NCBI RefSeq assembly: GCF_009725985.1
Contig: NZ_RCNR01000003.1
Span: 62,001 to 126,000, forward strand
Source of the DNA: Zobellia amurskyensis
GTDB lineage: Bacteria > Bacteroidota > Bacteroidia > Flavobacteriales > Flavobacteriaceae
Direction: 5' to 3'
DNA length: 64,000 nt
In this document: in pieces, positions 1-64,000 of the stretch
Numbering within the stretch: the stretch's first letter is position 1
How the letters are laid out: each line of letters begins with the position of its first letter
Notes under the pieces: generated by a model
Told to the model about the DNA's origin: nothing
Seen by the model: the letters and a program-made list of their open reading frames with translations, nothing else
The model's database searches: none
Translations under genes and position numbers: made by a program

Positions 1-1943
1 ACAAGATGTAACGGAGAACAAGCCTTTTGGGTGGCATAAAAGGCCCCTGTGGGCATAAGGTAATAATCATAGAGCTGCCAATACATTTTTGGCCAAGCTG
101 CGTTCAACATCCATTGTATAATACCTGTAGATCTATTTTTATGAACTTGAAAGGCCTCAAACATAGGACGCATTAATTCATAATTCATGGCTTGTGCCTT
201 TTTATCAAAATCTTGAAGATTTGCCGGAGCTCCATATCGTTCATTAATGGCAGCAGTAAAACGGCTCAGGTCTGCGAACTCATAGCGGCCACAATGATAA
301 TTCCAAACATCACTTATGGGCCATAGTCGGTCTTCAGGAATAAATTTCTTTAAACTTTCTAATTGGGGTACCTGAGCACCCGGACCCGTTTCGGTATTGA
401 AACCATAGGCTCCGCCAAAATTAGTATCGGTAAACCAGTACACCGGGGCGGTATAGGCGTAGGGTCCTAACATCTTTACACCAGATGAGCCACTGATTTC
501 GCTAATAACATCTTCACTTCCAATTACGTGTTGGTCACTACCAACACCTCCCGTTGAATTCAAATAGGGGCGGGTAGGGTCATATTTAGCGAAGCTGTCA
601 ATATACTTTTGTTCCAATTCGGTAATGGGTACTTTGTCACTGGCCACGGTCCAGACAAATATACTAGGATGGTTACGCAACCAGATTACTTGATCCTCCC
701 AAGCCTGTGCTACATGATCTATATCTTCTGGTTTGTAAACCCCTCCAAATCGTTCATTTACGGGAACGCCCATATGAATTTCATGTTCCCAATGGCAACT
801 CCATCCAACCATGAGTAAAATACCGTACTCGTCACAAAGGTCATACAGTTTGTGGTCTTTACCCCAAAAGCCTTCCAAACGAATAGTATTCAGATTCATT
901 TGTTTGACGTACTTTACTTGTGCTTCAATATTCTCGTGAGTATCCATTAACAAGAGGTCATCGGTCCAACCAGCACCTTTAATTAAGACCTTTTTACCGT
1001 TGATTTTATATCCACGGTGAATATCATCTAACCAATAGTCTTCCACTTCCCGAATACCAAATTTAATTTCAGTAGCATCGGATATTTTATCATTTACAAT
1101 AAATTGAACTTCTAAATTATAGAGATCTGGATTGCCCAAATGGATAGGCCACCAAAGCCTAGGGTTGTCTAGGTTCAATTGAGGATATGCTGCTGGGTTA
1201 TATTCAATGAACATTGAGGCGTTAGCAGCTATAGTCACTTTTTGCTCGAACCGTATATTTTCAATTTGACCAATTAGAATTCCGGAAATCGATAAGTTAG
1301 TAGCGTTTTGTAGCTCTGCTGAAACCGTTAATGCAGCATGATTAAGATTATTTAAATCCACCTTTGATTGAACAAACGGATTCTTAATTTTTACACCTTC
1401 ATGTAAATGAAGTGTTACAGGTCTAAATATACCCATATTACCATCTGGAGGGGAAGGATTCCAATCTACGAAACCAGTACTGAAATCTCCTGGTTTGGGC
1501 GGAATGATTTCTATAGCTAAGATGTTCTTACCTGAAGTAATAGCATTGCTAATATCAAACGAAGTTATGCGGTATGCTCCATTTATAGCGTTGCTGTCTG
1601 CAATTTGTTTCCCATTCAACCAGACATTGGCTTTGTAATTTATACCATCAAAATTTAAACTTGCATTAAGTTCAGCATGCTCTTCACTAATTTGAAAAGA
1701 AGTCGTATACCACCAAGGAACTGTGAATTGTTCGGTTGGAATATCTTTTAAATTTTTTCCGTAATAAGGATCTTTATATATGTTGTTCTCTACCAAAGTA
1801 CCCAAAACAGTAGAGGGAATTTGAGTAGGTATCCAATTTTCGGTTAGGGAGGACTTTAATGAAAGCTGATCACCTGTTTTTGGAACATATTTAGACGATT
1901 GAATTTTCCAATCTTTCTTTAACTCTATTTTTAGACAATTCAT
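1..1943 (-). CDS. GH2 exo-beta-D-glucosaminidase-type glycosidase, C-terminus cut by window edge
   Basis: About 647 residues are visible and the C-terminus runs off the left edge. The order is an N-terminal jelly-roll sugar-binding domain, an Ig-like domain, and a (beta/alpha)8 barrel from about residue 300. The expected acid/base position reads Ser-Asp (S435-D436 in VWTVASD) instead of the Asn-Glu of ordinary GH2 enzymes, and the likely nucleophile is E518 in FNTETG. Ser-Asp is the mark of the exo-beta-D-glucosaminidase (CsxA) subfamily, and the barrel end AAWPKMYWQLYDYY also fits it. The ATG is preceded in frame by a stop, 11 bp after the upstream small gene, and no signal peptide is visible, so the protein may be cytoplasmic. 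It is last in the operon with the SSS symporter. A GH2 beta-mannosidase is the alternative. Confidence 0.8.
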   Translation of the reverse strand, partial: MNCLKIELKKDWKIQSSKYVPKTGDQLSLKSSLTENWIPTQIPSTVLGTLVENNIYKDPYYGKNLKDIPTEQFTVPWWYTTSFQISEEHAELNASLNFDGINYKANVWLNGKQIADSNAINGAYRITSFDISNAITSGKNILAIEIIPPKPGDFSTGFVDWNPSPPDGNMGIFRPVTLHLHEGVKIKNPFVQSKVDLNNLNHAALTVSAELQNATNLSISGILIGQIENIRFEQKVTIAANASMFIEYNPAAYPQLNLDNPRLWWPIHLGNPDLYNLEVQFIVNDKISDATEIKFGIREVEDYWLDDIHRGYKINGKKVLIKGAGWTDDLLLMDTHENIEAQVKYVKQMNLNTIRLEGFWGKDHKLYDLCDEYGILLMVGWSCHWEHEIHMGVPVNERFGGVYKPEDIDHVAQAWEDQVIWLRNHPSIFVWTVASDKVPITELEQKYIDSFAKYDPTRPYLNSTGGVGSDQHVIGSEDVISEISGSSGVKMLGPYAYTAPVYWFTDTNFGGAYGFNTETGPGAQVPQLESLKKFIPEDRLWPISDVWNYHCGRYEFADLSRFTAAINERYGAPANLQDFDKKAQAMNYELMRPMFEAFQVHKNRSTGIIQWMLNAAWPKMYWQLYDYYLMPTGAFYATQKACSPLHL

Positions 1944-1954
1944 CTACGTACTGC

Positions 1955-2188
1955 TTATTTTTCGTTTGTCTTCTTAAATTTTTTTATGGTCCTTCTGGAT
2001 TTCCATATCATACCACCGCCTATTATGACTAAAACCATGCCTGCCACCAAATCGGTCATTTGCTGTACAAATGTTTCTGTGTAGACCATCGCAAATATGA
2101 CAATGATTCCAAATGTTATGATAAAAACCCCTAAGGCATTATTTATCTGGGCATTTTTTATTTTCGCACCTATTTCAACTTCATTCAT
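1955..2188 (-). CDS. Small two-helix membrane protein, unknown function
   Basis: This 77-residue protein has two hydrophobic segments (about residues 18-37 and 45-62), a charged N-terminus and a basic Arg/Lys-rich C-terminal tail (KSRRTIKKFKK). No family was recognised. It lies between another small membrane protein and the GH2 gene with gaps of 17 and 11 bp, so it is very probably cotranscribed with the SSS symporter. It could be an accessory subunit or simply a conserved small membrane protein; nothing in it shows a catalytic role. Confidence 0.6.
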   Translation of the reverse strand: MNEVEIGAKIKNAQINNALGVFIITFGIIVIFAMVYTETFVQQMTDLVAGMVLVIIGGGMIWKSRRTIKKFKKTNEK

Positions 2189-2205
2189 AATAGTTAATTC
2201 TTAAA

Positions 2206-2421
2206 TTAAAAGATGTAGTAAATGGTGGCCAAAATACCCAAAACGGTTAGGGCCCATATTTTTAGGTTCATATACCAGAAACGCTCCTCTTTTTTGATAC
2301 CTTCAAAAACATAATCATTAGGGATTAACAGTACCAAACCTCCTATTACAAGGTAAAGTGAGAAAAATATCATTTTTGCCGTTTCTTGCGAAACCCCAGA
2401 AAGCCAGTCAAAATTTAGCAT
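2206..2421 (-). CDS. Small membrane protein downstream of SSS symporter
   Basis: This 71-residue protein has two predicted helices (about 17-35 and 52-70) separated by a charged loop (EGIKKEERFWYMN). Its start lies immediately after the stop of the SSS symporter gene, so the two are likely translationally coupled. The pairing suggests an accessory protein of the transporter, but this is inferred from position only and the family was not recognised. Confidence 0.6.
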   Translation of the reverse strand: MLNFDWLSGVSQETAKMIFFSLYLVIGGLVLLIPNDYVFEGIKKEERFWYMNLKIWALTVLGILATIYYIF

Positions 2422-2422
2422 A

Positions 2423-3931
2423 TTATAACGATTTGTTTTGGGTTAATATTTTAGAACTGAAAACAAGTCCTTTTAATGATTCTTCGGAGTGTTTCTTGGT
2501 CATAAAGCTCACCGCTATATTTATAATAAACGCTAAAAGGAAGGACCACCATGAAATATAAAGAAATGGGTCTTCAATAGTAAAGAACTGGTCCTTGAAC
2601 ACGTTTAAGAAAATAGCAAAGCCAATACCGATTACCAAAGCAGAAAGGCCGCCCCATTGTGTAGTACGTTTCCAAAAAATACCTAATAGGAGAATAGCAA
2701 ACAATGGGCCTTGGAAGTAAGACATAAAAGTTTGTATGGCTACATAAATTCCTGGAAAGTCACTACTAATGGGAGAGGTGATTACACCGATCACCAATAG
2801 TACTAATGTTGTGATTTGGCCTACTTTAAGATAATGCTTGTCTGTAGCATCTTGTTTGATATAAGGTTCGTAAATATCTTTGGTAAATAAGGTGGCAGTT
2901 GAATTTAATAAAGAATCGACACTAGACATTAAACCAGCGAAAAATGCGGCAAACATAAGGCCCACTAATCCTGGAGGGAGGATGCTTTTTATCATCATAG
3001 GGAGTGCTTGGTCACCGTCGGCCAATTCAGGATGAACCACAACGGCCATAAGACCAGGGAAAAGGACAAGAATGGGAACGAACATTTTTAAGGCAGAACC
3101 AAATATCATACTGGCCTTGGCATGCCATTCATTTTTTGCGGTAAGACAGCGTTGAACTATAGATTGGTTTCCAATCATATAAGCATTTGCCATTACGAAA
3201 GTGAGACCGAATAAAATACCGGTCCATGGAAAGGGAGATTTCGTGTCAGAGGGTTGAATAATGTCAAAATGGCTACGATATTCAGGACCCATGGTGCTGA
3301 TTTTTTCGACCATATTTTCCCATCCACCAACAGCGTCAAGACTCAGATAAACAAGAGCGAAACCACCGGTAAACATGATAATCATCTGAACTACATCTGT
3401 CATAATAACGGCTGTAATTCCTCCAAAATAGGTGTATAGACCAACTACGCCAGCCGTAGATAGGATGGATATCCAAATAGGCCATCCCATTAGAACATTT
3501 AAGAGCACTGCACTTGCCCAAAACAAGACCCCAAGGTCTAAAGCAAAGAATAGAATCCAGGTTACAGAAGCAATCGTTCTTACAGATTTATTATAGCGTC
3601 TTCCTAAATACTCAGGAATAGTGTACATGCCACCGCGCCAGAAATAAGGTATAAATATGAATGCAGCCAATATCATGGCAGGTACTGAGCCTACCCAGTC
3701 AAAATTCCCAACAGATACACCATATCTATAGGCTTGACCAGAGACTCCAACAAAATCCAATGCGCCAATATCTGAAACCACGATAGACATACCAATAGCC
3801 CAAAATGGCAAACTTTTTCCTCCAAGAAAATAATCCTCCGAACTGTTGACGAACTTTTTAAAATAAAGGCCCAATAGGAGCATTCCTAGAATATAGGCTA
3901 TAACAATAAAATAATCAATCCCTGCTAGCAT
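2423..3931 (-). CDS. Sodium/solute symporter (SSS family, SGLT-like)
   Basis: This inner-membrane importer has 502 residues and about 13-14 hydrophobic helices, the usual SSS length and topology. Family features seen are SSEDYFLGGKSLPFWAIG near residue 30, the YTIPEYLGRRYN segment, the FGGITAVIMTDVVQ stretch around 165-180, and AAFFAGLMSSVDSLLNSTATL in the sodium-site helix. It probably imports a monosaccharide, amino sugar or sugar acid released by the neighbouring hydrolases, driven by sodium. It is the first gene of a minus-strand operon (SSS, two small membrane proteins, GH2) and is divergent from the first SusC. The exact substrate cannot be read from the sequence. Confidence 0.9.
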   Translation of the reverse strand: MLAGIDYFIVIAYILGMLLLGLYFKKFVNSSEDYFLGGKSLPFWAIGMSIVVSDIGALDFVGVSGQAYRYGVSVGNFDWVGSVPAMILAAFIFIPYFWRGGMYTIPEYLGRRYNKSVRTIASVTWILFFALDLGVLFWASAVLLNVLMGWPIWISILSTAGVVGLYTYFGGITAVIMTDVVQMIIMFTGGFALVYLSLDAVGGWENMVEKISTMGPEYRSHFDIIQPSDTKSPFPWTGILFGLTFVMANAYMIGNQSIVQRCLTAKNEWHAKASMIFGSALKMFVPILVLFPGLMAVVVHPELADGDQALPMMIKSILPPGLVGLMFAAFFAGLMSSVDSLLNSTATLFTKDIYEPYIKQDATDKHYLKVGQITTLVLLVIGVITSPISSDFPGIYVAIQTFMSYFQGPLFAILLLGIFWKRTTQWGGLSALVIGIGFAIFLNVFKDQFFTIEDPFLYISWWSFLLAFIINIAVSFMTKKHSEESLKGLVFSSKILTQNKSL

Positions 3932-4149
3932 AGTGTATATTTATTAATACTTACAAATTAACTTGAATTAGAAATAAAGAATTTGTTATATCTTATTTTG
4001 TTTACATATAATATTACCCTAAGAGCGGCTTTTTTATAGAATATCCAGTTTTTTAAGTCAAAATATACAAAGTTGTAAGGGTGAATTATCAGTTTGACAG
4101 GGAATACAACTGACTTGGAAATCTTCTTTGATTACAGTATTTCTTTATT

Positions 4150-4166
4150 GAAGCTCAAAGAGCTTC
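4150..4166. repeat. Perfect inverted repeat (7-bp arms, 3-bp spacer), possible operator
   Basis: GAAGCTC and GAGCTTC are exact reverse complements separated by AAA. The dyad sits in the middle of the divergent spacer between the SSS symporter and SusC. No T-run follows, so it does not look like a terminator. A dimeric regulator binding site is possible but not shown. Confidence 0.4.
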
Positions 4167-4681
4167 GTTGAATTGAGAAGCCTATATCTCCGTTTGCATC
4201 TCTTTACCTTAATTATAGAGGAACATATTTTTTGGTTATGTAGTCATAAAAATGTTTAAGGCATCAATGTGGGTTGAAGAATTAATAAAAACTTTGGTGC
4301 ATAATAAAATATTACCTCATTTAGATAATATGAAACGTTTGAGGGCTTGTGTTTAGACAACCCTATTCTATAAGGATATATTAAAATTCTTTTCAGGTTT
4401 GAACAAGATTTATACGTCCAGGGAAAATCACCTTTTATATAAATAAAAGAGGGGTGTTGTGAATTTCAAATTAATTATTATGTATCGATATTTTTTCCTC
4501 AAAAAGTTACTTTTTAGTGGGCTAAACCAATTCAATAAGTAAGTTTTCTCTTTATCCAGCAATAAAATGAACTAATGCAATATTAACCTTACATTAAATA
4601 TTTACTAAAAAAAAAGTAAAAAAAGATAAAATATCATAAGAATATAATACAATACCATATGTTTTAACACAATTTTTAGAA

Positions 4682-4689
4682 TAGATTTG
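4682..4689 (+). promoter_or_regulatory. Bacteroidota -7 element (TAGATTTG) upstream of SusC
   Basis: TAGATTTG fits the Bacteroidota consensus TAnnTTTG and lies 46 bp before the SusC start codon, leaving a plausible 5' leader. No clear TTTG -33 element was found at the right distance, so the assignment rests on the -7 motif and position. Confidence 0.4.
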
Positions 4690-4735
4690 TTTTATCATAA
4701 TAACTAAACTGAATATTTATTTTAATCGAACAACT

Positions 4736-7700
4736 ATGAAAAAAAGAAACTTACAGTGGTTGACGTTTCTTCTGTTAAGCATGTTTTTTGGTGTTGCACA
4801 TGCTCAACAAGAGATAACTGGAGTCGTCAGCAGTGTTGAAGGAGAATTGTTACCTGGAGTTTCAGTAGTACTGAAAGGAACAATTACCGGAGTATCAACT
4901 GATTTTGATGGAAATTACAGCATTCAAGTACCAGGCAATGATGCGGTTTTGGTATTTTCTTATTTAGGAATGACTACGCAGGAAGTGGTTGTGGGGAATC
5001 GTACCACAATAAATGTAGCAATGGTGACTTCTTCTGAAGCATTAGATGAGGTAGTTGTTACTGCGTTAGGTATTTCTAGGGAAAAAAAATCGCTGGGATA
5101 TTCGGTAAGTGAAGTTTCTGGTGATGCAATAGACAATGTTCCTCAAGAGAACGCCATGAACGCCCTTTCCGGAAAAGTTTCCGGTGTAGCAATAAACTCT
5201 ACGGGCGGTCCGGGTTCAACTGTTAACATTAATATTAGAGGGGCATCTTCTTTATCCAGTGATAACCAGCCACTTTTTGTAATAGATGGAACACCGGTAA
5301 TTAGTTCTGTAAATAACATTGGTGGTGTAGGAAGCGATAATAAGGCAGATTACGGAAATGCAATTTCTGATATTAATGCTGATGACATTGCTAGTATGAC
5401 GGTGTTAAAGGGAGCTAGCGCAGCTGCACTTTATGGTTCTAGAGCGGCAAACGGAGTAATACTGATTACTACAAAATCCGGTAAATCAAAAAAAGGATTA
5501 GGAGTGACGATTAATTCTAGTTCGGTTTTTGACATTCCTTACCGTTATTTGGACACGCATACGCAATTTGCTGCTGGGTCCAGACCTTATACAGAGGATA
5601 ATTTTCCTTCTAATTCATACGGAGCCATAATTATTGGTGAAACGTCTTCTGCCTGGGCGGGTCCTGCCTTAGATCAAGGAATAAAAGCTATTCATTGGCC
5701 TTATACGCAACAAGAAATATCAAGTGGGGTTCCAGTCGCTAGAGAATTAAAATCATATGATAATCCTGCTAATTTCTTTAACACAGCAATTACAACAACC
5801 AATAATATTTCAATTCAGGATAATACGGAAAGAATTAATTATAGATTGTCCTACTCAGATTTAAAGAACAAAGGATTCATTCCAAATTCGGATTTGAACA
5901 AGCATAGTATTAGTCTAAATTCTTCGCTAAAATTAAACGAGAAAATTACGGTTAGCTCTAGTCTAAATTACACCAAATCAGGTGCTGACAATAGACCTGC
6001 AACTAACCGTGGTGCGAATCCTATACAAGCATTATATGAAATTGCTCCCCACATAGATGTGCGTGAAATGAGGGATTATTGGTTGCCGGGTTATGAAGGT
6101 TTACTTCAAAACTCACCTTATACCTTTGGTGATGACCCTACTGAAACTGAGTGGAACAATCCTTATTTCTTAGCAAATGAAGTAAACAACGGTTTTGAAA
6201 GAAATAGGTTTTATGGAAACGTAAAAGGAGATTGGCAAATAACCGATGAGTTCTCCGCCATGTTGCGCTATAATTTTGATGAGATTAACGAGAGTAGAGA
6301 AACCAAAATGTCAAAAGGATATACAGGAGATATCAATGGGGCCTACGGTATACAGGACATCTTAAGTAATGAAATAAATGTTGATTTCTTGCTGACTTAT
6401 GCTAAGCGGTTCAACGATTGGGATTTTTCTGTTTCTGCAGGTGGAAATAAAAGAACTGCTAAATCGTCTTCCGTTAGTAATTCAACCATAAATAGAGGGT
6501 CAGGTATTTTGGCTCCGGGTCTTTTTACCTTATCCAATATTGCTCCGGATAACTTAAACTATGTCTCTATTAAGAGTGAAAGACAAGTAAATAGTCTATA
6601 CGGTTTAGTAAGTATTGGCTTTAAGGATATGTTTTATATTGATGCTACGGGAAGAAATGATTGGTCCAGTACGCTGCCGGATAATAATAATTCATATTTC
6701 TATCCTTCAATATCTTCAAGTTTATTGGTTAATAAAGCGCTAGGTTTAGGCGGTGCCGTTTCCTTGATCAAGCTAAGAGCAGGTTATGCTGAGGTAGGTA
6801 ACGATACTTTTGCCTATAATTTACAACCTGTACTGAATAGCGGGACTTCATGGGGTAATGGATCATTGCTTTCCGTGCCGGAAACTTTATTAAATCCAGA
6901 TTTGAAATCTGAATCTCAAAATTCATGGGAAGTAGGTACCGATCTAGCCTTTTTTAATAATCGTCTTCGCATGGATTTTACATATTATGAAAGTGATAAC
7001 AAAGATCAAATATTTCCTGTTGATACCCCAGTATCTTCAGGTTTTGGATCTAGATTCATTAATGCAGGTTTATTAACAAGTACGGGTATTGAAGCAGGTT
7101 TAAATGCTACACTTATAAATAATGATGACTTCCGTTGGGATATGGGCTTTGTATACGGACGAAACCGCACTAGAGTGATGGAGTTGGCCGATGGTATGAA
7201 CTCTATAACTTTATGGACAGATGCTAAAGGAGGTGCAATTACATGGTTGGGCGAAGAAATAGGGAATATTGTTGATCGAGCACTTGTTCGTGTTGATGAC
7301 CCTAATTCTCCTTATAATGGCTGGCCAATTATTGATGATGAAGGTTTTGAAGATAGTGATAGTACTCTTGAGGACGAGAATGGAAATAGGGTAGCTCCGA
7401 TTATCGGAAATTTCAATCCAGACTTTACCTTAGGGATGACGACTACAGCTTCCTATAAAAATTGGTCTATCTCTATGAATTTTGATTGGAGAAAAGGAGG
7501 GCAATTCGTTTCCCAAACTCATAGATATGGGGAATCAGATATGCATACCCAGCGTTGGTTAGATGGACTGAATGATTTTAGTGATGTAGGCGACGTACCA
7601 ACTTATATAAAAAATAACGCTGATCAATATCTTTCTGAAGATGGTGATTTTTATGTCCTAGTTGGTGGGCCCACAGCAGAAGCTGGTGGTTACCCAGTAA

Positions 7701-8149
7701 CTGAAGGAGGGATTACTTTAAATGATGGTGTGTTTATGCCAGGTGTACAAGGAGAGTATGATGATGACGGTAACTTTGTAGCTACAGCAGAAAACTTAGG
7801 CGGAGAGGGTACTGTATATACAAGATATCAAGATCATTATGGATGGGATTTTACACGAAATGCAACTTTTGATGCCGATTTTATAAAGTTAAGGGATATC
7901 TCTATTACCTATAGTGTTCCTAGTAAGATGATTCAGAAGATAGGATTACAAAATTTAGCGATATCATTATTCAGTCGTAATATCATCTTATGGACCAAAG
8001 CAGATATCGGTATAGATCCTGAGATGGCTTTTCAACAAGAGGCCACTACGCAAGGTAGTAGTGGTATTCAATTTAAACAAGGTATTGAACGCTTTAATGT
8101 AAACCCATGGGCTATACCAGTAGGTTTTAAACTTAATTTAAGTTTTTAA
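4736..8149 (+). CDS. SusC-like TonB-dependent outer-membrane receptor (first pair)
   Basis: This outer-membrane barrel imports oligosaccharides together with the SusD lipoprotein encoded next to it. It has 1137 residues, the usual SusC length. A signal peptide ends near residue 24 (VAHAQQ). A carboxypeptidase-regulatory-like beta domain follows (about 25-110, DFDGNYSIQV), then the EALDEVVVTALG stretch before the plug (about 115-240, with PLFVIDGTPV and ALYGSRAANGVILITTK), and a long beta-barrel ending in the aromatic-terminated strand FKLNLSF. It is the first gene of the plus-strand operon, 32 bp before susD. The second SusC at 46 kb is a clear paralog of nearly equal length. Confidence 0.96.
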   Translation: MKKRNLQWLTFLLLSMFFGVAHAQQEITGVVSSVEGELLPGVSVVLKGTITGVSTDFDGNYSIQVPGNDAVLVFSYLGMTTQEVVVGNRTTINVAMVTSSEALDEVVVTALGISREKKSLGYSVSEVSGDAIDNVPQENAMNALSGKVSGVAINSTGGPGSTVNINIRGASSLSSDNQPLFVIDGTPVISSVNNIGGVGSDNKADYGNAISDINADDIASMTVLKGASAAALYGSRAANGVILITTKSGKSKKGLGVTINSSSVFDIPYRYLDTHTQFAAGSRPYTEDNFPSNSYGAIIIGETSSAWAGPALDQGIKAIHWPYTQQEISSGVPVARELKSYDNPANFFNTAITTTNNISIQDNTERINYRLSYSDLKNKGFIPNSDLNKHSISLNSSLKLNEKITVSSSLNYTKSGADNRPATNRGANPIQALYEIAPHIDVREMRDYWLPGYEGLLQNSPYTFGDDPTETEWNNPYFLANEVNNGFERNRFYGNVKGDWQITDEFSAMLRYNFDEINESRETKMSKGYTGDINGAYGIQDILSNEINVDFLLTYAKRFNDWDFSVSAGGNKRTAKSSSVSNSTINRGSGILAPGLFTLSNIAPDNLNYVSIKSERQVNSLYGLVSIGFKDMFYIDATGRNDWSSTLPDNNNSYFYPSISSSLLVNKALGLGGAVSLIKLRAGYAEVGNDTFAYNLQPVLNSGTSWGNGSLLSVPETLLNPDLKSESQNSWEVGTDLAFFNNRLRMDFTYYESDNKDQIFPVDTPVSSGFGSRFINAGLLTSTGIEAGLNATLINNDDFRWDMGFVYGRNRTRVMELADGMNSITLWTDAKGGAITWLGEEIGNIVDRALVRVDDPNSPYNGWPIIDDEGFEDSDSTLEDENGNRVAPIIGNFNPDFTLGMTTTASYKNWSISMNFDWRKGGQFVSQTHRYGESDMHTQRWLDGLNDFSDVGDVPTYIKNNADQYLSEDGDFYVLVGGPTAEAGGYPVTEGGITLNDGVFMPGVQGEYDDDGNFVATAENLGGEGTVYTRYQDHYGWDFTRNATFDADFIKLRDISITYSVPSKMIQKIGLQNLAISLFSRNIILWTKADIGIDPEMAFQQEATTQGSSGIQFKQGIERFNVNPWAIPVGFKLNLSF

Positions 8150-8181
8150 ATAAAGGCTGTTAATAATAAATAAAATAAATT

Positions 8182-9876
8182 ATGACGACTATAAATAAAC
8201 TATTTAAACTGATGTTAGCTGTGTGCATCTTGTCATCATCTTCCTGCGACAATGACATCACGGATATAAATACAAATCCCAATGGGGTAAACTTTAATGA
8301 GGCAAATCCTAGTTTTCTTCTTACGGATGTCATGGTAAATACAGCCATGGATGTAGGAAATAAAGGTTACAGTGAGCCATTATCGGCATTTGTGCAATAT
8401 ACCCAGAAAGATTCCTGGGGAACAAATGACTATGATTGGTCTGGAAGTGGCTGGGAAGACTATTACAACAATTTGCGTACGGCTAAATTAGCCTTGGAAA
8501 GATCACAGGAGTTAGGGTATAAATTTCATGAAGCCGTAGCTACTATTCTTATGGCCCATAATTTTGCCCTACTTACGGATTTTTATGGTGATGTGCCATA
8601 TTCAGAGGCAGTTGAGGGAGATGGAGAAGTTCTTCTGCCTAAATATGATTCTCAAGAATCCATTTATAAAGGTGTAATATCTGATTTTGAGTCGGCTTCG
8701 GCAATGCTTTCTTCCAATATGGGCAGCCTAGAGGTTTTTGTATCTACCCAAGATATCTTTTTTGAAGGAGATGCCGAAAAATGGGTAAAGTATGCCAATT
8801 CATTGGCGCTTAGGTATTATATGAGATTATCGGAAAAAGACCCAGCGTTTGCGGGGGCTGGCGTACAATCTACGTTAACGAAACCTTTGATTGAAAGTGT
8901 AGATGAAGAAGCGGCTATACCTTATTTAGGAACAAGCCCTGATAATTCACAACCAAGTAACGGTCAACAGGGTACACCATCTAATTTTATTCGTGTAAAA
9001 CCGTGCACCACATTTACTTATAAACTGGCAGCTTTAGATGATCCAAGAAGAGATATCTGGTTCGATGCTGTCCAAATTCCTATAAAAGTGGTGCCTGCTG
9101 CGGACGTTCCTGGTGGCGCTGATGATACTGTAGTAGACGGTGTTAGGTATATCAATGAAGAAACTCTTACAGATAATGGCTTCAAGATTTTTGATTTGGA
9201 TACTTGGTATGAAGATCGTATAGCTGGGTTGAGTTTAATTGATACCAGTAGTGTGTATGTGGGTATTCCTGTGTCCTATCAAGGATCGGAACCCTATACA
9301 TATAACTTAAACCCAACCCCGGTGCAAGGAGGTGGTAACGTTCATGTTTCATTAATGAACCCAATGTTTAATGATGTGTCAGGGTCAAATTTAAAGGCAC
9401 GTGTATTTTCTTATGCGGAACTTTGCTTTTTAAAGGCCGAAGCAGCATTAAAAGGTTGGGGGACAGATGCAGAAGGTAACTATAATAAAGGGGTTGAGGC
9501 TTCTTTTGAAACTTGGGGCATTGCGGATCAGTATACAGATTATATAGATAACGAAGGTGTAGCATTTGATGGTACTTTGGCTCAGGTCATGGAGCAGAAA
9601 TGGATTGCTAATTTTAGTTCTGCATCTGAAGCTTATTTAGATTGGAGACGCACAGGGTTACCTGATCTTCAAACAGGTCCATTTGCTCTGTCAACAGTCA
9701 TTCCGGTGCGTTTTGTGTATCCTACAGAGAATAGTACATTGAATAGAGAGAATTATTATGATGCTTTGAGCAGTTTGGAAACAACCGAGTATACGGATGA
9801 TGTTCCTGGCTATATTGAAAACGATACGCCTTGGTCAAAACCTTGGATTTTACAAGGAGTTTCCACTCCATGGTAG
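8182..9876 (+). CDS. SusD/RagB-family surface glycan-binding lipoprotein (first pair)
   Basis: This 564-residue lipoprotein has a lipobox cysteine at residue 22 (SSSSC), so it is lipid-anchored and should sit on the cell surface as the lid of the SusC channel. The body shows the SusD-like pattern: N-terminal NTNPNG, FVQYTQKDSW, a helical TPR-like region including LMAHNFALLTDFYGDVPYSEA, WVKYANSLALRYYMRLS, and the C-terminal SEAYLDWRRTGLPDL. These match the SusD-like_2 type. It follows SusC directly, and a strong terminator-like hairpin lies after its stop. Confidence 0.95.
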   Translation: MTTINKLFKLMLAVCILSSSSCDNDITDINTNPNGVNFNEANPSFLLTDVMVNTAMDVGNKGYSEPLSAFVQYTQKDSWGTNDYDWSGSGWEDYYNNLRTAKLALERSQELGYKFHEAVATILMAHNFALLTDFYGDVPYSEAVEGDGEVLLPKYDSQESIYKGVISDFESASAMLSSNMGSLEVFVSTQDIFFEGDAEKWVKYANSLALRYYMRLSEKDPAFAGAGVQSTLTKPLIESVDEEAAIPYLGTSPDNSQPSNGQQGTPSNFIRVKPCTTFTYKLAALDDPRRDIWFDAVQIPIKVVPAADVPGGADDTVVDGVRYINEETLTDNGFKIFDLDTWYEDRIAGLSLIDTSSVYVGIPVSYQGSEPYTYNLNPTPVQGGGNVHVSLMNPMFNDVSGSNLKARVFSYAELCFLKAEAALKGWGTDAEGNYNKGVEASFETWGIADQYTDYIDNEGVAFDGTLAQVMEQKWIANFSSASEAYLDWRRTGLPDLQTGPFALSTVIPVRFVYPTENSTLNRENYYDALSSLETTEYTDDVPGYIENDTPWSKPWILQGVSTPW

Positions 9877-9929
9877 TTTGAGTAATTTATAAGGTAAGAT
9901 TAAAATTTTTATTTGAGTTTGCTAGTTTT

Positions 9930-9955
9930 AATTGCCTGGGGAAACCCAGGTAATT
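9930..9955 (+). terminator. Strong stem-loop with GAAA tetraloop after SusD (terminator or attenuator)
   Basis: AATTGCCTGGG (9930-9940) pairs with CCCAGGTAATT (9945-9955) over 11 positions with one G-T wobble, closing a GAAA tetraloop, and a T-rich tract follows. This is the shape of an intrinsic terminator. It lies between SusD and the downstream enzyme gene in the same orientation, so it probably reduces readthrough and keeps SusC/SusD expression above that of the catabolic genes. Confidence 0.7.
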
Positions 9956-10046
9956 TTCTTTCGTGTAAATACTAGAGAATAAAAGATATAGATCCTCTTT
10001 GGGTACTTGTAGATATACGAAAAATCTGAATTTAAAAATAGGGACT

Positions 10047-12377
10047 ATGCCAAAATTGATATTGTTTTTAATGGTGTTAGGGGTGAGCTTCTCTTGTTCC
10101 GAAAAGGTAGAAGATGATTTGGACTTATCAGGTGCGTCAATTTTAATTTCTGAGGAAATTAAAGACTCCATGCGTGAAACCGCAGGTGATGTGCTGGTAC
10201 AAGAAATTGAAAAACGAACTACTCTTGAACTTCTTAAAACAAACGATTGGAGTTCCGATACAACCATAGCCATAGCCTTACAAGATGTCACTGATATACT
10301 TGGTGAAAAGGTTCCGGACCAAGACGAGGCTGAAGGAAATATTTTAAAAAGAGAGGGATATCGAATTGTTCATAAGCAAATTGGTGAAAAGAATATTTTA
10401 TGGATTATAGGAGCAGATGCAAGAGGATTGCTTTATGGCATTGGAAAACTATTAAGAACTGCAAAAATGCAGGAGAAGAAGATTACACTTGCATCTAATA
10501 TTGATATTTCTGAATCCCCAGAATTTGAATTGCGTGGACATCAATTTGGTTATCGAAATACAGCAAACTCATGGGATTCGTGGACAATAGCACAATTTGA
10601 TCAGCACTTTCGTGAACAAGTACTTTTTGGTGCGAACAGTTTTGAGAACATACCATTTCAAGACCCCAACTCTAGTGTACACTTTAAAATTCACCCTCAA
10701 GAAATGGAGGTTGAATTAAGTAAGATCTGTGACAAATATGAAGCTGATTATTGGGTTTGGACACCTGCTCCACATGATTTATCCATTCAGAATGCACATC
10801 AAAAAGGTTTGGAAGAACAAGAAGCATTTTATGCTCGTTGCCCAAGACTTGATGGTGTATTTGTACCTGGTGGTGATCCTGGTGAGAATCATCCATCCAA
10901 ACTAATACCATATCTAAAAGATCTATCTGTACTATTAAAAAAACACCATCCTGATGCAGGTATATGGGTATCCCTGCAAGGTTTTAATGAAGAGAAAGTA
11001 TCCTATTTTTTTGAATACCTACAAACTGAAAATCCAGATTGGCTTAAAGGGCTAGTATATGGGCCAAGCAGTCCACCAATTGAGGTAGAACGCGAACTAC
11101 TTCCTGAAAAATACAAACATCGCTTTTACCCAGATATTACACATACTGTTCGTTGTCACTATCCTGTTGAAAATTGGGATCAAGCGTTTGCGCTTACTTT
11201 AGGAAGAGAACCTTGTAATCCACAACCAAATCACTACGCTAAACTATTTAATCAAGATGCATCATTTACAGATGGTTTTATTACCTATTCTGACGGTTCA
11301 CATGATGATATAAACAAAGTTGTTTGGAGCCAATTAGGTTGGAATTCTAAGGTTAATATTGAAAATACAATTCTTGAATACAGTAGATTTTTCTTTGGTG
11401 AAGCAATAGCAGAAGATGCTACTACCGGAATTTTAAATCTAGAAAAAAATTGGGAAGGTCCTTTAATTGGAAATGCTATTGTAAAAAAAACATTATCACA
11501 TTGGCAAAAATTAGAAAATGAAAATCCACAATTACAAGATAATTGGCGCTGGCAACAATTACTAATGCGAGCCTATTATGATGAATATATTCAAGACCGT
11601 TTAACCTATGAAAAAAATCTAGAATCAGAAGTATATGATTTATTTGCTGACGCCAAAAATAAGGGTGTAGACAAAACAATGCAAGATGCACTTGAACATT
11701 TAAAAAAGGCGGATATTGAACCAGTTTCACAAGATTTAAAAAAGAAGGTTTTTAATTATGCAGATGCTTTATTTAAATCTGTAGGTGCGCAAACAAGTGT
11801 TGAAAAATACAATGCAAGTGGAACCGAACGAGGTGCAATTCTCGATTTGATTGATCATCCTTTAAATAATAGATGGTGGCTAGAAGATGAATTTAAAAAA
11901 ATAGAAAAGCTAAAAACAGAAGAAGAAAAACTAAATAGATTATTGTTTTTAAAGACATATGAAAACCCAAGTGAAGGTAGTTTTTATGATAACATTTCTA
12001 GTGCTGATGCTAAACATGTAACATCTAAAACTGATGACGCAATTGACTTTTTATGGGAAAAAAATGGTAAAAGTAGAAAACGACTTTCAACCCAATTATT
12101 TCAATTTACGCCAACATTAGAATATAATGAACTTGATTCCGATGCAAGTTATATTATACGTGTTTCAGGGTATGGAGAAGCTCTTTTACGGGCCAATGGT
12201 CAACTTTTGAAACCAACAAAATATGAAAAAGACTTTGAGCAATTCAAAGAATTTCCTCTAGACAAGAAGCTTATAAAAGACGGAAAACTTAAAATCACTT
12301 TTGACAAACCCGACGAAGAACATTTGAATTGGAGAAAGCAATCGCGAGTGACCGATGTTTGGATTATAAAACAATAG
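10047..12377 (+). CDS. Exported lipoprotein with GH67/GH20-like TIM barrel, putative glycoside hydrolase
   Basis: From the ATG at 10047 the protein has 776 residues and a lipoprotein signal with the lipid cysteine at residue 17 (VSFSC). This is a better start than the in-frame upstream one. The first ~150 residues resemble the alpha-glucuronidase/hexosaminidase N-terminal domain (GYRIVHKQ, WIIGADARGLLYGIGKLLR). A barrel follows, starting at ELRGHQFGYRNTANSWDSW. VPGGDPGE (about 273-280) and YSDGSHDD (about 414-421) carry conserved-looking acidic residues that are catalytic candidates. The C-terminal ~100 residues may form a beta-sandwich. I cannot assign a numbered family or a substrate. It probably trims oligosaccharides at the periplasmic or cell surface for the kinase, isomerase and aldolase genes behind it. 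Confidence 0.75.
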   Translation: MPKLILFLMVLGVSFSCSEKVEDDLDLSGASILISEEIKDSMRETAGDVLVQEIEKRTTLELLKTNDWSSDTTIAIALQDVTDILGEKVPDQDEAEGNILKREGYRIVHKQIGEKNILWIIGADARGLLYGIGKLLRTAKMQEKKITLASNIDISESPEFELRGHQFGYRNTANSWDSWTIAQFDQHFREQVLFGANSFENIPFQDPNSSVHFKIHPQEMEVELSKICDKYEADYWVWTPAPHDLSIQNAHQKGLEEQEAFYARCPRLDGVFVPGGDPGENHPSKLIPYLKDLSVLLKKHHPDAGIWVSLQGFNEEKVSYFFEYLQTENPDWLKGLVYGPSSPPIEVERELLPEKYKHRFYPDITHTVRCHYPVENWDQAFALTLGREPCNPQPNHYAKLFNQDASFTDGFITYSDGSHDDINKVVWSQLGWNSKVNIENTILEYSRFFFGEAIAEDATTGILNLEKNWEGPLIGNAIVKKTLSHWQKLENENPQLQDNWRWQQLLMRAYYDEYIQDRLTYEKNLESEVYDLFADAKNKGVDKTMQDALEHLKKADIEPVSQDLKKKVFNYADALFKSVGAQTSVEKYNASGTERGAILDLIDHPLNNRWWLEDEFKKIEKLKTEEEKLNRLLFLKTYENPSEGSFYDNISSADAKHVTSKTDDAIDFLWEKNGKSRKRLSTQLFQFTPTLEYNELDSDASYIIRVSGYGEALLRANGQLLKPTKYEKDFEQFKEFPLDKKLIKDGKLKITFDKPDEEHLNWRKQSRVTDVWIIKQ

Positions 12378-12433
12378 TTGATTACTTTCACTATAGCACA
12401 CTAATTCTAGTTTGATTTAAGAATTTGCAGAAA

Positions 12434-13417
12434 ATGACACAGGTAACTCATAACAAAAAACCATCATCCTTTTACATAGGCCTAGATATTGGTGGTACCA
12501 AATGTGCTATTGTTTTGAGTGATATAGAATTCCACATCTACGAAAAGGTGTTTTTTGAAACCGATGTAGAGCGCGGACCAACCGCTATAATCAATGAATT
12601 CAAACTTCATATTCAAAAACTTCTTGAAAAATACAATCATAAAAACTTAGTGAAAATAGGTATAAGCTGTGGTGGGCCACTTAATTCAAAAAAGGGATTA
12701 ATAAAATCACCGCCAAATTTACCTGGCTGGATTGATATTCCGATTGTTGCTATTCTTAAGGAGGAATTCGGTGTTGATGTTGCCCTTCAAAATGATGCCA
12801 ATGCATGCGCTTTAGCCGAATGGATGATGGGTGCTGGAAAAGGAACAGAAAACATGATATTTCTAACCTTTGGAACCGGAATGGGAGCCGGTCTTATTTT
12901 AAATGGTAAAATCTATTCAGGTACTAATGATCTTGGAGGAGAAGTAGGTCATCTACGCTTAGCAGATGACGGGCCCGTAGGTTTTGGTAAAGCTGGATCG
13001 TTTGAAGGATTCTGTAGCGGAGGCGGTATTGCAAAATTGGCTAAGAGTGTGGTTCTAGAAAAGCATCAAAATAACATAACAGTTGAGTTTTGCTCTTCAA
13101 AAGAAAATCTCGATAAATTAACAGCTAAATCAGTGTTTACTGCTGCAATACAAGGTGATACAACAGCACTCGAAATTGTAAAAATATCAGCAAAATATTT
13201 TGGAAAAGCACTGGCACTACTAATCGATACTTTAAACCCAGAATGCATTGTAATCGGCAGCATTTATGCTAGAAACGAAGCCTTATTAAAACCCTTGGTT
13301 TATGAAGTGCTTGAAAAAGAAGCGATACCCGAAGCACTAGAAGTTTGTCGTATTTTACCTGCAAAACTGGGTGATAAAATAGGTGATTATGCAGCACTAG
13401 GTGTTGCTATGCAGTAG
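12434..13417 (+). CDS. ROK-family sugar kinase
   Basis: This cytoplasmic ATP-dependent kinase has 327 residues from the ATG at 12434; a TTG three codons upstream is the alternative start. DIGGTK (about 18-23) is the phosphate-binding loop, QNDANACALAEW carries the catalytic Asp, and GTGMGAGLILNGKIYSG with GGEVGHL gives the ROK signature. The usual CxCGxxGCxE zinc site is missing and replaced by FGKAGSFEGFCSGGG, as in a subset of ROK kinases. Its position 43 bp before a sugar-phosphate isomerase suggests it phosphorylates the sugar that the isomerase uses. The substrate may be an amino sugar or hexose but is unproven. Confidence 0.88.
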   Translation: MTQVTHNKKPSSFYIGLDIGGTKCAIVLSDIEFHIYEKVFFETDVERGPTAIINEFKLHIQKLLEKYNHKNLVKIGISCGGPLNSKKGLIKSPPNLPGWIDIPIVAILKEEFGVDVALQNDANACALAEWMMGAGKGTENMIFLTFGTGMGAGLILNGKIYSGTNDLGGEVGHLRLADDGPVGFGKAGSFEGFCSGGGIAKLAKSVVLEKHQNNITVEFCSSKENLDKLTAKSVFTAAIQGDTTALEIVKISAKYFGKALALLIDTLNPECIVIGSIYARNEALLKPLVYEVLEKEAIPEALEVCRILPAKLGDKIGDYAALGVAMQ

Positions 13418-13460
13418 AAAATCTACAGGTAAAAAACATATTGAAGGATAAAAAAATAGT

Positions 13461-14096
13461 ATGAAATTAGAAGATGTACTCGAAAAATTAATAAAACGCT
13501 ATCCATCGTTAGAATCTTGTAGTGAAGCAGTATTAAACGCGGGGGAAGAATTGGTAGATTGTTATCAAAACGAAGGCAAGTTATTGATATGTGGTAATGG
13601 AGGTAGTGCTTCCGATTCCGATCATATCGTAGGAGAATTAATGAAAAGTTTTTCAAAAAAACGTCCGGTAACCAGTGAATTTTCGAACCAATTACAAGAA
13701 AGCTCAAAAGAAAGAGGAGCACTATTGGCTTCAAAATTAGAAAGAGGCTTATCAGCTATTTCATTAAATGCTCATGGAGGTTTGATTTCCGCTATTTCAA
13801 ATGATATTGGTGGTGATTTTATTTTTGCCCAACAGGTATTAGGTTATGGTAAAAAAAATGACGTTTTGTTAGCTATAAGTACCTCAGGGAATTCGGTAAA
13901 TGTTTTAGATGCATGCATCACAGCAAAAGCCTTAGGCATGAAGGTGATTGGTTTGTTAGGCGAAACAGGAGGCAAAATAAAAGCCTTTTGCGATGTAGCA
14001 ATTTGTGTGCCGGCAACCAATACTGCAGCAGTACAAGAATATCATTTACCAGTATATCACACACTTTGTATCATGGTTGAAGAAACCATTTTTTAA
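13461..14096 (+). CDS. SIS-domain sugar-phosphate isomerase (GmhA-like)
   Basis: The protein has 211 residues and a single SIS domain. CGNGGSASDSDH (44-55), ISTSGNS and VQEYHLPVYH near the C-terminus match phosphoheptose isomerases. H55, E59, Q192 and H200 align with the four zinc ligands of E. coli GmhA (His61, Glu65, Gln172, His180). A helical insertion of about 25 residues (VTSEFSNQLQESSKERG) is absent from typical GmhA. It probably interconverts an aldose and ketose phosphate in the cytoplasm. Standing between a ROK kinase and a DapA-family aldolase, it is more likely catabolic than part of lipopolysaccharide heptose synthesis. MurNAc-6-P etherase is less likely given the length and zinc site. 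Confidence 0.82.
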   Translation: MKLEDVLEKLIKRYPSLESCSEAVLNAGEELVDCYQNEGKLLICGNGGSASDSDHIVGELMKSFSKKRPVTSEFSNQLQESSKERGALLASKLERGLSAISLNAHGGLISAISNDIGGDFIFAQQVLGYGKKNDVLLAISTSGNSVNVLDACITAKALGMKVIGLLGETGGKIKAFCDVAICVPATNTAAVQEYHLPVYHTLCIMVEETIF

Positions 14097-14153
14097 TTTG
14101 AAAGATGAATGATTCCATTTTATCCAACATCAATTAAAGAAACCACTTAACAA

Positions 14154-15542
14154 ATGAGCACTTCAAGAATTTCGAGCTTTTTAGTATTTCTAGTGTTAAC
14201 ACTTATGATAAGTTGTAAAGAAAAAGTAGTGTCTAAAAATAACATAATGATCGAAAAACAAATCACTTTCAATGCAAAAACCCATGCCTTGGATAATAAT
14301 GATAATTTCTCACCCGACGGACAGTTTTTATGTTACGATACACGGTATATGGTCTTCAATACTAATCTTGCAAATAGCAAGTCCGTAGAAAAAGTTGCCA
14401 TTGCCACTGGCGAAGAAACGATACTATGGCAACCGGAATCTGTTTCAGGAGAAAATGGGGCTCCTGGGGTAGCAGCAGTTTCATACCATCCTACAGAAAA
14501 CAAAGTTATTTTTATTCATGGACCTCAACTAGATGAAATTGATACAAGAGGCTATTATGATATAAGAAATAGAAATGGAGCAATAGTTAGCGCTGACGGA
14601 AATGGTGAATTTTCAATAGCTGATTTAAGAGATGTTGCTACTGATAGACCTACGACTTCAGGAGCACAACGTGGTGGAACACACCGACATGAATATTCTA
14701 GAAATGGGGAACGAATTGGTTTTACATATGATGACTTTTTACAGCAAGATTATGATCGTACTATTGGTTATATGGAAGCGAATAAAAATGCCCCTGACGG
14801 ATTCGATCATTATTTTGCTGTATTGCTAAAACCGACTAAAAAAGGAGAATCAAAACCAGGAGAAATAGAAAAAGCTTATGGCGATTCATGGGTAGATTCT
14901 CTTGGATCCAAACGTGCCTTTATTGGAAAAGTAAGAGCAGAAAACGGTATTGATTATGAGACATCCTTATTTGTAGCAGAAATATCAGATTCAGTAGAGA
15001 TAACGTCGGCCTATTCTGGCGATGCCATTACATATCCAGAACCTCCAAAAGGAATTCAAATAAAAAGGTTGACACATAGTACATCGGACGAAGGCATTGT
15101 AAGAGGGTCATATTCTGGTAAACAGGTAGCCTATTTATCTAAAGATAAAAAAGGCATATTACAGGTTTTTGTAATTCCGGTTGACGGTTCGGATCGCGCT
15201 GAAGAAATAGAAAAGAAACCGAAACAGGTCACTAATTTTACAGCTGATGCCAGTTATGTTCGTTGGCATCCTTCTGATCAATGGTTGTTTTCTATTAGTA
15301 ACGGAAAGGTGTATGCTAATTATGTGGGTTCTTCGAAAGATTTTGGAAAATCAATTTTACTGACCCCAAATAATTTGAACCGAGAAGCATTGGTTGTATC
15401 TCAAGATGGCAAATTATTGGCCTACAATATAAATATCCCACATGCTACTGCATCTCGAATAATAGATGGAAAACAGACAAATGAATATAAACAAATATTC
15501 GTTTTAGAGCTCAAAGATACGCTCAACCTATCCATCCAATAA
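14154..15542 (+). CDS. DUF3748-like (YidR-type) beta-propeller lipoprotein
   Basis: This 462-residue lipoprotein has a lipobox near residue 21 (LMISCKE). Repeated beta-propeller blades follow, such as NFSPDGQFLCYDTR, SYHPTENKVIFIHGP and HEYSRNGERIGFTYDD. The stretch VIFIHGPQ followed by YDIRNRNGAIV matches my memory of the DUF3748 / E. coli YidR family, whose gene lies next to sugar-acid (galactonate) genes. No enzymatic role is established for that family. A periplasmic or outer-membrane role in sugar handling, such as a mutarotase, lactonase or lyase activity, is only a guess. It is cotranscribed with the kinase, isomerase and importer. Confidence 0.72.
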   Translation: MSTSRISSFLVFLVLTLMISCKEKVVSKNNIMIEKQITFNAKTHALDNNDNFSPDGQFLCYDTRYMVFNTNLANSKSVEKVAIATGEETILWQPESVSGENGAPGVAAVSYHPTENKVIFIHGPQLDEIDTRGYYDIRNRNGAIVSADGNGEFSIADLRDVATDRPTTSGAQRGGTHRHEYSRNGERIGFTYDDFLQQDYDRTIGYMEANKNAPDGFDHYFAVLLKPTKKGESKPGEIEKAYGDSWVDSLGSKRAFIGKVRAENGIDYETSLFVAEISDSVEITSAYSGDAITYPEPPKGIQIKRLTHSTSDEGIVRGSYSGKQVAYLSKDKKGILQVFVIPVDGSDRAEEIEKKPKQVTNFTADASYVRWHPSDQWLFSISNGKVYANYVGSSKDFGKSILLTPNNLNREALVVSQDGKLLAYNINIPHATASRIIDGKQTNEYKQIFVLELKDTLNLSIQ

Positions 15543-15562
15543 GTACTTAAAAAATCAACGAT

Positions 15563-16795
15563 TTGAAAAACGCTACACAAACCAATAACTACCGAGGTGC
15601 CTTTGCTCTAATGACCACACTTTTTTTCATTTGGGGTGCTATTGTGTCACTTAATGATATTCTGATTCCGCATTTCAAAGGTTTGTTCGAGATGAATTAT
15701 ACCGAAACAATGCTCATTCAATTCTGTTTCTTTGGTGCATATTTTTTAATGGCAGTTCCTGCGAGTTTACTCATTGAGCGCATTGGATATAAAAAAGGTA
15801 TTTCAATAGGTTTGATAACCATAGGCCTAGGTGCACTATTATTTTTGCCTGCATCATGGGCAGTTTCCTATCCATTATTTCTATTTGGATTATTTACTAT
15901 GGCAACAGGAAGTGTAATTCTGCAGGTTGTGGCCAATCCATATGTTATTATTTTAGGAAAACCAGAAACAGCATCGAGTCGCTTAAACTTAGCACAGGGT
16001 ATTAATTCTTTAGCCACTACTCTAGCTCCTTTAGCAGGAGGTTTTTTGATTTTAGGACACTATAATTCTCCAAAAGAGGCGGCCGCTGCAGTTGAAGGCC
16101 CGTATGTTGGCTTAGCTATTTTTGCCTTTGTTATTGCTACCATTTTCTTTTTCTTAAAATTGCCAACAGTATTAGAAACGGATGGAGTAAAAGTAAAGGG
16201 CAATGTGTTACGTTTTCGACAACTACGTTTGGGAGCTATCGCATTAATGCTTTATGTTGGAGCTGAAGTCGCAATTGGCAGTTTTATTGTCAACTTTTTA
16301 GGTGAAGCAAATATTGCTGGTTTTGCTGAGAAAAAAGCTGCTACTTATATTCCTATTTATTGGGCAGGGTTAATGATTGGCCGATTTTTAGGTTCTGCAA
16401 TACTACAAAAAGCAAGTGCACAGAAAGTGTTATGTGCCTCAGCCTTGGCTTCAGTTCTTTTGCTTGCTATAACTATACTTACAAATGGTTATGTAGCCAT
16501 GTGGGCTATGCTCGCTGTTGGACTTTTCAACTCAATTATGTGGTCTAATATTTTTACTTTGTCTGTAAGCGGTTTGGGTAAATACACGAACAAAGCTTCC
16601 GGTATTTTGGTAATGGCACCCGTTGGTGGGGCTATATTACCCCTATTACAAGGAGTTCTAGCGGATATGCCAGCAATTGGTTTACACCTTTCATATATAT
16701 TACCACTATTGTGCTATGTATTTATAATCTACTATGCGCTTAATGGATATAAACCCGGTGCGAACGAATTGGCACGAGTTGAAGCTAGCAATTGA
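15563..16795 (+). CDS. MFS sugar:proton symporter, FucP/GluP type
   Basis: This inner-membrane importer has 410 residues and 12 predicted helices. FALMTTLFFIWGAIVSLNDILIPHFK at the N-terminus (read as adjacent shorter motifs FFIWG and NDILIPHFK) is typical of L-fucose/glucose/galactose permeases, as are ERIGYKKG and the GQGINSL-like AQGINSLATTLAP. The start is a TTG at 15563: no ATG keeps the conserved first helix, and the next Met lies inside it. It probably imports a neutral or acetylated monosaccharide for the ROK kinase. It overlaps the next gene by 4 bp (TTGA), a sign of translational coupling. Confidence 0.88.
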   Translation: MKNATQTNNYRGAFALMTTLFFIWGAIVSLNDILIPHFKGLFEMNYTETMLIQFCFFGAYFLMAVPASLLIERIGYKKGISIGLITIGLGALLFLPASWAVSYPLFLFGLFTMATGSVILQVVANPYVIILGKPETASSRLNLAQGINSLATTLAPLAGGFLILGHYNSPKEAAAAVEGPYVGLAIFAFVIATIFFFLKLPTVLETDGVKVKGNVLRFRQLRLGAIALMLYVGAEVAIGSFIVNFLGEANIAGFAEKKAATYIPIYWAGLMIGRFLGSAILQKASAQKVLCASALASVLLLAITILTNGYVAMWAMLAVGLFNSIMWSNIFTLSVSGLGKYTNKASGILVMAPVGGAILPLLQGVLADMPAIGLHLSYILPLLCYVFIIYYALNGYKPGANELARVEASN

Positions 16796-17739
16796 GTTTT
16801 ACAAATAATTCAAGACACTTGAAAAAAGAATTGTACCCACTTCACGGAATTGTAACCGTTTTAAACACGCCGTTTACAAAAGATAACACTGTAGATATAG
16901 CTGCACTGAAAACAAATGTAACCTATGCAATTGAAGCAGGAGTTAAAGGGTTCTTAGTGCCTGCAATGGCTGCAGAAGTATATAAACTTTCAGCTACAGA
17001 GCGCCTAAATATGGTGGCCGCAGTTCTTGAAGAATCTAAAAATATACCTGTTATAGCTGGCATTGGTGCTCATACAATTGAAGAAAGCAAAAAGCTACTA
17101 CAATCGCATTTAGACTTGGGATGCAAAAATGTGCTATTCCAAATTCCTTATAGTAACGACGCACAATTTGAATCGCAATTTGCAGAATTAGCAAGTTTAG
17201 GTCCTGAAATGATTATGCTACAAGATTGGGATTTTTCAGGCGATGGTTTGTCTGATAGTTTAATAGCAAATCTTTTTGAAAAACACGAAGCCTTTCGTTG
17301 CTTAAAAATTGAAACGGTGCCTGCAGGGGTAAAATATTCAAGAATATTAGAGCTAACAAAAGGTCATCTAAATTTAAGTGGTGGCTGGGCTGTTTCTCAA
17401 ATGATAGAAGGACTTAAAAGAGGTGTACATGCATTTATGCCAACCGGAATGCATTATATTTATACTGAAATCTACCAACGTTTTCAGAACGACCAAACAA
17501 AAGAAGCAATAGAATTATTTAATAAAATATTACCTGTTTTAGCTTTCTCAAATCAACATCTTGATATTTCAATCCACTTTTTTAAGCGCCTACTTTTTAA
17601 ACAAGGTATTTATAGTACCCCAAACGTAAGAACCCCTATTTCAAAGTTTGACAAAATTCATCAAAAAATCGCGGATAAACATATTCGACATATCATTGAA
17701 CTAGAATATGATTTAAAGTTAAAACGAAACGTAAAATAA
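16792..17739 (+). CDS. Divergent DapA/NanA-family aldolase or lyase lacking the usual Tyr
   Basis: This TIM-barrel protein of 315 residues belongs to the dihydrodipicolinate synthase / N-acetylneuraminate lyase family. The Schiff-base lysine is present (K172 in CLKIETVP). The family GTTGE loop reads AMAAE (58-62), and the active-site Tyr of the YN-P motif is replaced by Gln (Q144 in IMLQDWDFSGDG). It starts at a TTG overlapping the MFS stop codon. It is last in the SusC/SusD operon and may cleave a 2-keto-3-deoxy sugar acid or carry out a related aldol reaction; the residue changes argue against a standard DapA or NanA activity. It is not close to the other two DapA-family proteins in the window. 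Confidence 0.82.
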   Translation: MSFTNNSRHLKKELYPLHGIVTVLNTPFTKDNTVDIAALKTNVTYAIEAGVKGFLVPAMAAEVYKLSATERLNMVAAVLEESKNIPVIAGIGAHTIEESKKLLQSHLDLGCKNVLFQIPYSNDAQFESQFAELASLGPEMIMLQDWDFSGDGLSDSLIANLFEKHEAFRCLKIETVPAGVKYSRILELTKGHLNLSGGWAVSQMIEGLKRGVHAFMPTGMHYIYTEIYQRFQNDQTKEAIELFNKILPVLAFSNQHLDISIHFFKRLLFKQGIYSTPNVRTPISKFDKIHQKIADKHIRHIIELEYDLKLKRNVK

Positions 17740-17767
17740 AAATATATTTTACTATTAATACACACTA

Positions 17768-19897
17768 TTACTCCGGAATTAAATTGTGGTATTTATTGAA
17801 GTAATAAGGTAAAAGATAAAAAGTGCCTTCGTGTTCTGAATAGCCATTTCCTTCTGAGTCATGCAAATCAAAAGCATCTCTATCTAAACGCACATGGCCA
17901 CGTTCATCAATTGGCAGTGCATAAGAATCTACGCGCCAGCCCATGTCAGCTTCCTGGGCCGGTGTAGGGTCAAATTGCACATCAAGGCGATGGGTATTGT
18001 CCATTTCGTATCCGATAAGGTCTAAGGGAATGCGCTGTAAAGTCTCTTTGATAAATTTAGGGTCAAGACTGCTTTTTCCATAGCGATCAATAACCGATTG
18101 TGCAAACAATGGATTCTCTTTGAACATTTCATTTGTATTAAAATAGCCTTCGTTTACTTTTTTGTTAAACGTGTTTGCTAATGCACCGTAAAGGCCATCC
18201 CAAAAAGCATTTTTTTGTTTACTAATATTTAACCAGGCATATTCAAGTGATAGGCGATACATCATTAAAAGCTCAGGGTCTTTTTCATAATTGATAAGTC
18301 CGTAGAAACTCATTAAACCAAGGTTATTATCCCAAGGCACTACATTTTCTGGCGGAAAAAATTCCTTTGGGTGCATGGCATTAATATGATAATTCTGTTC
18401 ATCACGTAACATCTTAGCAACCTCATCATATTTTGGATTTTCGGTAACATGACTAGCTACGTTTAGAAAAGAGAGCATCATCATAGAATTGAGACCGCGT
18501 TGATCCCAACCCCAAATAGAATTAAAATAATCAGGGTCAAAACTGCCCCAGCGTGTTGGCTTGCCATCATAATCAACTAGTTTAAAATTATGACGAATAA
18601 GGTGATCAGTAACATTGGCAACCACTTGTTTAACAGCTGTTTTCTCTTCTTGAGTTTCAGCTACAAGATCATAATAAACACCGTAATAAAAATAATGCCC
18701 CGCCAATTCATCAGAGCTAGTATCGCATTTCCATCTGTACTTACCATCTTCACTCAAAGGAAAACGAGGAAAAATATCTTTCCAAAACGGGTCATTCTTT
18801 TGATGCCTTTTATTGTATTCCTTATTGTACTGTTCGTTGACTGGTTCATGCCAATCTACAGGAATAATAACGCGGGCCGGGAACCCTGGTACTGAAGTAA
18901 TATCAACCAACCATTTTACAGCATTAAAACTTCTATCGGCAATTTCTTTGGCTTCTTTGTCTCCAGTGATTGCATATCGAAATGCCTGTGCTGCACCATA
19001 CATGGCGGTATATTGACCATCATTATCAGAAATCGCAAGTTGATAACTATCTATATCAAACTGCTTATTAAGCTGGTTTTGACAAATAAAGCCCATTCTA
19101 GAATGCCTCTCTTCGGTCAATTGTGTAAAAAATTCAGCCTTTTCTTCATAGGTGATTTCTTTGGAAATAATTTGACTAATACCGTTGTTCGTGGCAATCC
19201 ATGCAATACCTTCATTATCTACCATGATATCATTTATAGTATTATCTGGAAGCCAACGCCTTGTAGAACGATAATAGAAATAATCGTTTTCAGCTCTAAT
19301 GGCTCCTCGTTCAGTACCAAACCAAACCTCTCCATTTGGTCCTGACGAAGCACATGTAAAATTTGTATAAGGCACCCCTTCTTTCCCGGTAAATAATTGC
19401 CATGCGCCGTTGGTGTATTTCCCGATACCTTCTTTAGAACCAAACCATAAGTTACCACTTGAATCAACAACTAATGCCGCAACCATTTTTAAGGCCCAAC
19501 TATAGTTTTCATCTGCAGGCAAAATCTGTTTCCATTTTTTTCTTGCTACTTTTTTAAATAAACCACTTTCACAGCCAATATAAGTTTCACCTTTATAAGT
19601 TACTTCTGAGAGTATTTCTCCTGAACCTTCTGGTACGTTTTTGAACTCTGAAAATGATTGTTCCTTTTGATTGTTTTTTGCCTTCGCCCATTCTTCTCCA
19701 TTCCAACTAAAAAAAGCTCCAGAAGCTTTTACTAATGGCATATTATTATAAAGTTGAATTTTATCAATCGCTCCCAATGGAAGTCCTTTTTCACTGCTAT
19801 GAATTACAACTACATCCTGTTTAAACTTATCTTTCTCTCCATTTGTTATAAAAGAGAATTGAAGAATCGCGATTATTAATAATAAAAAGGTTCGCAT
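17768..19897 (-). CDS. Exported beta-propeller plus alpha/alpha-barrel protein, unknown activity (copy 2)
   Basis: A Sec signal peptide (about 1-19) is followed by propeller blades like those in the sensor part of hybrid two-component systems (DSSGNLWFGSKEGIGKY, GPNGEVWFGTERGAI, DNEGIAWIATNNGIS). A helical C-terminal half of about 430 residues has the look of an (alpha/alpha)6 glycosidase or lyase. Motifs shared with the upstream paralog are SDNDGQYTAMYG, PGFPAR, DTSSDELAGH and GKPTRWGSFDPDY, and the acidic residues in them are candidate catalytic residues. No kinase or DNA-binding domain is present, so it is not a regulator. It lies 47 bp behind its paralog in one operon. A new carbohydrate-active family is possible. 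Confidence 0.8.
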   Translation of the reverse strand: MRTFLLLIIAILQFSFITNGEKDKFKQDVVVIHSSEKGLPLGAIDKIQLYNNMPLVKASGAFFSWNGEEWAKAKNNQKEQSFSEFKNVPEGSGEILSEVTYKGETYIGCESGLFKKVARKKWKQILPADENYSWALKMVAALVVDSSGNLWFGSKEGIGKYTNGAWQLFTGKEGVPYTNFTCASSGPNGEVWFGTERGAIRAENDYFYYRSTRRWLPDNTINDIMVDNEGIAWIATNNGISQIISKEITYEEKAEFFTQLTEERHSRMGFICQNQLNKQFDIDSYQLAISDNDGQYTAMYGAAQAFRYAITGDKEAKEIADRSFNAVKWLVDITSVPGFPARVIIPVDWHEPVNEQYNKEYNKRHQKNDPFWKDIFPRFPLSEDGKYRWKCDTSSDELAGHYFYYGVYYDLVAETQEEKTAVKQVVANVTDHLIRHNFKLVDYDGKPTRWGSFDPDYFNSIWGWDQRGLNSMMMLSFLNVASHVTENPKYDEVAKMLRDEQNYHINAMHPKEFFPPENVVPWDNNLGLMSFYGLINYEKDPELLMMYRLSLEYAWLNISKQKNAFWDGLYGALANTFNKKVNEGYFNTNEMFKENPLFAQSVIDRYGKSSLDPKFIKETLQRIPLDLIGYEMDNTHRLDVQFDPTPAQEADMGWRVDSYALPIDERGHVRLDRDAFDLHDSEGNGYSEHEGTFYLLPYYFNKYHNLIPE

Positions 19898-19944
19898 ACG
19901 GTATCGAATTAAATGGATTTTTTAAAATTGATGCATTACAGATA

Positions 19945-22170
19945 TTATGGTTGCGGTGCGCTTATCACACCCAAATATCGACCCATCCAATAGGGTAATA
20001 ACCAGATATCACCTGCAGAATATTCTTCTTTGCCATTACCTCCCCCATCTAGTGTAAACATGTTGCCATTATGTCTTTGGATACGACGCTCGTCTGGTGG
20101 TAATACTTCTTTAGTTGTCTGCTCTCTGAAGTTTGGCTCTATCAATTCTATGTCTTTTCTATGGCTATTTTTAACATCCCAAGCAACCATATCCAATGGG
20201 TGTTCTTTAAGGTACCATACAGCTTCATTTAAATCAAATTCAGCTGTGCCAGTTAGTGCGGTCATAATATTCCAAGCACCCTCTTTTTCAGGTCGTTCAG
20301 CCTCCCAGTGATTAATAATAGATGCTTTAAACTTTGACTTAAGTGAATCATTAAATGCATAATTGTATAATCCCCAATAGCCTACAAAGTACATTTCATC
20401 ATCAGAATGATTCCATGATTCTGAAAGCATTTTACTCCAATCATCTGCATCTTCCGGAGCAGGTGCAACTTCTTTCATCGGCCGCATTAAGTTTTCTAAA
20501 TACCCATGATTATCCATTAAATCAAAAGCTTTCTCCCTATATTTTTCTTTCCCTGTAAAGTGATAAGCAGTTTGTAGCATAGCAATAATATTCGATGAAT
20601 TCACTTTTCGATCGCCTACCATTTTTGGTCTCGCATTTACATATTCAGGATTCCATTTTCCCCAAGTGGTAGGTTTACCATCAAAATCAATCATATACAT
20701 ATCATTACGAACTACATGACTCATTAAAGTGTCAATTAAGGTAATTGCGCGATCTTTTAAATCATTCTCCATTAGCTCTGCCATTACACCATATGCGAAA
20801 ATATGTCCGATAGCCTCATCACTACTGGTGGTTGATTTCCAATCCCATTCTGGATTGTTTGTATGCTGCCACCGGTCAGGATCGTGCAATTTTTCAATGT
20901 AGCCACTACGCTCAAAAGAACGAGAAGGAAAGCCTGGGACCGGATTAATACTGAACAATCGCTCCATAGCCTCCATTGATTCTATACAATTTTGAAGTGC
21001 ATCTTCTGATTTGGTTACCGCATATCGAAAAACTTCACCAGCTAAATACATGGTAGTCCATAAGCCATCATTGTCAGAATCAGAAAGGCGACCAGAATCA
21101 AAATTTCCATTGTCCATATCAACCAAAGTGGCATTAAAGCCTAATCGAATATGTCTATTTCTAACTTGATTTTCATAGTATAATGCCTTATCATACAGCG
21201 TCATTTCTTTAAATATGATATGGCCTAATCCTGCATCGGTCAAAACCAAAACAGACCCATCATTGCCAGCAGAAATTCGTTTTACATCATTACTAGGTAA
21301 CCATCTTTTCCCGTAATAATAATCGAATTTACCATCTTCACGTAGTTTAAAAGCACCCTCATTAGAGCCAAACCAAAGCTCACCATTAATAGTTTCTATC
21401 GTTGTTATTTGGTTGGCTGGTAGTTTGTTTTGAATAGCACCAATTTGCTTGCCTGTTATAGCATCTAGCTCAAAATAACCATTAGAAGTGCCAAGAACTA
21501 ATTTATCTTCTAGCAGCGCAAATGAGGTTAATTTTTGCACTTGCTGTATTGTTTTTAACGTATTATTGGAAGCATCAAAACTTGAAATACTATGTTCACC
21601 TAAAATCCAAAATATATTATTTGCAGCTTGGTACCGTATCGCTATAAGTTCATCGTCAATTTTTGATTTCCAAGATGGTTTATCTTTAGAAAGAAATTGT
21701 AACGCCTTACCATCACTAATTAAAAAATTAAAATTATCACCAGCTGTAAGTAATTTAGCTTTGGGTAAATCATGCAAAAGATAAAGGCTTCCGGCCCATG
21801 CATTACTAAAAACCGCTTTATCATCTAAATAGACAAACTGATTTTTATACAAAGTAAGTCCACTTATATTTTTGTCTGTTAGCGGGCGATATGTTTTGTC
21901 TTTAAGTAGTGTACCCGGATATAAAAATTGCCCATCATGCGTTCTAAGTAGGCCTTCTGAAGATAGTACCTGAATAACACCATTTCGATCCATTTGAACC
22001 TGTAAAAGCTCACTTTCTTCAGCATTATACTTAATACTTAAATCTTGAATATAAGGTACATCTTGATAATTAGGAATTTGAGAAACCGCTTCTTCTTTTT
22101 TCTCTGTATTGTTGCATGATACGATTAGAAGTGAAATTAGCCAAATGTAATGGCGATATAGATTTTTCAT
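19945..22170 (-). CDS. Lipoprotein beta-propeller plus alpha/alpha-barrel protein, unknown activity (copy 1)
   Basis: This 741-residue lipoprotein has its lipobox at about residue 19 (LLIVSCNN). The N-terminal ~320 residues form propeller blades (NGELWFGSNEGAFKL, DGSVLVLTDAGLGHI). The C-terminal half is helical and repeats the motifs of the 709-residue neighbour: SDNDGLWTTMYL, PGFPSR, TTSSDEAIGH and GKPTTWGKWNPEY. It is tethered to a membrane, whereas the paralog looks soluble, so the pair may act at different places on related oligosaccharides. It sits between the GH92 gene (199 bp upstream, its own promoter possible) and its paralog. Confidence 0.8.
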   Translation of the reverse strand: MKNLYRHYIWLISLLIVSCNNTEKKEEAVSQIPNYQDVPYIQDLSIKYNAEESELLQVQMDRNGVIQVLSSEGLLRTHDGQFLYPGTLLKDKTYRPLTDKNISGLTLYKNQFVYLDDKAVFSNAWAGSLYLLHDLPKAKLLTAGDNFNFLISDGKALQFLSKDKPSWKSKIDDELIAIRYQAANNIFWILGEHSISSFDASNNTLKTIQQVQKLTSFALLEDKLVLGTSNGYFELDAITGKQIGAIQNKLPANQITTIETINGELWFGSNEGAFKLREDGKFDYYYGKRWLPSNDVKRISAGNDGSVLVLTDAGLGHIIFKEMTLYDKALYYENQVRNRHIRLGFNATLVDMDNGNFDSGRLSDSDNDGLWTTMYLAGEVFRYAVTKSEDALQNCIESMEAMERLFSINPVPGFPSRSFERSGYIEKLHDPDRWQHTNNPEWDWKSTTSSDEAIGHIFAYGVMAELMENDLKDRAITLIDTLMSHVVRNDMYMIDFDGKPTTWGKWNPEYVNARPKMVGDRKVNSSNIIAMLQTAYHFTGKEKYREKAFDLMDNHGYLENLMRPMKEVAPAPEDADDWSKMLSESWNHSDDEMYFVGYWGLYNYAFNDSLKSKFKASIINHWEAERPEKEGAWNIMTALTGTAEFDLNEAVWYLKEHPLDMVAWDVKNSHRKDIELIEPNFREQTTKEVLPPDERRIQRHNGNMFTLDGGGNGKEEYSAGDIWLLPYWMGRYLGVISAPQP

Positions 22171-22369
22171 AAAAGATCGAAATTTAGATGATTCGATGAT
22201 GGTTTAGAATAAACTATTCAACATAGCTAGTTCACAAACCTTCCTTCACAAATAAACTTTTTTTTGATCTTCTATACTTCCTATATATTACATGGTTTGC
22301 ATTAAATATTGACTAAAAACCCACACAATACTTCTAATTTGCATCAAAGTGTTAGAATAATTGAAGTTT

Positions 22370-24742
22370 CTAATTTTTAGTCAATGACGGTGGCACATTT
22401 TTAACTCCCCATTTTTTATTCGGCTGAGGTCCCATTTTAAATTGCAAAGTACCTCCTTTGGCAATTTCATCATGAGTAATCCATGTTCTATCAAATGACT
22501 TTCCATTCAAAGTTGCCGATTGAATATACTTATTCTCTTTAGAATTATTTTTTGCTCGAATTACAAATGTTTTATTCTTATCAAGCTTTAAGGTTACTTC
22601 CCCAAAAAGAGGGCTGCCAATAGTATAAGTAGTACTTCCGGGTGCCATTGGGTAGATACCCATAGAACTTAAAATATACCATGAAGAAAGTGAACCCATA
22701 TCGTCATTACCTGGTAGACCCCCTGGCCCTATTCTATACATTTCTTCAGAAACTTGTCTTGCTCTATATTGTGTTTTCCATGGTTGACCTGCGTAATTAT
22801 ATAAATATGCAACATGATGCGAAGGCTGATTACCTTGTACATATTGGCCAATAGTACCAACTACACCTACATATTTGGGAGGTGAAATAATTGGACTCAT
22901 TTCAAAAAAAGTGTCCAATTTATCAATGAATTGATTTTTGTTGTCAAATAGATTAATCAAACCCTGCGGATCGTGTTGCACAGACCATACATACTGCCAT
23001 GCATTAGACTCAGTATAATGTCGGTTTGGACGACGCCCAACTAATAATGGGTCAAAATATTTGTAATAGCTATGGTCTTCTAATTTTACAATTTCTTGTT
23101 CATTATCACCTAATTCCGGTAAAAACTTACCATCATATGTTTTAGGTCTCATAAACTTCGTTTTTGGGTCCCAAACATTTTTATAATTATAGGCTCGTTT
23201 TGTAAACAACTCATAGTCTTTTGTTTTACCAAGCTCTTTGGCCAATTGCGCTATACACCAATCATCATAAGCTAACTCAAGTGTATTTGGCACAGCCTCT
23301 GTCACCTTATCAATTGGTGCAAACCCTTTTTCAAGATAATAGGTTAATCCTGATCTACCTGCTTCATGCGGAACTGGTGCTTTCGGAAGTTCTAAAGCCT
23401 TCTTGCGCATAGCTTTATACAAAAGGTCAATATCAAAATCACGATACCCTTTTAAATAAGCATCTACAATAACCGGAATCAAGTGGTCACCAACCATCGA
23501 TTCACCATAAACATTTAAAAAATGCTGCGCAGGTAACCAACCATAGTTTTCTACTTTGGCGGCAATTGATTTAATATAATCGTTGACATGTTCAGGTGAT
23601 ATTAATGTCATTAATGGATGCTGTGTACGATAGGTATCCCAACAAGAGAAAGAACCATAGAAATCAAATCCATCTGCTTGATGTACTTTTCCGTCTGAAC
23701 CAAAATATTTTCCATCTACATCTTGTGAAATATATTGCGATAACAAGGACCTGTATAAAGCAGTGGTGAAAATTTGTTTTTGATCTTCAGTTGCATCGTT
23801 CACCGTTATTTTAGAAAGCTCTTTGTTCCATATTTTCTTTGCGTTTTCTCTTATTCCATCAAAGTCCCAGTCTGATATTTCTTGATGTAGATTTTTTCGC
23901 GCACCTTCAATGCTCGTATATGAAATACCTACTTTAACTAAAATCTGTTCATTTTCTTCAGTATGGTATTGAACAAACGCGCCTATTTTATCACCTGCCT
24001 CAGCATTTTTGTATGGAAAAACACTTCCATCAGATTCTGGCGTTTTATAACTAGCATCAAAAGTGCCATAGTATAAAAATGGCTTACTAAATTCTGCCAC
24101 AAAATATACTTTTCCTAGTCCAGCTGCTTTGGCGCCTTCAATACGATTATTGTCAATTATTTTTAATTCAGAAAGTTCACCTTTTGTCATATCACCTATT
24201 TGGTGACCTACATCTAAAATTATCCTAGAATTCATTGATTTCGGAAAAGTATACCGATGAAAACCTGCACGTTGCGTAGAAGTTAATTCTGCAGTAACAT
24301 CATAATCTTTAAGCTTTACGGAATAATAACCCGGAGAAGCAATTTCATCTTCATGATCAAATCTAGAGCGATAGCCTTCATCAGGATTTTCTAAAGAACC
24401 AGATACTATTTTTAACTTGGTACTAGTAGTAGGCATTAATAATATTTCACCGCCATTAACCATACCAACACCGCTCCAATGGGTATGGCTAAAACCCATC
24501 AATGAACTTTCGGAATAAACATAACCTGCGCAATACGTCCAGCCTTCAGTATGTATATCGGGACTTAAGTGCACCAAAGCATTCGGTAATGAAGCTCCTG
24601 GAAAAGTATGCCCGAAAAAATCGGTGCCAATAAACGGGTCTACATAATCAACCAGTTCTTTGGTTTGAGAATGACCAATTTGAAAAAAAGCAACAATCAA
24701 AATCAAGGTCAATGCAGTAATTGATTTAAAGGAACATTTCAT
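22370..24742 (-). CDS. GH92 family alpha-mannosidase, exported
   Basis: GH92 enzymes are calcium-dependent inverting exo-alpha-mannosidases that act on N-glycans and yeast mannan. From the ATG at 24742 the protein has 790 residues with a Sec signal peptide (FFQIGHSQ); the nine residues encoded upstream lack signal features. An N-terminal beta-sandwich starts at VDYVDPFIGT, with GHTFPGASLPNALVHLSPD and MGFSHTHWSGVG. The (alpha/alpha)6 domain contains FSCWDTYRTQHPL and GLPGNDDMGSLSSWYILSSMG (shown here as GGLPGNDDMG plus SSWYILSSMGIYP), which carries the acidic pair near the catalytic base. The length fits the family. A consensus promoter lies 168 bp upstream. It would trim alpha-mannose from the target glycan. 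Confidence 0.93.
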   Translation of the reverse strand: MKCSFKSITALTLILIVAFFQIGHSQTKELVDYVDPFIGTDFFGHTFPGASLPNALVHLSPDIHTEGWTYCAGYVYSESSLMGFSHTHWSGVGMVNGGEILLMPTTSTKLKIVSGSLENPDEGYRSRFDHEDEIASPGYYSVKLKDYDVTAELTSTQRAGFHRYTFPKSMNSRIILDVGHQIGDMTKGELSELKIIDNNRIEGAKAAGLGKVYFVAEFSKPFLYYGTFDASYKTPESDGSVFPYKNAEAGDKIGAFVQYHTEENEQILVKVGISYTSIEGARKNLHQEISDWDFDGIRENAKKIWNKELSKITVNDATEDQKQIFTTALYRSLLSQYISQDVDGKYFGSDGKVHQADGFDFYGSFSCWDTYRTQHPLMTLISPEHVNDYIKSIAAKVENYGWLPAQHFLNVYGESMVGDHLIPVIVDAYLKGYRDFDIDLLYKAMRKKALELPKAPVPHEAGRSGLTYYLEKGFAPIDKVTEAVPNTLELAYDDWCIAQLAKELGKTKDYELFTKRAYNYKNVWDPKTKFMRPKTYDGKFLPELGDNEQEIVKLEDHSYYKYFDPLLVGRRPNRHYTESNAWQYVWSVQHDPQGLINLFDNKNQFIDKLDTFFEMSPIISPPKYVGVVGTIGQYVQGNQPSHHVAYLYNYAGQPWKTQYRARQVSEEMYRIGPGGLPGNDDMGSLSSWYILSSMGIYPMAPGSTTYTIGSPLFGEVTLKLDKNKTFVIRAKNNSKENKYIQSATLNGKSFDRTWITHDEIAKGGTLQFKMGPQPNKKWGVKNVPPSLTKN

Positions 24743-25251
24743 GTATTTGTTTTTATTGTTTTGAGGCATTCTGTATAACTATCCAAGTAATTATAAAAAG
24801 ACGTTTTTTTATATTTTTTTAAACTATATCACTTAAATCGGGTTCTTCCTTTTTTTTAAATTTGCTACTGTTGACCTTTTAAGGTGTTAAAGAATCTTGT
24901 CTACATTCACAAATATATAGCAGTATTTTAAAATCAAAGGTTAATATATAATGTGAATGAGATAAGATAGCGGAAATAAAAGAGTAGTTAGCAACTAAAT
25001 TTTTAATGACACTCATTCACTGTAGTTAGGTAAATATCAAAGTGTCTAGCCCTGAAGCCCATAAATTAGTTCAAAATTCAAAAACAACCAGATAGCAATC
25101 TATCCATGTAGTTGAGAATGAAGGTAAGAGTAGGTTTGCCTTTGCTTTTATTACCTTAGAACGAAACTATACACCAATAAAGGAAATGCAGCTATACTCT
25201 TTGTTTATTTTTGAATTCTATCTATTACATAGTAAAAAAGTGCACTTAGAC
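24743..25251. other. Intergenic region upstream of GH92
   Basis: These 509 bp separate the esterase gene from GH92, both on the minus strand. No gene was found. The part next to GH92 holds a good promoter (24910-24938). The remainder shows no strong repeat or hairpin. Confidence 0.6.
24910..24938 (-). promoter_or_regulatory. Consensus Bacteroidota promoter for GH92 gene
   Basis: On the minus strand TTTG (24938-24935) is followed after 17 bp by TATATTTG (24917-24910). This matches the -33/-7 consensus TTTG-N17-23-TAnnTTTG. It ends 168 bp before the GH92 start. The 12-mer around the -7 element (ACAAATATATAG on the plus strand, 24909-24920) recurs upstream of the esterase gene. Confidence 0.55.
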
Positions 25252-26406
25252 TTATTTTAAATTTAAATGAGCTATTATGGCCTCGTCGCCAATGATAGCG
25301 TCTTTAGGGCGAGGGGTAGACGCGGAGAAAACCTTTAGATCATCTTCAGGAAGAATAGTTACAAAACCCTCTTGAACCCCATCAGTAATGGTTACATTTT
25401 TCAAATTCAACTTTAGATGATAAGCAAAAAATGTATAAGCCGCTGCACGTTTTGAGTATCCGTAATCATGTTTCTCCATCGGAAGGTGTACGTTTTCAAC
25501 CTTATGTTCTGCGTCATATAAGGCATATACTTTTTGTACATATGGATATTCTACTCGTGGTGTATTTCGTGTCCAGTCAGATCCATTCGAAATTAGTAGC
25601 ATAGGACGTGGAGCGCATAAAGCAGCAATCTCTACATTATTTGTTTGGTGTCCCGCACTTTTATGAATGGGCATTCCACTTTCGCACACGCATCCACCAA
25701 AAAAATGAGCAGAGACTTGAACGGCTGGAACGGCTACCTTAATACGTTCATCAATTGCGGTTAACACAAATGTTTGTGTGCCCCCTCCGGACCCTCCTGT
25801 CATCCCAATTCTTTCAGAGTCAACATCTGCACGGGAGAGTAGGTATTCTAATACTCTTTTACTATTCCATGTTTGTAGTAATAACGCAATAGGCATTTTG
25901 TGCGTAGTCTGATCGGATTCTGCATAGCCAACCATATCATAAGCAAAAACAATAGCACCCATTCTGGCCAATGTGGCACATCTTGTCTGTACATCCTCTT
26001 TCAACCTTTTGTCGGACAAATGGCCATGTGGAGAAAGAATAGCGGCATTTTTTTTATTTGGGTTAATTGGGCTATATAGGTTTCCGGTAATGTAAAATCC
26101 GGGAAAACTTTCGATAGCAATATTTTCTACAATATAACCATCTAAAATATGCTTTTGATTAATTATAGGGTTGAAGTTACCTTCAATATAGGGCATTTGA
26201 TCTAATTTCATACCTGTAATTATTCCAGATCGGATGATATCTGCACGATTTTCCCAAGATGTTAGGTCGCTCCATTTCTTTGTGAAATCTTTCATAACAA
26301 GATTGGCTTCGTCTTCGGTCCAATACTTACCTGTACATAGCATTTCACTTTGAGCCTGAAGAATTACAGTAAATGCAATAAACAGAAGGGTCATTACTTT
26401 TTTCAT
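25252..26406 (-). CDS. Exported alpha/beta hydrolase, acetyl-xylan-esterase-like
   Basis: The protein has 384 residues with a Sec signal peptide ending near residue 19 (ILQAQS). The alpha/beta-hydrolase core shows SPHGH (oxyanion region), the nucleophile elbow GGSGGG with S206, and a late EKHDYGYS segment that carries the likely catalytic His. The acid is probably the Asp in ISNGSDW. The fold is that of the AXE1/dienelactone-hydrolase type esterases common in polysaccharide loci. It probably removes acetyl or other acyl groups from glycans in the periplasm. It stands alone in the operon sense, 846 bp behind a -7-like element shared with GH92 only in its core; the exact substrate is unknown. 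Confidence 0.8.
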   Translation of the reverse strand: MKKVMTLLFIAFTVILQAQSEMLCTGKYWTEDEANLVMKDFTKKWSDLTSWENRADIIRSGIITGMKLDQMPYIEGNFNPIINQKHILDGYIVENIAIESFPGFYITGNLYSPINPNKKNAAILSPHGHLSDKRLKEDVQTRCATLARMGAIVFAYDMVGYAESDQTTHKMPIALLLQTWNSKRVLEYLLSRADVDSERIGMTGGSGGGTQTFVLTAIDERIKVAVPAVQVSAHFFGGCVCESGMPIHKSAGHQTNNVEIAALCAPRPMLLISNGSDWTRNTPRVEYPYVQKVYALYDAEHKVENVHLPMEKHDYGYSKRAAAYTFFAYHLKLNLKNVTITDGVQEGFVTILPEDDLKVFSASTPRPKDAIIGDEAIIAHLNLK

Positions 26407-26955
26407 ATAGTTTTAATTTATAGTGTTACTACTTGCCGGCGTATTTTCGGCTCTCGATTTGGGGAAGTACTCATCTCTGAATGTTTGCTTTACAATGGTG
26501 ATATAACAAATATATAGTATGAGATAGGTGGTTTACTTCCCCTATTTTGTCCATTTTACATTATATATTAACTCTCAACTTTTTAGCAAAATTCTTGTAC
26601 ATAAAGAAATGGTTGATCAATACCTAGAGCTACCACCCCTTGCTATACATGAGAAAAAGAAGAATAGTCATAACATATGAATAGACCTGTCTTAGGTTAA
26701 ATGTTTATGTAAACTCAGTAAGATAGTTGAAGTATTACATTATTTTTTTCTATTCTTTTGCTTAGATAGATATTAATTATTGATAGTTTACCTGTGTAAA
26801 TGAATAAGCTTTCTACATATAACGCAGGTTTAATTAATGCGCTTAGTTGATAGAATAACTGAAATTGTACTTATTTAATATTGTAAGATAAATCTAGAAC
26901 GAATACTTATCAAGACGGTTAAACCAAATTTTGTAAAATCTAAAATTATTCAGAA
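26407..26955. other. Divergent intergenic region, esterase versus Gfo/Idh/MocA operon
   Basis: No gene was found in these 549 bp. The spacer must contain promoters for both flanking genes. A minus-strand TATATTTG element lies at 26507-26514. No good plus-strand TAnnTTTG element was found close to the oxidoreductase start. Confidence 0.6.
26507..26514 (-). promoter_or_regulatory. -7 element (TATATTTG) upstream of the esterase gene
   Basis: TATATTTG on the minus strand lies about 100 bp before the esterase start. It sits in the 12-mer ACAAATATATAG (plus strand, 26506-26517), identical to that in the GH92 promoter. A matching -33 TTTG was not seen at the expected spacing. Confidence 0.4.
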
Positions 26956-28440
26956 ATGAAGAAAAAAATAACAAGACGAAAATTCATCAAAAAAAGTTCT
27001 GCCGGCTTAGCTGGTGCTTCCATGCTATCTACGAGTGCACTTTCTTATGGTAGAATTCTTGGATCTAACGATGCTATACAGATGGGGGTTATAGGTATTC
27101 GTGGAAGAGGAGGTAGCCATATAGAAAATTTTGCCCAGATGAAGAATGTAAGGCTAAAGTATCTAGTAGATATTGATGAAAATCAGTTCGGCGAGAGGTT
27201 GACCCAAGTTGAAAAACTAGCAGGGTATAGGCCACAAACCGAATGGGATATGCGTCGTGTTTTTGATGATAAGGAAGTTGATGCCGTTTCTGTTGCTGCG
27301 CCAAATCATTGGCATGCACTTTCTACCATTTGGGGAGCCCAAGCAGGGAAGCATGTTTATGTAGAGAAACCATCTACGCACAATGTGTTTGAAGGAAGGA
27401 AAATGATAGAGGCAGCTAGAAAATACAATGTGTTGGTTCAAGTTGGTTTTCAAAATCGTTCGATTGTAAACACACAGCGTGCCATGAAGTTTATTCGTGA
27501 TGGAAAGTTGGGTGAAATCTATATGACCCGTGGGCTTTGTTTTAAACCAAGGCCTAATATTGGAATATATCCGGACGGACCAATGAAACCTGGTGAACAG
27601 TTTAAAATGAATGTAGAATCAGGTAGTTTCGAACCAGCGTATACGGAAGCTTATCTAAAAAATGTTCACTATGACATGTGGCTAGGGCCGGCCCCTGAGC
27701 GTCCTTTTAATAGAAATAGGTTTCATTACAATTGGCACTGGAATTGGGATTATGGCAATGGGGATACCGGTAATCAAGGTCCACACCAATTTGATGTTGC
27801 TCGCTGGGCCTTAGGTAAAGAAGAATTGCCCTTACGTGTAAATTCAATGGGAGGCTATTTTGGTAAAAAGTCTTCGCAAAATACACCTAATACACAAACT
27901 TCTCTTTTTGAATATGCCGATGGAAAAATTTTAGAATTTGGAACAAGAGGAATATTTACCAATCCAGAAGGTGTGCTTTTACCGGATATTAATGTAACGG
28001 GTGGTGGCAAAATATCGGCATCAAGTAAAGCAGTTCCAATAAAAATAGGGGTGATTGTTTTGGGTACTGATGGTTGGATGCAAATTGACGCTGGTGGGAA
28101 TTGGCAAACTTTTTACGGAAGAAATAATGAGGCAGGACCTACTTCAGGAGAAAAAGACGACTCTTACGATCCGTTGGATTTGACCGGAGGTGGAGGTGGA
28201 GAAGCCATTTTCGCCAATTTTATTTCCGCCGTTCGTAACAATGACCAATCTGAGTTGACTTGCGATATAGAAACTGGGCATAAGTCTAGTGTACTTCCTT
28301 TGATTGCCAATGTGGCATACAGATTGGGGCGTGAATTACGGCTTGATGGTAAAGAAGAATCATTTATTAAAGATAAAGAAGCAAATAAAATGTTGACTAG
28401 GGAATATAGAAAAGGATACGTTGTTCCCGATACCGTCTAG
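26956..28440 (+). CDS. Tat-exported Gfo/Idh/MocA-family oxidoreductase
   Basis: The protein has 494 residues and begins with a twin-arginine signal (TRRKFIKKSSAGLAGASM). The NAD(P)-binding Rossmann fold starts near residue 40 (MGVIGIRGRGGSH). The family motif EKPSTHN (about 135) contains the usual catalytic-region Lys. HYNWHWNWDYGNGDTGNQGPHQFD carries the substrate-side His (adjacent short motifs WHWNWDYGNGDTGNQ and GPHQFDVARW). Tat export means the enzyme folds with its cofactor before reaching the periplasm. It heads an operon with a DUF6807 lipoprotein and a Tat-exported sugar epimerase barrel. It probably oxidises or transiently oxidises a sugar ring hydroxyl, as in 3-keto-glycoside chemistry. 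Confidence 0.88.
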   Translation: MKKKITRRKFIKKSSAGLAGASMLSTSALSYGRILGSNDAIQMGVIGIRGRGGSHIENFAQMKNVRLKYLVDIDENQFGERLTQVEKLAGYRPQTEWDMRRVFDDKEVDAVSVAAPNHWHALSTIWGAQAGKHVYVEKPSTHNVFEGRKMIEAARKYNVLVQVGFQNRSIVNTQRAMKFIRDGKLGEIYMTRGLCFKPRPNIGIYPDGPMKPGEQFKMNVESGSFEPAYTEAYLKNVHYDMWLGPAPERPFNRNRFHYNWHWNWDYGNGDTGNQGPHQFDVARWALGKEELPLRVNSMGGYFGKKSSQNTPNTQTSLFEYADGKILEFGTRGIFTNPEGVLLPDINVTGGGKISASSKAVPIKIGVIVLGTDGWMQIDAGGNWQTFYGRNNEAGPTSGEKDDSYDPLDLTGGGGGEAIFANFISAVRNNDQSELTCDIETGHKSSVLPLIANVAYRLGRELRLDGKEESFIKDKEANKMLTREYRKGYVVPDTV

Positions 28441-28459
28441 TCTTAGGTCTGGAAATAAC

Positions 28460-28483
28460 CTGGATACATTTTTTTGTATTCAG
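28460..28483 (+). other. Intercistronic hairpin between Gfo/Idh/MocA and DUF6807 genes
   Basis: CTGGATAC (28460-28467) pairs with GTATTCAG (28476-28483) with one G-T wobble around a T-rich loop of 8 nt. No T-run follows the stem, so an mRNA-processing or stabilising role is more likely than termination. Confidence 0.35.
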
Positions 28484-28541
28484 CCGTCCGTGATTATAAT
28501 AATGCAATATGATGTTTAAGTCATAATTAAAAATCAATAAA

Positions 28542-29615
28542 ATGAAGATTATACCTGCGGTGTTGGTACTTGTATTAATAAGTAGTGCTTGTAAAGAAAA
28601 GAATAAGGATACGGTTTTAAATGAAGAAACATTAGAAAACCATATTACATTAGAGAATAATGAAAATGATAAACAGGTAAATGTTCTTGTAGATGGTAAA
28701 TTGTTTACTTCATACATATACACAGATGACATTTCTGTTCTTAAAAAAACGACTCTTTATCCTATTATAGCAGCAAATGGAGAGGCCATAACACGTGGAT
28801 ACCCAATAAATTCAAGGCCTAACGAAAGAACCGACCACCCACACCATATAGGTGCTTGGTTTAATTACGGAGATGTTAATGGACTTGATTTTTGGAATAA
28901 TTCTGATGCTATTTCAGAAAATCAAATTGACCAAATGGGGACAATTAGGCACGAAAAGGTTGTAGACATGAAGGATGGTGTTGATAAAGCTGAATTATCG
29001 GTAGTAGCAAAATGGTTGAAACCAGATGGTTCGGCATTGTTGAATGAGGAGACGAAATTTATTTTTTATGCGCAAGACGGTCAAAGAATAATAGATCGTA
29101 TAGCTACCTTAAAAGCGCTTGATGAACCCATTTTATTTAAAGACAATAAGGAAGGTATGATTGCTATTCGCACCGCACGCGAACTAGAACATCCAAGCGA
29201 TAAACCTGTAACATTAAGTGATGTCCAAGGTAATGAAACTGACGTTCCCGTGCTTGATAATACAGGTGTTTCCGGTCATTATTTAAGTAGTAATGGTGTG
29301 GAGGGTGAAGATGTTTGGGGTAAAAGAGCCGAATGGGTTGCTCTTTACGGAACCATTAAAAATAAAGATTTGACAATAGTTATGATGGATGAACCAAAAA
29401 ACGTCGGTTATCCTACCTACTGGCACGCACGAGGCTATGGACTTTTTGCTGCAAACCCATTAGGTCAGAATGTGTTCAGCGATGGAAAAGAAGAACTAAA
29501 TTTTACATTAGCTCCAGGAGAATCCGTTACGTTTAGTTATCGAATTGCAATCTTTGATGGAAATATTGGGGAAGCTCAAATAGAGTCGGCTTATGGAAAT
29601 TTTGTTGGCAACTAA
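28542..29615 (+). CDS. DUF6807 (PmoA-like) lipoprotein
   Basis: The protein has 357 residues with a lipobox near residue 17 (ISSACKEK). The body matches the DUF6807 family, once named after methane oxygenase PmoA: HPHHIGAWFNYGDVNGLDFWN (short motifs HPHHIGAWFNYG and GLDFWNNSD), the ELEHPSDKP stretch and YWHARGYGLFAANPLGQ near the C-terminus. The family is rich in conserved His and is regularly found beside Gfo/Idh/MocA proteins and TIM-barrel epimerases, but I know of no settled reaction. Its position between those two genes here argues that it takes part in the same periplasmic sugar conversion. Confidence 0.8.
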   Translation: MKIIPAVLVLVLISSACKEKNKDTVLNEETLENHITLENNENDKQVNVLVDGKLFTSYIYTDDISVLKKTTLYPIIAANGEAITRGYPINSRPNERTDHPHHIGAWFNYGDVNGLDFWNNSDAISENQIDQMGTIRHEKVVDMKDGVDKAELSVVAKWLKPDGSALLNEETKFIFYAQDGQRIIDRIATLKALDEPILFKDNKEGMIAIRTARELEHPSDKPVTLSDVQGNETDVPVLDNTGVSGHYLSSNGVEGEDVWGKRAEWVALYGTIKNKDLTIVMMDEPKNVGYPTYWHARGYGLFAANPLGQNVFSDGKEELNFTLAPGESVTFSYRIAIFDGNIGEAQIESAYGNFVGN

Positions 29616-29714
29616 CTAGTCACTTAGATACTTTTTAAAGTTAACTTATATGGTTTTTGAAGTGTAAGTCTGATAATTAGACCTAAGTCCGGTCGGGCAA
29701 AATAATAGTAAACT

Positions 29715-30608
29715 ATGGCAAAAATAAATGTACCAAGAAGAAGGTTTATTAAGGGAACCTTGGCTTCAGGCGTCGTATTATCAAGTATGCCGTTGCTTGG
29801 TTTTCAGAATTTTTTAAGCAACGAGACCCAAATGAAATTGGGTTTGGTAACCTATCTCTGGGCAAAGGACTGGACAGTTGAAGAAATTATTGACAACTGT
29901 GAAAAATCTGGCATTCAAGGAGTTGAATTACGCTCAACCCATGCTCATGGTGTAGAGTTGAGTCTAAGCAAGAAAGAACGACTAAAGGTCAAAAATAGGT
30001 TCAAAAACAGTGGTGTAACTCTGGTAGGTATAGGTAGTGCTGAAGAATTTGATCAAAAAGACCCGATTCTCTTAAGCAGTGCCATTAAAAATACTAAAGA
30101 ATTTATCAAATTAAGTCATGATGTGGGAGGGTCAGGAGTGAAGGTAAGACCAAATCACCTTCATGATGACGTGCCTCATGAGCAAACTATTGAACAAATA
30201 GGAAAAGCCCTTAACGAAGTAGCTAGGTATGGCGCTGATTATGGACAAGAAATTCGGGTAGAAGTTCATGGTAAGGGAACTCAAAACCCTGAAATTATGA
30301 AACGTATTATGGATGTAGCACACCATCCCAATGTAAGTGTGTGTTGGAACTGTAATCAAGAGGATTTGGACGGTAAGGGCTTTGGTCACAATTTCGACCT
30401 TCTTAAAGATCGGCTAGGCAGAACGACACATATCAGAGAATTAAACAGTACCGATTATCCATACGATAAATTGCTTGACGAATTAGTAGAAATCAACTAT
30501 GACGGATGGCTTCTTTTAGAGTGTCGGACTGCGCCCGCGGACACCTTAAAGGCCATGACAGATCAGAAAAGACTGTTTGATGAGATGATTCGTAAGCGGT
30601 CCAAATAG
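29715..30608 (+). CDS. Tat-exported sugar isomerase/epimerase (xylose-isomerase-like TIM barrel)
   Basis: The protein has 297 residues with a twin-arginine signal (VPRRRFIKGTLASG). The barrel belongs to the AP-endonuclease-2 / xylose-isomerase-like superfamily. The visible metal-ligand candidates are the Glu of RVEVHGKG, the SVCWNCNQEDLDG segment, the His of THIRELN and the Glu of WLLLECRT. It lies 99 bp behind the DUF6807 gene and shares the Tat route with the oxidoreductase, so both should work in the periplasm. In known 3-keto-glycoside pathways similar barrels act as hydratases or epimerases on keto-sugars. The step catalysed here is an inference. Confidence 0.85.
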   Translation: MAKINVPRRRFIKGTLASGVVLSSMPLLGFQNFLSNETQMKLGLVTYLWAKDWTVEEIIDNCEKSGIQGVELRSTHAHGVELSLSKKERLKVKNRFKNSGVTLVGIGSAEEFDQKDPILLSSAIKNTKEFIKLSHDVGGSGVKVRPNHLHDDVPHEQTIEQIGKALNEVARYGADYGQEIRVEVHGKGTQNPEIMKRIMDVAHHPNVSVCWNCNQEDLDGKGFGHNFDLLKDRLGRTTHIRELNSTDYPYDKLLDELVEINYDGWLLLECRTAPADTLKAMTDQKRLFDEMIRKRSK

Positions 30609-30610
30609 GG

Positions 30611-30635
30611 GGCTTTACAATAGGCTTTTACAATA
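30611..30635. repeat. Short tandem direct repeat (2 copies) between convergent genes
   Basis: GGCTTTACAATA (30611-30622) is followed directly by GGCTTTTACAATA (30623-30635). It lies in the 70-bp gap between convergent genes. No function is apparent. Confidence 0.45.
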
Positions 30636-30678
30636 AATCCATTTCAATAAAATTCTCTCAAAACATGTTATCTACCTT

Positions 30679-32256
30679 CTATCTAGTTGTGTTTTCCAAT
30701 ACAATAATTGAAGGACTATCGGTTAACCATTTTTTACTTAACCCCGTTGTATCTCCTTTGGCCAAAAAATAGACAAAGGAGCCAAGTGCAATGTCAATAT
30801 CACCATCGGCATCCATGTCAGCGGCATCCATAACAATCCATCTTCCATTTGTAGATTTGGGAAAGGAAAATGCGTCGAAAATTAAATTTCCTTTGTTTTC
30901 CAAATAGACAAAGCTCTCTTCAGGATACCTCTGATAATCGGGGAAATAGGAAATTGAAGCTATATCTAAATCTCCATCCAGATCATAATCGTGAGGCATA
31001 GCTTTATAGGCGCCATTTTGTTGATAGAAATAAGCTTGACGAAAATTGAGCTCGCCATCGTTAAGAAAAATGTAAACCCCATGATAATCTTTTAAAATAG
31101 GGGTTTTGTCCGCATTATCACCGCAGACATAAACGATGTCATCAAATCCGTCATTGTTAAAATCGGCTAATTCCATATATTGAGACCCGTAGAGAGGCAA
31201 AAAGGATAATAACCTCTTTTCTTTAAAAGTGTCGTTACCCTGGTTTTCATAATAGAAAACACCTTCATCACCTTGTGCCATAAGAACATAAATATCATTT
31301 AATCCATCATTATTACCGTCTTTTATAATAGCAGAAATGGCTCCTGGCTTCGCATTTAAACTGTTGGCCGTGTATCTGTCTTTACCCTCGTTTTTATACC
31401 AGACCAATCTACCGGTTAAATTTCCATATTCACAAGCTACAATATCTTCCAACCCATCATTGTTTAAATCGCCATATGCCATAGATACGGGGCGTTGAAG
31501 ATTGGGTATGACTACCTGTTGATTAGGGTTACTATTTTCTTTTTTATCAATTACTATTTTTTGAACCATGCCATGAGACAGGTCGTTAGGAAATAGATTT
31601 CTTCCTATAGTTGTCAAAAAGAGAGTGTCCAATCTTTCATAGTAATTAATGGGGGTTCCTTTCAGCATAACGCTGTGTTCAAGCTCTAGGGCAGGGGTGA
31701 GGTGGGTTAGAATATTTTTTTTATTTTTTCCATCGCCAAAAACAATGCCCCGGTTCTTAGGTAGAATTTTTACTAGGGAAGTAAGTGGTGGACGATGGTT
31801 ATAAGATGCCTCCTTATATTTAAAATGCTTTAACCCAATTTTTATTTTTTTATCATGTTTGGGAGACGAAATATTGACAGGAGCATTTTTTACATAATAA
31901 TCAACCAATTTCATCCAATCTGGCTCCGATAAAAGTGGTTTTTCGGGAAAAACATTAGCTTTTTGAACCACGGCTTTGTTTTTTGGAGGTCCAAAAATGC
32001 TATCAGGTTGCTTCTCGCCGTTGTATATGCCCAACCTATTCCCCATTGCCGGTAAAACATCGGTTTTCCAAATAGTTTTTGATAAATAGGAAGGAGGTAC
32101 AAAAGCATGACATTGTGCACAATGTATTTCTGCTAATTCCTTCCCCGAAAGATTTGATATTGGTAACTCTTTAGGGGTAATATTTTTAGAATCATTCTTT
32201 CCAGAACATGAAAAAAGCAGGCCTATAACCATCCACAATACAACACGTTTTTTCAT
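30679..32256 (-). CDS. Lipoprotein fusion of a c-type cytochrome domain with FG-GAP/VCBS propeller
   Basis: The protein has 525 residues and a lipobox cysteine at 17 (LLFSCSG). A single haem motif, CAQCH at 46-50, is followed by a possible axial Met (LPAMG, M71), so the first ~125 residues look like a small cytochrome c. The rest is an FG-GAP/VCBS propeller with Asp-rich calcium loops (GDLNNDGLEDIV, DGNNDGLNDIYV, ADFNNDGFDDIVY, YDLDGDLDIAS, ADMDADGDIDIALG). It is 47 bp behind fucI in the same operon and converges on the Tat oxidoreductase operon. An electron-carrier role for periplasmic sugar oxidation is plausible but unproven. Confidence 0.85.
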   Translation of the reverse strand: MKKRVVLWMVIGLLFSCSGKNDSKNITPKELPISNLSGKELAEIHCAQCHAFVPPSYLSKTIWKTDVLPAMGNRLGIYNGEKQPDSIFGPPKNKAVVQKANVFPEKPLLSEPDWMKLVDYYVKNAPVNISSPKHDKKIKIGLKHFKYKEASYNHRPPLTSLVKILPKNRGIVFGDGKNKKNILTHLTPALELEHSVMLKGTPINYYERLDTLFLTTIGRNLFPNDLSHGMVQKIVIDKKENSNPNQQVVIPNLQRPVSMAYGDLNNDGLEDIVACEYGNLTGRLVWYKNEGKDRYTANSLNAKPGAISAIIKDGNNDGLNDIYVLMAQGDEGVFYYENQGNDTFKEKRLLSFLPLYGSQYMELADFNNDGFDDIVYVCGDNADKTPILKDYHGVYIFLNDGELNFRQAYFYQQNGAYKAMPHDYDLDGDLDIASISYFPDYQRYPEESFVYLENKGNLIFDAFSFPKSTNGRWIVMDAADMDADGDIDIALGSFVYFLAKGDTTGLSKKWLTDSPSIIVLENTTR

Positions 32257-32303
32257 ATTATTAGAACTTTAGGATTGCCAATTACAAACGTAAGTATAAT
32301 CCT

Positions 32304-34091
32304 TTATTTTATCCCATAAAGTGGTCCATAAGCTTTACATGCCCTATAATCCTGTCCCTCTTTATCTGTTCCAAATGATGACCACAACGCAGGTCTAAAC
32401 ACAGCGTCCTCCTTAACATTATGCATGTTTACTGGTATTCTTAGCATAGAGGCCAAGGAAATTAAATCGGCGCCAATATGACCATAACTTATGGCACCGT
32501 GGTTGGAACCCCAATTTGCCATTACGGTATATACATCTTTAAAAGCACCATTATCTGTAGTAATAGGAGTAAACCAGGTCGTGGGCCAGGTAGGGTTAGT
32601 TCTATCGTCTAATGTTTTATGCATATCATCATCTAAAACTATTGTCCAACCTTCGGCTATTTGTAAAACTGGTCCAATACCTTTAACCAAGTTTACACGG
32701 CACATTGTTACCGGCATCTCTCCGTCAGTTTTAAACTGGGAGGAATAGCCCCCTCCTCTAAAGTATTCTTTAACAGCTTGTGGCCATAGGGTTGCATCTA
32801 AACACTTTTTAGCTTCTTCCTCAGTAATTTTCCAAAAGGGTTTCATTGCCGGATTCCCGTTTTCATTTTGTTGTTGGGCCGTAGCGTCCAAGGTTGTGGA
32901 TCCTGAATTGATTAAATGAATAATGCCATGTTTGGCCTTTCCTTTTAGTTCTTTTCCAGTTACCCTTTTTACAGATTCGGGGCTCCAGTACGTTCTAACG
33001 TCAGAAAAAATTTGAGCTGTATTGGTCAGTAAATGCCCAAAAAGCATAGACACACCATTTAAACTATCGTTTTCGGTGGCCACCATAAAGGCTTGTCGTA
33101 TTCCGTTCCAATCAAAGGAAGAATTTAATATGGCTTCGGGGAAATCACCATTCGGCATATGGTCTGTCCATTGTCGTTGCCCTTGAAAACCTGCGGCAAT
33201 AGCATTTCTTCCAAAAGATTCTTCGCCAAACCCCATTTCTTTTAGTTTAGGATTTCCAATCATGAGGTCGCGAATAATTAGAGTCATTTTAACAACAGTT
33301 TCCCACTCCCATTTTTTCCTCTTTTTATCTCCTTTTAATGCATCTATATTGTAATCTTTTCCCTCTTTGCAATTTTTATAGGTCCATTGCAAAGCTTTTG
33401 CATACTCTTCGTGATCGTAGATTTGCTCTTCTATTCTTCTTGTAACCTCAATTTGATCTACAAACTCAGTACGCATTCCTAAATAATCGTGAAAGAAATT
33501 TTGATCAATCATAGATCCTACGATTCCCATAGAAGAATAACCGAGAGATAGATATGATTTACCTTTCATTTGGGCAACGGCCAAACCAGCTTTTACAAAA
33601 CGTAGAATTTTTTCTTTAACGTCTTCATGAATTTCGGTATCGCCTGTGTCTTGTACTTCACGACCGTAAATACTGAATGCTGGCAATCCTTTCTGTGCAT
33701 ATCCGGCCAAGGCCGCCGCAAGATAAACGGCTCCAGGTCGTTCAGTACCGTTAAAACCCCAAATTGCCTTTGTTGTATTGGGGTCGGCGTCCATTACCTC
33801 TGTTCCATAACACCAGGCTGGTGTAACTGTCAAGGAAACCGCTACACCTTCGCGTTCAAACTTATCGGCACAGAGAGCTGCTTCTGCAACTCCACCAATA
33901 TTCGTGTCTGCTATTACACATTCAACGTTTTCACCACTTGGAAATCTTAGGTTTGCTTCAATCAGCTTGGCGGCATTCTTGGCCATTTCCATACATTGTA
34001 ATTCAAGAGATTCTCTAACACCTCTTTCTCGTCCGTCAATTACGGGTCTGATTCCTACTTTTGGTAGTCTGCCTATTAGCCGGTTTGCCAT
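32304..34091 (-). CDS. fucI: L-fucose isomerase
   Basis: This cytoplasmic manganese enzyme converts L-fucose to L-fuculose and also D-arabinose to D-ribulose. It has 595 residues, the standard FucI length, and is well conserved from the start ([21 protein letters not shown] in short motifs [12 protein letters not shown] and RGVRESLE). The three metal ligands of the family can be placed in ATENDSLNG (Glu), [10 protein letters not shown] (Asp) and [10 protein letters not shown] (His). It is followed by the cytochrome/FG-GAP gene. No fuculose kinase or fuculose-phosphate aldolase is present in the window, so the rest of the pathway is elsewhere or the enzyme works on another sugar. Confidence 0.95.
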
Positions 34092-34396
34092 TTTTCTGTT
34101 GATTTAGATTTTATAATTCAGTTTTTAGCAACATTTCTCTTTCTTGTTCTTGTACAGGATGCTCAATTAATAAAACAAAATATGTGTTGGAATTTTAACT
34201 TTAAATACGAAAATATGCTTAAATAAATAAATCAAAAGACAATATATCATGTGTTTTAAATAAAATATGATAATCTATTTTTTTGTTAAAATGATATATT
34301 TGTTTTCAGTTAACGCATAAAATGCATGCTCATTAAATGCGTTATGCTAATTTTTTTTCGTTCTTTTTTACACTTTAAAAACATTTAATTTTTTAA
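34092..34396. other. Divergent intergenic region fucI / HAD gene
   Basis: This 305-bp spacer is very AT-rich and holds no gene. A TATATTTG element on the plus strand (34295-34302) could serve the HAD gene, with a TTTG only 9 bp upstream, which is too close for a normal -33 element. No terminator or larger repeat was seen. Confidence 0.55.
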
Positions 34397-35044
34397 ATGA
34401 TAACCACAGTGATTTTTGATATGAACGGAGTCATAACTGATGATGAGGGTCTTCATGAACTGGCTACACAAAAAACGTTTGAAAAAGTTGGTTTAATCGT
34501 AACACCTGAGATATACCGTAATTACTGTCTTGGCCGCACAGATGCGTCTGCCTTTGTTGATTTGGCACATGATTTTCATCTAAAAAATCATGAAGTAACT
34601 TCATTAATAACCCATAAATCGATTTTATATCAAGATCTCATCGCCGATAATTTACAGGTGTATCCCGGTGTTGTTACATTGATAGAGAAACTATATCAGA
34701 AGTATACCTTAGCGCTCACCACTAGTTCTACATTTGAGGAAGTGCAGACCGTGGTAAACCAAATGGAAATAGAGAATAGATTTAAAATAATAGTTAGTTC
34801 TAACGACGTAAAGCATGGTAAGCCCTACCCGGAGCCCTATTTGTTGACTGCCGAAAAACTTGGTGTATCTTGTGAAAATTGTGCGGTTATTGAAGATTCT
34901 GAGAATGGGGTGAGGTCGGCAGTTGCTGCAGGAATGAAGTGTATTGCCATAACCAATACGGAAAGTGGCGATAAATTAATGGATGCTCATTGCATTATTG
35001 ACGATTATCAAGAGATTACTGATGAATTGCTCCAAAGTTTGTGA
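34397..35044 (+). CDS. HAD-superfamily phosphatase/phosphomutase (beta-PGM-like) with DMN motif
   Basis: The protein has 215 residues and is cytoplasmic. HAD motif I reads DMNGVITDDE from residue 8: the nucleophile D8 is present, but the second acidic residue of DxD (D10) is Asn. Motif II is TTSST, motif III lies around KHGKPYPEPYL and motif IV is VIEDSENGVRSA. The cap domain is the helical type of beta-phosphoglucomutases and small sugar phosphatases. Loss of the acid/base Asp suggests altered activity, although DMN-type HADs are encountered in other bacteria. It stands alone between divergent fucI and the convergent ceramidase-like operon, and may dephosphorylate a sugar phosphate. Confidence 0.85.
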   Translation: MITTVIFDMNGVITDDEGLHELATQKTFEKVGLIVTPEIYRNYCLGRTDASAFVDLAHDFHLKNHEVTSLITHKSILYQDLIADNLQVYPGVVTLIEKLYQKYTLALTTSSTFEEVQTVVNQMEIENRFKIIVSSNDVKHGKPYPEPYLLTAEKLGVSCENCAVIEDSENGVRSAVAAGMKCIAITNTESGDKLMDAHCIIDDYQEITDELLQSL

Positions 35045-35072
35045 TTTACTTTTGCAATGAATCTTTAAGGGA

Positions 35073-36629
35073 TTACTCTAGATCCCGAATTACTTCAACA
35101 AGTGCATTATAAATTAGCGGCCCAGTTTCAGGTCCGAGTGAATTCTCTTCACCATAAGTGTCGCGTTCATCATTATACAGATAAGGCTCTTCGGTGTCCC
35201 ATTCACTTTTAGGTATGATATATCCAATTTCATCATTTGAAAGACCTAAGTAAAACTTGTATTTGTCTTTAATAAAATCTTGGATAGGTGGAATTTCCAT
35301 GGGCTGAATATTAAATTCACGACCCTCAGGAGCTTCAATACCCCCGTAAACAATTTCGGGGTAGATTTCTCCGGGAATACTTACAAACATAGCGGGTCCA
35401 ATGCGAATAGCACCTACCTCGGTTCTAGTTTCAAAGTATTTTGGCATTCCCATTTGTATTAATCCAATACCACTTGCAATTTTAAATGAGGTATTATCTA
35501 AACGTGCATTTAAGGTTTTTGCGCGGACGGAAATAGTAGAGGTAAGCACAGTGTCTCCTTTGTTCTGTAAAGCTTTTAAAGACATTAAAGCAATATTATC
35601 GCCTAAAGCCTTTGTTTTTTCATAGGTTGGTTCGGCATATTTCGTGGCAGTAAAAGGGTCTTGAATTGATATGGAAGGGTGAGGTGCCATCAAACCACCG
35701 ATAACTCCAGAAAAATAGATTGCTACACCCCCCAACCCTTTTTCTTTTAACTCCTTACCGTTATAAACTCCGTTTTCAATAGCTTCCCGCACATAGTGGG
35801 GAAAATCAGAACTGATTAACAAGTTTTGGCTCCATAAGGTCTCAGGGTGATTGGACCAATTGATTATAGTGCCCAATGTTTTGTCATTTTCCGCATCCAA
35901 TACTTGCATGAGATGAATTCCCGTAGCTTTTACAATAGGCTTTCGAGTGTCTTTGATAAATGCTGCATCATCTCCAGAAAGGTCTTCGGCAAAGACTAAT
36001 TTGGCAGGACGTATGTTTTTTGCTGCTTCAATAACGGCATTCACCGTTTGTTCTTTTACATATGCCATTATATCTGGGTTAACACCGGAATTAAACATAT
36101 TTTCACCCCAAATACCAATTAAGTCGTTGCTTTCATGTGTATGGGTAGATGAAAGCAATACATAGTCAATGCCTAGTTCTTCAGGAATACGTTTTCTAAT
36201 GTCTACTACATCGCCGTGTAAAAAACCAATGGCATCCATGGAAATCATGGCTATTCTATTTTTTCCATCATCTAATACCATCACGCGTGACCAGACATCA
36301 TCGTGAACTCCTTGAGCTGGTTTGGCGTTGCTCATTCCGGCAATCCAAAAGGCATCGAACTTTCCATTGTTGTTTTTATCGTTGTAGGAATCGCCATCCT
36401 TTTCATTGTATTTGTTGTCTCCATTGGCATCGTTCCAAGTATCAACAATAGTGGGAGTTATGGTTCTTTTGGCAAATCCAGCTTTTAAAATGGCCGGATT
36501 TTTATTTTCCAATTTTATATCGATAGCATAATCGGGATTTCTATCGCGCCAATTATACATGAAAAGACCTGCTATTAGTACAATGACAAGAAGTATGAGA
36601 ATACCCAATAGTTTAAAAAATTTCTTCAT
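35073..36629 (-). CDS. Membrane-anchored neutral-ceramidase-like hydrolase with EF-hand-like loops
   Basis: The protein has 518 residues. One N-terminal hydrophobic helix (about 4-24) is followed directly by mature sequence, so it is anchored in the membrane or an uncleaved export signal. GFAKRTITP starts the neutral/alkaline ceramidase N-terminal domain, and SSTHTHES holds the zinc-binding His pair. Two calcium-binding loops, DANGDNKYNEKD (67-78) and DKNNNGKFD (84-92), are inserted early in the domain. Known ceramidases are zinc amidases; many relatives in glycan loci are uncharacterised. It is last of eight genes in one operon, 17 bp behind a paralog. Activity on N-acyl groups of sugars or lipids is an inference. 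Confidence 0.8.
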   Translation of the reverse strand: MKKFFKLLGILILLVIVLIAGLFMYNWRDRNPDYAIDIKLENKNPAILKAGFAKRTITPTIVDTWNDANGDNKYNEKDGDSYNDKNNNGKFDAFWIAGMSNAKPAQGVHDDVWSRVMVLDDGKNRIAMISMDAIGFLHGDVVDIRKRIPEELGIDYVLLSSTHTHESNDLIGIWGENMFNSGVNPDIMAYVKEQTVNAVIEAAKNIRPAKLVFAEDLSGDDAAFIKDTRKPIVKATGIHLMQVLDAENDKTLGTIINWSNHPETLWSQNLLISSDFPHYVREAIENGVYNGKELKEKGLGGVAIYFSGVIGGLMAPHPSISIQDPFTATKYAEPTYEKTKALGDNIALMSLKALQNKGDTVLTSTISVRAKTLNARLDNTSFKIASGIGLIQMGMPKYFETRTEVGAIRIGPAMFVSIPGEIYPEIVYGGIEAPEGREFNIQPMEIPPIQDFIKDKYKFYLGLSNDEIGYIIPKSEWDTEEPYLYNDERDTYGEENSLGPETGPLIYNALVEVIRDLE

Positions 36630-36646
36630 GTCCTATTTTTCTTAGT

Positions 36647-38053
36647 TTATAATCTAGTGTTGGTAAGCGCATTGGCCATTTTAAAATTCAATTCCATTAG
36701 ATAGTCACCCATACTGGGGCCATACCAGCCCATTAAGCGAGCTTCATAAGTATCGTAATAGTAATACTTCTGTGGTACGATATATCCAAGATATTGCCCG
36801 TTAAAACTTGTTAGGGCAGAGTTATATCCTTTGAGTTCTAAAGCATTTTTCAAATCGATGCCATATTCCCCACTCAATTCATATGGCATTGCAATCCAAA
36901 CAAAATCGTTTAATTTGATTCCTTGGAGATAAATGGATTTCATTTTAGTCAATAATTGGTTTCCCATAAATGCGGAAAGTCTTCTTCGTTTGGAGACGTA
37001 AAAGGCCTGAAGTTTTGGAATTTCCAATTCAGTGGTCATGGAAGCCATGATTAGCGTAGAATCGTAAACCATGTTGTTCAGTAAAACTTTGGCGGAGTCG
37101 GCCAAAGCCTCCCCAATATATTTTGCTTTTTCAAATTTTTCGCCTTCGCCTTTATTCGAATGGCTTCCGACGGTTCCGGCAAAAAACAGGGCTAAATCCA
37201 CGCCATTTTCTTCTAGACTTCTTTGAAAATATCCCGGGTAATCGCCGCTGTATTTATCGTTCCAAGTAGCAATGGTGGTCGCATGGGCCGCATAAATTGC
37301 TATTGCCGCATTTTGTCCGTTATCCTGAACTATTGAGAGCATGCTCAATTTGTCATTGAGTCTCCCGGGTTCTCCAATAATACGATTACGAACTAGATTG
37401 GGTACGTGTTTATAGCCCGAAGATATCTTGGCGGGGCGCTTATTTTCTAAAGCTTGAAGTATGAGTTGTGTAAATTTGTTGCCCAACCAAGCTACTACTT
37501 CGGGTTGGAAATCACCTCCAAAACTCTTGCCGACAAACCCGGGAATACAGTTTCCTATACTGGAATGTGTATGTGTGGCCCCGAAAAAAAGTTGCTTTCT
37601 TGAAACGCGATTTTTTAAACTGTGCTCTATTTCAAGTACGACGGCCTCGGGGATTAAAATCATATCGGCGCTAACAAAAACAATTTCTTTTCCGTCAACT
37701 TCAAGCGCAACTGCTTTTGCGAATATAGAATCATGCACTCCAACTGCAATTTGACCATCACCAAAACCGGCCATTTTTATGGTGTTGAATTCTCCGTTTT
37801 CAGGTTTTGAAAGGCCTTCTACGACCTTAGGGGTTATATTAGTACTAGCGAAACCTGCTAAAAGTGGACCATTTACTTCAACCTTATTCTTGATTGCCGA
37901 ATCCATTTTTTCAATGGAACTCTTGTAATACAATGTTTTAAAATAAGGAGTGGTATCAATTGTACTGGTTGATACATAAAAAAGCAGCATTAATAGGAGG
38001 AGCAATGTCCCAAAAACGCGAATCAATCTGCGCTGCCACTTTTTAGTTTTCAT
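36647..38053 (-). CDS. Membrane-anchored neutral-ceramidase-like hydrolase
   Basis: The protein has 468 residues with a basic N-terminus and one hydrophobic helix (about 13-28). The ceramidase N-terminal domain shows GFASTNITP, AGFGDGQIAVGVHD, FGATHTHSS (zinc His pair), YAAHATTIATWNDKYSGDYPG and FFAGTVGSHSN. It lacks the calcium loops of the next gene and the C-terminal domain of full-length ceramidases. It lies 6 bp behind the sialidase-like gene in the same operon. The role is probably hydrolysis of an amide or ester in the periplasm, substrate unknown. Confidence 0.8.
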   Translation of the reverse strand: MKTKKWQRRLIRVFGTLLLLLMLLFYVSTSTIDTTPYFKTLYYKSSIEKMDSAIKNKVEVNGPLLAGFASTNITPKVVEGLSKPENGEFNTIKMAGFGDGQIAVGVHDSIFAKAVALEVDGKEIVFVSADMILIPEAVVLEIEHSLKNRVSRKQLFFGATHTHSSIGNCIPGFVGKSFGGDFQPEVVAWLGNKFTQLILQALENKRPAKISSGYKHVPNLVRNRIIGEPGRLNDKLSMLSIVQDNGQNAAIAIYAAHATTIATWNDKYSGDYPGYFQRSLEENGVDLALFFAGTVGSHSNKGEGEKFEKAKYIGEALADSAKVLLNNMVYDSTLIMASMTTELEIPKLQAFYVSKRRRLSAFMGNQLLTKMKSIYLQGIKLNDFVWIAMPYELSGEYGIDLKNALELKGYNSALTSFNGQYLGYIVPQKYYYYDTYEARLMGWYGPSMGDYLMELNFKMANALTNTRL

Positions 38054-38059
38054 TTATTA

Positions 38060-39139
38060 TTAGAGTTTTTTGGGGTTTAGAACGATATATTTAACCGTTT
38101 TCCGATTCCATGTATAAACCACATGTATCATACCGTCTTCGGCTTGTATAACCGTTGGATAAGAGTATTCCTCTCCCTCTTTATCTGTTGTTTCTCGTAA
38201 CGGTTCTAAATCTAGTACTCTTTTCCAGTTTTTCCCATCGGTAGAAAGCCCAATACTTAACGGAACTCTATCTCCCCAATTTTCCCCAGTTGGATTATAT
38301 ACTAAGAACTGTCGGCCATCTTTTAGCGTAACACCATCAATACCGGAATTTGGGTTAGGAAGCGATGTGGCTTGCATTGTATCCCAAGTCTTTCCGTAAT
38401 CGTTTGACCAGTTTTGAGACACCACATCATTTTTTGTTCGGCTTAGCAACTGTAATTTCCCGTCACCATAATTTAATACGACCGGTTGAATAGCTCCAAA
38501 TTTGTTGGGATTATTTAGTGGCCCAGAAGAGCTCCAAGTTTTACCTAAATCTGAACTAGTTTCTAAATGGATGGTCCAATCCCCTGATTTTGTTTCCAAA
38601 CTGGAAGGCGAAAGAATAGTGCCATCTGTTAATTGAATGGGTTGATTCTTTATTGGCCCCAATATACCTTTGGGAAGTTCTATAGGATCAGACCATGTTT
38701 TACCATCATCTTTCGAGGTCATATAAAGTCCCCACCATTCTTGTGGACTTGGTCCAACTTTATAAAACAAATATAGAGGCTCTCCTTTTGGTTTAAATAA
38801 TACAGGATTCCAGCAAGGATAACGTGTATTTTCATCTTGAACACCATTTACGATTTCAGTGGGAGTAGACCATTTATCGTTCACTTTTCTGGAAATCCAA
38901 ATGCCTACATCCTTATTTTTTTCCTCTGTACCTCCAAACCAGGAAGCGATAACAACATCATTACTAACTTCTACAGTTGAAGCATGACATTCGGGCGTTA
39001 AAGCATTTTCCATTTCATAAACGAATTCTTGAGTAAGAATGGCCGGGTGCTCAAGTAAAATAACCTCGGGTAATTTTTGTGCTTTTTCCTTACAAGCAAA
39101 AAGAATAATTGAAGTTGCGAATAAAAGGGCTGTTCTCAT
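38060..39139 (-). CDS. Sialidase-like BNR/Asp-box lipoprotein
   Basis: From the ATG at 39139 the protein has 359 residues with a lipobox (ILFACKEK); a start 42 bp upstream would only add residues before the signal peptide. Four Asp-box-like blade motifs are seen: SKDDGKTWSDP, SSDLGKTWSSS, SNDYGKTWDT and STDGKNWKR. The segment CHASTVEV followed by ASWFGGTEEKNKDVGIW matches the predicted sialidase group COG4692 rather than classic GH33, and no RIP motif was found. It is likely an exo-glycosidase or sugar-binding propeller. It lies between the BASS transporter and a ceramidase-like gene in one operon. Confidence 0.78.
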   Translation of the reverse strand: MRTALLFATSIILFACKEKAQKLPEVILLEHPAILTQEFVYEMENALTPECHASTVEVSNDVVIASWFGGTEEKNKDVGIWISRKVNDKWSTPTEIVNGVQDENTRYPCWNPVLFKPKGEPLYLFYKVGPSPQEWWGLYMTSKDDGKTWSDPIELPKGILGPIKNQPIQLTDGTILSPSSLETKSGDWTIHLETSSDLGKTWSSSGPLNNPNKFGAIQPVVLNYGDGKLQLLSRTKNDVVSQNWSNDYGKTWDTMQATSLPNPNSGIDGVTLKDGRQFLVYNPTGENWGDRVPLSIGLSTDGKNWKRVLDLEPLRETTDKEGEEYSYPTVIQAEDGMIHVVYTWNRKTVKYIVLNPKKL

Positions 39140-39184
39140 AAGGGCGAATTTATTATTGGTAGTTATTATGGTTTGGTCCATTGT

Positions 39185-40045
39185 TTAATTATTGGATCCC
39201 GAATATTTTTTGGTAAAAATAATTACAGTAGCTGATATATACATTAAAAGGCCATAAATAGCTGGCACTATTGAAAATTCAGCATTGTTCAATGCTATAG
39301 TTGCTAAGGTTATAGCAAGTGTTGCATTTTGTATACCTGTTTCAATAGAAATACTTATTGCTTGTTTTTTGTTCAATTTAAATAGTATGGCCAAAGTAAA
39401 ACCAATTGTCATAGTACATACATTTAGTAAAATAGCAGGCAGGCCAGCTTCGTTTAAATAGGTCACGAGTACATCTCGAATACTAATTGTAATTCCTACG
39501 ACTACTAAGATGAATATTATAGCAGATATGATTTTTACTGGTTTTTCCATTCGTAAGGCAAATCTTTCAAATCTATGTTTCACCCATATGCCAAAGCTAA
39601 CAGGAATAAGTACAATTACCATTAGTTGTTTAATCATGGTAGGGCCATCAACACTGATGATTTGACTTTTATTTGAAAATTCTTCGATTGCAAACTGAAC
39701 AATTATCGGTATGGTGAAAATTGTAAGGATACTAGCTACAGCAGTTAGTGATACTGATAATGCTAAATCCCCCTTAGCTAAAAATGTTAACATGTTAGAA
39801 GTTGGCCCTCCGGGGCATGCTGACAAAAGCATAATGCCTATTGCAATTGTAGGTGAAAGGTTTAAAGTAGTAGCAATAGTAAAACCAATTAATGGTAAGA
39901 CTAAAATTTGACAACAAAGACCTATGATTATCGCTTTTGGATAAATAAATATGCGTTTAAAATCAGATACGGTCAAAGACAATCCCATGCCGAACATAAT
40001 TATAATCAACGAAATAGCTAGAATGATTCCTGTAGTAGAATTCAT
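39185..40045 (-). CDS. Bile acid:sodium symporter (BASS/SBF) family transporter
   Basis: The protein has 286 residues and about 9-10 hydrophobic helices. Family features are FGMGLSLTVSDFKR near the start, the ACPGGPTSNMLTFLAKGD segment (crossover region) and SIETGIQNATLAITLA near residue 235. BASS proteins import bile acids or small organic anions with sodium. The gene sits inside a glycan-hydrolase operon, so the substrate is more likely an organic acid or acidic sugar derivative released by the neighbouring enzymes than a bile acid. The downstream sialidase-like gene is adjacent. Confidence 0.88.
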   Translation of the reverse strand: MNSTTGIILAISLIIIMFGMGLSLTVSDFKRIFIYPKAIIIGLCCQILVLPLIGFTIATTLNLSPTIAIGIMLLSACPGGPTSNMLTFLAKGDLALSVSLTAVASILTIFTIPIIVQFAIEEFSNKSQIISVDGPTMIKQLMVIVLIPVSFGIWVKHRFERFALRMEKPVKIISAIIFILVVVGITISIRDVLVTYLNEAGLPAILLNVCTMTIGFTLAILFKLNKKQAISISIETGIQNATLAITLATIALNNAEFSIVPAIYGLLMYISATVIIFTKKYSGSNN

Positions 40046-40140
40046 TTTTTAAGTGTTAGAAATAAAGCGTTTACCTACAAAGAAACCCAATAAAACAATA
40101 GCCTGTTAATGCTATCTTATTTGTTATACATCATATTTTA

Positions 40141-41169
40141 TCATTTCAACTTCTTAAAACGCTGCATGATTTCTTGCCAATTGGTAAAGGTGATTTCTTC
40201 ATTTTTAAAGAATTCGATTAGGTCTGGATCAGAGAACATTTGTGATTCCCAAGATCTTTGTTGCCATGAATTGGTAATGGTTTTCAAATTTTCGGTCAAT
40301 TCAGATGGATGAAAGATAACCTCGGTAAGGCCTGGTTTCAAAGAGTGAATTAGTTTTTTAAAAACGTCAATTTTCTCATCGTAAGTATCGGCTTTAGGCG
40401 CACTTGTAAAATAATCTAATTTAGGGAGGGAATAACCTTCTATCATTTTAACTACACTATCATCCATAGGGTAACCCTTACTTCTAAATTCTGCCAATAC
40501 CTCTGGCTTTGATATGTCGATGATATTTGCTGGTATGCCATATTCTTGTGCGACCTTAATGTAGGCTTTTACATAGCTGGGATGACCGAATAATGTGCCC
40601 ATATGGGTATCTATATGATTGGGTGTATACCCCCAGGCGATAGATTGTTCAATCTGAGTCCTTATTTCTTTTTCAACTTCTACAGCAGAAGCATGTTTCA
40701 CCACTTGCGGCACCTCATGCCACATTTTATTCTCCTCATCCAATAGACCAGGGACTTCTGCGGTATTGCTAACTGTACCCCATCGGTAGGTTTTCCATTC
40801 ACTAGTGAGTGTTAAGTGTAGACCAATATCCAAATTTGGTCGTTCATTTGCCCAAATAATGAACTCTTGGGCATTGGGACATGGAATCATAACTGCAGCA
40901 GATTGGATGACCCCTTCGGTGAGTTGTTTCTTAGCGGCCGTATTAGCTTCTGGGCACATGCCTATATCATCTGCATGAAGCATAATTACTTTTTTACCTG
41001 CAGGCCAACCTAATTTTTCGGCCCAAGTGATTGGTTCTTTACTAATTTGCTTCATATGGTTTAGCCCAATTTCCTGTTTAGTATTATTTTTCTTCTTTTC
41101 AATACAACTACCTAGGAGTATGGGTAAACAAAGTATGATAACTATTTTACTCGCGATTGATTTTTTCAT
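40141..41169 (-). CDS. Exported ChbG/YdjC-like carbohydrate deacetylase lipoprotein
   Basis: From the ATG at 41169 the protein has 342 residues and a lipoprotein signal (LPILLGSCIEKK); the start 48 bp upstream overlaps the preceding gene and adds no useful signal. The YdjC/ChbG fold is shown by LHADDIGMCPEAN (metal Asp), IGLHLTLTSEW (His) and PNHIDTHMG (His), all metal-site motifs of the family. Known ChbG enzymes remove one N-acetyl group from chito-oligosaccharides in the cytoplasm. This copy is predicted to be exported and lipid-anchored. Deacetylation of an N-acetyl-hexosamine in the periplasm is likely. Confidence 0.85.
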   Translation of the reverse strand: MKKSIASKIVIILCLPILLGSCIEKKKNNTKQEIGLNHMKQISKEPITWAEKLGWPAGKKVIMLHADDIGMCPEANTAAKKQLTEGVIQSAAVMIPCPNAQEFIIWANERPNLDIGLHLTLTSEWKTYRWGTVSNTAEVPGLLDEENKMWHEVPQVVKHASAVEVEKEIRTQIEQSIAWGYTPNHIDTHMGTLFGHPSYVKAYIKVAQEYGIPANIIDISKPEVLAEFRSKGYPMDDSVVKMIEGYSLPKLDYFTSAPKADTYDEKIDVFKKLIHSLKPGLTEVIFHPSELTENLKTITNSWQQRSWESQMFSDPDLIEFFKNEEITFTNWQEIMQRFKKLK

Positions 41170-41179
41170 GTTATATCTA

Positions 41180-42100
41180 TTATAAATTTTTCTTGAACCA
41201 TTTAAGACCATCACCATAAATCATATCTAGTGGTGCATCTCTATGTTTGGCGTTATACCAAGTAATTTCCTTAGGTTCCTTTGCCTTATTGAACAATAAT
41301 TTACTCATAGCTGGGGGGACAATCTCATCATTGTTTGCGTTGAGCATCAAAAAAGGTCGGGGGGAAATATGTGATACAAAATTTAGTGGTTCAATGATGC
41401 TCACGAAATCCTTAGCTGTATCTGAAAAGGCTTCATTTTTATAAAGTAAATTGAGTTGTCCTCCCGCTAATGCCATAACAGGTACTTTTACTCGCTCATC
41501 CACACCGCAAAAAATAGTGCCAATAATACCTCCAAGACTAACACCGTAATACCCTATTCTTTTAGAATCTAATTCTCTTCGAGTTTCTATAAAATCAATT
41601 GCTCTTCTAAGGTCAAAGACAGTCTGACTTATAATATTACGTGTCCAATATTTATAGGGACCAGTTAAATTAAAATCATAATTACTCTTCTTTCGGTCTC
41701 CATGATTGCTAATGTCTAGTCGTAAAACGGCATAGTTGTTTTTTAAAAATAACTCATTTCCAAATTCAATATAATCTACAGCTTTATGATCGCCCAAACC
41801 GTGCATTAATAGTATCACGGGCAATGGTGTTTTTATATGCTTTGGTAGGCTTAAAAAACCCGTCACTTTTTTATCATGAACGCTTTTATAGGAAATCGAG
41901 AATATTGTATAGTCGTCGGTCTCACGAATTATATGAACAGAATCTCTTAGTGGAACGGCCGTATCATAATCATAATATTGGGATACAGGAAGGCATTCGT
42001 TAGTATGGTTAAGTACAATAACTAGGACTATGCCCACCAAGGACGCTATGCTTAAACCTATTGCCCAATTCCGGATTTTTTTAGAGAACTTCATCGTCAT
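41180..42100 (-). CDS. Membrane-anchored alpha/beta hydrolase (acyl esterase-like)
   Basis: The protein has 306 residues and one N-terminal hydrophobic helix (about 12-30). The alpha/beta-hydrolase fold shows LLMHGLGDHK (oxyanion loop), GVSLGG with nucleophile S188, NANNDEIVPP with the likely acidic residue and AKHRDAP with the likely His. It overlaps the end of the PqaA-family gene by 20 bp, indicating coupling. It is probably an esterase removing acyl groups from sugars at the periplasmic face; a lipid or peptide substrate cannot be excluded. Confidence 0.8.
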   Translation of the reverse strand: MTMKFSKKIRNWAIGLSIASLVGIVLVIVLNHTNECLPVSQYYDYDTAVPLRDSVHIIRETDDYTIFSISYKSVHDKKVTGFLSLPKHIKTPLPVILLMHGLGDHKAVDYIEFGNELFLKNNYAVLRLDISNHGDRKKSNYDFNLTGPYKYWTRNIISQTVFDLRRAIDFIETRRELDSKRIGYYGVSLGGIIGTIFCGVDERVKVPVMALAGGQLNLLYKNEAFSDTAKDFVSIIEPLNFVSHISPRPFLMLNANNDEIVPPAMSKLLFNKAKEPKEITWYNAKHRDAPLDMIYGDGLKWFKKNL

Positions 42101-43484
42101 CGGCTAAATACATTCGTGTACTCTTGGTATAGGTGCCGCCATTGGGGTCTACATATTCCAAATCCATATAGAATGCTTTGTATCCGGTTTTTGGAAATCT
42201 GATTTTCTTGACGGTAGCTTTACCTTGCACGGGATTAATTTTACTTGAACTCCAAGTCTCATCTCTGAAATCACGATCATCTGAATCTGCCAACCACAAG
42301 TAGACCGATTTTAAATCGTCAGAATTAGAGGTGACCGAAAGTGTAGCGGATGTTTTATCGCTAACTAGTTCGTAATCTAATTTAGGATATGGCTCTTTTT
42401 TCAAAGTTTGTTCCCAAAAGGCGCTCAAGGATTTTAAAGCCTTTTCCCCACCGTCAAGATTATGGCCTGCGTTAGGAGTGTAGTGAATGTAGTTCTCGCC
42501 AGGAATTTCTTTTATGTAGTTTTTTACGGCGTCTACAGGCCAATACTCATCGTTCGTTCCAATAAATATAAGTTTGGGCATGGTCAGTTTCTCCCGGTAA
42601 GAATAGGGGTCGATCATTTGTGTAAGTGCATTCCCGTCTTCTGAATTGACCGTCTGCGGAATTTCCAATTTAATGTAATCATTGATTTGTTCACTATAAG
42701 CATTCCATGCTGTAATATGATAGTCCAAGCTCACGGGCATATTCAATACATCAATTACCATTGGTCCAATGGCTTCTACACGGCTGTCACTTGCTCCAGT
42801 CAACCAAGTTGTCCAACCTCGTTTGGAGGCGCCTGAGACGGTAAATCGTGTGATGTCTTTTTGAAGTTTTTCTTTAGAAAATTCTTGTACAGCATCCATA
42901 GCTCGCACAGCACTTTTTACCATAGGAAACAATAAGGGCCAAGTAGGGTCTTTATCATTTTTATAGTTGTGTAATGTGAAAGAAATAAGTTGGTCTTCCA
43001 CAAGGTCTCCATCATACAAAGGCTGCATGGGTACTTGCCTCACTATAGATACAATTCCTTTGTTTTTTTGCGCAATTTGCGCCATTGCAGAAGATTCGCT
43101 TCCATTTTTTTCTTTCGTCTTCCAGTTGGGCATGCCATCCGTTAAGCTTCCTCCTGTAATGAATAGTAATGAACCATCATAAGAGGTTTCTTTTGGAACT
43201 AATATAGTTAATTGGTGTTTCCATGTATGTTCCCTCCATTTTTGGGAAGTAAGTAATAAGTCGTAAGCAGTTACCTCACCAATTTTAAAAGAGTCTTTTA
43301 CTTCCCATGTAAAAGCATTGTCCTCAATGTTAAGGTAGCTTTCCAGTGCATTTTTTGGAGTAACCTTTAGTGCAGTATCTGCAGAATCGATTACTGTAAA
43401 ATTGTTTTTTTCTTTTGTATTTTGTTTACAAGAGTTAAAAAGTAATAAGGTAATTAACGGAGGTAACATCAAAAATTTTCTCAT
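42081..43484 (-). CDS. PqaA-family (PhoPQ-activated pathogenicity-related) lipoprotein, alpha/beta hydrolase fold
   Basis: The protein has 467 residues and a lipobox near residue 19 (LLLFNSCKQ). PqaA-family motifs are LESYLNIEDNAFTWEV, VPMQPLYDGD, WPLLFPMVKSAVRAMDAVQEF, VSGASKRGWTTWL (with a candidate nucleophile Ser) and FIGTNDEYWPVDA. The family is widespread in PVC and Bacteroidota genomes and has no fixed substrate; the fold suggests an esterase or peptidase. It is second in the operon, 29 bp after a ceramidase-like gene. Confidence 0.9.
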   Translation of the reverse strand: MRKFLMLPPLITLLLFNSCKQNTKEKNNFTVIDSADTALKVTPKNALESYLNIEDNAFTWEVKDSFKIGEVTAYDLLLTSQKWREHTWKHQLTILVPKETSYDGSLLFITGGSLTDGMPNWKTKEKNGSESSAMAQIAQKNKGIVSIVRQVPMQPLYDGDLVEDQLISFTLHNYKNDKDPTWPLLFPMVKSAVRAMDAVQEFSKEKLQKDITRFTVSGASKRGWTTWLTGASDSRVEAIGPMVIDVLNMPVSLDYHITAWNAYSEQINDYIKLEIPQTVNSEDGNALTQMIDPYSYREKLTMPKLIFIGTNDEYWPVDAVKNYIKEIPGENYIHYTPNAGHNLDGGEKALKSLSAFWEQTLKKEPYPKLDYELVSDKTSATLSVTSNSDDLKSVYLWLADSDDRDFRDETWSSSKINPVQGKATVKKIRFPKTGYKAFYMDLEYVDPNGGTYTKSTRMYLADDDEVL

Positions 43485-43513
43485 AATAGAAACGTATGAT
43501 TATTATATATTTT

Positions 43514-44803
43514 TTACTCTTTTGGTTGCGGGCTGTTTTTAATAAGATCTAATAATTCTGATGTCAGTATACCTCCGGTCATCTCACCCAAGCTTGTGCG
43601 ACTCACGTAATTATATCTTTCAAAACTGTTGAAGTCTTCTTTGGTAAGTATATAGCCAAACGCGTCATTGGTAAGACCAAAGAGAAAAGGGTGTTCCGTT
43701 GGCATGTTTCTTTTTAAATAATAACCAATATTAGGAAGTGCTTCCCCAGGAATGGTTACAATCTGTGCTGTGCCTATGTTTAAAAGATTCAGAGTTGTGC
43801 TAATGGAATTTCCATCGAAGGAACCTCTGGTCAACGGAGAATTTTGTAAAATGAATTTCAACATTTCTGACTCAATAGGAAAAACTACTTTTTTATATGT
43901 ACAATAGATAGTTGGGTTTATTTGTAAAGGAGCATTTTTTATAATACGAAGGGCCTCATCAGCTAATAGATTACCTATTCTTATACATTCTTGCCAATCA
44001 CTTGCTTCCTTACCGTTCTCTAATCGGTTATCAGCAGTTACCATTCCGCCCTGGGCGCCATTTATAAAAATGGCCATTCCTCCGGTCTTTTCTTCTATAC
44101 GGTCATAAAGTGGCCCTATTAAATCTGGGCTTAAGATATTTTGTTCATTGCCAATTACTTCAGGATGTATTGCATAATTGACTAAAGTGGCTATGGGTTT
44201 ATCCTTGTTTTTTCCTTTAACCCCAATTGCTTGAATCACGCCGCAACGGGGGTCATAAAGTTCGGGAGCATAATAATTGTAGGCTATTTTCCCTTCTGCA
44301 TTACCTACTGCAATCTTTAAATTCGCTAGCTCAGATTTGTGCAGGGCTTCGTTTACTGCATCTGCTATCTGAACAACACACCAATCAAGGTATTCAAGAT
44401 TTGCACCGTGTTTGCCTGTTTCATCAGGAAATGCATAAGCGTCTGGAGCGCTATGTGTATGTGTTGCACTTATCAATATATTGTTGAACGGAATATCCTT
44501 TATAAGTTTTCTTGATTTGTCACCAAGTGCACTTGGCCATCCCAAATTATCAATATTTACAATAGCGATTTTTTCATTTCCTTTTTCAAATACCACAGCT
44601 CTTACAAAAAGGTCTCCTTTCTTTTCAGTCGCCATTTTAGGAGCTCCTACTCCTCCCGAAACAGAAATTAGAGGATTGGGAGTTATAGTGCGTTTAGCGG
44701 ATCCAATTTTAAGCTCTTGGGACTGGTTCGTGATTGAAAGAAGTAATGAAATAAATAACAGCGGCAACTTGGATAGTCTAGCTAAATAAAGGCTATTTCT
44801 CAT
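43514..44803 (-). CDS. Secreted neutral-ceramidase-like hydrolase
   Basis: The protein has 429 residues and a Sec signal peptide (about 1-28, ITNQSQ). The domain starts at IGSAKRTITPNP. ISATHTHSAPDAYA holds the zinc His pair, and NYAIHPEVIGNE and FINGAQGG resemble further active-site strands. LTNDAFGYILTKEDF near the end corresponds to the Tyr-containing segment of ceramidases. Unlike its two paralogs in the same operon it has no membrane anchor. It is the first gene of that operon, with a TAATTTTG element 67 bp upstream. Confidence 0.82.
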   Translation of the reverse strand: MRNSLYLARLSKLPLLFISLLLSITNQSQELKIGSAKRTITPNPLISVSGGVGAPKMATEKKGDLFVRAVVFEKGNEKIAIVNIDNLGWPSALGDKSRKLIKDIPFNNILISATHTHSAPDAYAFPDETGKHGANLEYLDWCVVQIADAVNEALHKSELANLKIAVGNAEGKIAYNYYAPELYDPRCGVIQAIGVKGKNKDKPIATLVNYAIHPEVIGNEQNILSPDLIGPLYDRIEEKTGGMAIFINGAQGGMVTADNRLENGKEASDWQECIRIGNLLADEALRIIKNAPLQINPTIYCTYKKVVFPIESEMLKFILQNSPLTRGSFDGNSISTTLNLLNIGTAQIVTIPGEALPNIGYYLKRNMPTEHPFLFGLTNDAFGYILTKEDFNSFERYNYVSRTSLGEMTGGILTSELLDLIKNSPQPKE

Positions 44804-44869
44804 ATGTGGTTAGATAAAACTGTTGGAATCGGAAGAAATTCAATTCTATAATAATTTTAACTTAAATAA

Positions 44870-44877
44870 CAAAATTA
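44870..44877 (-). promoter_or_regulatory. -7-like element (TAATTTTG) upstream of the ceramidase-like operon
   Basis: On the minus strand TAATTTTG fits TAnnTTTG and lies 67 bp before the first gene of the eight-gene operon. No -33 TTTG was seen at 17-23 bp, so this is weak. Confidence 0.28.
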
Positions 44878-44956
44878 AATGTAAAATAATAAGTGAAAGG
44901 TTAAGATATGTTATGAATTTAATAAAATAATTGAAATGCATTGTAAATTTAAGATT

Positions 44957-44964
44957 TAGCTTTG
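44957..44964 (+). promoter_or_regulatory. -7 element (TAGCTTTG) upstream of the PKD/SusC/SusD operon
   Basis: TAGCTTTG fits TAnnTTTG, with an ATTG 23 bp upstream that could be a poor -33 element. It lies about 134 bp before the PKD lipoprotein start, leaving a long leader. Confidence 0.35.
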
Positions 44965-45097
44965 GTTTTGATTAACAATAGTTTAACGTTTGGAGGGGCT
45001 GAATTTTGATTAAGCCATAACATAGAAATAACCTAGACTTTAAACAAATGCCTCGAAAATAATCCAGTTTTGTGCTGGTAAATTAATTCCACAGCTT

Positions 45098-46054
45098 ATG
45101 AGAAATAAACACACGTATTTATTTTCAGCAGTCCTTTTTTCCGTATTACTGACATTGGTGTCCTGTAATTCAGATGATGATTCTGTTGATGTTGTTATCC
45201 CGCTAACTGCGGATATTTTCCATTCTGTAAACGGAAAAAAAGTAAATTTTCAGGGATTGACAAATAATGCTGTTTCTTGGGCATGGGACTTTGGAGATGG
45301 AACAAAGAGTACGGACAAAAACCCTGTGCATACATTTAGTGATGGGGGATATTATGTAACTACTTTAACCGCAACAGGCCAAAATGGTAGTGTGGAAACT
45401 ACAGCAATTAATTTGGCTATTGATTTACCTGCATATTCTTTACTGGTAGGGAATCATACGTTGCCCGATTACCAAGGTAAAAAATGGAGAATTAAAAGTG
45501 CCCATTCCAATAATGATTATTTTGCTAATTCAGATGCTGTTCTATCTCCTTTTGATGGCGCTCCAAACCCTTTGCCATCCGGAATATTTGGCGCAGGATT
45601 AGGAATGCCTGAAGTCTACGAGGATGAATTTACTTTCCATTTTGATGGTACTTATGAGCATGATGTAAAAAGTGATGGCGCTGCCTTTAGTGGACTTGTT
45701 TATCAATTTGTAACAACTGGGGGGGCTGGAATAGTGAATGATGGAGGTTCGGATTTTGGACTTTGCACAGGAAAGTATACTCCAGATGACGGTGCTACAT
45801 TTACTTATGTTGAAAATGAAGACTTTAAAACTACATCAGTGTATGGTCCAGAAGGTTCGTTAATCTATAGCAGTGTTAGTACACTTGATTTTTCGGGAAC
45901 TGAGTTTATAGGACTTCTTGATTTTGAAAGAAAAGTAATTATCCAGGATATAACGGATAGTGCCATGCGATTGGTAATGTTTGTGGCAGCTTCTCCCGAT
46001 GCTATTGGATTAAACACGAATGCTATCGTACTGACCTTTGAAGTAGCAAATTGA
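45098..46054 (+). CDS. PKD-domain surface lipoprotein (probable glycan-binding protein)
   Basis: The protein has 318 residues, with lipobox cysteine 23 (LTLVSCNSDDD) followed by an Asp-rich stretch typical of surface-exported flavobacterial lipoproteins. A PKD domain occupies about 35-112 (WAWDFGDGTKSTDKNPVHTF). The remaining ~200 residues look all-beta and resemble no family I can name. It is placed 48 bp before SusC and so may act as a surface glycan-binding protein like SusE/SusF, although those usually follow SusD. No catalytic motif is visible. Confidence 0.82.
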   Translation: MRNKHTYLFSAVLFSVLLTLVSCNSDDDSVDVVIPLTADIFHSVNGKKVNFQGLTNNAVSWAWDFGDGTKSTDKNPVHTFSDGGYYVTTLTATGQNGSVETTAINLAIDLPAYSLLVGNHTLPDYQGKKWRIKSAHSNNDYFANSDAVLSPFDGAPNPLPSGIFGAGLGMPEVYEDEFTFHFDGTYEHDVKSDGAAFSGLVYQFVTTGGAGIVNDGGSDFGLCTGKYTPDDGATFTYVENEDFKTTSVYGPEGSLIYSSVSTLDFSGTEFIGLLDFERKVIIQDITDSAMRLVMFVAASPDAIGLNTNAIVLTFEVAN

Positions 46055-46101
46055 ATTTGACTAATTGAAATCAATCAAAAATAACCAATACAACATCAAT
46101 T

Positions 46102-49100
46102 ATGGATACTAATTATTTTCAAATTCATATCAGAAGGTTTCTTATGCCCTCTCTTACTTCACTTTTATTATTGATGTGTTTCACAATAACGGCTCAAGAT
46201 GTCAATCTTGAAGTTTCGGGAACGGTTACTTCTTCTGAGGATAATATGCCTTTACCAGGTGTTAGTATCGTTTTAAAAGGAACAACTTCTGGAGTTACTA
46301 CCGATTTTGACGGTAAGTACAGTATAAATGTTCCGAATGGAAACGGTACTTTGATTTTCTCGTATGTTGGGCATGAAACACACGAAGTATCTGTTAATAA
46401 CCAATCAACGATCAACATTTCCTTAGAAACCGATGCTCAGGCACTAGATGAGGTGGTAGTTACTGCTTTAGGCATAAAAAGAGAGGATAAATCATTAGGA
46501 TATTCGGTTGAAAATGTAGCTGAAGAAGAGTTGACGAGGGTTGCGCAAGAAAATGTTTTGAATTCGCTATCAGGGAAGGTTTCCGGTGTAACTCTAAACA
46601 ATACAGGAGGTACAGGTTCTTCTGTAAGCATGGTGATTAGAGGAGCTATTTCATTAAGCTCCGATAATCAACCTCTATTTGTAGTAGATGGGGTACCTAT
46701 AGCCAATTCATTGAACAATATTGGTGGCTTTGGAGATAGAAACCCGGTAGATTATGGAAATGCTATTTCAGATTTGGATCCGCAAAGTATAGAAAACGTA
46801 ACTATATTAAAAGGACCTAGTGCTGCGGCACTTTACGGATCTAGAGCGGGTAATGGGGTAGTTTTGATTACTACTAAAAAAGCGAAGGATAACCAAAAGA
46901 TGAAGGTTAGTTTTACATCTAACACAGTTTTTGATATCCCATACAAATACATAGATACTCAATCTGAATATGCTTCAGGTTACTTTTCGTATTCTCCAGA
47001 ATCCGAAGGAGGTAGTTATATTATGCCTGATGTCATTCCCCAAGGAGGTAATGGTGGGCCAGGTTTGGATAGAGGGTACTTTGCAGTGCAATGGAACTCG
47101 CCCTTGGATGCAAATGGCAACCCGATTCCTACAGAATTAAAGGCATACCCTAACAATATTAAAAACTTTGTTCAAAATGGAATAACGACCACAAATAGCA
47201 TGACGGTTTCCAATAGTACAGAGGTATTGAATTATAGGTTAGGGATTACCAACATGAATAATTCGGGTATTATACCAAACTCAGATCTTAAACGAAATAG
47301 TTTTTCTTTATCCGCATCTTCAAATTTGGATAATAAATTTACGGTCAGTACTAATGTAAACGTAGTACACAGTTATGCAGATAATCGTCCTGCATCAAAT
47401 AGGGGGACAAACCCATTGGAGGCGGCATATAGTGTGCCGGCTAACATTAATATTTTAGATGTCAAGGACTATAAATTACCTGGAACTGATGTATTTAATT
47501 TTTCGGATGATTACCCTAATCCTTGGTTTTTAGCTAATGAAGTAAATAATAGTTTTTCTAGGTTTCGTGTGTATGGAAATTTAGCAATGGATTGGCAAAT
47601 TACACCAGAGTTTAATATACGAAGTAGTTACAACTTAAATAGTTACAACCAAACCCAAGAAACAAAGATGGCACCGGGCTATAGTCGTGAGTCCAACAAT
47701 GGTACCTATGGTATTGGAACTACAGATGGGATTGAGACTAATATTGATATTTTGGCCTCTTTTACTAAAAAATGGGGTGATTTTGATATGACGCTTTCCG
47801 GTGGAGGTAACCTTATGTACCAAAAGAACAAAGGTCTTAGCAATTCTGCCGCTTCTCGGGCCGGGCTTATAGTCCCCAATTTGTTTACGGTAGATAATAT
47901 AGCAGCAAGTTCTTTAGTGTATTCAAGTTTTACTAGTGAAAGGGCAATAAACAGTGTTTACGGTTTGGCCAATTTTGGGTTTAAGGGTATGCTCTATTTA
48001 GATGTTACCGCTAGAAATGATTGGTCAAGTACCTTGCCGGTAGATAACCGCTCCTATTTCTACCCTTCGGCTTCTTTGAGTTTCTTAGTAAGTGAGTTGG
48101 TTAATATTCCAAAAGTAGATTTGTTAAAGCTAAGAGGTGGTTGGGCGCGTGTTGGGAACGATACAAGTCCTTATCAATTGGGGGCCTATTATAATAATGC
48201 AGGACAATGGGACAATGCTATTCTTTACACTGCGGATGGAGGATTGAATACCCCTGGGCTGGAGCCTGAAGAAGCCACTTCCCAAGAATTTGGGGTGGAC
48301 CTAACCATGTTTCAGAACAGATTAAGATTTGAAGGAACGTACTATACTGTGGAAAATAAAAATCAGATTGTACCTAATATTCCTATTCCAGGTTCGTCAG
48401 GTTATAGTAGTGTAAGTATAAATGCTGGGGTTCTGGAAAGTAAGGGCTATGAACTATCCCTAGGTTTTACTCCAATTCGTTCAGAAAATTGGAATTGGGA
48501 TTTAAATGTAAACTATACCACTAACGAATCTAAAATCTTAGCGTTGGATGACGGAGTTGATTATATAGAATTTTGGAGTGAGAACAAAAGTGTCTCTAGA
48601 GGATATGTAGCGAATTCTGCTACCGGTGAAGATGGGTTGGTAGGTAATATATATTCTCCAAAAATTAAAAGGGTAACTGATGTAAATTCCCCTTATTACA
48701 ACTACCCTCTTATTGGCCAAGGTGAGGATGCCGAATGGTTGGCGCAGGAAGAACGTGTTAAGGTGGGTAATTATAATCCTGACTTTGTTATGGGGTTACA
48801 ATCTAGTCTAACCTATAAAAGTTTCACTTTAAATCTGACTTTTGACTGGCGCTCTGGAGGTCAGTATATGTCACAGACTTCTAGGTATCTTGTGGAAGAT
48901 GGGTATGGTCAAAATGTGTTGGACAATTTGGATAACCCCGGTATAGCGGAGGCTGGACCAGAACTTAAACAATGGGTTTTAGATCATGCTGATGAATATA
49001 TATATGGCGAAAATTTTCATTCGATTGGAGGGCCTCCGGGAAATGGTGGATTTGCGGAAGATTTAGGGGGAAGAGTAGTTTATGACGGTATTTTTAATGC

Positions 49101-49509
49101 AGGTGTAGTTGGTGAGCATGACGAAAACGGAAATTTCATTTTAGACTATGAAAACCTAGGTGATGTAGGAACTAATTTCATTCCTTTTTCGGTAGCGAAC
49201 CCATGGGATTTTGGAACGCCACATATGTACGATGCAGACTTTATTAAACTACGTGAGATTTCTTTAGGGTATGATTTACCTCATAAATTCGTGGATAGAA
49301 TGGGGATTAATAATCTTAACTTTTCTATTTATAGTAGAAACATAATGCTATGGACAAAAGACTCGGCCTTTGGAATTGATCCTGAAAGAGCGTTTCAAGC
49401 CGAAACCAGTAAGGATAATAGGGGAACACAGTTTAAGCAAGGTATTGAGCGCTACAACGTAGAACCTTGGTTAGTACCTATTGGAATTAAGATTGGTATA
49501 ACATTTTAA
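46102..49509 (+). CDS. SusC-like TonB-dependent outer-membrane receptor (second pair)
   Basis: The protein has 1135 residues. It has a signal peptide (ending about residue 31, ITAQDVN), a carboxypeptidase-like beta domain (about 35-110, TTDFDGKYSINV), the ALDEVVVTALGIKRED stretch, a plug (PLFVVDGVPIANSL, ALYGSRAGNGVVLITTK) and a beta-barrel ending in VPIGIKIGITF. The first SusC shares the motif order throughout, including the RNDWSSTLP and NIMLWTK/NIILWTK segments, so the two pairs descend from a common ancestor. It is located between the PKD lipoprotein and SusD. It should import an oligosaccharide related to that of the first pair. Confidence 0.96.
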   Translation: MDTNYFQIHIRRFLMPSLTSLLLLMCFTITAQDVNLEVSGTVTSSEDNMPLPGVSIVLKGTTSGVTTDFDGKYSINVPNGNGTLIFSYVGHETHEVSVNNQSTINISLETDAQALDEVVVTALGIKREDKSLGYSVENVAEEELTRVAQENVLNSLSGKVSGVTLNNTGGTGSSVSMVIRGAISLSSDNQPLFVVDGVPIANSLNNIGGFGDRNPVDYGNAISDLDPQSIENVTILKGPSAAALYGSRAGNGVVLITTKKAKDNQKMKVSFTSNTVFDIPYKYIDTQSEYASGYFSYSPESEGGSYIMPDVIPQGGNGGPGLDRGYFAVQWNSPLDANGNPIPTELKAYPNNIKNFVQNGITTTNSMTVSNSTEVLNYRLGITNMNNSGIIPNSDLKRNSFSLSASSNLDNKFTVSTNVNVVHSYADNRPASNRGTNPLEAAYSVPANINILDVKDYKLPGTDVFNFSDDYPNPWFLANEVNNSFSRFRVYGNLAMDWQITPEFNIRSSYNLNSYNQTQETKMAPGYSRESNNGTYGIGTTDGIETNIDILASFTKKWGDFDMTLSGGGNLMYQKNKGLSNSAASRAGLIVPNLFTVDNIAASSLVYSSFTSERAINSVYGLANFGFKGMLYLDVTARNDWSSTLPVDNRSYFYPSASLSFLVSELVNIPKVDLLKLRGGWARVGNDTSPYQLGAYYNNAGQWDNAILYTADGGLNTPGLEPEEATSQEFGVDLTMFQNRLRFEGTYYTVENKNQIVPNIPIPGSSGYSSVSINAGVLESKGYELSLGFTPIRSENWNWDLNVNYTTNESKILALDDGVDYIEFWSENKSVSRGYVANSATGEDGLVGNIYSPKIKRVTDVNSPYYNYPLIGQGEDAEWLAQEERVKVGNYNPDFVMGLQSSLTYKSFTLNLTFDWRSGGQYMSQTSRYLVEDGYGQNVLDNLDNPGIAEAGPELKQWVLDHADEYIYGENFHSIGGPPGNGGFAEDLGGRVVYDGIFNAGVVGEHDENGNFILDYENLGDVGTNFIPFSVANPWDFGTPHMYDADFIKLREISLGYDLPHKFVDRMGINNLNFSIYSRNIMLWTKDSAFGIDPERAFQAETSKDNRGTQFKQGIERYNVEPWLVPIGIKIGITF

Positions 49510-49526
49510 AAAATTAAACTGAAATC

Positions 49527-51173
49527 ATGATGAATCAAATAACAAGTAAACTAACCATGTTGATTTTAGGTCTTTTAGTATTGGTTTCGTGCCATGGTCT
49601 AGAGGAATTAAACGAGAATCCAAATCAAATTGGCTCGGATAATGTAGATCCCAATCTATTAGTGCCAACTGTTATTAATGGTGTTGGAAAAACAGTAGTA
49701 AGCCTAGGATTTGGTGATTTGGCAGGTGTAATGCAGCATACACAAAAAGATGGGTGGTCTAGTGGTCACAACGCGTATGATTGGAGTAATGATTCCCATA
49801 GTTGGAATGGTTATTATTCATTATTGATCAATGACAAGACTTTAATTGAAAAGGCGGAGATTGATAATCTAGATTTTCATCGTGGAGTAGGTTTAATAAT
49901 GAAATCATATTTGTTTGGACTTATGACAGATTTATGGGGAGACATACCTTATTCCAATGCACTTAGGGGAGCGGAAGGCCCAGAGTTTTTTGATGCTACC
50001 TTCGATGCTCAAAAAAATGTTTATGAAGGAATTCATGCAGATTTAGAAACAGCTAATAGCTTGTTGTCTAAAAGCGTAGATTCCTATTTTAGTATTAATG
50101 AGACCCAAGACATACTTTATGGAGGTGACGTTGCCAAATGGAGAAAATTTGCCAATTCTCTCTCTCTGCGATATTATATGAGATTATCTGTCAAAGAACC
50201 GGGCCTTGCTGAGCAAGGGATAAAAAAGATTCTTTCAAACCCTTCACAATACCCATTAATTTTGAACGCAGCGGACGATGCCAATATGGCCTATGTAGGT
50301 AATACCAGTGGTGATTCATGGCCAACGAATACTAAGTTTGATTCTGATCCTCAAGGGTCTTATTTTAGGGTGAAAATGGCGGCTACTTTAGTTGAAACTA
50401 TGCAGGGTCTTGATGATCCGAGGTTAGGGGTTTGGGCGAATAAAATCGATCAACCACTGGTATTGGATACCTCTGATTATATAAATGAAGATACGGGAGA
50501 AAGACATGTATCCCAAGCCACAGTTGACGCTTATATAAATACCGTTGGGTTCCCTGTGGATTATGATAAGGAGTATGTAGGTCTTCCAACGGCGATGACA
50601 TTTGGAGCGGCCTACAATCTAAGTGAAAATGTGAATCAAGGTACATTAAACCTTCATGTTTCACAGTTGAATGATATTTATAAGGAAGCTAGTGGTGACT
50701 TGCTTCAAGCTCGTTTAATATCGGCAGCTGAGGTAAATTTCATTATTGCAGAAGCTGCTACAAAAGGATGGGCTTCTGGTTCAGCGGAACAATATTATAA
50801 TGAGGGAATAAAACAATCTCTAAATGCATGGGGGGTAGGGGATAGTTATGGAGATTATATTTCAGGAACTGCTGCTTACAATAGTTTTGAGGATATCATT
50901 ACGCAAAAATGGATAGCTAGTTGGTCTTCAGCGGCAGAAGCATGGTTTGACTATAGAAGGACTGGACTTCCTAATCTAGAAACTGGTGCAGCTAGTAAGC
51001 GCCCGGCATTACCATTACGTTTTTACTATCATATTAATGAGATTGATAACAATTCAAATTCCGGGGAGGCAATTGATAAACTTGAGCCAACCCAATTTAA
51101 AGGAGATGACGTTAGCAATAACAGTGCATGGTCTAAGGTGTGGTTATTACAAGGGACAAATAAGCCATATTAA
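49527..51173 (+). CDS. SusD/RagB-family surface glycan-binding lipoprotein (second pair)
   Basis: The protein has 548 residues with lipobox cysteine 22 (LLVLVSCHG). The SusD pattern is clear: LNENPNQIG, GVMQHTQKDGW, SYLFGLMTDLWGDIPYSNAL, WRKFANSLSLRYYMRLS and the C-terminal AAEAWFDYRRTGLPNL. It follows SusC by 17 bp. It is paralogous to the first SusD. It serves as the lid and glycan-binding partner of its SusC at the cell surface. Confidence 0.95.
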   Translation: MMNQITSKLTMLILGLLVLVSCHGLEELNENPNQIGSDNVDPNLLVPTVINGVGKTVVSLGFGDLAGVMQHTQKDGWSSGHNAYDWSNDSHSWNGYYSLLINDKTLIEKAEIDNLDFHRGVGLIMKSYLFGLMTDLWGDIPYSNALRGAEGPEFFDATFDAQKNVYEGIHADLETANSLLSKSVDSYFSINETQDILYGGDVAKWRKFANSLSLRYYMRLSVKEPGLAEQGIKKILSNPSQYPLILNAADDANMAYVGNTSGDSWPTNTKFDSDPQGSYFRVKMAATLVETMQGLDDPRLGVWANKIDQPLVLDTSDYINEDTGERHVSQATVDAYINTVGFPVDYDKEYVGLPTAMTFGAAYNLSENVNQGTLNLHVSQLNDIYKEASGDLLQARLISAAEVNFIIAEAATKGWASGSAEQYYNEGIKQSLNAWGVGDSYGDYISGTAAYNSFEDIITQKWIASWSSAAEAWFDYRRTGLPNLETGAASKRPALPLRFYYHINEIDNNSNSGEAIDKLEPTQFKGDDVSNNSAWSKVWLLQGTNKPY

Positions 51174-51391
51174 TATAGAAAAATGGAATTTTCCATCAGG
51201 TGTTGGCGATTTTCTATTTCTTTAACTTTTTAGAAAATATTAATGAATTGGCTTGATGCAATTTGATAAAAAAGTACGATTGAAGAAATCAAATCCTTCT
51301 GGGGTAAAATATGATGTGTTTCGCACAAAATTGTGGTGGTTTCAAGGACTATTTTAATGTTAATTTGTAAGAATACTTATAAGAGATATCT

Positions 51392-52315
51392 ATGAAATTG
51401 CCCCTAACAGGAATAATTCCTCCTATGGTTACTCCACTGCTAGAGAACATGGAGTTGGATTTGGATGGGTTAGAGAGATTAATAGAACACCTGATAGAAG
51501 GAGGAATTCACGGTATATTCTTATTAGGTACCAATGGTGAAGGACCAAGCTTGAGCTATGCCATTAGAAAGCAACTTATATCGGAAGCATGTAGGATAGT
51601 TAATAAGAGAGTACCCATATTAGTAAATATTACTGATTCGTCTCTAGATTCAGCATTGGAAATAGCTACGCATGCCAAATTATCTAATGCCGATGCTCTT
51701 GTAGTGGCACCACCTTATTATTTTCCTATTTCTCAGCAAGAAATGACAGATTATCTAGAGGTTTTGGCTCCCCAACTCCCACTTCCGTTCTTAATATATG
51801 ATATGCCAAGTTGTACGAAACTTCATTTATCCATTAAGACAATAAAAAGAGCAAAAGAACTTGGTGCAATTGGAGTAAAAGATAGTTCTGGCGATATGAC
51901 GACGTTTTATCAAATTATCGAGGAGTTTAAAGATTTTCCTGAGTTTTCTATTATTGCCGGAGCTGAAATATTTTTGTCCGATACCATTTTGAACGGAGGT
52001 CATGGTGCGGTAGCCGGTGGAGCTAATATTTTTCCAAGACTGTTCGTAGAACTTTATGAAGCTTCTTGTGCAAAAGATTTAGAGAAAATAAGATTGCTAA
52101 GGCAAAGTATTATTAAAATGCACAGCACGCTTTATAATCTAGGAAACACTTCCACTAAAAGTATCAGGGCAATAAAATGTGCTTTGGGTATCATGGGTAT
52201 ATGTTCTGATCATATGGCCCAACCACTTAGTAGATACGGTGCGCAAAACCGAGAAAAAATTAGAGAATATTTAGGGCAATTTGAATATGAAGGATATTAT
52301 AAGACTTCGCTCTAA
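51392..52315 (+). CDS. DapA/NanA-family aldolase/lyase (paralog 1)
   Basis: This TIM-barrel protein of 307 residues has the family GTNGE loop (46-50), active-site Tyr136 (LIYDMP) and Schiff-base Lys163 (GVKDSSGD). It should be cytoplasmic. It carries the full catalytic set of class I pyruvate-dependent aldolases, so cleavage of a sialic-acid-like or 2-keto-3-deoxy acid is likely, but the substrate loop does not settle which. It is a close relative of the protein at 57316-58236 (identical stretches such as APPYYFPISQ and GGHGAVAGGAN). It lies 218 bp after SusD and 26 bp before the PHP gene. Confidence 0.88.
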   Translation: MKLPLTGIIPPMVTPLLENMELDLDGLERLIEHLIEGGIHGIFLLGTNGEGPSLSYAIRKQLISEACRIVNKRVPILVNITDSSLDSALEIATHAKLSNADALVVAPPYYFPISQQEMTDYLEVLAPQLPLPFLIYDMPSCTKLHLSIKTIKRAKELGAIGVKDSSGDMTTFYQIIEEFKDFPEFSIIAGAEIFLSDTILNGGHGAVAGGANIFPRLFVELYEASCAKDLEKIRLLRQSIIKMHSTLYNLGNTSTKSIRAIKCALGIMGICSDHMAQPLSRYGAQNREKIREYLGQFEYEGYYKTSL

Positions 52316-52341
52316 ATTTTATTCGTAATAAAATTGAGGTA

Positions 52342-53778
52342 ATGAGAAGGGGGAAAATTGAAAAGTTAATTACAATTACTTCAATTCTCCTCATAGGAAT
52401 ATTAGCAATGTTTTTTCATTTTGAAATTCACTTTGAAAATACCTTGACTAAGTTGCCTGAGTCAGACTTTGAGGTAAATATTTCAATATGGCGGTATCTT
52501 TTTGAACCTTTTTTAGGCCCTTTAATCTTTTTTAATAGAGCTATTTACGCCCTAAAGGAATTACCATTGGCATTAATTTGGTTCACATTTATATATTTGT
52601 TTATTGACTTAATATTGGTATATATAAATGGGGATGGTAGAAGAGAAATGCTACTGAAAAAACTGTCCAACTTACCTCTGTTATTAGGAATTTGTTTCTC
52701 CATTTTTGTGCTGATATTGTTTATTCCGTTACCGAATAATACAATTATCAACCATTCCGAAAATTCGGTATTGGTAACTACACATGCTCATACAGAGTAC
52801 AGTCATGATGGGTTAATATCCCAAGTAGGGATGTGGAAATGGCACAAAAGAAATGGATTTGATGCTTTTTTCATTACTGATCATGCAAATCATAAAAAGA
52901 GTCTACAATTTTCTCAAGCACAAAGAAAGGGTGAATTTGAAATAACCCCATTGATAATGGTAGGCCAAGAACATTCTGGGAGCAATCATATGAGTTTATT
53001 AGGTCTTGACGGTACATTTGAAGCTAAAGGAAAGTCCGATAAGGCTGTAATAGACTCCGTTCATAAGTACGGTGGAACTGTAATCATTAACCATTGGTTT
53101 GATGGTAAAGGCAAAGCTAAAGAATTTTATCGCGATTTAGGGGCTGACGGTTTTGAAATAGAGAATGTAGGAAGTGATCTTTACTACAATCGTGAAAATT
53201 ATGAAGAACTTAAGAAGTTTTGTGTAGCAAATAATATGACCATGATCGGTGGACTTGATTTTCATGGCTATGGACGGGTATGTTCTATTTATAATGCATT
53301 GGAAATACCTAACTGGAAACTTATGGAACCTATGGAAAAAGAGAAGGCCGTTGTGGATATTATTAAAAATGGACCGCAAGAAAAAATTAAAATTCTTCTA
53401 TATAAGGACCGCGATTATTATACTGATTCGAGTTTGATATTTAGGCCTTTTATGACCTTGGTAAATTATTTCAGAACATTAAATTTTATTCAAGTTATTT
53501 CTTGGGTCTTTTGGATATTGTTGTTTCAGTTCGTTAAAGAGAGGGTTAAAAGCAGTTTTTTGGACCCGGATAAAATGTTAGTGCTTTTAGGAGGATTCTG
53601 TGTTATGTTTTTACTGGTTCTATCAGGTTTATATTACAGCAAGGGTATGTCTGTAAAAGGATATAACAAGGTGTATCTAGAATATTTTGAGGTGCTTGGT
53701 ATGGTTGGGTTCGTTCTTTTGGTTTTCGTTTTGCTTTTGGGCTATTTACGTTTTTCTAGAAAACCAATTATAAATTAA
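52342..53778 (+). CDS. Membrane-embedded PHP-domain phosphoesterase-like protein
   Basis: The protein has 478 residues. Hydrophobic segments near 10-28, 50-70, 77-96 and 113-131 precede a PHP domain (about 143-345), and three more helices end the protein. PHP metal motifs are present: THAHTEYSHDG (HxH at 148-150), ITDHANH, GQEHSG, VIINHWFDG and GGLDFHG. The domain would be flanked by membrane helices, an unusual arrangement for PHP proteins, which are mostly soluble. It may hydrolyse a phosphoester at the membrane. Neighbours are a DapA-family gene upstream and an unidentified membrane protein downstream. Confidence 0.8.
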   Translation: MRRGKIEKLITITSILLIGILAMFFHFEIHFENTLTKLPESDFEVNISIWRYLFEPFLGPLIFFNRAIYALKELPLALIWFTFIYLFIDLILVYINGDGRREMLLKKLSNLPLLLGICFSIFVLILFIPLPNNTIINHSENSVLVTTHAHTEYSHDGLISQVGMWKWHKRNGFDAFFITDHANHKKSLQFSQAQRKGEFEITPLIMVGQEHSGSNHMSLLGLDGTFEAKGKSDKAVIDSVHKYGGTVIINHWFDGKGKAKEFYRDLGADGFEIENVGSDLYYNRENYEELKKFCVANNMTMIGGLDFHGYGRVCSIYNALEIPNWKLMEPMEKEKAVVDIIKNGPQEKIKILLYKDRDYYTDSSLIFRPFMTLVNYFRTLNFIQVISWVFWILLFQFVKERVKSSFLDPDKMLVLLGGFCVMFLLVLSGLYYSKGMSVKGYNKVYLEYFEVLGMVGFVLLVFVLLLGYLRFSRKPIIN

Positions 53779-53954
53779 TGAAGAAGAGACTTTTCATTTT
53801 GTCAGAGTTCATTTTTTAGAGAAAAATTAAAGTATACAATGAGAAAATAAGCTGACAACACCAGTCTATAAAAATTATATTCTTGGTAAGAATAAGAAAA
53901 TTATTAAATATAGTCCCGGAAATTGCTCAGGAGACTATTAAAGCCTAAAAGCGG

Positions 53955-55229
53955 ATGAGTTTTAAAAAGCAAGGATTGGGAATTTTGGTGGTAGCCATGT
54001 CATTTGGAACGGCTTGGGCAATTAGAGGGCAATTTGGTCATGAGCAAGGGGCTGCATGGGCTGGTGCTATTGGTGGTCTTGCAATATTGTTAGTGTCAAA
54101 TAGAACGGATTGGTACAATAAGATGATACTTGTAGCCCTAGCCTCTGCGGTAGGGTGGGGAGCAGGTGGTATGATCAGTTACGGAATGGTAGTAGGTTAC
54201 GGTCGTTCGGATAATTTTATAAATGCTTTTTATGGGCTGGGAATGCTTTTTTTTATTGGGGCTCTCTTCGGTTTATTAGGTGGTGGTTTGGTTGGAATGG
54301 TGCTAGATTCGACCGAAAAGAAAAAAGTTAAATGGGGAGCTTTAGTTTCTGAAATGGTAGCCGGTGGCTTAATCAGTTATTTCTTTCTAGTTGAACAAAT
54401 AGGTTTTAAAATGACACCTCCGCGTTCAGAAGCTTGGGCGCTGATTTTTGGATCTGTTTTGGCTATGTTATGGCATATGGCCCGTGAGAACAGAAATTCT
54501 CCTATACGCACAGCAGTTTTTTCGGCAGTGGGAGGAGGTTTTGGTTTTGCTTTTGGTAATTTTTTACAGGTTGTAGGGAATACCATGGAAGTACAGTTTA
54601 ATATGTGGAATGTAATGGAATATAGTATTGGTTTCTTCGGAGGCTCTGGTATGGCCTATGGGGTGTTTAGTTCTAAATGGCCTTTTGAAGAAATAAAGGT
54701 TGAAAACTGGGCCAACCGGATAGCGCTATTTATACTTGTAGTTTTTGTTCCCTTAATCGTATATCGTGAATCTCTATCCTATAATCACTTGGTTAAGCGG
54801 TTGGGTGATATAGCTTCCTTAGAATATACAGCCCTAGTAAGTACCGTTTTCCTTGTGGTCTTATTAATATGTATGTCAATACTAGTATTCTGGAAATTAA
54901 GGAGGATATCATATAAAAAGAAAGATGTCACTTTTTTTCTTTTAATATACCTAACAACATATGCTATATTAAGCTATGTTGTTACAGGATTATTTGCGGG
55001 AAGAATGGAGTTGAACCATCACTTATACATCCTAAATATCCTTTTAATTTCAGGAATGATCATGAAAGGGGAATTTATCAATTTAGAGTCTGTTTCCAAG
55101 AAAATCAATGTTAAAAAATGGGCAATTTCATTCGTAACTATTATTTTTTTTATAGCTGTTCTTTCATTAATAGCTACCAATATTCATGAAGAGCTTCCCG
55201 GTGCCAAAAATAGGTTTTTCATAGATTGA
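53955..55229 (+). CDS. Polytopic membrane protein of unknown family
   Basis: The protein has 424 residues and about 10-11 hydrophobic segments, the first half rich in Gly (GGLAIL, GWGAGGMISYGM, GLLGGGLVGM, GGGFGFAFGN). A conserved-looking polar motif lies near the N-terminus (AIRGQFGHEQGAAWAGA). No transporter or enzyme family was recognised. It follows the PHP gene by 176 bp in the same direction within the second SusC/SusD region. A transport or lipid-linked role is possible but not supported by any motif I can name. Confidence 0.75.
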   Translation: MSFKKQGLGILVVAMSFGTAWAIRGQFGHEQGAAWAGAIGGLAILLVSNRTDWYNKMILVALASAVGWGAGGMISYGMVVGYGRSDNFINAFYGLGMLFFIGALFGLLGGGLVGMVLDSTEKKKVKWGALVSEMVAGGLISYFFLVEQIGFKMTPPRSEAWALIFGSVLAMLWHMARENRNSPIRTAVFSAVGGGFGFAFGNFLQVVGNTMEVQFNMWNVMEYSIGFFGGSGMAYGVFSSKWPFEEIKVENWANRIALFILVVFVPLIVYRESLSYNHLVKRLGDIASLEYTALVSTVFLVVLLICMSILVFWKLRRISYKKKDVTFFLLIYLTTYAILSYVVTGLFAGRMELNHHLYILNILLISGMIMKGEFINLESVSKKINVKKWAISFVTIIFFIAVLSLIATNIHEELPGAKNRFFID

Positions 55230-55460
55230 ATATATCAGTTTTAATAAAACCGGAAAACAATAGAAGTGTATAAGAGGCATTCCGCCTAGTGGAGTAATAG
55301 TATTGATTTTGTGTTATTTATTCCTTGTTGTTAGGTTGGGTAAGTAATCTATGGTAAATGGCATGAAGGTCTGTGATTAATTATTTTGTTTGTATAGTAT
55401 TTATAATCAGATTCTTGGGGGCTAAGTCAATCGTTGTTGTAGTTTATTAAAGTAATGATG

Positions 55461-56312
55461 TTAATTGGACCGTTCTATACCAATAGTTTCCGCTGCTTCT
55501 AACATTATATCCAACTGGTCGGTCAAGACAAAGTCAACACCTTGATTAAGTAGAGCTATACCCTCTTCTGGGGTATTGCTGTAGAAGTAGTTTATTTTGA
55601 TATCATGACGTTTTAGTTCTTTAACATCATTGATAAAATCGGTGTCATCACGTTTTGCTAAAAGTTGTAAAGCTGCAAAATTTCTTTTGATACTTTTCTT
55701 AATGTATTTTTTTCGTTGTTGAGTCCTTTCCATATTACATAACATGATATCAGTGCTTATTTGCTTAACACCTTTTGCACTTTCTGCATTACAGGCAACT
55801 ATTGATTGATGGGCCCTATCTTTAGCGAGAATGGTTCTAGCTACGGCTGCTCCCAATTTCTTATCTCCTTTTAGGTGTATATTTAGCCAAATGGTTTTAG
55901 GGAAGACATCTAATACTTCATCTAATAATGGTACCCGTTCCCCTTCAAATTCCTGTGATTTCCAACTGCCGGCATCCAACTTTTCAATTTCATTCCATGT
56001 TAGGTTTTCAACCAAGCCTTTACCATTTGTGGTTCTATCTATTGACGCATCGTGCATGATAATTAATTTTCCATCTCTGGTCATTCTTACGTCAAACTCA
56101 ACCATTTGAGCTCCCAGGCGAATTGCCTCTTTGAATGCTGCTATTGTGTTTTCAGGGTGCGATTCACTAGCTCCCCTGTGTGCACAAACTCCTCTTTTTG
56201 GAAGTAGGGGGTCTTCTGTTATTTCTGAACTGGTTTTTGAGAAAATGTGTGAAGTCTGTAAGACTATAAGTATGAAAATAATGGTCTTGGGAAAATATTT
56301 AATTGTATTCAC
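55461..56312 (-). CDS. Exported glycerophosphodiester phosphodiesterase (GDPD)
   Basis: The protein has 283 residues with a Sec-type N-terminus (about 1-26). The GDPD TIM barrel shows HRGASESHPENT with H45 and R46, VEFDVRMTRDG (E72, D74) and IMHDASIDRTT (H87), which are the catalytic and calcium ligands. GDPDs hydrolyse glycerophosphodiesters to glycerol 3-phosphate and an alcohol. The gene is 6 bp behind the AraC regulator and so lies in the same unit, divergent from the aldolase/symporter operon. It may process phospholipid head groups or glycerophosphate decorations of a glycan. Confidence 0.93.
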   Translation of the reverse strand: MNTIKYFPKTIIFILIVLQTSHIFSKTSSEITEDPLLPKRGVCAHRGASESHPENTIAAFKEAIRLGAQMVEFDVRMTRDGKLIIMHDASIDRTTNGKGLVENLTWNEIEKLDAGSWKSQEFEGERVPLLDEVLDVFPKTIWLNIHLKGDKKLGAAVARTILAKDRAHQSIVACNAESAKGVKQISTDIMLCNMERTQQRKKYIKKSIKRNFAALQLLAKRDDTDFINDVKELKRHDIKINYFYSNTPEEGIALLNQGVDFVLTDQLDIMLEAAETIGIERSN

Positions 56313-56318
56313 TGTATT

Positions 56319-57176
56319 TTATCTAAAATTTTTACGATAATCGGATGGGGTTTTTCCCATACTTGCCTTAAAATAATGATTGAAGTTGGCAAGATTATTA
56401 TACCCGCTTTCAAAACAAATCTGAGTGATTTGTTTGTCCGTTTCGGCCAATAGTTTTGCGGCAATCCCCACTCTTACGTTTTTAACATATTCCATAAATG
56501 TTAACCCGGTTTTCTTTTTAAAAAAACGGCAAAAAGAACTTGGGGCCATATTAAGTACTGCAGATGCTTCTTCAAGCTTAATACCTTCTTGAATATTCTG
56601 AAAGACGTACTCGTAAATTTTATTTATTTTATCAATGTTCTTTGAGAAAACGGATGATTGGTTCATAGGGTTTGATAGCTTCTCTCGATCTTCAATTTTT
56701 ATAAGGTTGTTGAAGATTTTAAGTAACCCTATGTAGTATTCTAAACCCTGAGTCTCTGACATAGTACCTAAAATCTCACGAATTTCAGCATCATTTTCAG
56801 CGCTTTCTACTTTAAAACGAATACCCCGGTTAGCTTGTTTAAGTAAGGCAACTACCTTTTCAAGTTCGGGCATTTTGAAAAAATCCGAATTGATTATATT
56901 TTCTGAAAAGTGGGTGACGATGCAAGTAGGTGGTTCGTTGTTTTCGGCATCAAGCAGCTCCCAACAGTGTGGCAAATCTGGACCCATGAGAACTAAATCT
57001 CCTGTTTCAAAGCCTGAAATGTTGTCCCCCACTATTCTTCGGCCTGTACCAGAAGTAATGTAATTTAATTCAAAATTTTTGTGAGAATGTATTCTGGCAT
57101 TCGAGGATAGGGGTAGTTTTCTTGATATAAAAGAGTGATTATTCGGAACAAATATTCTTTCAAAAACGAATTCCAT
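56319..57176 (-). CDS. AraC-family transcriptional regulator with cupin sensor domain
   Basis: The protein has 285 residues. An N-terminal cupin-like domain (about 25-110, HSHKNFELNYITSGTGRR and FETGDLVLMGPDLPHCW) should bind a sugar or related ligand. The C-terminal ~100 residues hold two helix-turn-helix units of AraC type, with the signature IAKLLAETDKQITQICFESGYNNLANFNHYFK (short motifs ITQICFESGY and FNHYFKASMGKTPSDYR). It is divergent from the DapA/SSS/Gfo-Idh operon across a 139-bp spacer, which it probably controls together with its own operon. It is the only DNA-binding regulator recognised in the window. Confidence 0.93.
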   Translation of the reverse strand: MEFVFERIFVPNNHSFISRKLPLSSNARIHSHKNFELNYITSGTGRRIVGDNISGFETGDLVLMGPDLPHCWELLDAENNEPPTCIVTHFSENIINSDFFKMPELEKVVALLKQANRGIRFKVESAENDAEIREILGTMSETQGLEYYIGLLKIFNNLIKIEDREKLSNPMNQSSVFSKNIDKINKIYEYVFQNIQEGIKLEEASAVLNMAPSSFCRFFKKKTGLTFMEYVKNVRVGIAAKLLAETDKQITQICFESGYNNLANFNHYFKASMGKTPSDYRKNFR

Positions 57177-57214
57177 ATTTTAGTATTTTAACTCTTATTA
57201 TCAATAATACGTAA

Positions 57215-57222
57215 TAATTTTG
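57215..57222 (+). promoter_or_regulatory. -7-like element (TAATTTTG) upstream of DapA-family paralog 2
   Basis: TAATTTTG fits TAnnTTTG and lies 93 bp before the aldolase start in the spacer shared with araC. No -33 element was seen. The spacer is the likely AraC operator region, although no clear repeat was identified. Confidence 0.27.
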
Positions 57223-57315
57223 ATATACAGGTTAATATAACATAAGATTTGAATAATATTATTGTGGCGTAACGGATTCATTTAAATTTACTTTGTAACC
57301 TACTAAAGATAAATC

Positions 57316-58236
57316 ATGAATTTAGAATTAAAAGGGATTATCCCTCCAATGGTTACGCCACTTACTGAAAATGGAGATTTAGATGATAAAGGTTTGAGAA
57401 AACTTGTAGAACATTTAATTTCTGGAGGTGTACATGGAATTTTCTTACTGGGTACGAATGGTGAGTCCCCCAGTTTAACCTATGAATTACGAAAAGAACT
57501 AATATCAAAGGCATGTGAATATATAGCAGGTAGGGTACCAGTTTTAGTAGGTATAACCGATACCTCTTTTCAGGGTTCCTTAGCTATAGCGCATCATTCA
57601 AAAAAAGCAGGTGCGGATGCGGTTGTGATTGCTCCGCCTTATTATTTTCCTATTTCCCAAAATGAAATGGTGGACTATCTTGAGAGCTTGGTGCCAAAAT
57701 TACCTTTACCCTTTATGATGTATAATATGCCTAGTTGTACTAAACTGCATTTGTCCATAGAAACTCTTAGGAGAGCTAAAGAATTGGGGGCGCTAGGAGT
57801 TAAGGACAGCTCTGGGAATATAGACTATCTCTATTCGCTCATAGAGGCGTTTAAGAACTCACCGGAATTTGCTATCATTGTGGGGACGGAATCATATTTA
57901 CCTGAAACCATACAAAAAGGTGGGCATGGAGCAGTTGCCGGTGGCGCCAATTTTTTCCCGAGATTATTTGTTGAGCTTTACAATGCATCTGTAGATAATA
58001 ATCTTGTGAAAGTAGCAGAGTTGCATCAGAAGGTGAAAGGTCTTTATAATACTATATATAGCGTGGGAAAATATGAATCAAGGTATACAAAGGGAACAAA
58101 ATGTGCCTTGGCAGTCATGGGGATCTGTGAAGATTACATGGCACTTCCTTTACGGAAATTTGCTGATATAGAACGAGAGATAATCAGAGGGTACATAAAA
58201 GATTTTGACAAAAATCTACATGACGTAACAATGTAA
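57316..58236 (+). CDS. DapA/NanA-family aldolase/lyase (paralog 2)
   Basis: The protein has 306 residues. GTNGE (46-50), Tyr136 (MMYNMP) and Lys163 (GVKDSSGN) give the full class I aldolase set. It shares near-identical blocks with the 51392-52315 paralog (KLHLSI, GGHGAVAGGAN, FPRLFVELY). It is the first gene of an operon with an SSS symporter and a Gfo/Idh/MocA dehydrogenase, an arrangement often seen for sialic-acid-like or sugar-acid catabolism. The cytoplasmic reaction probably splits off pyruvate. Confidence 0.9.
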   Translation: MNLELKGIIPPMVTPLTENGDLDDKGLRKLVEHLISGGVHGIFLLGTNGESPSLTYELRKELISKACEYIAGRVPVLVGITDTSFQGSLAIAHHSKKAGADAVVIAPPYYFPISQNEMVDYLESLVPKLPLPFMMYNMPSCTKLHLSIETLRRAKELGALGVKDSSGNIDYLYSLIEAFKNSPEFAIIVGTESYLPETIQKGGHGAVAGGANFFPRLFVELYNASVDNNLVKVAELHQKVKGLYNTIYSVGKYESRYTKGTKCALAVMGICEDYMALPLRKFADIEREIIRGYIKDFDKNLHDVTM

Positions 58237-58249
58237 AAAAATAATATCC

Positions 58250-58276
58250 AGAAGGTATTACACTCTAGTACCTTCT
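58250..58276 (+). other. Intercistronic hairpin between aldolase and SSS symporter genes
   Basis: AGAAGGTA (58250-58257) and TACCTTCT (58269-58276) form a perfect 8-bp stem with an 11-nt loop. No T-run follows, so a processing or stability role fits better than a full terminator. Confidence 0.45.
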
Positions 58277-58307
58277 TGGCTAAAAGGCATACCAAACCCA
58301 ATAAAAA

Positions 58308-59786
58308 ATGAATTACCAACTCGGAGTTATTGATACAGTCATTCTAGTTCTTTATGGACTAATTATGGTAGGAATGGGTGTTTATTTTTTAAGAAAGACC
58401 AAAACTTCTGAAGAATTTATGGTAGCTGGCAGAGGTATTCCTGCCTGGGCTGCTGGTATTGCAGTGATGAGCGCTTATACAAGCAGTATCTCATACATTG
58501 CCGTTCCTGGAAAGGCGTTCGATTCCAATTGGCACCCTTTAATATTTGCTCTTACCGCGCTTCCGGTAACTTGGTTCGTGACCAAGTACGTTATTCCACA
58601 TTATCGTAAGCATAAAATTATTTCAGTATACAAATATTTGGAGGAGAAAATTGGAGACTGGGGCCGCATATATGCATCACTTTCCTTTGTTCTTTTTATG
58701 GTAGGGAGAACGGCAGTAATCCTATATCTTTCATCATTATTATTAACATCCTTCATTGACATTGATATTGAGATGTTGATTTTAATTATTGGTGTTTTAA
58801 CCATAGCCTATACTCTTATGGGAGGTATGGAAGCTGTAATTTGGACAGATGTCATGCAATCTGTTATAATGATCGGTGGCCTTCTGTTCAGTGCCTATAT
58901 TTTAACGACAGAGGTATTTTCAAAACCTGATTTTTTGATTCAGAAAGCATTTGATATGGACAAGTTCAGTTTGGGAGATAGCTCGCTATCATTGAGTAGT
59001 AGAACTATTTGGGTCATGATTATCTATGGAGTGACCGAAAATATTAGAAACTTAATGGCAGATCAAAATTACACGCAAAAGTATAGTGCTGTTGCTACGG
59101 AAAAAGAGGCAAAAAAATCGGTATGGATTGCTATGCTTATTTATTTGCCATTAACCGCTTTGTTCTTGTACATAGGTACAGCAATGTTTGCTTTTTACGC
59201 TGGCTCTGGCCATATGCTTGATCCGTCCATTTTGAAAGGGGACGAAGTATTCCCGTTTTTCATAGCGACCGAGCTACCCGTAGGGTTAAAAGGGTTGATT
59301 ATAGCGGCAATTTTGGCAGCATCTATGAGTACTGTGGATTCTGCACTTAATTCCTCTGCAACGGTATTGTATCTTGATTACTATAAGAAGTATTTTAAGC
59401 CTAATGCATCCGAGAAGAGTAGTATTAATTTCCTTAGGATAACTACCGTAGTTTGGGGTTTTCTAGGAATTGTCTTTAGTCTTTTGTTAATCAACGCAGA
59501 GAGTGCGCTTGACATTTGGTGGCAAATTTCTGGAATTTTTGGTGGTGGTATTTTAGGCTTGTTTTTGTTAGCGATATTCAATGTCAAACTTAAAAGGTCT
59601 CAGGGTATTATTTCGGTTCTGTTTAGTATTTTAATAATTATTTGGGGAACATTTTTAAGGGAGCTTCCAGAGAATTTTAAATGGTTAGAGTGTAGTCTGG
59701 ATTCTATTATTGTAGGAGCAGTAGCTACTGCAGGGTTGATTATGTTAGCGCTTGTTTTTGTGCTGTTCAACAAGAGAAAAAAATAG
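58308..59786 (+). CDS. Sodium/solute symporter (SSS family), possible sialic-acid-like importer
   Basis: The protein has 492 residues and 13 predicted helices. SSS features are TSEEFMVAGRGIPAWAAGIA near residue 30 (read as EEFMVAGRGIP and AWAAGIAVMSAYTSS), LMGGMEAVIWTDVMQS around 165-180 and ILAASMSTVDSALNSSATV. It lies 71 bp behind the DapA-family paralog, an association known for SSS-type sialic-acid importers, so a nonulosonic or other sugar acid is a reasonable guess. It is clearly distinct from the SSS protein at 2.4 kb. Confidence 0.9.
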   Translation: MNYQLGVIDTVILVLYGLIMVGMGVYFLRKTKTSEEFMVAGRGIPAWAAGIAVMSAYTSSISYIAVPGKAFDSNWHPLIFALTALPVTWFVTKYVIPHYRKHKIISVYKYLEEKIGDWGRIYASLSFVLFMVGRTAVILYLSSLLLTSFIDIDIEMLILIIGVLTIAYTLMGGMEAVIWTDVMQSVIMIGGLLFSAYILTTEVFSKPDFLIQKAFDMDKFSLGDSSLSLSSRTIWVMIIYGVTENIRNLMADQNYTQKYSAVATEKEAKKSVWIAMLIYLPLTALFLYIGTAMFAFYAGSGHMLDPSILKGDEVFPFFIATELPVGLKGLIIAAILAASMSTVDSALNSSATVLYLDYYKKYFKPNASEKSSINFLRITTVVWGFLGIVFSLLLINAESALDIWWQISGIFGGGILGLFLLAIFNVKLKRSQGIISVLFSILIIIWGTFLRELPENFKWLECSLDSIIVGAVATAGLIMLALVFVLFNKRKK

Positions 59787-59840
59787 ATTTCGGGTGTAGT
59801 TTGTATCAATAGCTGAGTTTGTCAGGTTTACTAAAATATC

Positions 59841-60830
59841 ATGGAAAGAATTAAATGGGGTATAATGGGAACGGCTACCATAGCTCTGGAACAAGTTATT
59901 CCCGCTATGTTAAAAAGTGAATTTTGCCAAGTAATGGGTATAGCCTCACGTGGTATAGCTAAAGCTGAGATAGCCGCCAAACAATATAATATACCAAAGA
60001 TTTTTGGCTCTTACGAAGACCTGCTTGATGATGATGAAATTGAAGCTTTGTATATTCCTTTGCCGAACCATCTTCATGTGGAATGGGCTCTAAAGGCTTT
60101 GGAGGCAGGTAAACATGTCTTAGTCGAGAAACCTATAGCTCTAAGCAGTGAATTAGCGCAGCGTTTAGTAGACCAAGCAGGAAAACATCCTCATCTTAAA
60201 ATTATGGAGGCTTTTATGTACAAATTTCACCCTCAGTGGATAAAGGCTAAAGAACTTATAGACGGAGGAATGATAGGTATTTTAAAAACCATACAGTCTT
60301 CATTTTCTTTTTTTGATGATGATGCCAATAGTATTACGAATAATAAGGCTTTTGGTGGTGGTAGTTTAATGGATATAGGTTGTTACTCAATTTCTATTTC
60401 ACGATTATTATTTAATGAAGAACCTAAAAGTGTGATGGCTTCTATTGAGTACCACCCAGAATATAAAGTGGATATTTTAGCTACAGGAATTCTTGAATTT
60501 AACAACGGGAATTCTACTTTCTTTTGTGCTACACAATTAGATTACACACAACAAGCTCAAATTTTCGGTACAAAAGGTAGTATTCGGTTTGAACTTCCTT
60601 TTAACCCCCCTATTGATAGACCTGCAAAAATATGGTTAACGATGGACGAAGTGGTAACTGAAATTGAATTTGAAATATGTAACCAATATACATTACAGGC
60701 TGATGCTTTTTCATTAGCAATAATAGAAGATAAAGCTACACCTGTGCATTTAAATGACGCTATAAAGAACATGGTAGTACTTGAGAAATTACTCGAAAGC
60801 CATGCAGTGGGTAAGCGTGTTCATCTTTGA
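59841..60830 (+). CDS. Cytoplasmic Gfo/Idh/MocA-family dehydrogenase
   Basis: The protein has 329 residues and no signal peptide. The Rossmann fold begins at IKWGIMGTATIA; YIPLPNHLHVEW and EKPIALSSE (Lys in the EKP motif) are conserved, and FMYKFHPQW and GGGSLMDIGCYSIS hold substrate-side residues. The sequence resembles dimeric dihydrodiol/xylose dehydrogenase-like members. It is third in the aldolase/symporter operon, so it probably oxidises or reduces the imported sugar or an aldolase product. The other Gfo/Idh/MocA protein in the window is longer and Tat-exported. Confidence 0.9.
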   Translation: MERIKWGIMGTATIALEQVIPAMLKSEFCQVMGIASRGIAKAEIAAKQYNIPKIFGSYEDLLDDDEIEALYIPLPNHLHVEWALKALEAGKHVLVEKPIALSSELAQRLVDQAGKHPHLKIMEAFMYKFHPQWIKAKELIDGGMIGILKTIQSSFSFFDDDANSITNNKAFGGGSLMDIGCYSISISRLLFNEEPKSVMASIEYHPEYKVDILATGILEFNNGNSTFFCATQLDYTQQAQIFGTKGSIRFELPFNPPIDRPAKIWLTMDEVVTEIEFEICNQYTLQADAFSLAIIEDKATPVHLNDAIKNMVVLEKLLESHAVGKRVHL

Positions 60831-60902
60831 AAGAAAGAGTGACAACTATAGGGTTGAATAAGAGTACTGGTTTTAAAATAATTTTGAATAAAAAATAAGC
60901 TT

Positions 60903-62303
60903 ATGAAGCGAATGGTAAAAAGTGCGATTGTTGTTTTAGCGGTTATGGTTAGTTTTATTCTACAGGCGCAACACAGGCATATTGGGGGTGAAGAGCATAG
61001 TGGTCATTCACATTATATGGAATACGATTCTATTTCAGCGCATAAATTGATATTTCCGTCAAATACTCCAGATCGTATTATTTCAAATCTTACAGAGGAT
61101 GCCGCACATACTTTTGCTGTGAATTGGCGTACAGATCAACAAGTGCCAAATGGAGTTGTAGAAGTGGCACTGGCTACTGACGGACCTGAATTCTTATTAA
61201 GAGATGTTCGAAGAATAAATGCGGTCTCGGAAAAATTTGAGAACCAAAATAGAAATGAACCTATTGTTAAAGCGGTATATCATTCGGCGTTAATTGAAAA
61301 TTTACAATCCAATACTACGTACATATACAGAGTTGGTAACGGGCTGGAAGATGATGGTTACTGGAGTGAATGGTTTCAGATTACAACTGCTCGGACAGGT
61401 ATGGAGGAACCTTTTAGTTTTATCTATTTTGGTGATGCGCAGAACGATGTAAAATCCTTGTGGTCCAGAGTAATACGTAATTCTTATCGTCAATTTCCAC
61501 AAGTGGATTTTATGTTACATGCCGGTGATTTGATAAATGATAGAGACGCTAATTTGGAATGGGGAGAGTGGTTTCATGCCGGAAGTTTTATTCATGCCAC
61601 AGTGCCAAGTGTAATGACACCGGGTAACCATGAATATAGAGATGGGGTATTAAGTTCTTTATGGAGACCATCTTTAACGTTGCCAGAAAATGGACCAATT
61701 GAAGAGTTGAAAGAAACGTGTTTCGCAATAGATTATCAAGACATGAAATTAATTTCTATTGATAGCGAAGGTTTTGATGAGAGTATGGACGCCCGAGTAG
61801 CCCAAGTAAAATGGCTTGATTCTGTATTACAATCAAACACCAAAAAATGGATAACAATAACTACGCATTACCCTGTTTATTCCACTAAAGAAGGTAGGGA
61901 TAATTGGGAGTTGAGAGAGGCTATTAAACCTTTGATCGATAAATATGGGGTAGATTTAGTTTTGCAAGGACATGATCATACCTATGCGAGGGGCTTTCCG
62001 GAAAATGAAGGTAAAGGATTAACGGTTGTAAAAGATGCTGGTACTGTTTATGCCGTATCTGTAAGTGGTCCAAAAATGTATGAATCTGAAAATCAAGAAT
62101 GGATGGTGAGAAGAGGGGAGTATACTCAACTTTTTCAGATTATTACAGTTTCTGAGGATACCATAACCTATGGTGCATATACACCAATAGGTACGCTTTA
62201 TGATGCATTCGAAATAGTCAAAAAGAACGGTAAAAAGAAACTGATAAACAAGGTGCCCAACAGCCCGGATAGGTTGAAAAAGTATTTTGTAGAGCCTGAG
62301 TAG
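60903..62303 (+). CDS. Secreted purple-acid-phosphatase-like metallophosphoesterase
   Basis: The protein has 466 residues with a Sec signal peptide (about 1-22, FILQAQ). The mature N-terminus is His-rich (HRHIGGEEHSGHSH). An FN3-like domain (about 50-160) precedes the calcineurin-like domain, whose metal motifs are FGDAQND, HAGDLIND, TPGNHEY, TITTHYP and QGHDHTYAR. This domain pair is typical of bacterial purple acid phosphatases. It probably removes phosphate from monoesters in the periplasm. It lies 72 bp behind the dehydrogenase gene and may be the last gene of that operon. Confidence 0.9.
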   Translation: MKRMVKSAIVVLAVMVSFILQAQHRHIGGEEHSGHSHYMEYDSISAHKLIFPSNTPDRIISNLTEDAAHTFAVNWRTDQQVPNGVVEVALATDGPEFLLRDVRRINAVSEKFENQNRNEPIVKAVYHSALIENLQSNTTYIYRVGNGLEDDGYWSEWFQITTARTGMEEPFSFIYFGDAQNDVKSLWSRVIRNSYRQFPQVDFMLHAGDLINDRDANLEWGEWFHAGSFIHATVPSVMTPGNHEYRDGVLSSLWRPSLTLPENGPIEELKETCFAIDYQDMKLISIDSEGFDESMDARVAQVKWLDSVLQSNTKKWITITTHYPVYSTKEGRDNWELREAIKPLIDKYGVDLVLQGHDHTYARGFPENEGKGLTVVKDAGTVYAVSVSGPKMYESENQEWMVRRGEYTQLFQIITVSEDTITYGAYTPIGTLYDAFEIVKKNGKKKLINKVPNSPDRLKKYFVEPE

Positions 62304-62427
62304 TTATAGGTCTGTGTAATTAATAGCAAAGAATAAATTGTCCTGAAAATATTGTTTATTCAAGATTACTTACGTCTTTTTAAATGGTGTTCCGAATTGT
62401 CTTTGTTGAAATTATAAAAGACATAAC

Positions 62428-63627
62428 TTATTGCAAATTGTCAAAGTCAAACGAATAAATATTACCCAGATCATCAGAAAAAAATATAAATTTAACTTCA
62501 TTTTCCTTAAAACTGGCCTTGCTTGTAGTAGCATCACCGTTTTTACCATTTATCTTGGTTTTTAATTGAACAAGCTCCTTGAACTGCCAGCGACCTTTTT
62601 TTGAGATTATTTCATTTACGGATAGGTAGTACCGGTTATTCTTTTTGTTTTTTACTGAATGGATTTCAAATATCCTTCCGGATTGAACATGATTAATAAT
62701 GGGGCGGCTCGGGCTCATTTCTGAGTTAAGAGGTTCGTAAGGAATGTTGGTCCATTTACCTTTTTTGTCTCTTAATCTTAATACAAATTGAGGTTGATTT
62801 ATTTTGTCAACACTATTCTTGGTTACTAAAGCAAGTACACCATTTTTGAATACTGTAGCATTTATATGATCATCAGCATTATTGTTTCCTTTCTGTATAA
62901 TTATAGGTGCTGACCAGTTATTAATAGCATCGCCATCATAATGAATCACCTCATTAATGGTTTCTGTATTTTGATTTGACCAGATTACCGAGACTTGTTT
63001 TTTTAGACTGACAATCAAAGAAATATCATCTGCATTAATGTCATCAGTAATTGTAATTGGGCTGGACCAATCTTTACCATTAAAAGAATGCCAAACCATG
63101 ATTTTTTCATTCATGTCTGCACAAACCCAAAATTGGCCTTTTGAATCTTGGGTAAGGGTTGCAGTTTCAATAGAATTGCATTCTTTTGGAATGGGCAGAT
63201 TAGCCTTCCATAGATGTTCATAGGTCTCTTGCTCCTGAGAATAGGTTATCCGTACTGTGCTTAAAGCACATTCACTAACTAGTACAATATACGCATCATC
63301 GTCTTTAATCCATACATCAGCTCGATTAGGTAGATTATGCCATGCTCTATTGATAGTGGAATGGCTCGTCCATCCTAAAGTGTCTTTTTTTAAAAGCTTA
63401 GGGCCATCTTTGTCACCTACTACTATCCATTGCCCATAATCGTTTGTCCATGATTTAGATTGGGGCTTATCGGCTGTAGAATCACTATAATTAACTTTGA
63501 ATATAGGGGTTAAATATATTTCAGGTGTTTTCTTTTTTTGAGAATACAGTCCGGTACAACAAAGGAATACACATAAAAGGAATGAAAATAGAGGCGAATT
63601 TTTTTTTGAGTTTGGTCTGCTGGTCAT
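62428..63627 (-). CDS. Secreted beta-propeller protein with sialidase-like blades, unknown function
   Basis: The protein has 399 residues and a Sec signal peptide (about 12-30). The all-beta body has repeats with a loose Asp-box pattern (HSFNGKDWSSP, NDYGQWIVVGD, DSKGQFWVCAD). No catalytic motif of GH33 was found. It might be a sugar-binding propeller or a divergent exo-glycosidase. It is minus-strand and convergent to the phosphatase gene; its partner upstream is an FG-GAP protein cut by the window edge. Confidence 0.7.
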   Translation of the reverse strand: MTSRPNSKKNSPLFSFLLCVFLCCTGLYSQKKKTPEIYLTPIFKVNYSDSTADKPQSKSWTNDYGQWIVVGDKDGPKLLKKDTLGWTSHSTINRAWHNLPNRADVWIKDDDAYIVLVSECALSTVRITYSQEQETYEHLWKANLPIPKECNSIETATLTQDSKGQFWVCADMNEKIMVWHSFNGKDWSSPITITDDINADDISLIVSLKKQVSVIWSNQNTETINEVIHYDGDAINNWSAPIIIQKGNNNADDHINATVFKNGVLALVTKNSVDKINQPQFVLRLRDKKGKWTNIPYEPLNSEMSPSRPIINHVQSGRIFEIHSVKNKKNNRYYLSVNEIISKKGRWQFKELVQLKTKINGKNGDATTSKASFKENEVKFIFFSDDLGNIYSFDFDNLQ

Positions 63628-63832
63628 TTGATGTGAAATTTATTTATTGACCTGAGTCAACTCAATGGAAGAGGGATTTCTTTAATTTAAAAGAAGTTAT
63701 GTAACTAAATTGATTATATAAATGAGAATTTCGAATCTATTATTATTCTATGTTTGAATTAATTTTTATTGTTAAGTGCAACATCCTATTTAAAGGTTGG
63801 TTAGATTGTGCGTTTAGGTATAATCCTAAAAA

Positions 63833-64000
63833 CTAATTGTTTTTCCAATAGTAGAAATAACCATCTTCGGCACCAATTAGCAAATCTGGTTTTCCTTCGT
63901 TATCCCAGTTTACTAATGTAGGACTTGTAGTATGGCCGGCTAGTTTTTTGTTGGATAGATCACCTTTGAAATTAAAGTTTACCATTTTTGATTCAGAATC
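63833..64000 (-). CDS. FG-GAP/VCBS repeat protein, C-terminal fragment (cut by right edge)
   Basis: The last 55 residues of a minus-strand gene are visible, ending at a TAG at 63833. PTLVNWDNEGKPDLLIGAEDGY is a typical FG-GAP/VCBS blade (short form NWDNEGKPDLLIGAEDG). The rest lies outside the window, so the full domain structure is unknown. It is 205 bp upstream of the secreted propeller gene. Confidence 0.75.
   Translation of the reverse strand, partial: DSESKMVNFNFKGDLSNKKLAGHTTSPTLVNWDNEGKPDLLIGAEDGYFYYWKNN

Follow-up and report, generated by a model that had tools for sequence, protein, structure and literature searches.

Two exported propeller and (alpha/alpha)6-toroid proteins of Zobellia amurskyensis as candidate members of an unclassified carbohydrate-active family

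The window analyzed here, a stretch of 64,000 nucleotides from the genome of Zobellia amurskyensis, carries two complete open reading frames, P0001 and P0002, which lie side by side on the minus strand with 47 nt between them in the ORF list (Table 1). A gene of the GH92 alpha-mannosidase family stands upstream of the pair in the same direction after a gap of 199 nt, and the run of genes from the ROK kinase to the aldolase is convergent with the pair. The sialidase-like BNR_2 protein shows by eye three clear Asp-boxes and one degenerate box. A previous reading of the letters alone (the sequence-only reading) had described two adjacent genes for exported proteins, one a lipoprotein and the other apparently soluble, within a GH92/SusCD locus, and this description agrees well with our results, including the Pfam assignments of GH92, SusC and SusD. 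The export signals of both proteins were judged by eye from the sequence: P0001 has a Sec-like signal free of a lipobox Cys, and P0002 begins with ...LLIVSC-NNTEKKEE, a lipobox. The surface-export motifs of Bacteroidetes lipoproteins, as set out in PMC5080379, are absent from the mature N-terminus of P0002, so that this lipoprotein may face the periplasm.

Table 1. Features of the propeller and toroid gene pair and of its surroundings in the window
Feature	Coordinates	Strand	Basis
P0001 gene, 709 aa; propeller and (alpha/alpha)6 domain, predicted exported	17768..19897	-	ORF
P0001 likely Sec signal, residues 1-20, without lipobox Cys	19838..19897	-	eye reading of sequence
P0001 propeller, residues ~25-248, about 5 blades	19154..19825	-	Reg_prop match and model strands
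P0001 C-domain, residues 250-709, modelled (alpha/alpha)6 toroid	17771..19150	-	DSSP of model, conservation, hhalign
P0002 gene, 741 aa; propeller and same C-domain type as P0001, predicted lipoprotein	19945..22170	-	ORF
P0002 likely lipoprotein signal, residues 1-18, then Cys19	22117..22170	-	LIVSC lipobox, eye reading
P0002 propeller, residues ~38-324, about 7 blades	21199..22059	-	structure search and model strands
P0002 C-domain, residues ~325-741	19948..21198	-	phmmer and identity to P0001 C-domain
GH92 alpha-mannosidase-family gene	22370..24769	-	PF07971 E 1.8e-175; PDB GH92 chains
SusC and SusD-like pair	4736..9876	+	Pfam
Protein of ~792 aa, unclassified; residues 85-192 weakly similar to the O-GlcNAcase nagJ	9999..12377	+	
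ROK kinase, SIS isomerase, DUF3748, MFS sugar transporter, DapA/NanA-type (PF00701) aldolase	12425..17739	+	
BNR_2 sialidase-like lipoprotein	38060..39181	-	Pfam; eye-read lipobox

The N-terminal part of each protein is a propeller, for which the blade counts are our own grouping of strands in the AlphaFold2 models. In P0001 the Reg_prop repeat (PF07494) was detected by Pfam at E 4.3e-11 and the sequence matches in PDB come from hybrid two-component sensors (4a2l and 3v9f), while in P0002 Pfam gave a mere trace of Reg_prop below the cut-off (E 0.35) and the PDB sequence search gave no match below E 0.26. By structure both resemble the same sensor, the P0001 model matching 4a2l_C (VIA Z 18.3, rmsd 3.4, 218 residues aligned) and the P0002 model 4a2l_A (VIA Z 23.0, rmsd 3.9, 274 aligned), and propellers took up all 50 matches listed in each fold search of the whole models against PDB and BFVD. 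The proposed likeness to the sensor half of hybrid two-component systems (HTCS) thus holds for both proteins by structure and for P0001 also by sequence, with the reservation that the propeller of P0001 is short. As anticipated, Pfam found no kinase or regulator domain in either protein, Reg_prop being the only HTCS part detected. The pair therefore shares the N-terminal propeller with the HTCS ectodomains of BT4663/BT4673 type, but has one propeller instead of two and a helical toroid in place of the signalling part, and neither protein shows the HTCS layout, in which Y_Y_Y, a transmembrane segment, kinase, receiver and HTH follow the propellers.

The C-terminal domains, of ~420-460 aa, are 29.8% identical between P0001 and P0002 over 400 columns, and phmmer with the P0001 domain finds that of P0002 at E 8.9e-44. 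The model of P0001 has a pLDDT of 87.9 (38 of the 46 ten-residue blocks from residue 251 have a mean of at least 80), and that of P0002 only 72.4. When the short helices 359-368, 455-458, 503-507 and 596-606 are left aside, the C-terminal domain of P0001 consists of twelve main helices that pair into six hairpins, the long loops lying on one face, and it models as a six-hairpin (alpha/alpha)6 toroid, in which the closure of the ring is deduced from a pairing read from the order of DSSP elements rather than from coordinates. This result bears out the helical domain postulated for the C-terminal half. The domain is a self-standing unit, since ORFs of 410-428 aa at two loci (L118 and L177) carry it with only 35-53 residues before it.

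The motifs noted at first sight in the two C-terminal halves are real. In an alignment of 41 rows, at most 80% identical to each other, D291-N-D293-G, G338-F-P-x-R342, W389-K-x-x-T-S394-S395-D396-E and D442-x-D444-G-K-P-T448-x-W450-G (P0001 numbering) are conserved, but the GH that had been included after TSSDE is weaker, His401 being present in 30 of the 41 rows. Candidate active-site residues of P0001 are D293, R342, D396, D442, D444, W450, D523, R637 and D639; the acids are not all universal, because position 293 is Cys in 2 of the 41 rows, including that of the near-bare protein at L118. All ten Asp or Glu positions conserved in at least 85% of the rows fall on the long-loop face, which comprises 268 of the 460 residues; by hand calculation (268/460)^10 is about 0.005, for a face that was defined after the model had been seen. 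This clustering counts in favor of an enzyme. When conserved residues of every kind are taken together, however, that face shows no significant excess of them (29/268 vs 13/192, p 0.14), nor does it in comparison with the turns of the opposite face (6/87, p 0.41).

In agreement with the failure of the sequence-only reading to place them, the C-terminal domains have no significant match in Pfam, NCBIfam or PDB sequences. The lack of any characterized homologue in these three collections was counted against the enzyme reading. A PDB profile search with the domain gave E 0.68 at best and a PHROGs search E 0.031, a tblastn search of plasmids with two family members gave no match, and none of the open-access papers listed dealt, by title and abstract, with a propeller and toroid family. 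Pfam analysis of 27 members returned 13 families, all weak except DUF2750, among them C5-epim_C in one member at E 0.028. DUF2750 (28.4 bits in a third paralogue, against a cut-off of 27, and 21.4 bits in its relative L065, over 59 residues) was not found in the window pair and was put down to chance or to a local insertion. A kinship with GH116 (DUF608, PF04685), suggested by one of the 27 members at E 0.018, was rejected after profile comparison by hhalign, in which seven GH116 proteins scored 0.1%.

The same comparison gave 94.6% for the GlcNAc 2-epimerase alignment, over 215 columns with 14% identity, while 13 unrelated families reached at most 1.6%, 20 column shuffles at most 3.8% and the reversed profile 2.2%. 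GH88 (PF07470) scored 43.9%, short of convincing, and GH92 0.1%, no detectable similarity. GH116 and GH92 are toroids as well, GH92 having an (alpha/alpha)6 catalytic domain, so that the link extends to only a part of the superfamily and is evidence of fold more than of function. PF07470 (GH88/GH105), the six-hairpin unsaturated glycuronyl hydrolases, a group of the fold class modelled here, had no Pfam match in the pair or the 27 members, and PF07221 (the epimerase family, AGE) had none in the pair at E up to 1 and was not among the 13 families. The resemblance to AGE is a remote profile similarity of the toroid, and the present family differs in being exported, mostly fused to a propeller, and devoid of His at the place of the catalytic motif. 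An unclassified six-hairpin-like protein, hypothetical JM81_RS13825, lies in a utilization locus of Maribacter sp. MAR_2009_72, according to PMC11036162, and is comparable by this description.

Within Bacteroidota the propeller and toroid family is seldom found, and its occurrence is patchy. Relatives of P0001 were found at 41 loci, 40 of them at 56-85% identity and one (L040) at 32% over residues 188-709, and the pairing of a P0001-type with a P0002-type gene recurs at 17 loci of Maribacter, Kriegella, Cerina and Arenibacter. The two types form separate clades with support of 100/100 each, in a midpoint-rooted tree for which the program warned of long branches. A recent tandem duplication was rejected in view of these clades together with the identity of about 30%, and P0001 and P0002 are, as judged from sequence, two anciently diverged members of one family whose types split early. 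A third paralogue lies 2.2 kb beyond the window.

We compared neighbors within 8 kb between 31 dereplicated units of the family and 40 control SusD loci, with units defined at 80% and 72% identity, as single linkage at 65% had merged 54 of the 73 loci into one. The most enriched neighbor is the BNR sialidase-like gene (11/31 vs 0/40, p 3.3e-5), which alone of 29 labels passes Bonferroni, the p values being uncorrected and the seeds drawn from the focal loci. It is followed by the DHDPS-type aldolase and HGSNAT (6 vs 0 each) and by YdjC and PhoPQ (5 vs 0 each). GH92 adjoins the family at 11 of the 73 loci, seven of which are accounted for by the window together with the L001-L005/L016 clade, and after dereplication it shows no enrichment. 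The suggested link to mannose rests on this gene, which in the window lies beside the pair in the same direction and has no profile similarity to it. SusC was within 8 kb in only 14/31 units and SusD in 12/31, and L033, L168 and L131 had no labelled neighbor there at all, indicating that a classical utilization locus is not a constant setting of the family. One locus type, which recurs in several lineages (L124, L169 and L172), combines SusC/D, a PhoPQ-type esterase, an O-GlcNAcase-like protein, the propeller and toroid family, HGSNAT, YdjC, a BNR protein, a VCA0040-like protein and a phosphatase.

Taken together, we somewhat favor the reading of P0001 and P0002 as members of a six-hairpin family, so far unclassified and joined to a propeller, that is carbohydrate-active and would cleave a glycan. 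The most likely substrate from gene context would be a heteroglycan with an amino sugar and an ulosonic acid, the wider context speaking for amino sugars and for ulosonic acids of the sialic type at least as much as for mannose. The SusC/SusD pair of this locus would supply oligosaccharides, which soluble P0001 and lipid-anchored P0002 would bind in the long-loop cleft on one face of the toroid, where invariant or nearly invariant acids (D396 and D523, with D442/D444, D293 and D639), together with R342, R637 and W450, may hold the glycosidic bond and cut it, most likely by hydrolysis. The propeller might serve for positioning, binding or oligomerization, and the two proteins might act on different linkages of one glycan, alongside GH92 and the sialidase-like protein.

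A less probable alternative, still to be taken seriously, is a non-catalytic partner, SusE/F-like or a sensor-adaptor, in which propeller and toroid only bind and perhaps signal to an HTCS. The homology of the propeller to sensor ectodomains, the lipoprotein nature of P0002, and the order at L117, where the third paralogue is followed by a GDPD gene and then a hybrid two-component gene, are all in its favor; on the other hand, ten conserved acids with invariant Arg and Trp over 41 diverged rows exceed the usual need of binding, HTCS genes are not enriched near the family (5/31 vs 5/40, p 0.46), and the propeller is missing from near-bare members. A polysaccharide lyase, or cleavage of phosphodiester type, on a phosphorylated or uronic-acid glycan, instead of hydrolysis, we hold to be improbable: many (alpha/alpha) toroids are lyases, and in several lineages (L006, L017, L018, L037, L117, L121, L125, L129, L130, L132 and L166) a GDPD or purple-acid-phosphatase gene is found next to a family member or at a distance of one gene, but neither is significantly enriched (GDPD 4/31 vs 1/40, p 0.11; phosphatase 6/31 vs 4/40, p 0.22), and several conserved Tyr notwithstanding, no obvious Tyr/His lyase pair was seen in the C-domain alignment. 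The idea of a phosphoglycan, drawn from these two neighbors, was given up on the same comparison, except as part of this alternative and of the broader proposal below. That the proteins are exported sugar isomerases or epimerases of the GlcNAc 2-epimerase group is very improbable, despite the sole strong profile match and the presence in the locus of aldolase, ROK and SIS genes of the types tied to amino sugars or nonulosonates, as the family has R-x-L-N-S (470 N in 30/41 rows, 471 S in 36/41) where His-x-x-Glu is expected, in an alignment that may be locally wrong at 14% identity, as P0001 and P0002 are exported, and as the hairpins that align belong to a common type of repeat. Moreover, GH88 scores just as high against the epimerases (88-91%), although the two differ in function.

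A broader proposal, which we regard as unlikely, is that the family founds new glycan-cleaving enzymes acting on a phosphorylated glycolipid glycan with amino sugar and ulosonic acid, and that the ~65 kb island is a complete pathway for it. The glycans named for this proposal are the bacterial lipopolysaccharide core and glycosyl-phosphoceramide; the island genes cited are GH92, the sialidase-like gene, NanA-type aldolases, a phosphoheptose-isomerase-like SIS gene, ceramidase-like amidases, a phosphatase and GDPD, with HGSNAT at the loci of relatives.

If the C-terminal domain is catalytic, the preferred glycan-cleaving reading would mean a new six-hairpin enzyme family passed over by current Pfam and NCBIfam annotation, for which the PGFP-R and TSSDE motifs are ready targets of mutagenesis, and in which a propeller of sensor type has been reused on an enzyme. 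The recurring locus type of L124, L169 and L172 looks like a system for the degradation of a glycan.

The two reading frames of the sequence-only reading, encoding the exported proteins P0001 and P0002, were both found in place, separated by a gap of 47 nt (see table). By-eye reading of the N-termini gave a Sec-like signal without lipobox for P0001 and an LIVSC lipobox at residues 15-19 of P0002, in agreement with the claim of one soluble protein and one lipoprotein. The stretch directly after the lipobox Cys, NNTEKKEE, does not fit the surface-export consensus as excerpted from PMC5080379 (SDDFE in F. johnsoniae and C-X-K-(D/E)2-X in C. canimorsus). In Dyadobacter sp. CY356 the orthologue of P0001 is spread over two frames and thus looks frameshifted or wrongly assembled.

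Coordinates of the genes discussed (window positions unless a locus or contig is named)
Feature	Position	Strand	Product
P0001 gene	17768-19897	minus	709 aa
P0002 gene	19945-22170	minus	741 aa
GH92 gene, upstream of P0002, codirectional	22370-24769	minus	
Protein with nagJ-like match	9999-12377		792 aa
SIS protein	13461-14096		
Ceramidase-like proteins (three)	35073-38053 and 43514-44803		
BNR_2 lipoprotein	38060-39181		
Protein without any Pfam match	62428-63627		399 aa
Third paralogue, window's own genome	G000:C3:128159-130303		
Propeller-less C-domain, locus L118	L118:8421-9650		
Propeller-less C-domain, locus L177	L177:9532-10815		
P0001 orthologue, Dyadobacter sp. CY356	L041:7884-10135		ORFs of 578 and 192 aa

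The N-terminal propeller, proposed to resemble the sensor half of hybrid two-component systems, was indeed matched in P0001 by Reg_prop of Pfam (E 4.3e-11) and, using phmmer against PDB, by the sensor ectodomains 4a2l and 3v9f; P0002 gave a sub-threshold Reg_prop trace (E 0.35) and no PDB match below E 0.26. The C-terminal domains (C-domains) were both blank in Pfam, and the NCBIfam scan of the two proteins gave no usable match, so that their proposed position outside known families stands with respect to Pfam, NCBIfam and PDB, the libraries covered; it may nevertheless be a recent CAZy family.

The AlphaFold2 model of P0001, built with 48 aligned sequences (pLDDT 87.9, pTM 0.88), predicts a small propeller at residues 25-248, of five blades by strand reading, followed by a C-domain (250-709) with main helices at 250-264, 293-311, 314-332, 395-411, 416-435, 464-485, 488-501, 523-537, 541-557, 564-582, 614-622 and 692-703, and short helices outside this count at 359-368, 455-458, 503-507 and 596-606. 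With the helices paired from the DSSP string alone, the C-domain would form six hairpins, provided that the last helix packs against the first. Links of 21 to 69 residues precede 293, 395, 464, 523 and 692, and one of 6 residues precedes 564; the remaining turns span 2-4 residues, apart from 583-613, the site of an insertion seen in P0001-type proteins in the family alignment. The P0002 model is poorer (pLDDT 72.4, with residues 657-721 below 50), and shows a seven-bladed propeller and, where confident, helices matching those of P0001. The alpha/alpha barrel suggested earlier is thus upheld for P0001 by helix order and not by fold search, which is uninformative on the C-domain because the matches listed were propellers throughout.

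The profile-profile comparison by hhalign employed a C-domain profile of 41 rows, at most 80% identical; they were drawn from 103 family ORFs, of which 98 had sufficient length. Against 29 GlcNAc 2-epimerases, fetched by Pfam search, the probability was 94.6% (pairwise E 6.9e-8, 215 columns), and against 15 GH88 proteins 43.9%, while 6 GH92 and 7 GH116 proteins gave 0.1% each, 13 unrelated families of the same loci at most 1.6%, 20 column shuffles against the epimerases at most 3.8%, and the reversed alignment 2.2%. In an earlier run, whose rows were trimmed less well, the epimerases scored 93.5%, GH88 29.4% and the highest negative, an FG-GAP alignment, 9.4%. As a yardstick, GH88 against epimerases scored 88-91%, but GH116 against either of these, and GH92 likewise, at most 1.8%, indicating that the test is blind to many toroid pairs. 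From these scores and controls, the C-domain is, as judged by sequence profiles, a remote relative inside the six-hairpin group. The His motif of GlcNAc 2-epimerases was not seen in the C-domain alignment.

The 41 rows (pairwise identity mean 39%, minimum 21%) hold 42 positions conserved at 90% or more, including R342, W450, R637 and Y698 (41/41) and a set of acids: D396 and D523 (41/41), D442 (40/41), D293, D444 and D639 (39/41), D626 (38/41), and D291 and E665 (37/41). E397 follows at 36/41. All 10 acids that reach 85% conservation lie on the long-loop face of the toroid (268 of 460 residues), which was delimited only once the model had been seen. Conserved residues overall were not significantly concentrated there, whether set against all other residues (29/268 vs 13/192, p 0.14) or against the opposite-face turns (6/87, p 0.41).

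The P0001 search of the genome collection, which picks up close relatives only, gave 41 loci, whose titles we read as Bacteroidota (Flavobacteriaceae, Cytophagales-type genera, Mariniphaga and one Bacteroidales bin). The C-domain profile matched, in overlapping genome sets, 8 of 395 phylum genomes (including the window's own and a weak fragment, G061), 9 of 248 from G219's order (G623 being a weak match), 6 of 195 from G236's class and 4 of 128 from G228's order. No match was found for P0002 in 8 congeners, or by tblastn of two family members against 72,556 plasmids, the only set searched beyond Bacteroidota. A third paralogue lies about 2.2 kb past the window end, followed by a GDPD gene and a hybrid two-component gene; a 399-aa protein without any Pfam match is encoded two genes ahead of it. 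C-domains with little ahead and no propeller (ORFs of 410-428 aa) occur in loci L118 and L177, both adjoining an FGE-sulfatase-type protein; several conserved acids are missing from that of L118.

The order P0002-type to P0001-type on one strand recurs in 17 named loci (L001-L016, L038): the two genes are immediate neighbours in 6, separated by DUF3748 in 8, and by DUF3748 plus an extra family member in 3 (L011-L013); L037 carries the same pair truncated at a contig end, and related pairs are present in some further genomes. In a midpoint-rooted tree, which carried long-branch warnings, the two types split into one clade of 20 rows and another of 10, both on long branches and each with 100/100 support. 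A recent duplication is ruled out by these clades, and together with the recurrence they indicate that the pair is an old partnership.

The proposed GH92/SusCD setting was borne out: one strand of the window carries SusC, SusD, an O-GlcNAcase-like protein (PDB 6pv5, E 2.7e-4, 108 residues), ROK, SIS, DUF3748, MFS and a DapA/NanA-type aldolase, and the opposite strand GH92-P0002-P0001. This O-GlcNAcase-like protein, of 792 aa and with only a short nagJ-like match and a marginal GH67N match, is possibly another unclassified enzyme. The SIS protein most resembles phosphoheptose isomerase GmhA, at 154.9 bits against a cut-off of 209; it adjoins the ROK kinase with the MFS transporter nearby, and the three could serve heptose or amino-sugar catabolism. 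Further along are FucI, YdjC, esterases, a second SusC/D, GDPD, a purple-acid-type phosphatase, three ceramidase-like proteins (PF04734; one above, one at and one below cut-off) and a BNR_2 lipoprotein, in which three Asp-boxes are clear and a fourth is degenerate, and which may not be a true sialidase. L028, L122, L126 and L171 likewise have ceramidase-like genes close to family members.

For neighbour enrichment, 31 family units (73 loci dereplicated at 80% identity, one representative each) were compared with 40 SusD-like_2 loci from 15 family-bearing genomes (mean neighbours 10.4 and 10.5). BNR was the most enriched (11/31 vs 0/40, p 3.3e-5), followed by DHDPS and HGSNAT (6/31 vs 0/40, p 0.005 each), YdjC and PhoPQ (5/31 vs 0/40, p 0.013 each), the O-GlcNAcase-like type of the 792-aa protein (6/31 vs 1/40, p 0.02), and ceramidase-like and VCA0040 (4/31 vs 0/40, p 0.03 each). 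After Bonferroni correction over 29 seed labels, which were drawn from the family's loci and hence are biased towards being found there, BNR alone survives; at 72% dereplication (17 units) it remained at 5 vs 0 (p 0.0015). Not significantly enriched were GDPD (4/31 vs 1/40, p 0.11), PAP (6/31 vs 4/40, p 0.22), HTCS (5/31 vs 5/40, p 0.46) and GH92 (2/31 vs 1/40, p 0.4). A single representative may mask genes of its unit; GH92 is adjacent in 11/73 loci. SusC and SusD, present in the controls by design, were within 8 kb in only 14/31 and 12/31 units, and 3/31 had no labelled neighbour.

Among titles and abstract openings, no paper on the family was recognized. Closest comes an unnamed hypothetical protein of six-hairpin type from a Maribacter utilisation locus (PMC11036162), alike in fold class and locus type and possibly related. 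Taken together, export, conservation, patchy spread, the predicted six-hairpin toroid, ten acids on one face and frequent glycan-enzyme neighbours are most simply explained by a carbohydrate-active enzyme. As partners, HGSNAT and YdjC, the latter a deacetylase, would suggest an amino sugar in the substrate. HGSNAT is described in PMC11357348 as acetylating the terminal glucosamine of heparan sulfate. The sialidase-like protein and NanA-type aldolase would likewise suggest an ulosonic acid, and mannose is suggested in some loci.
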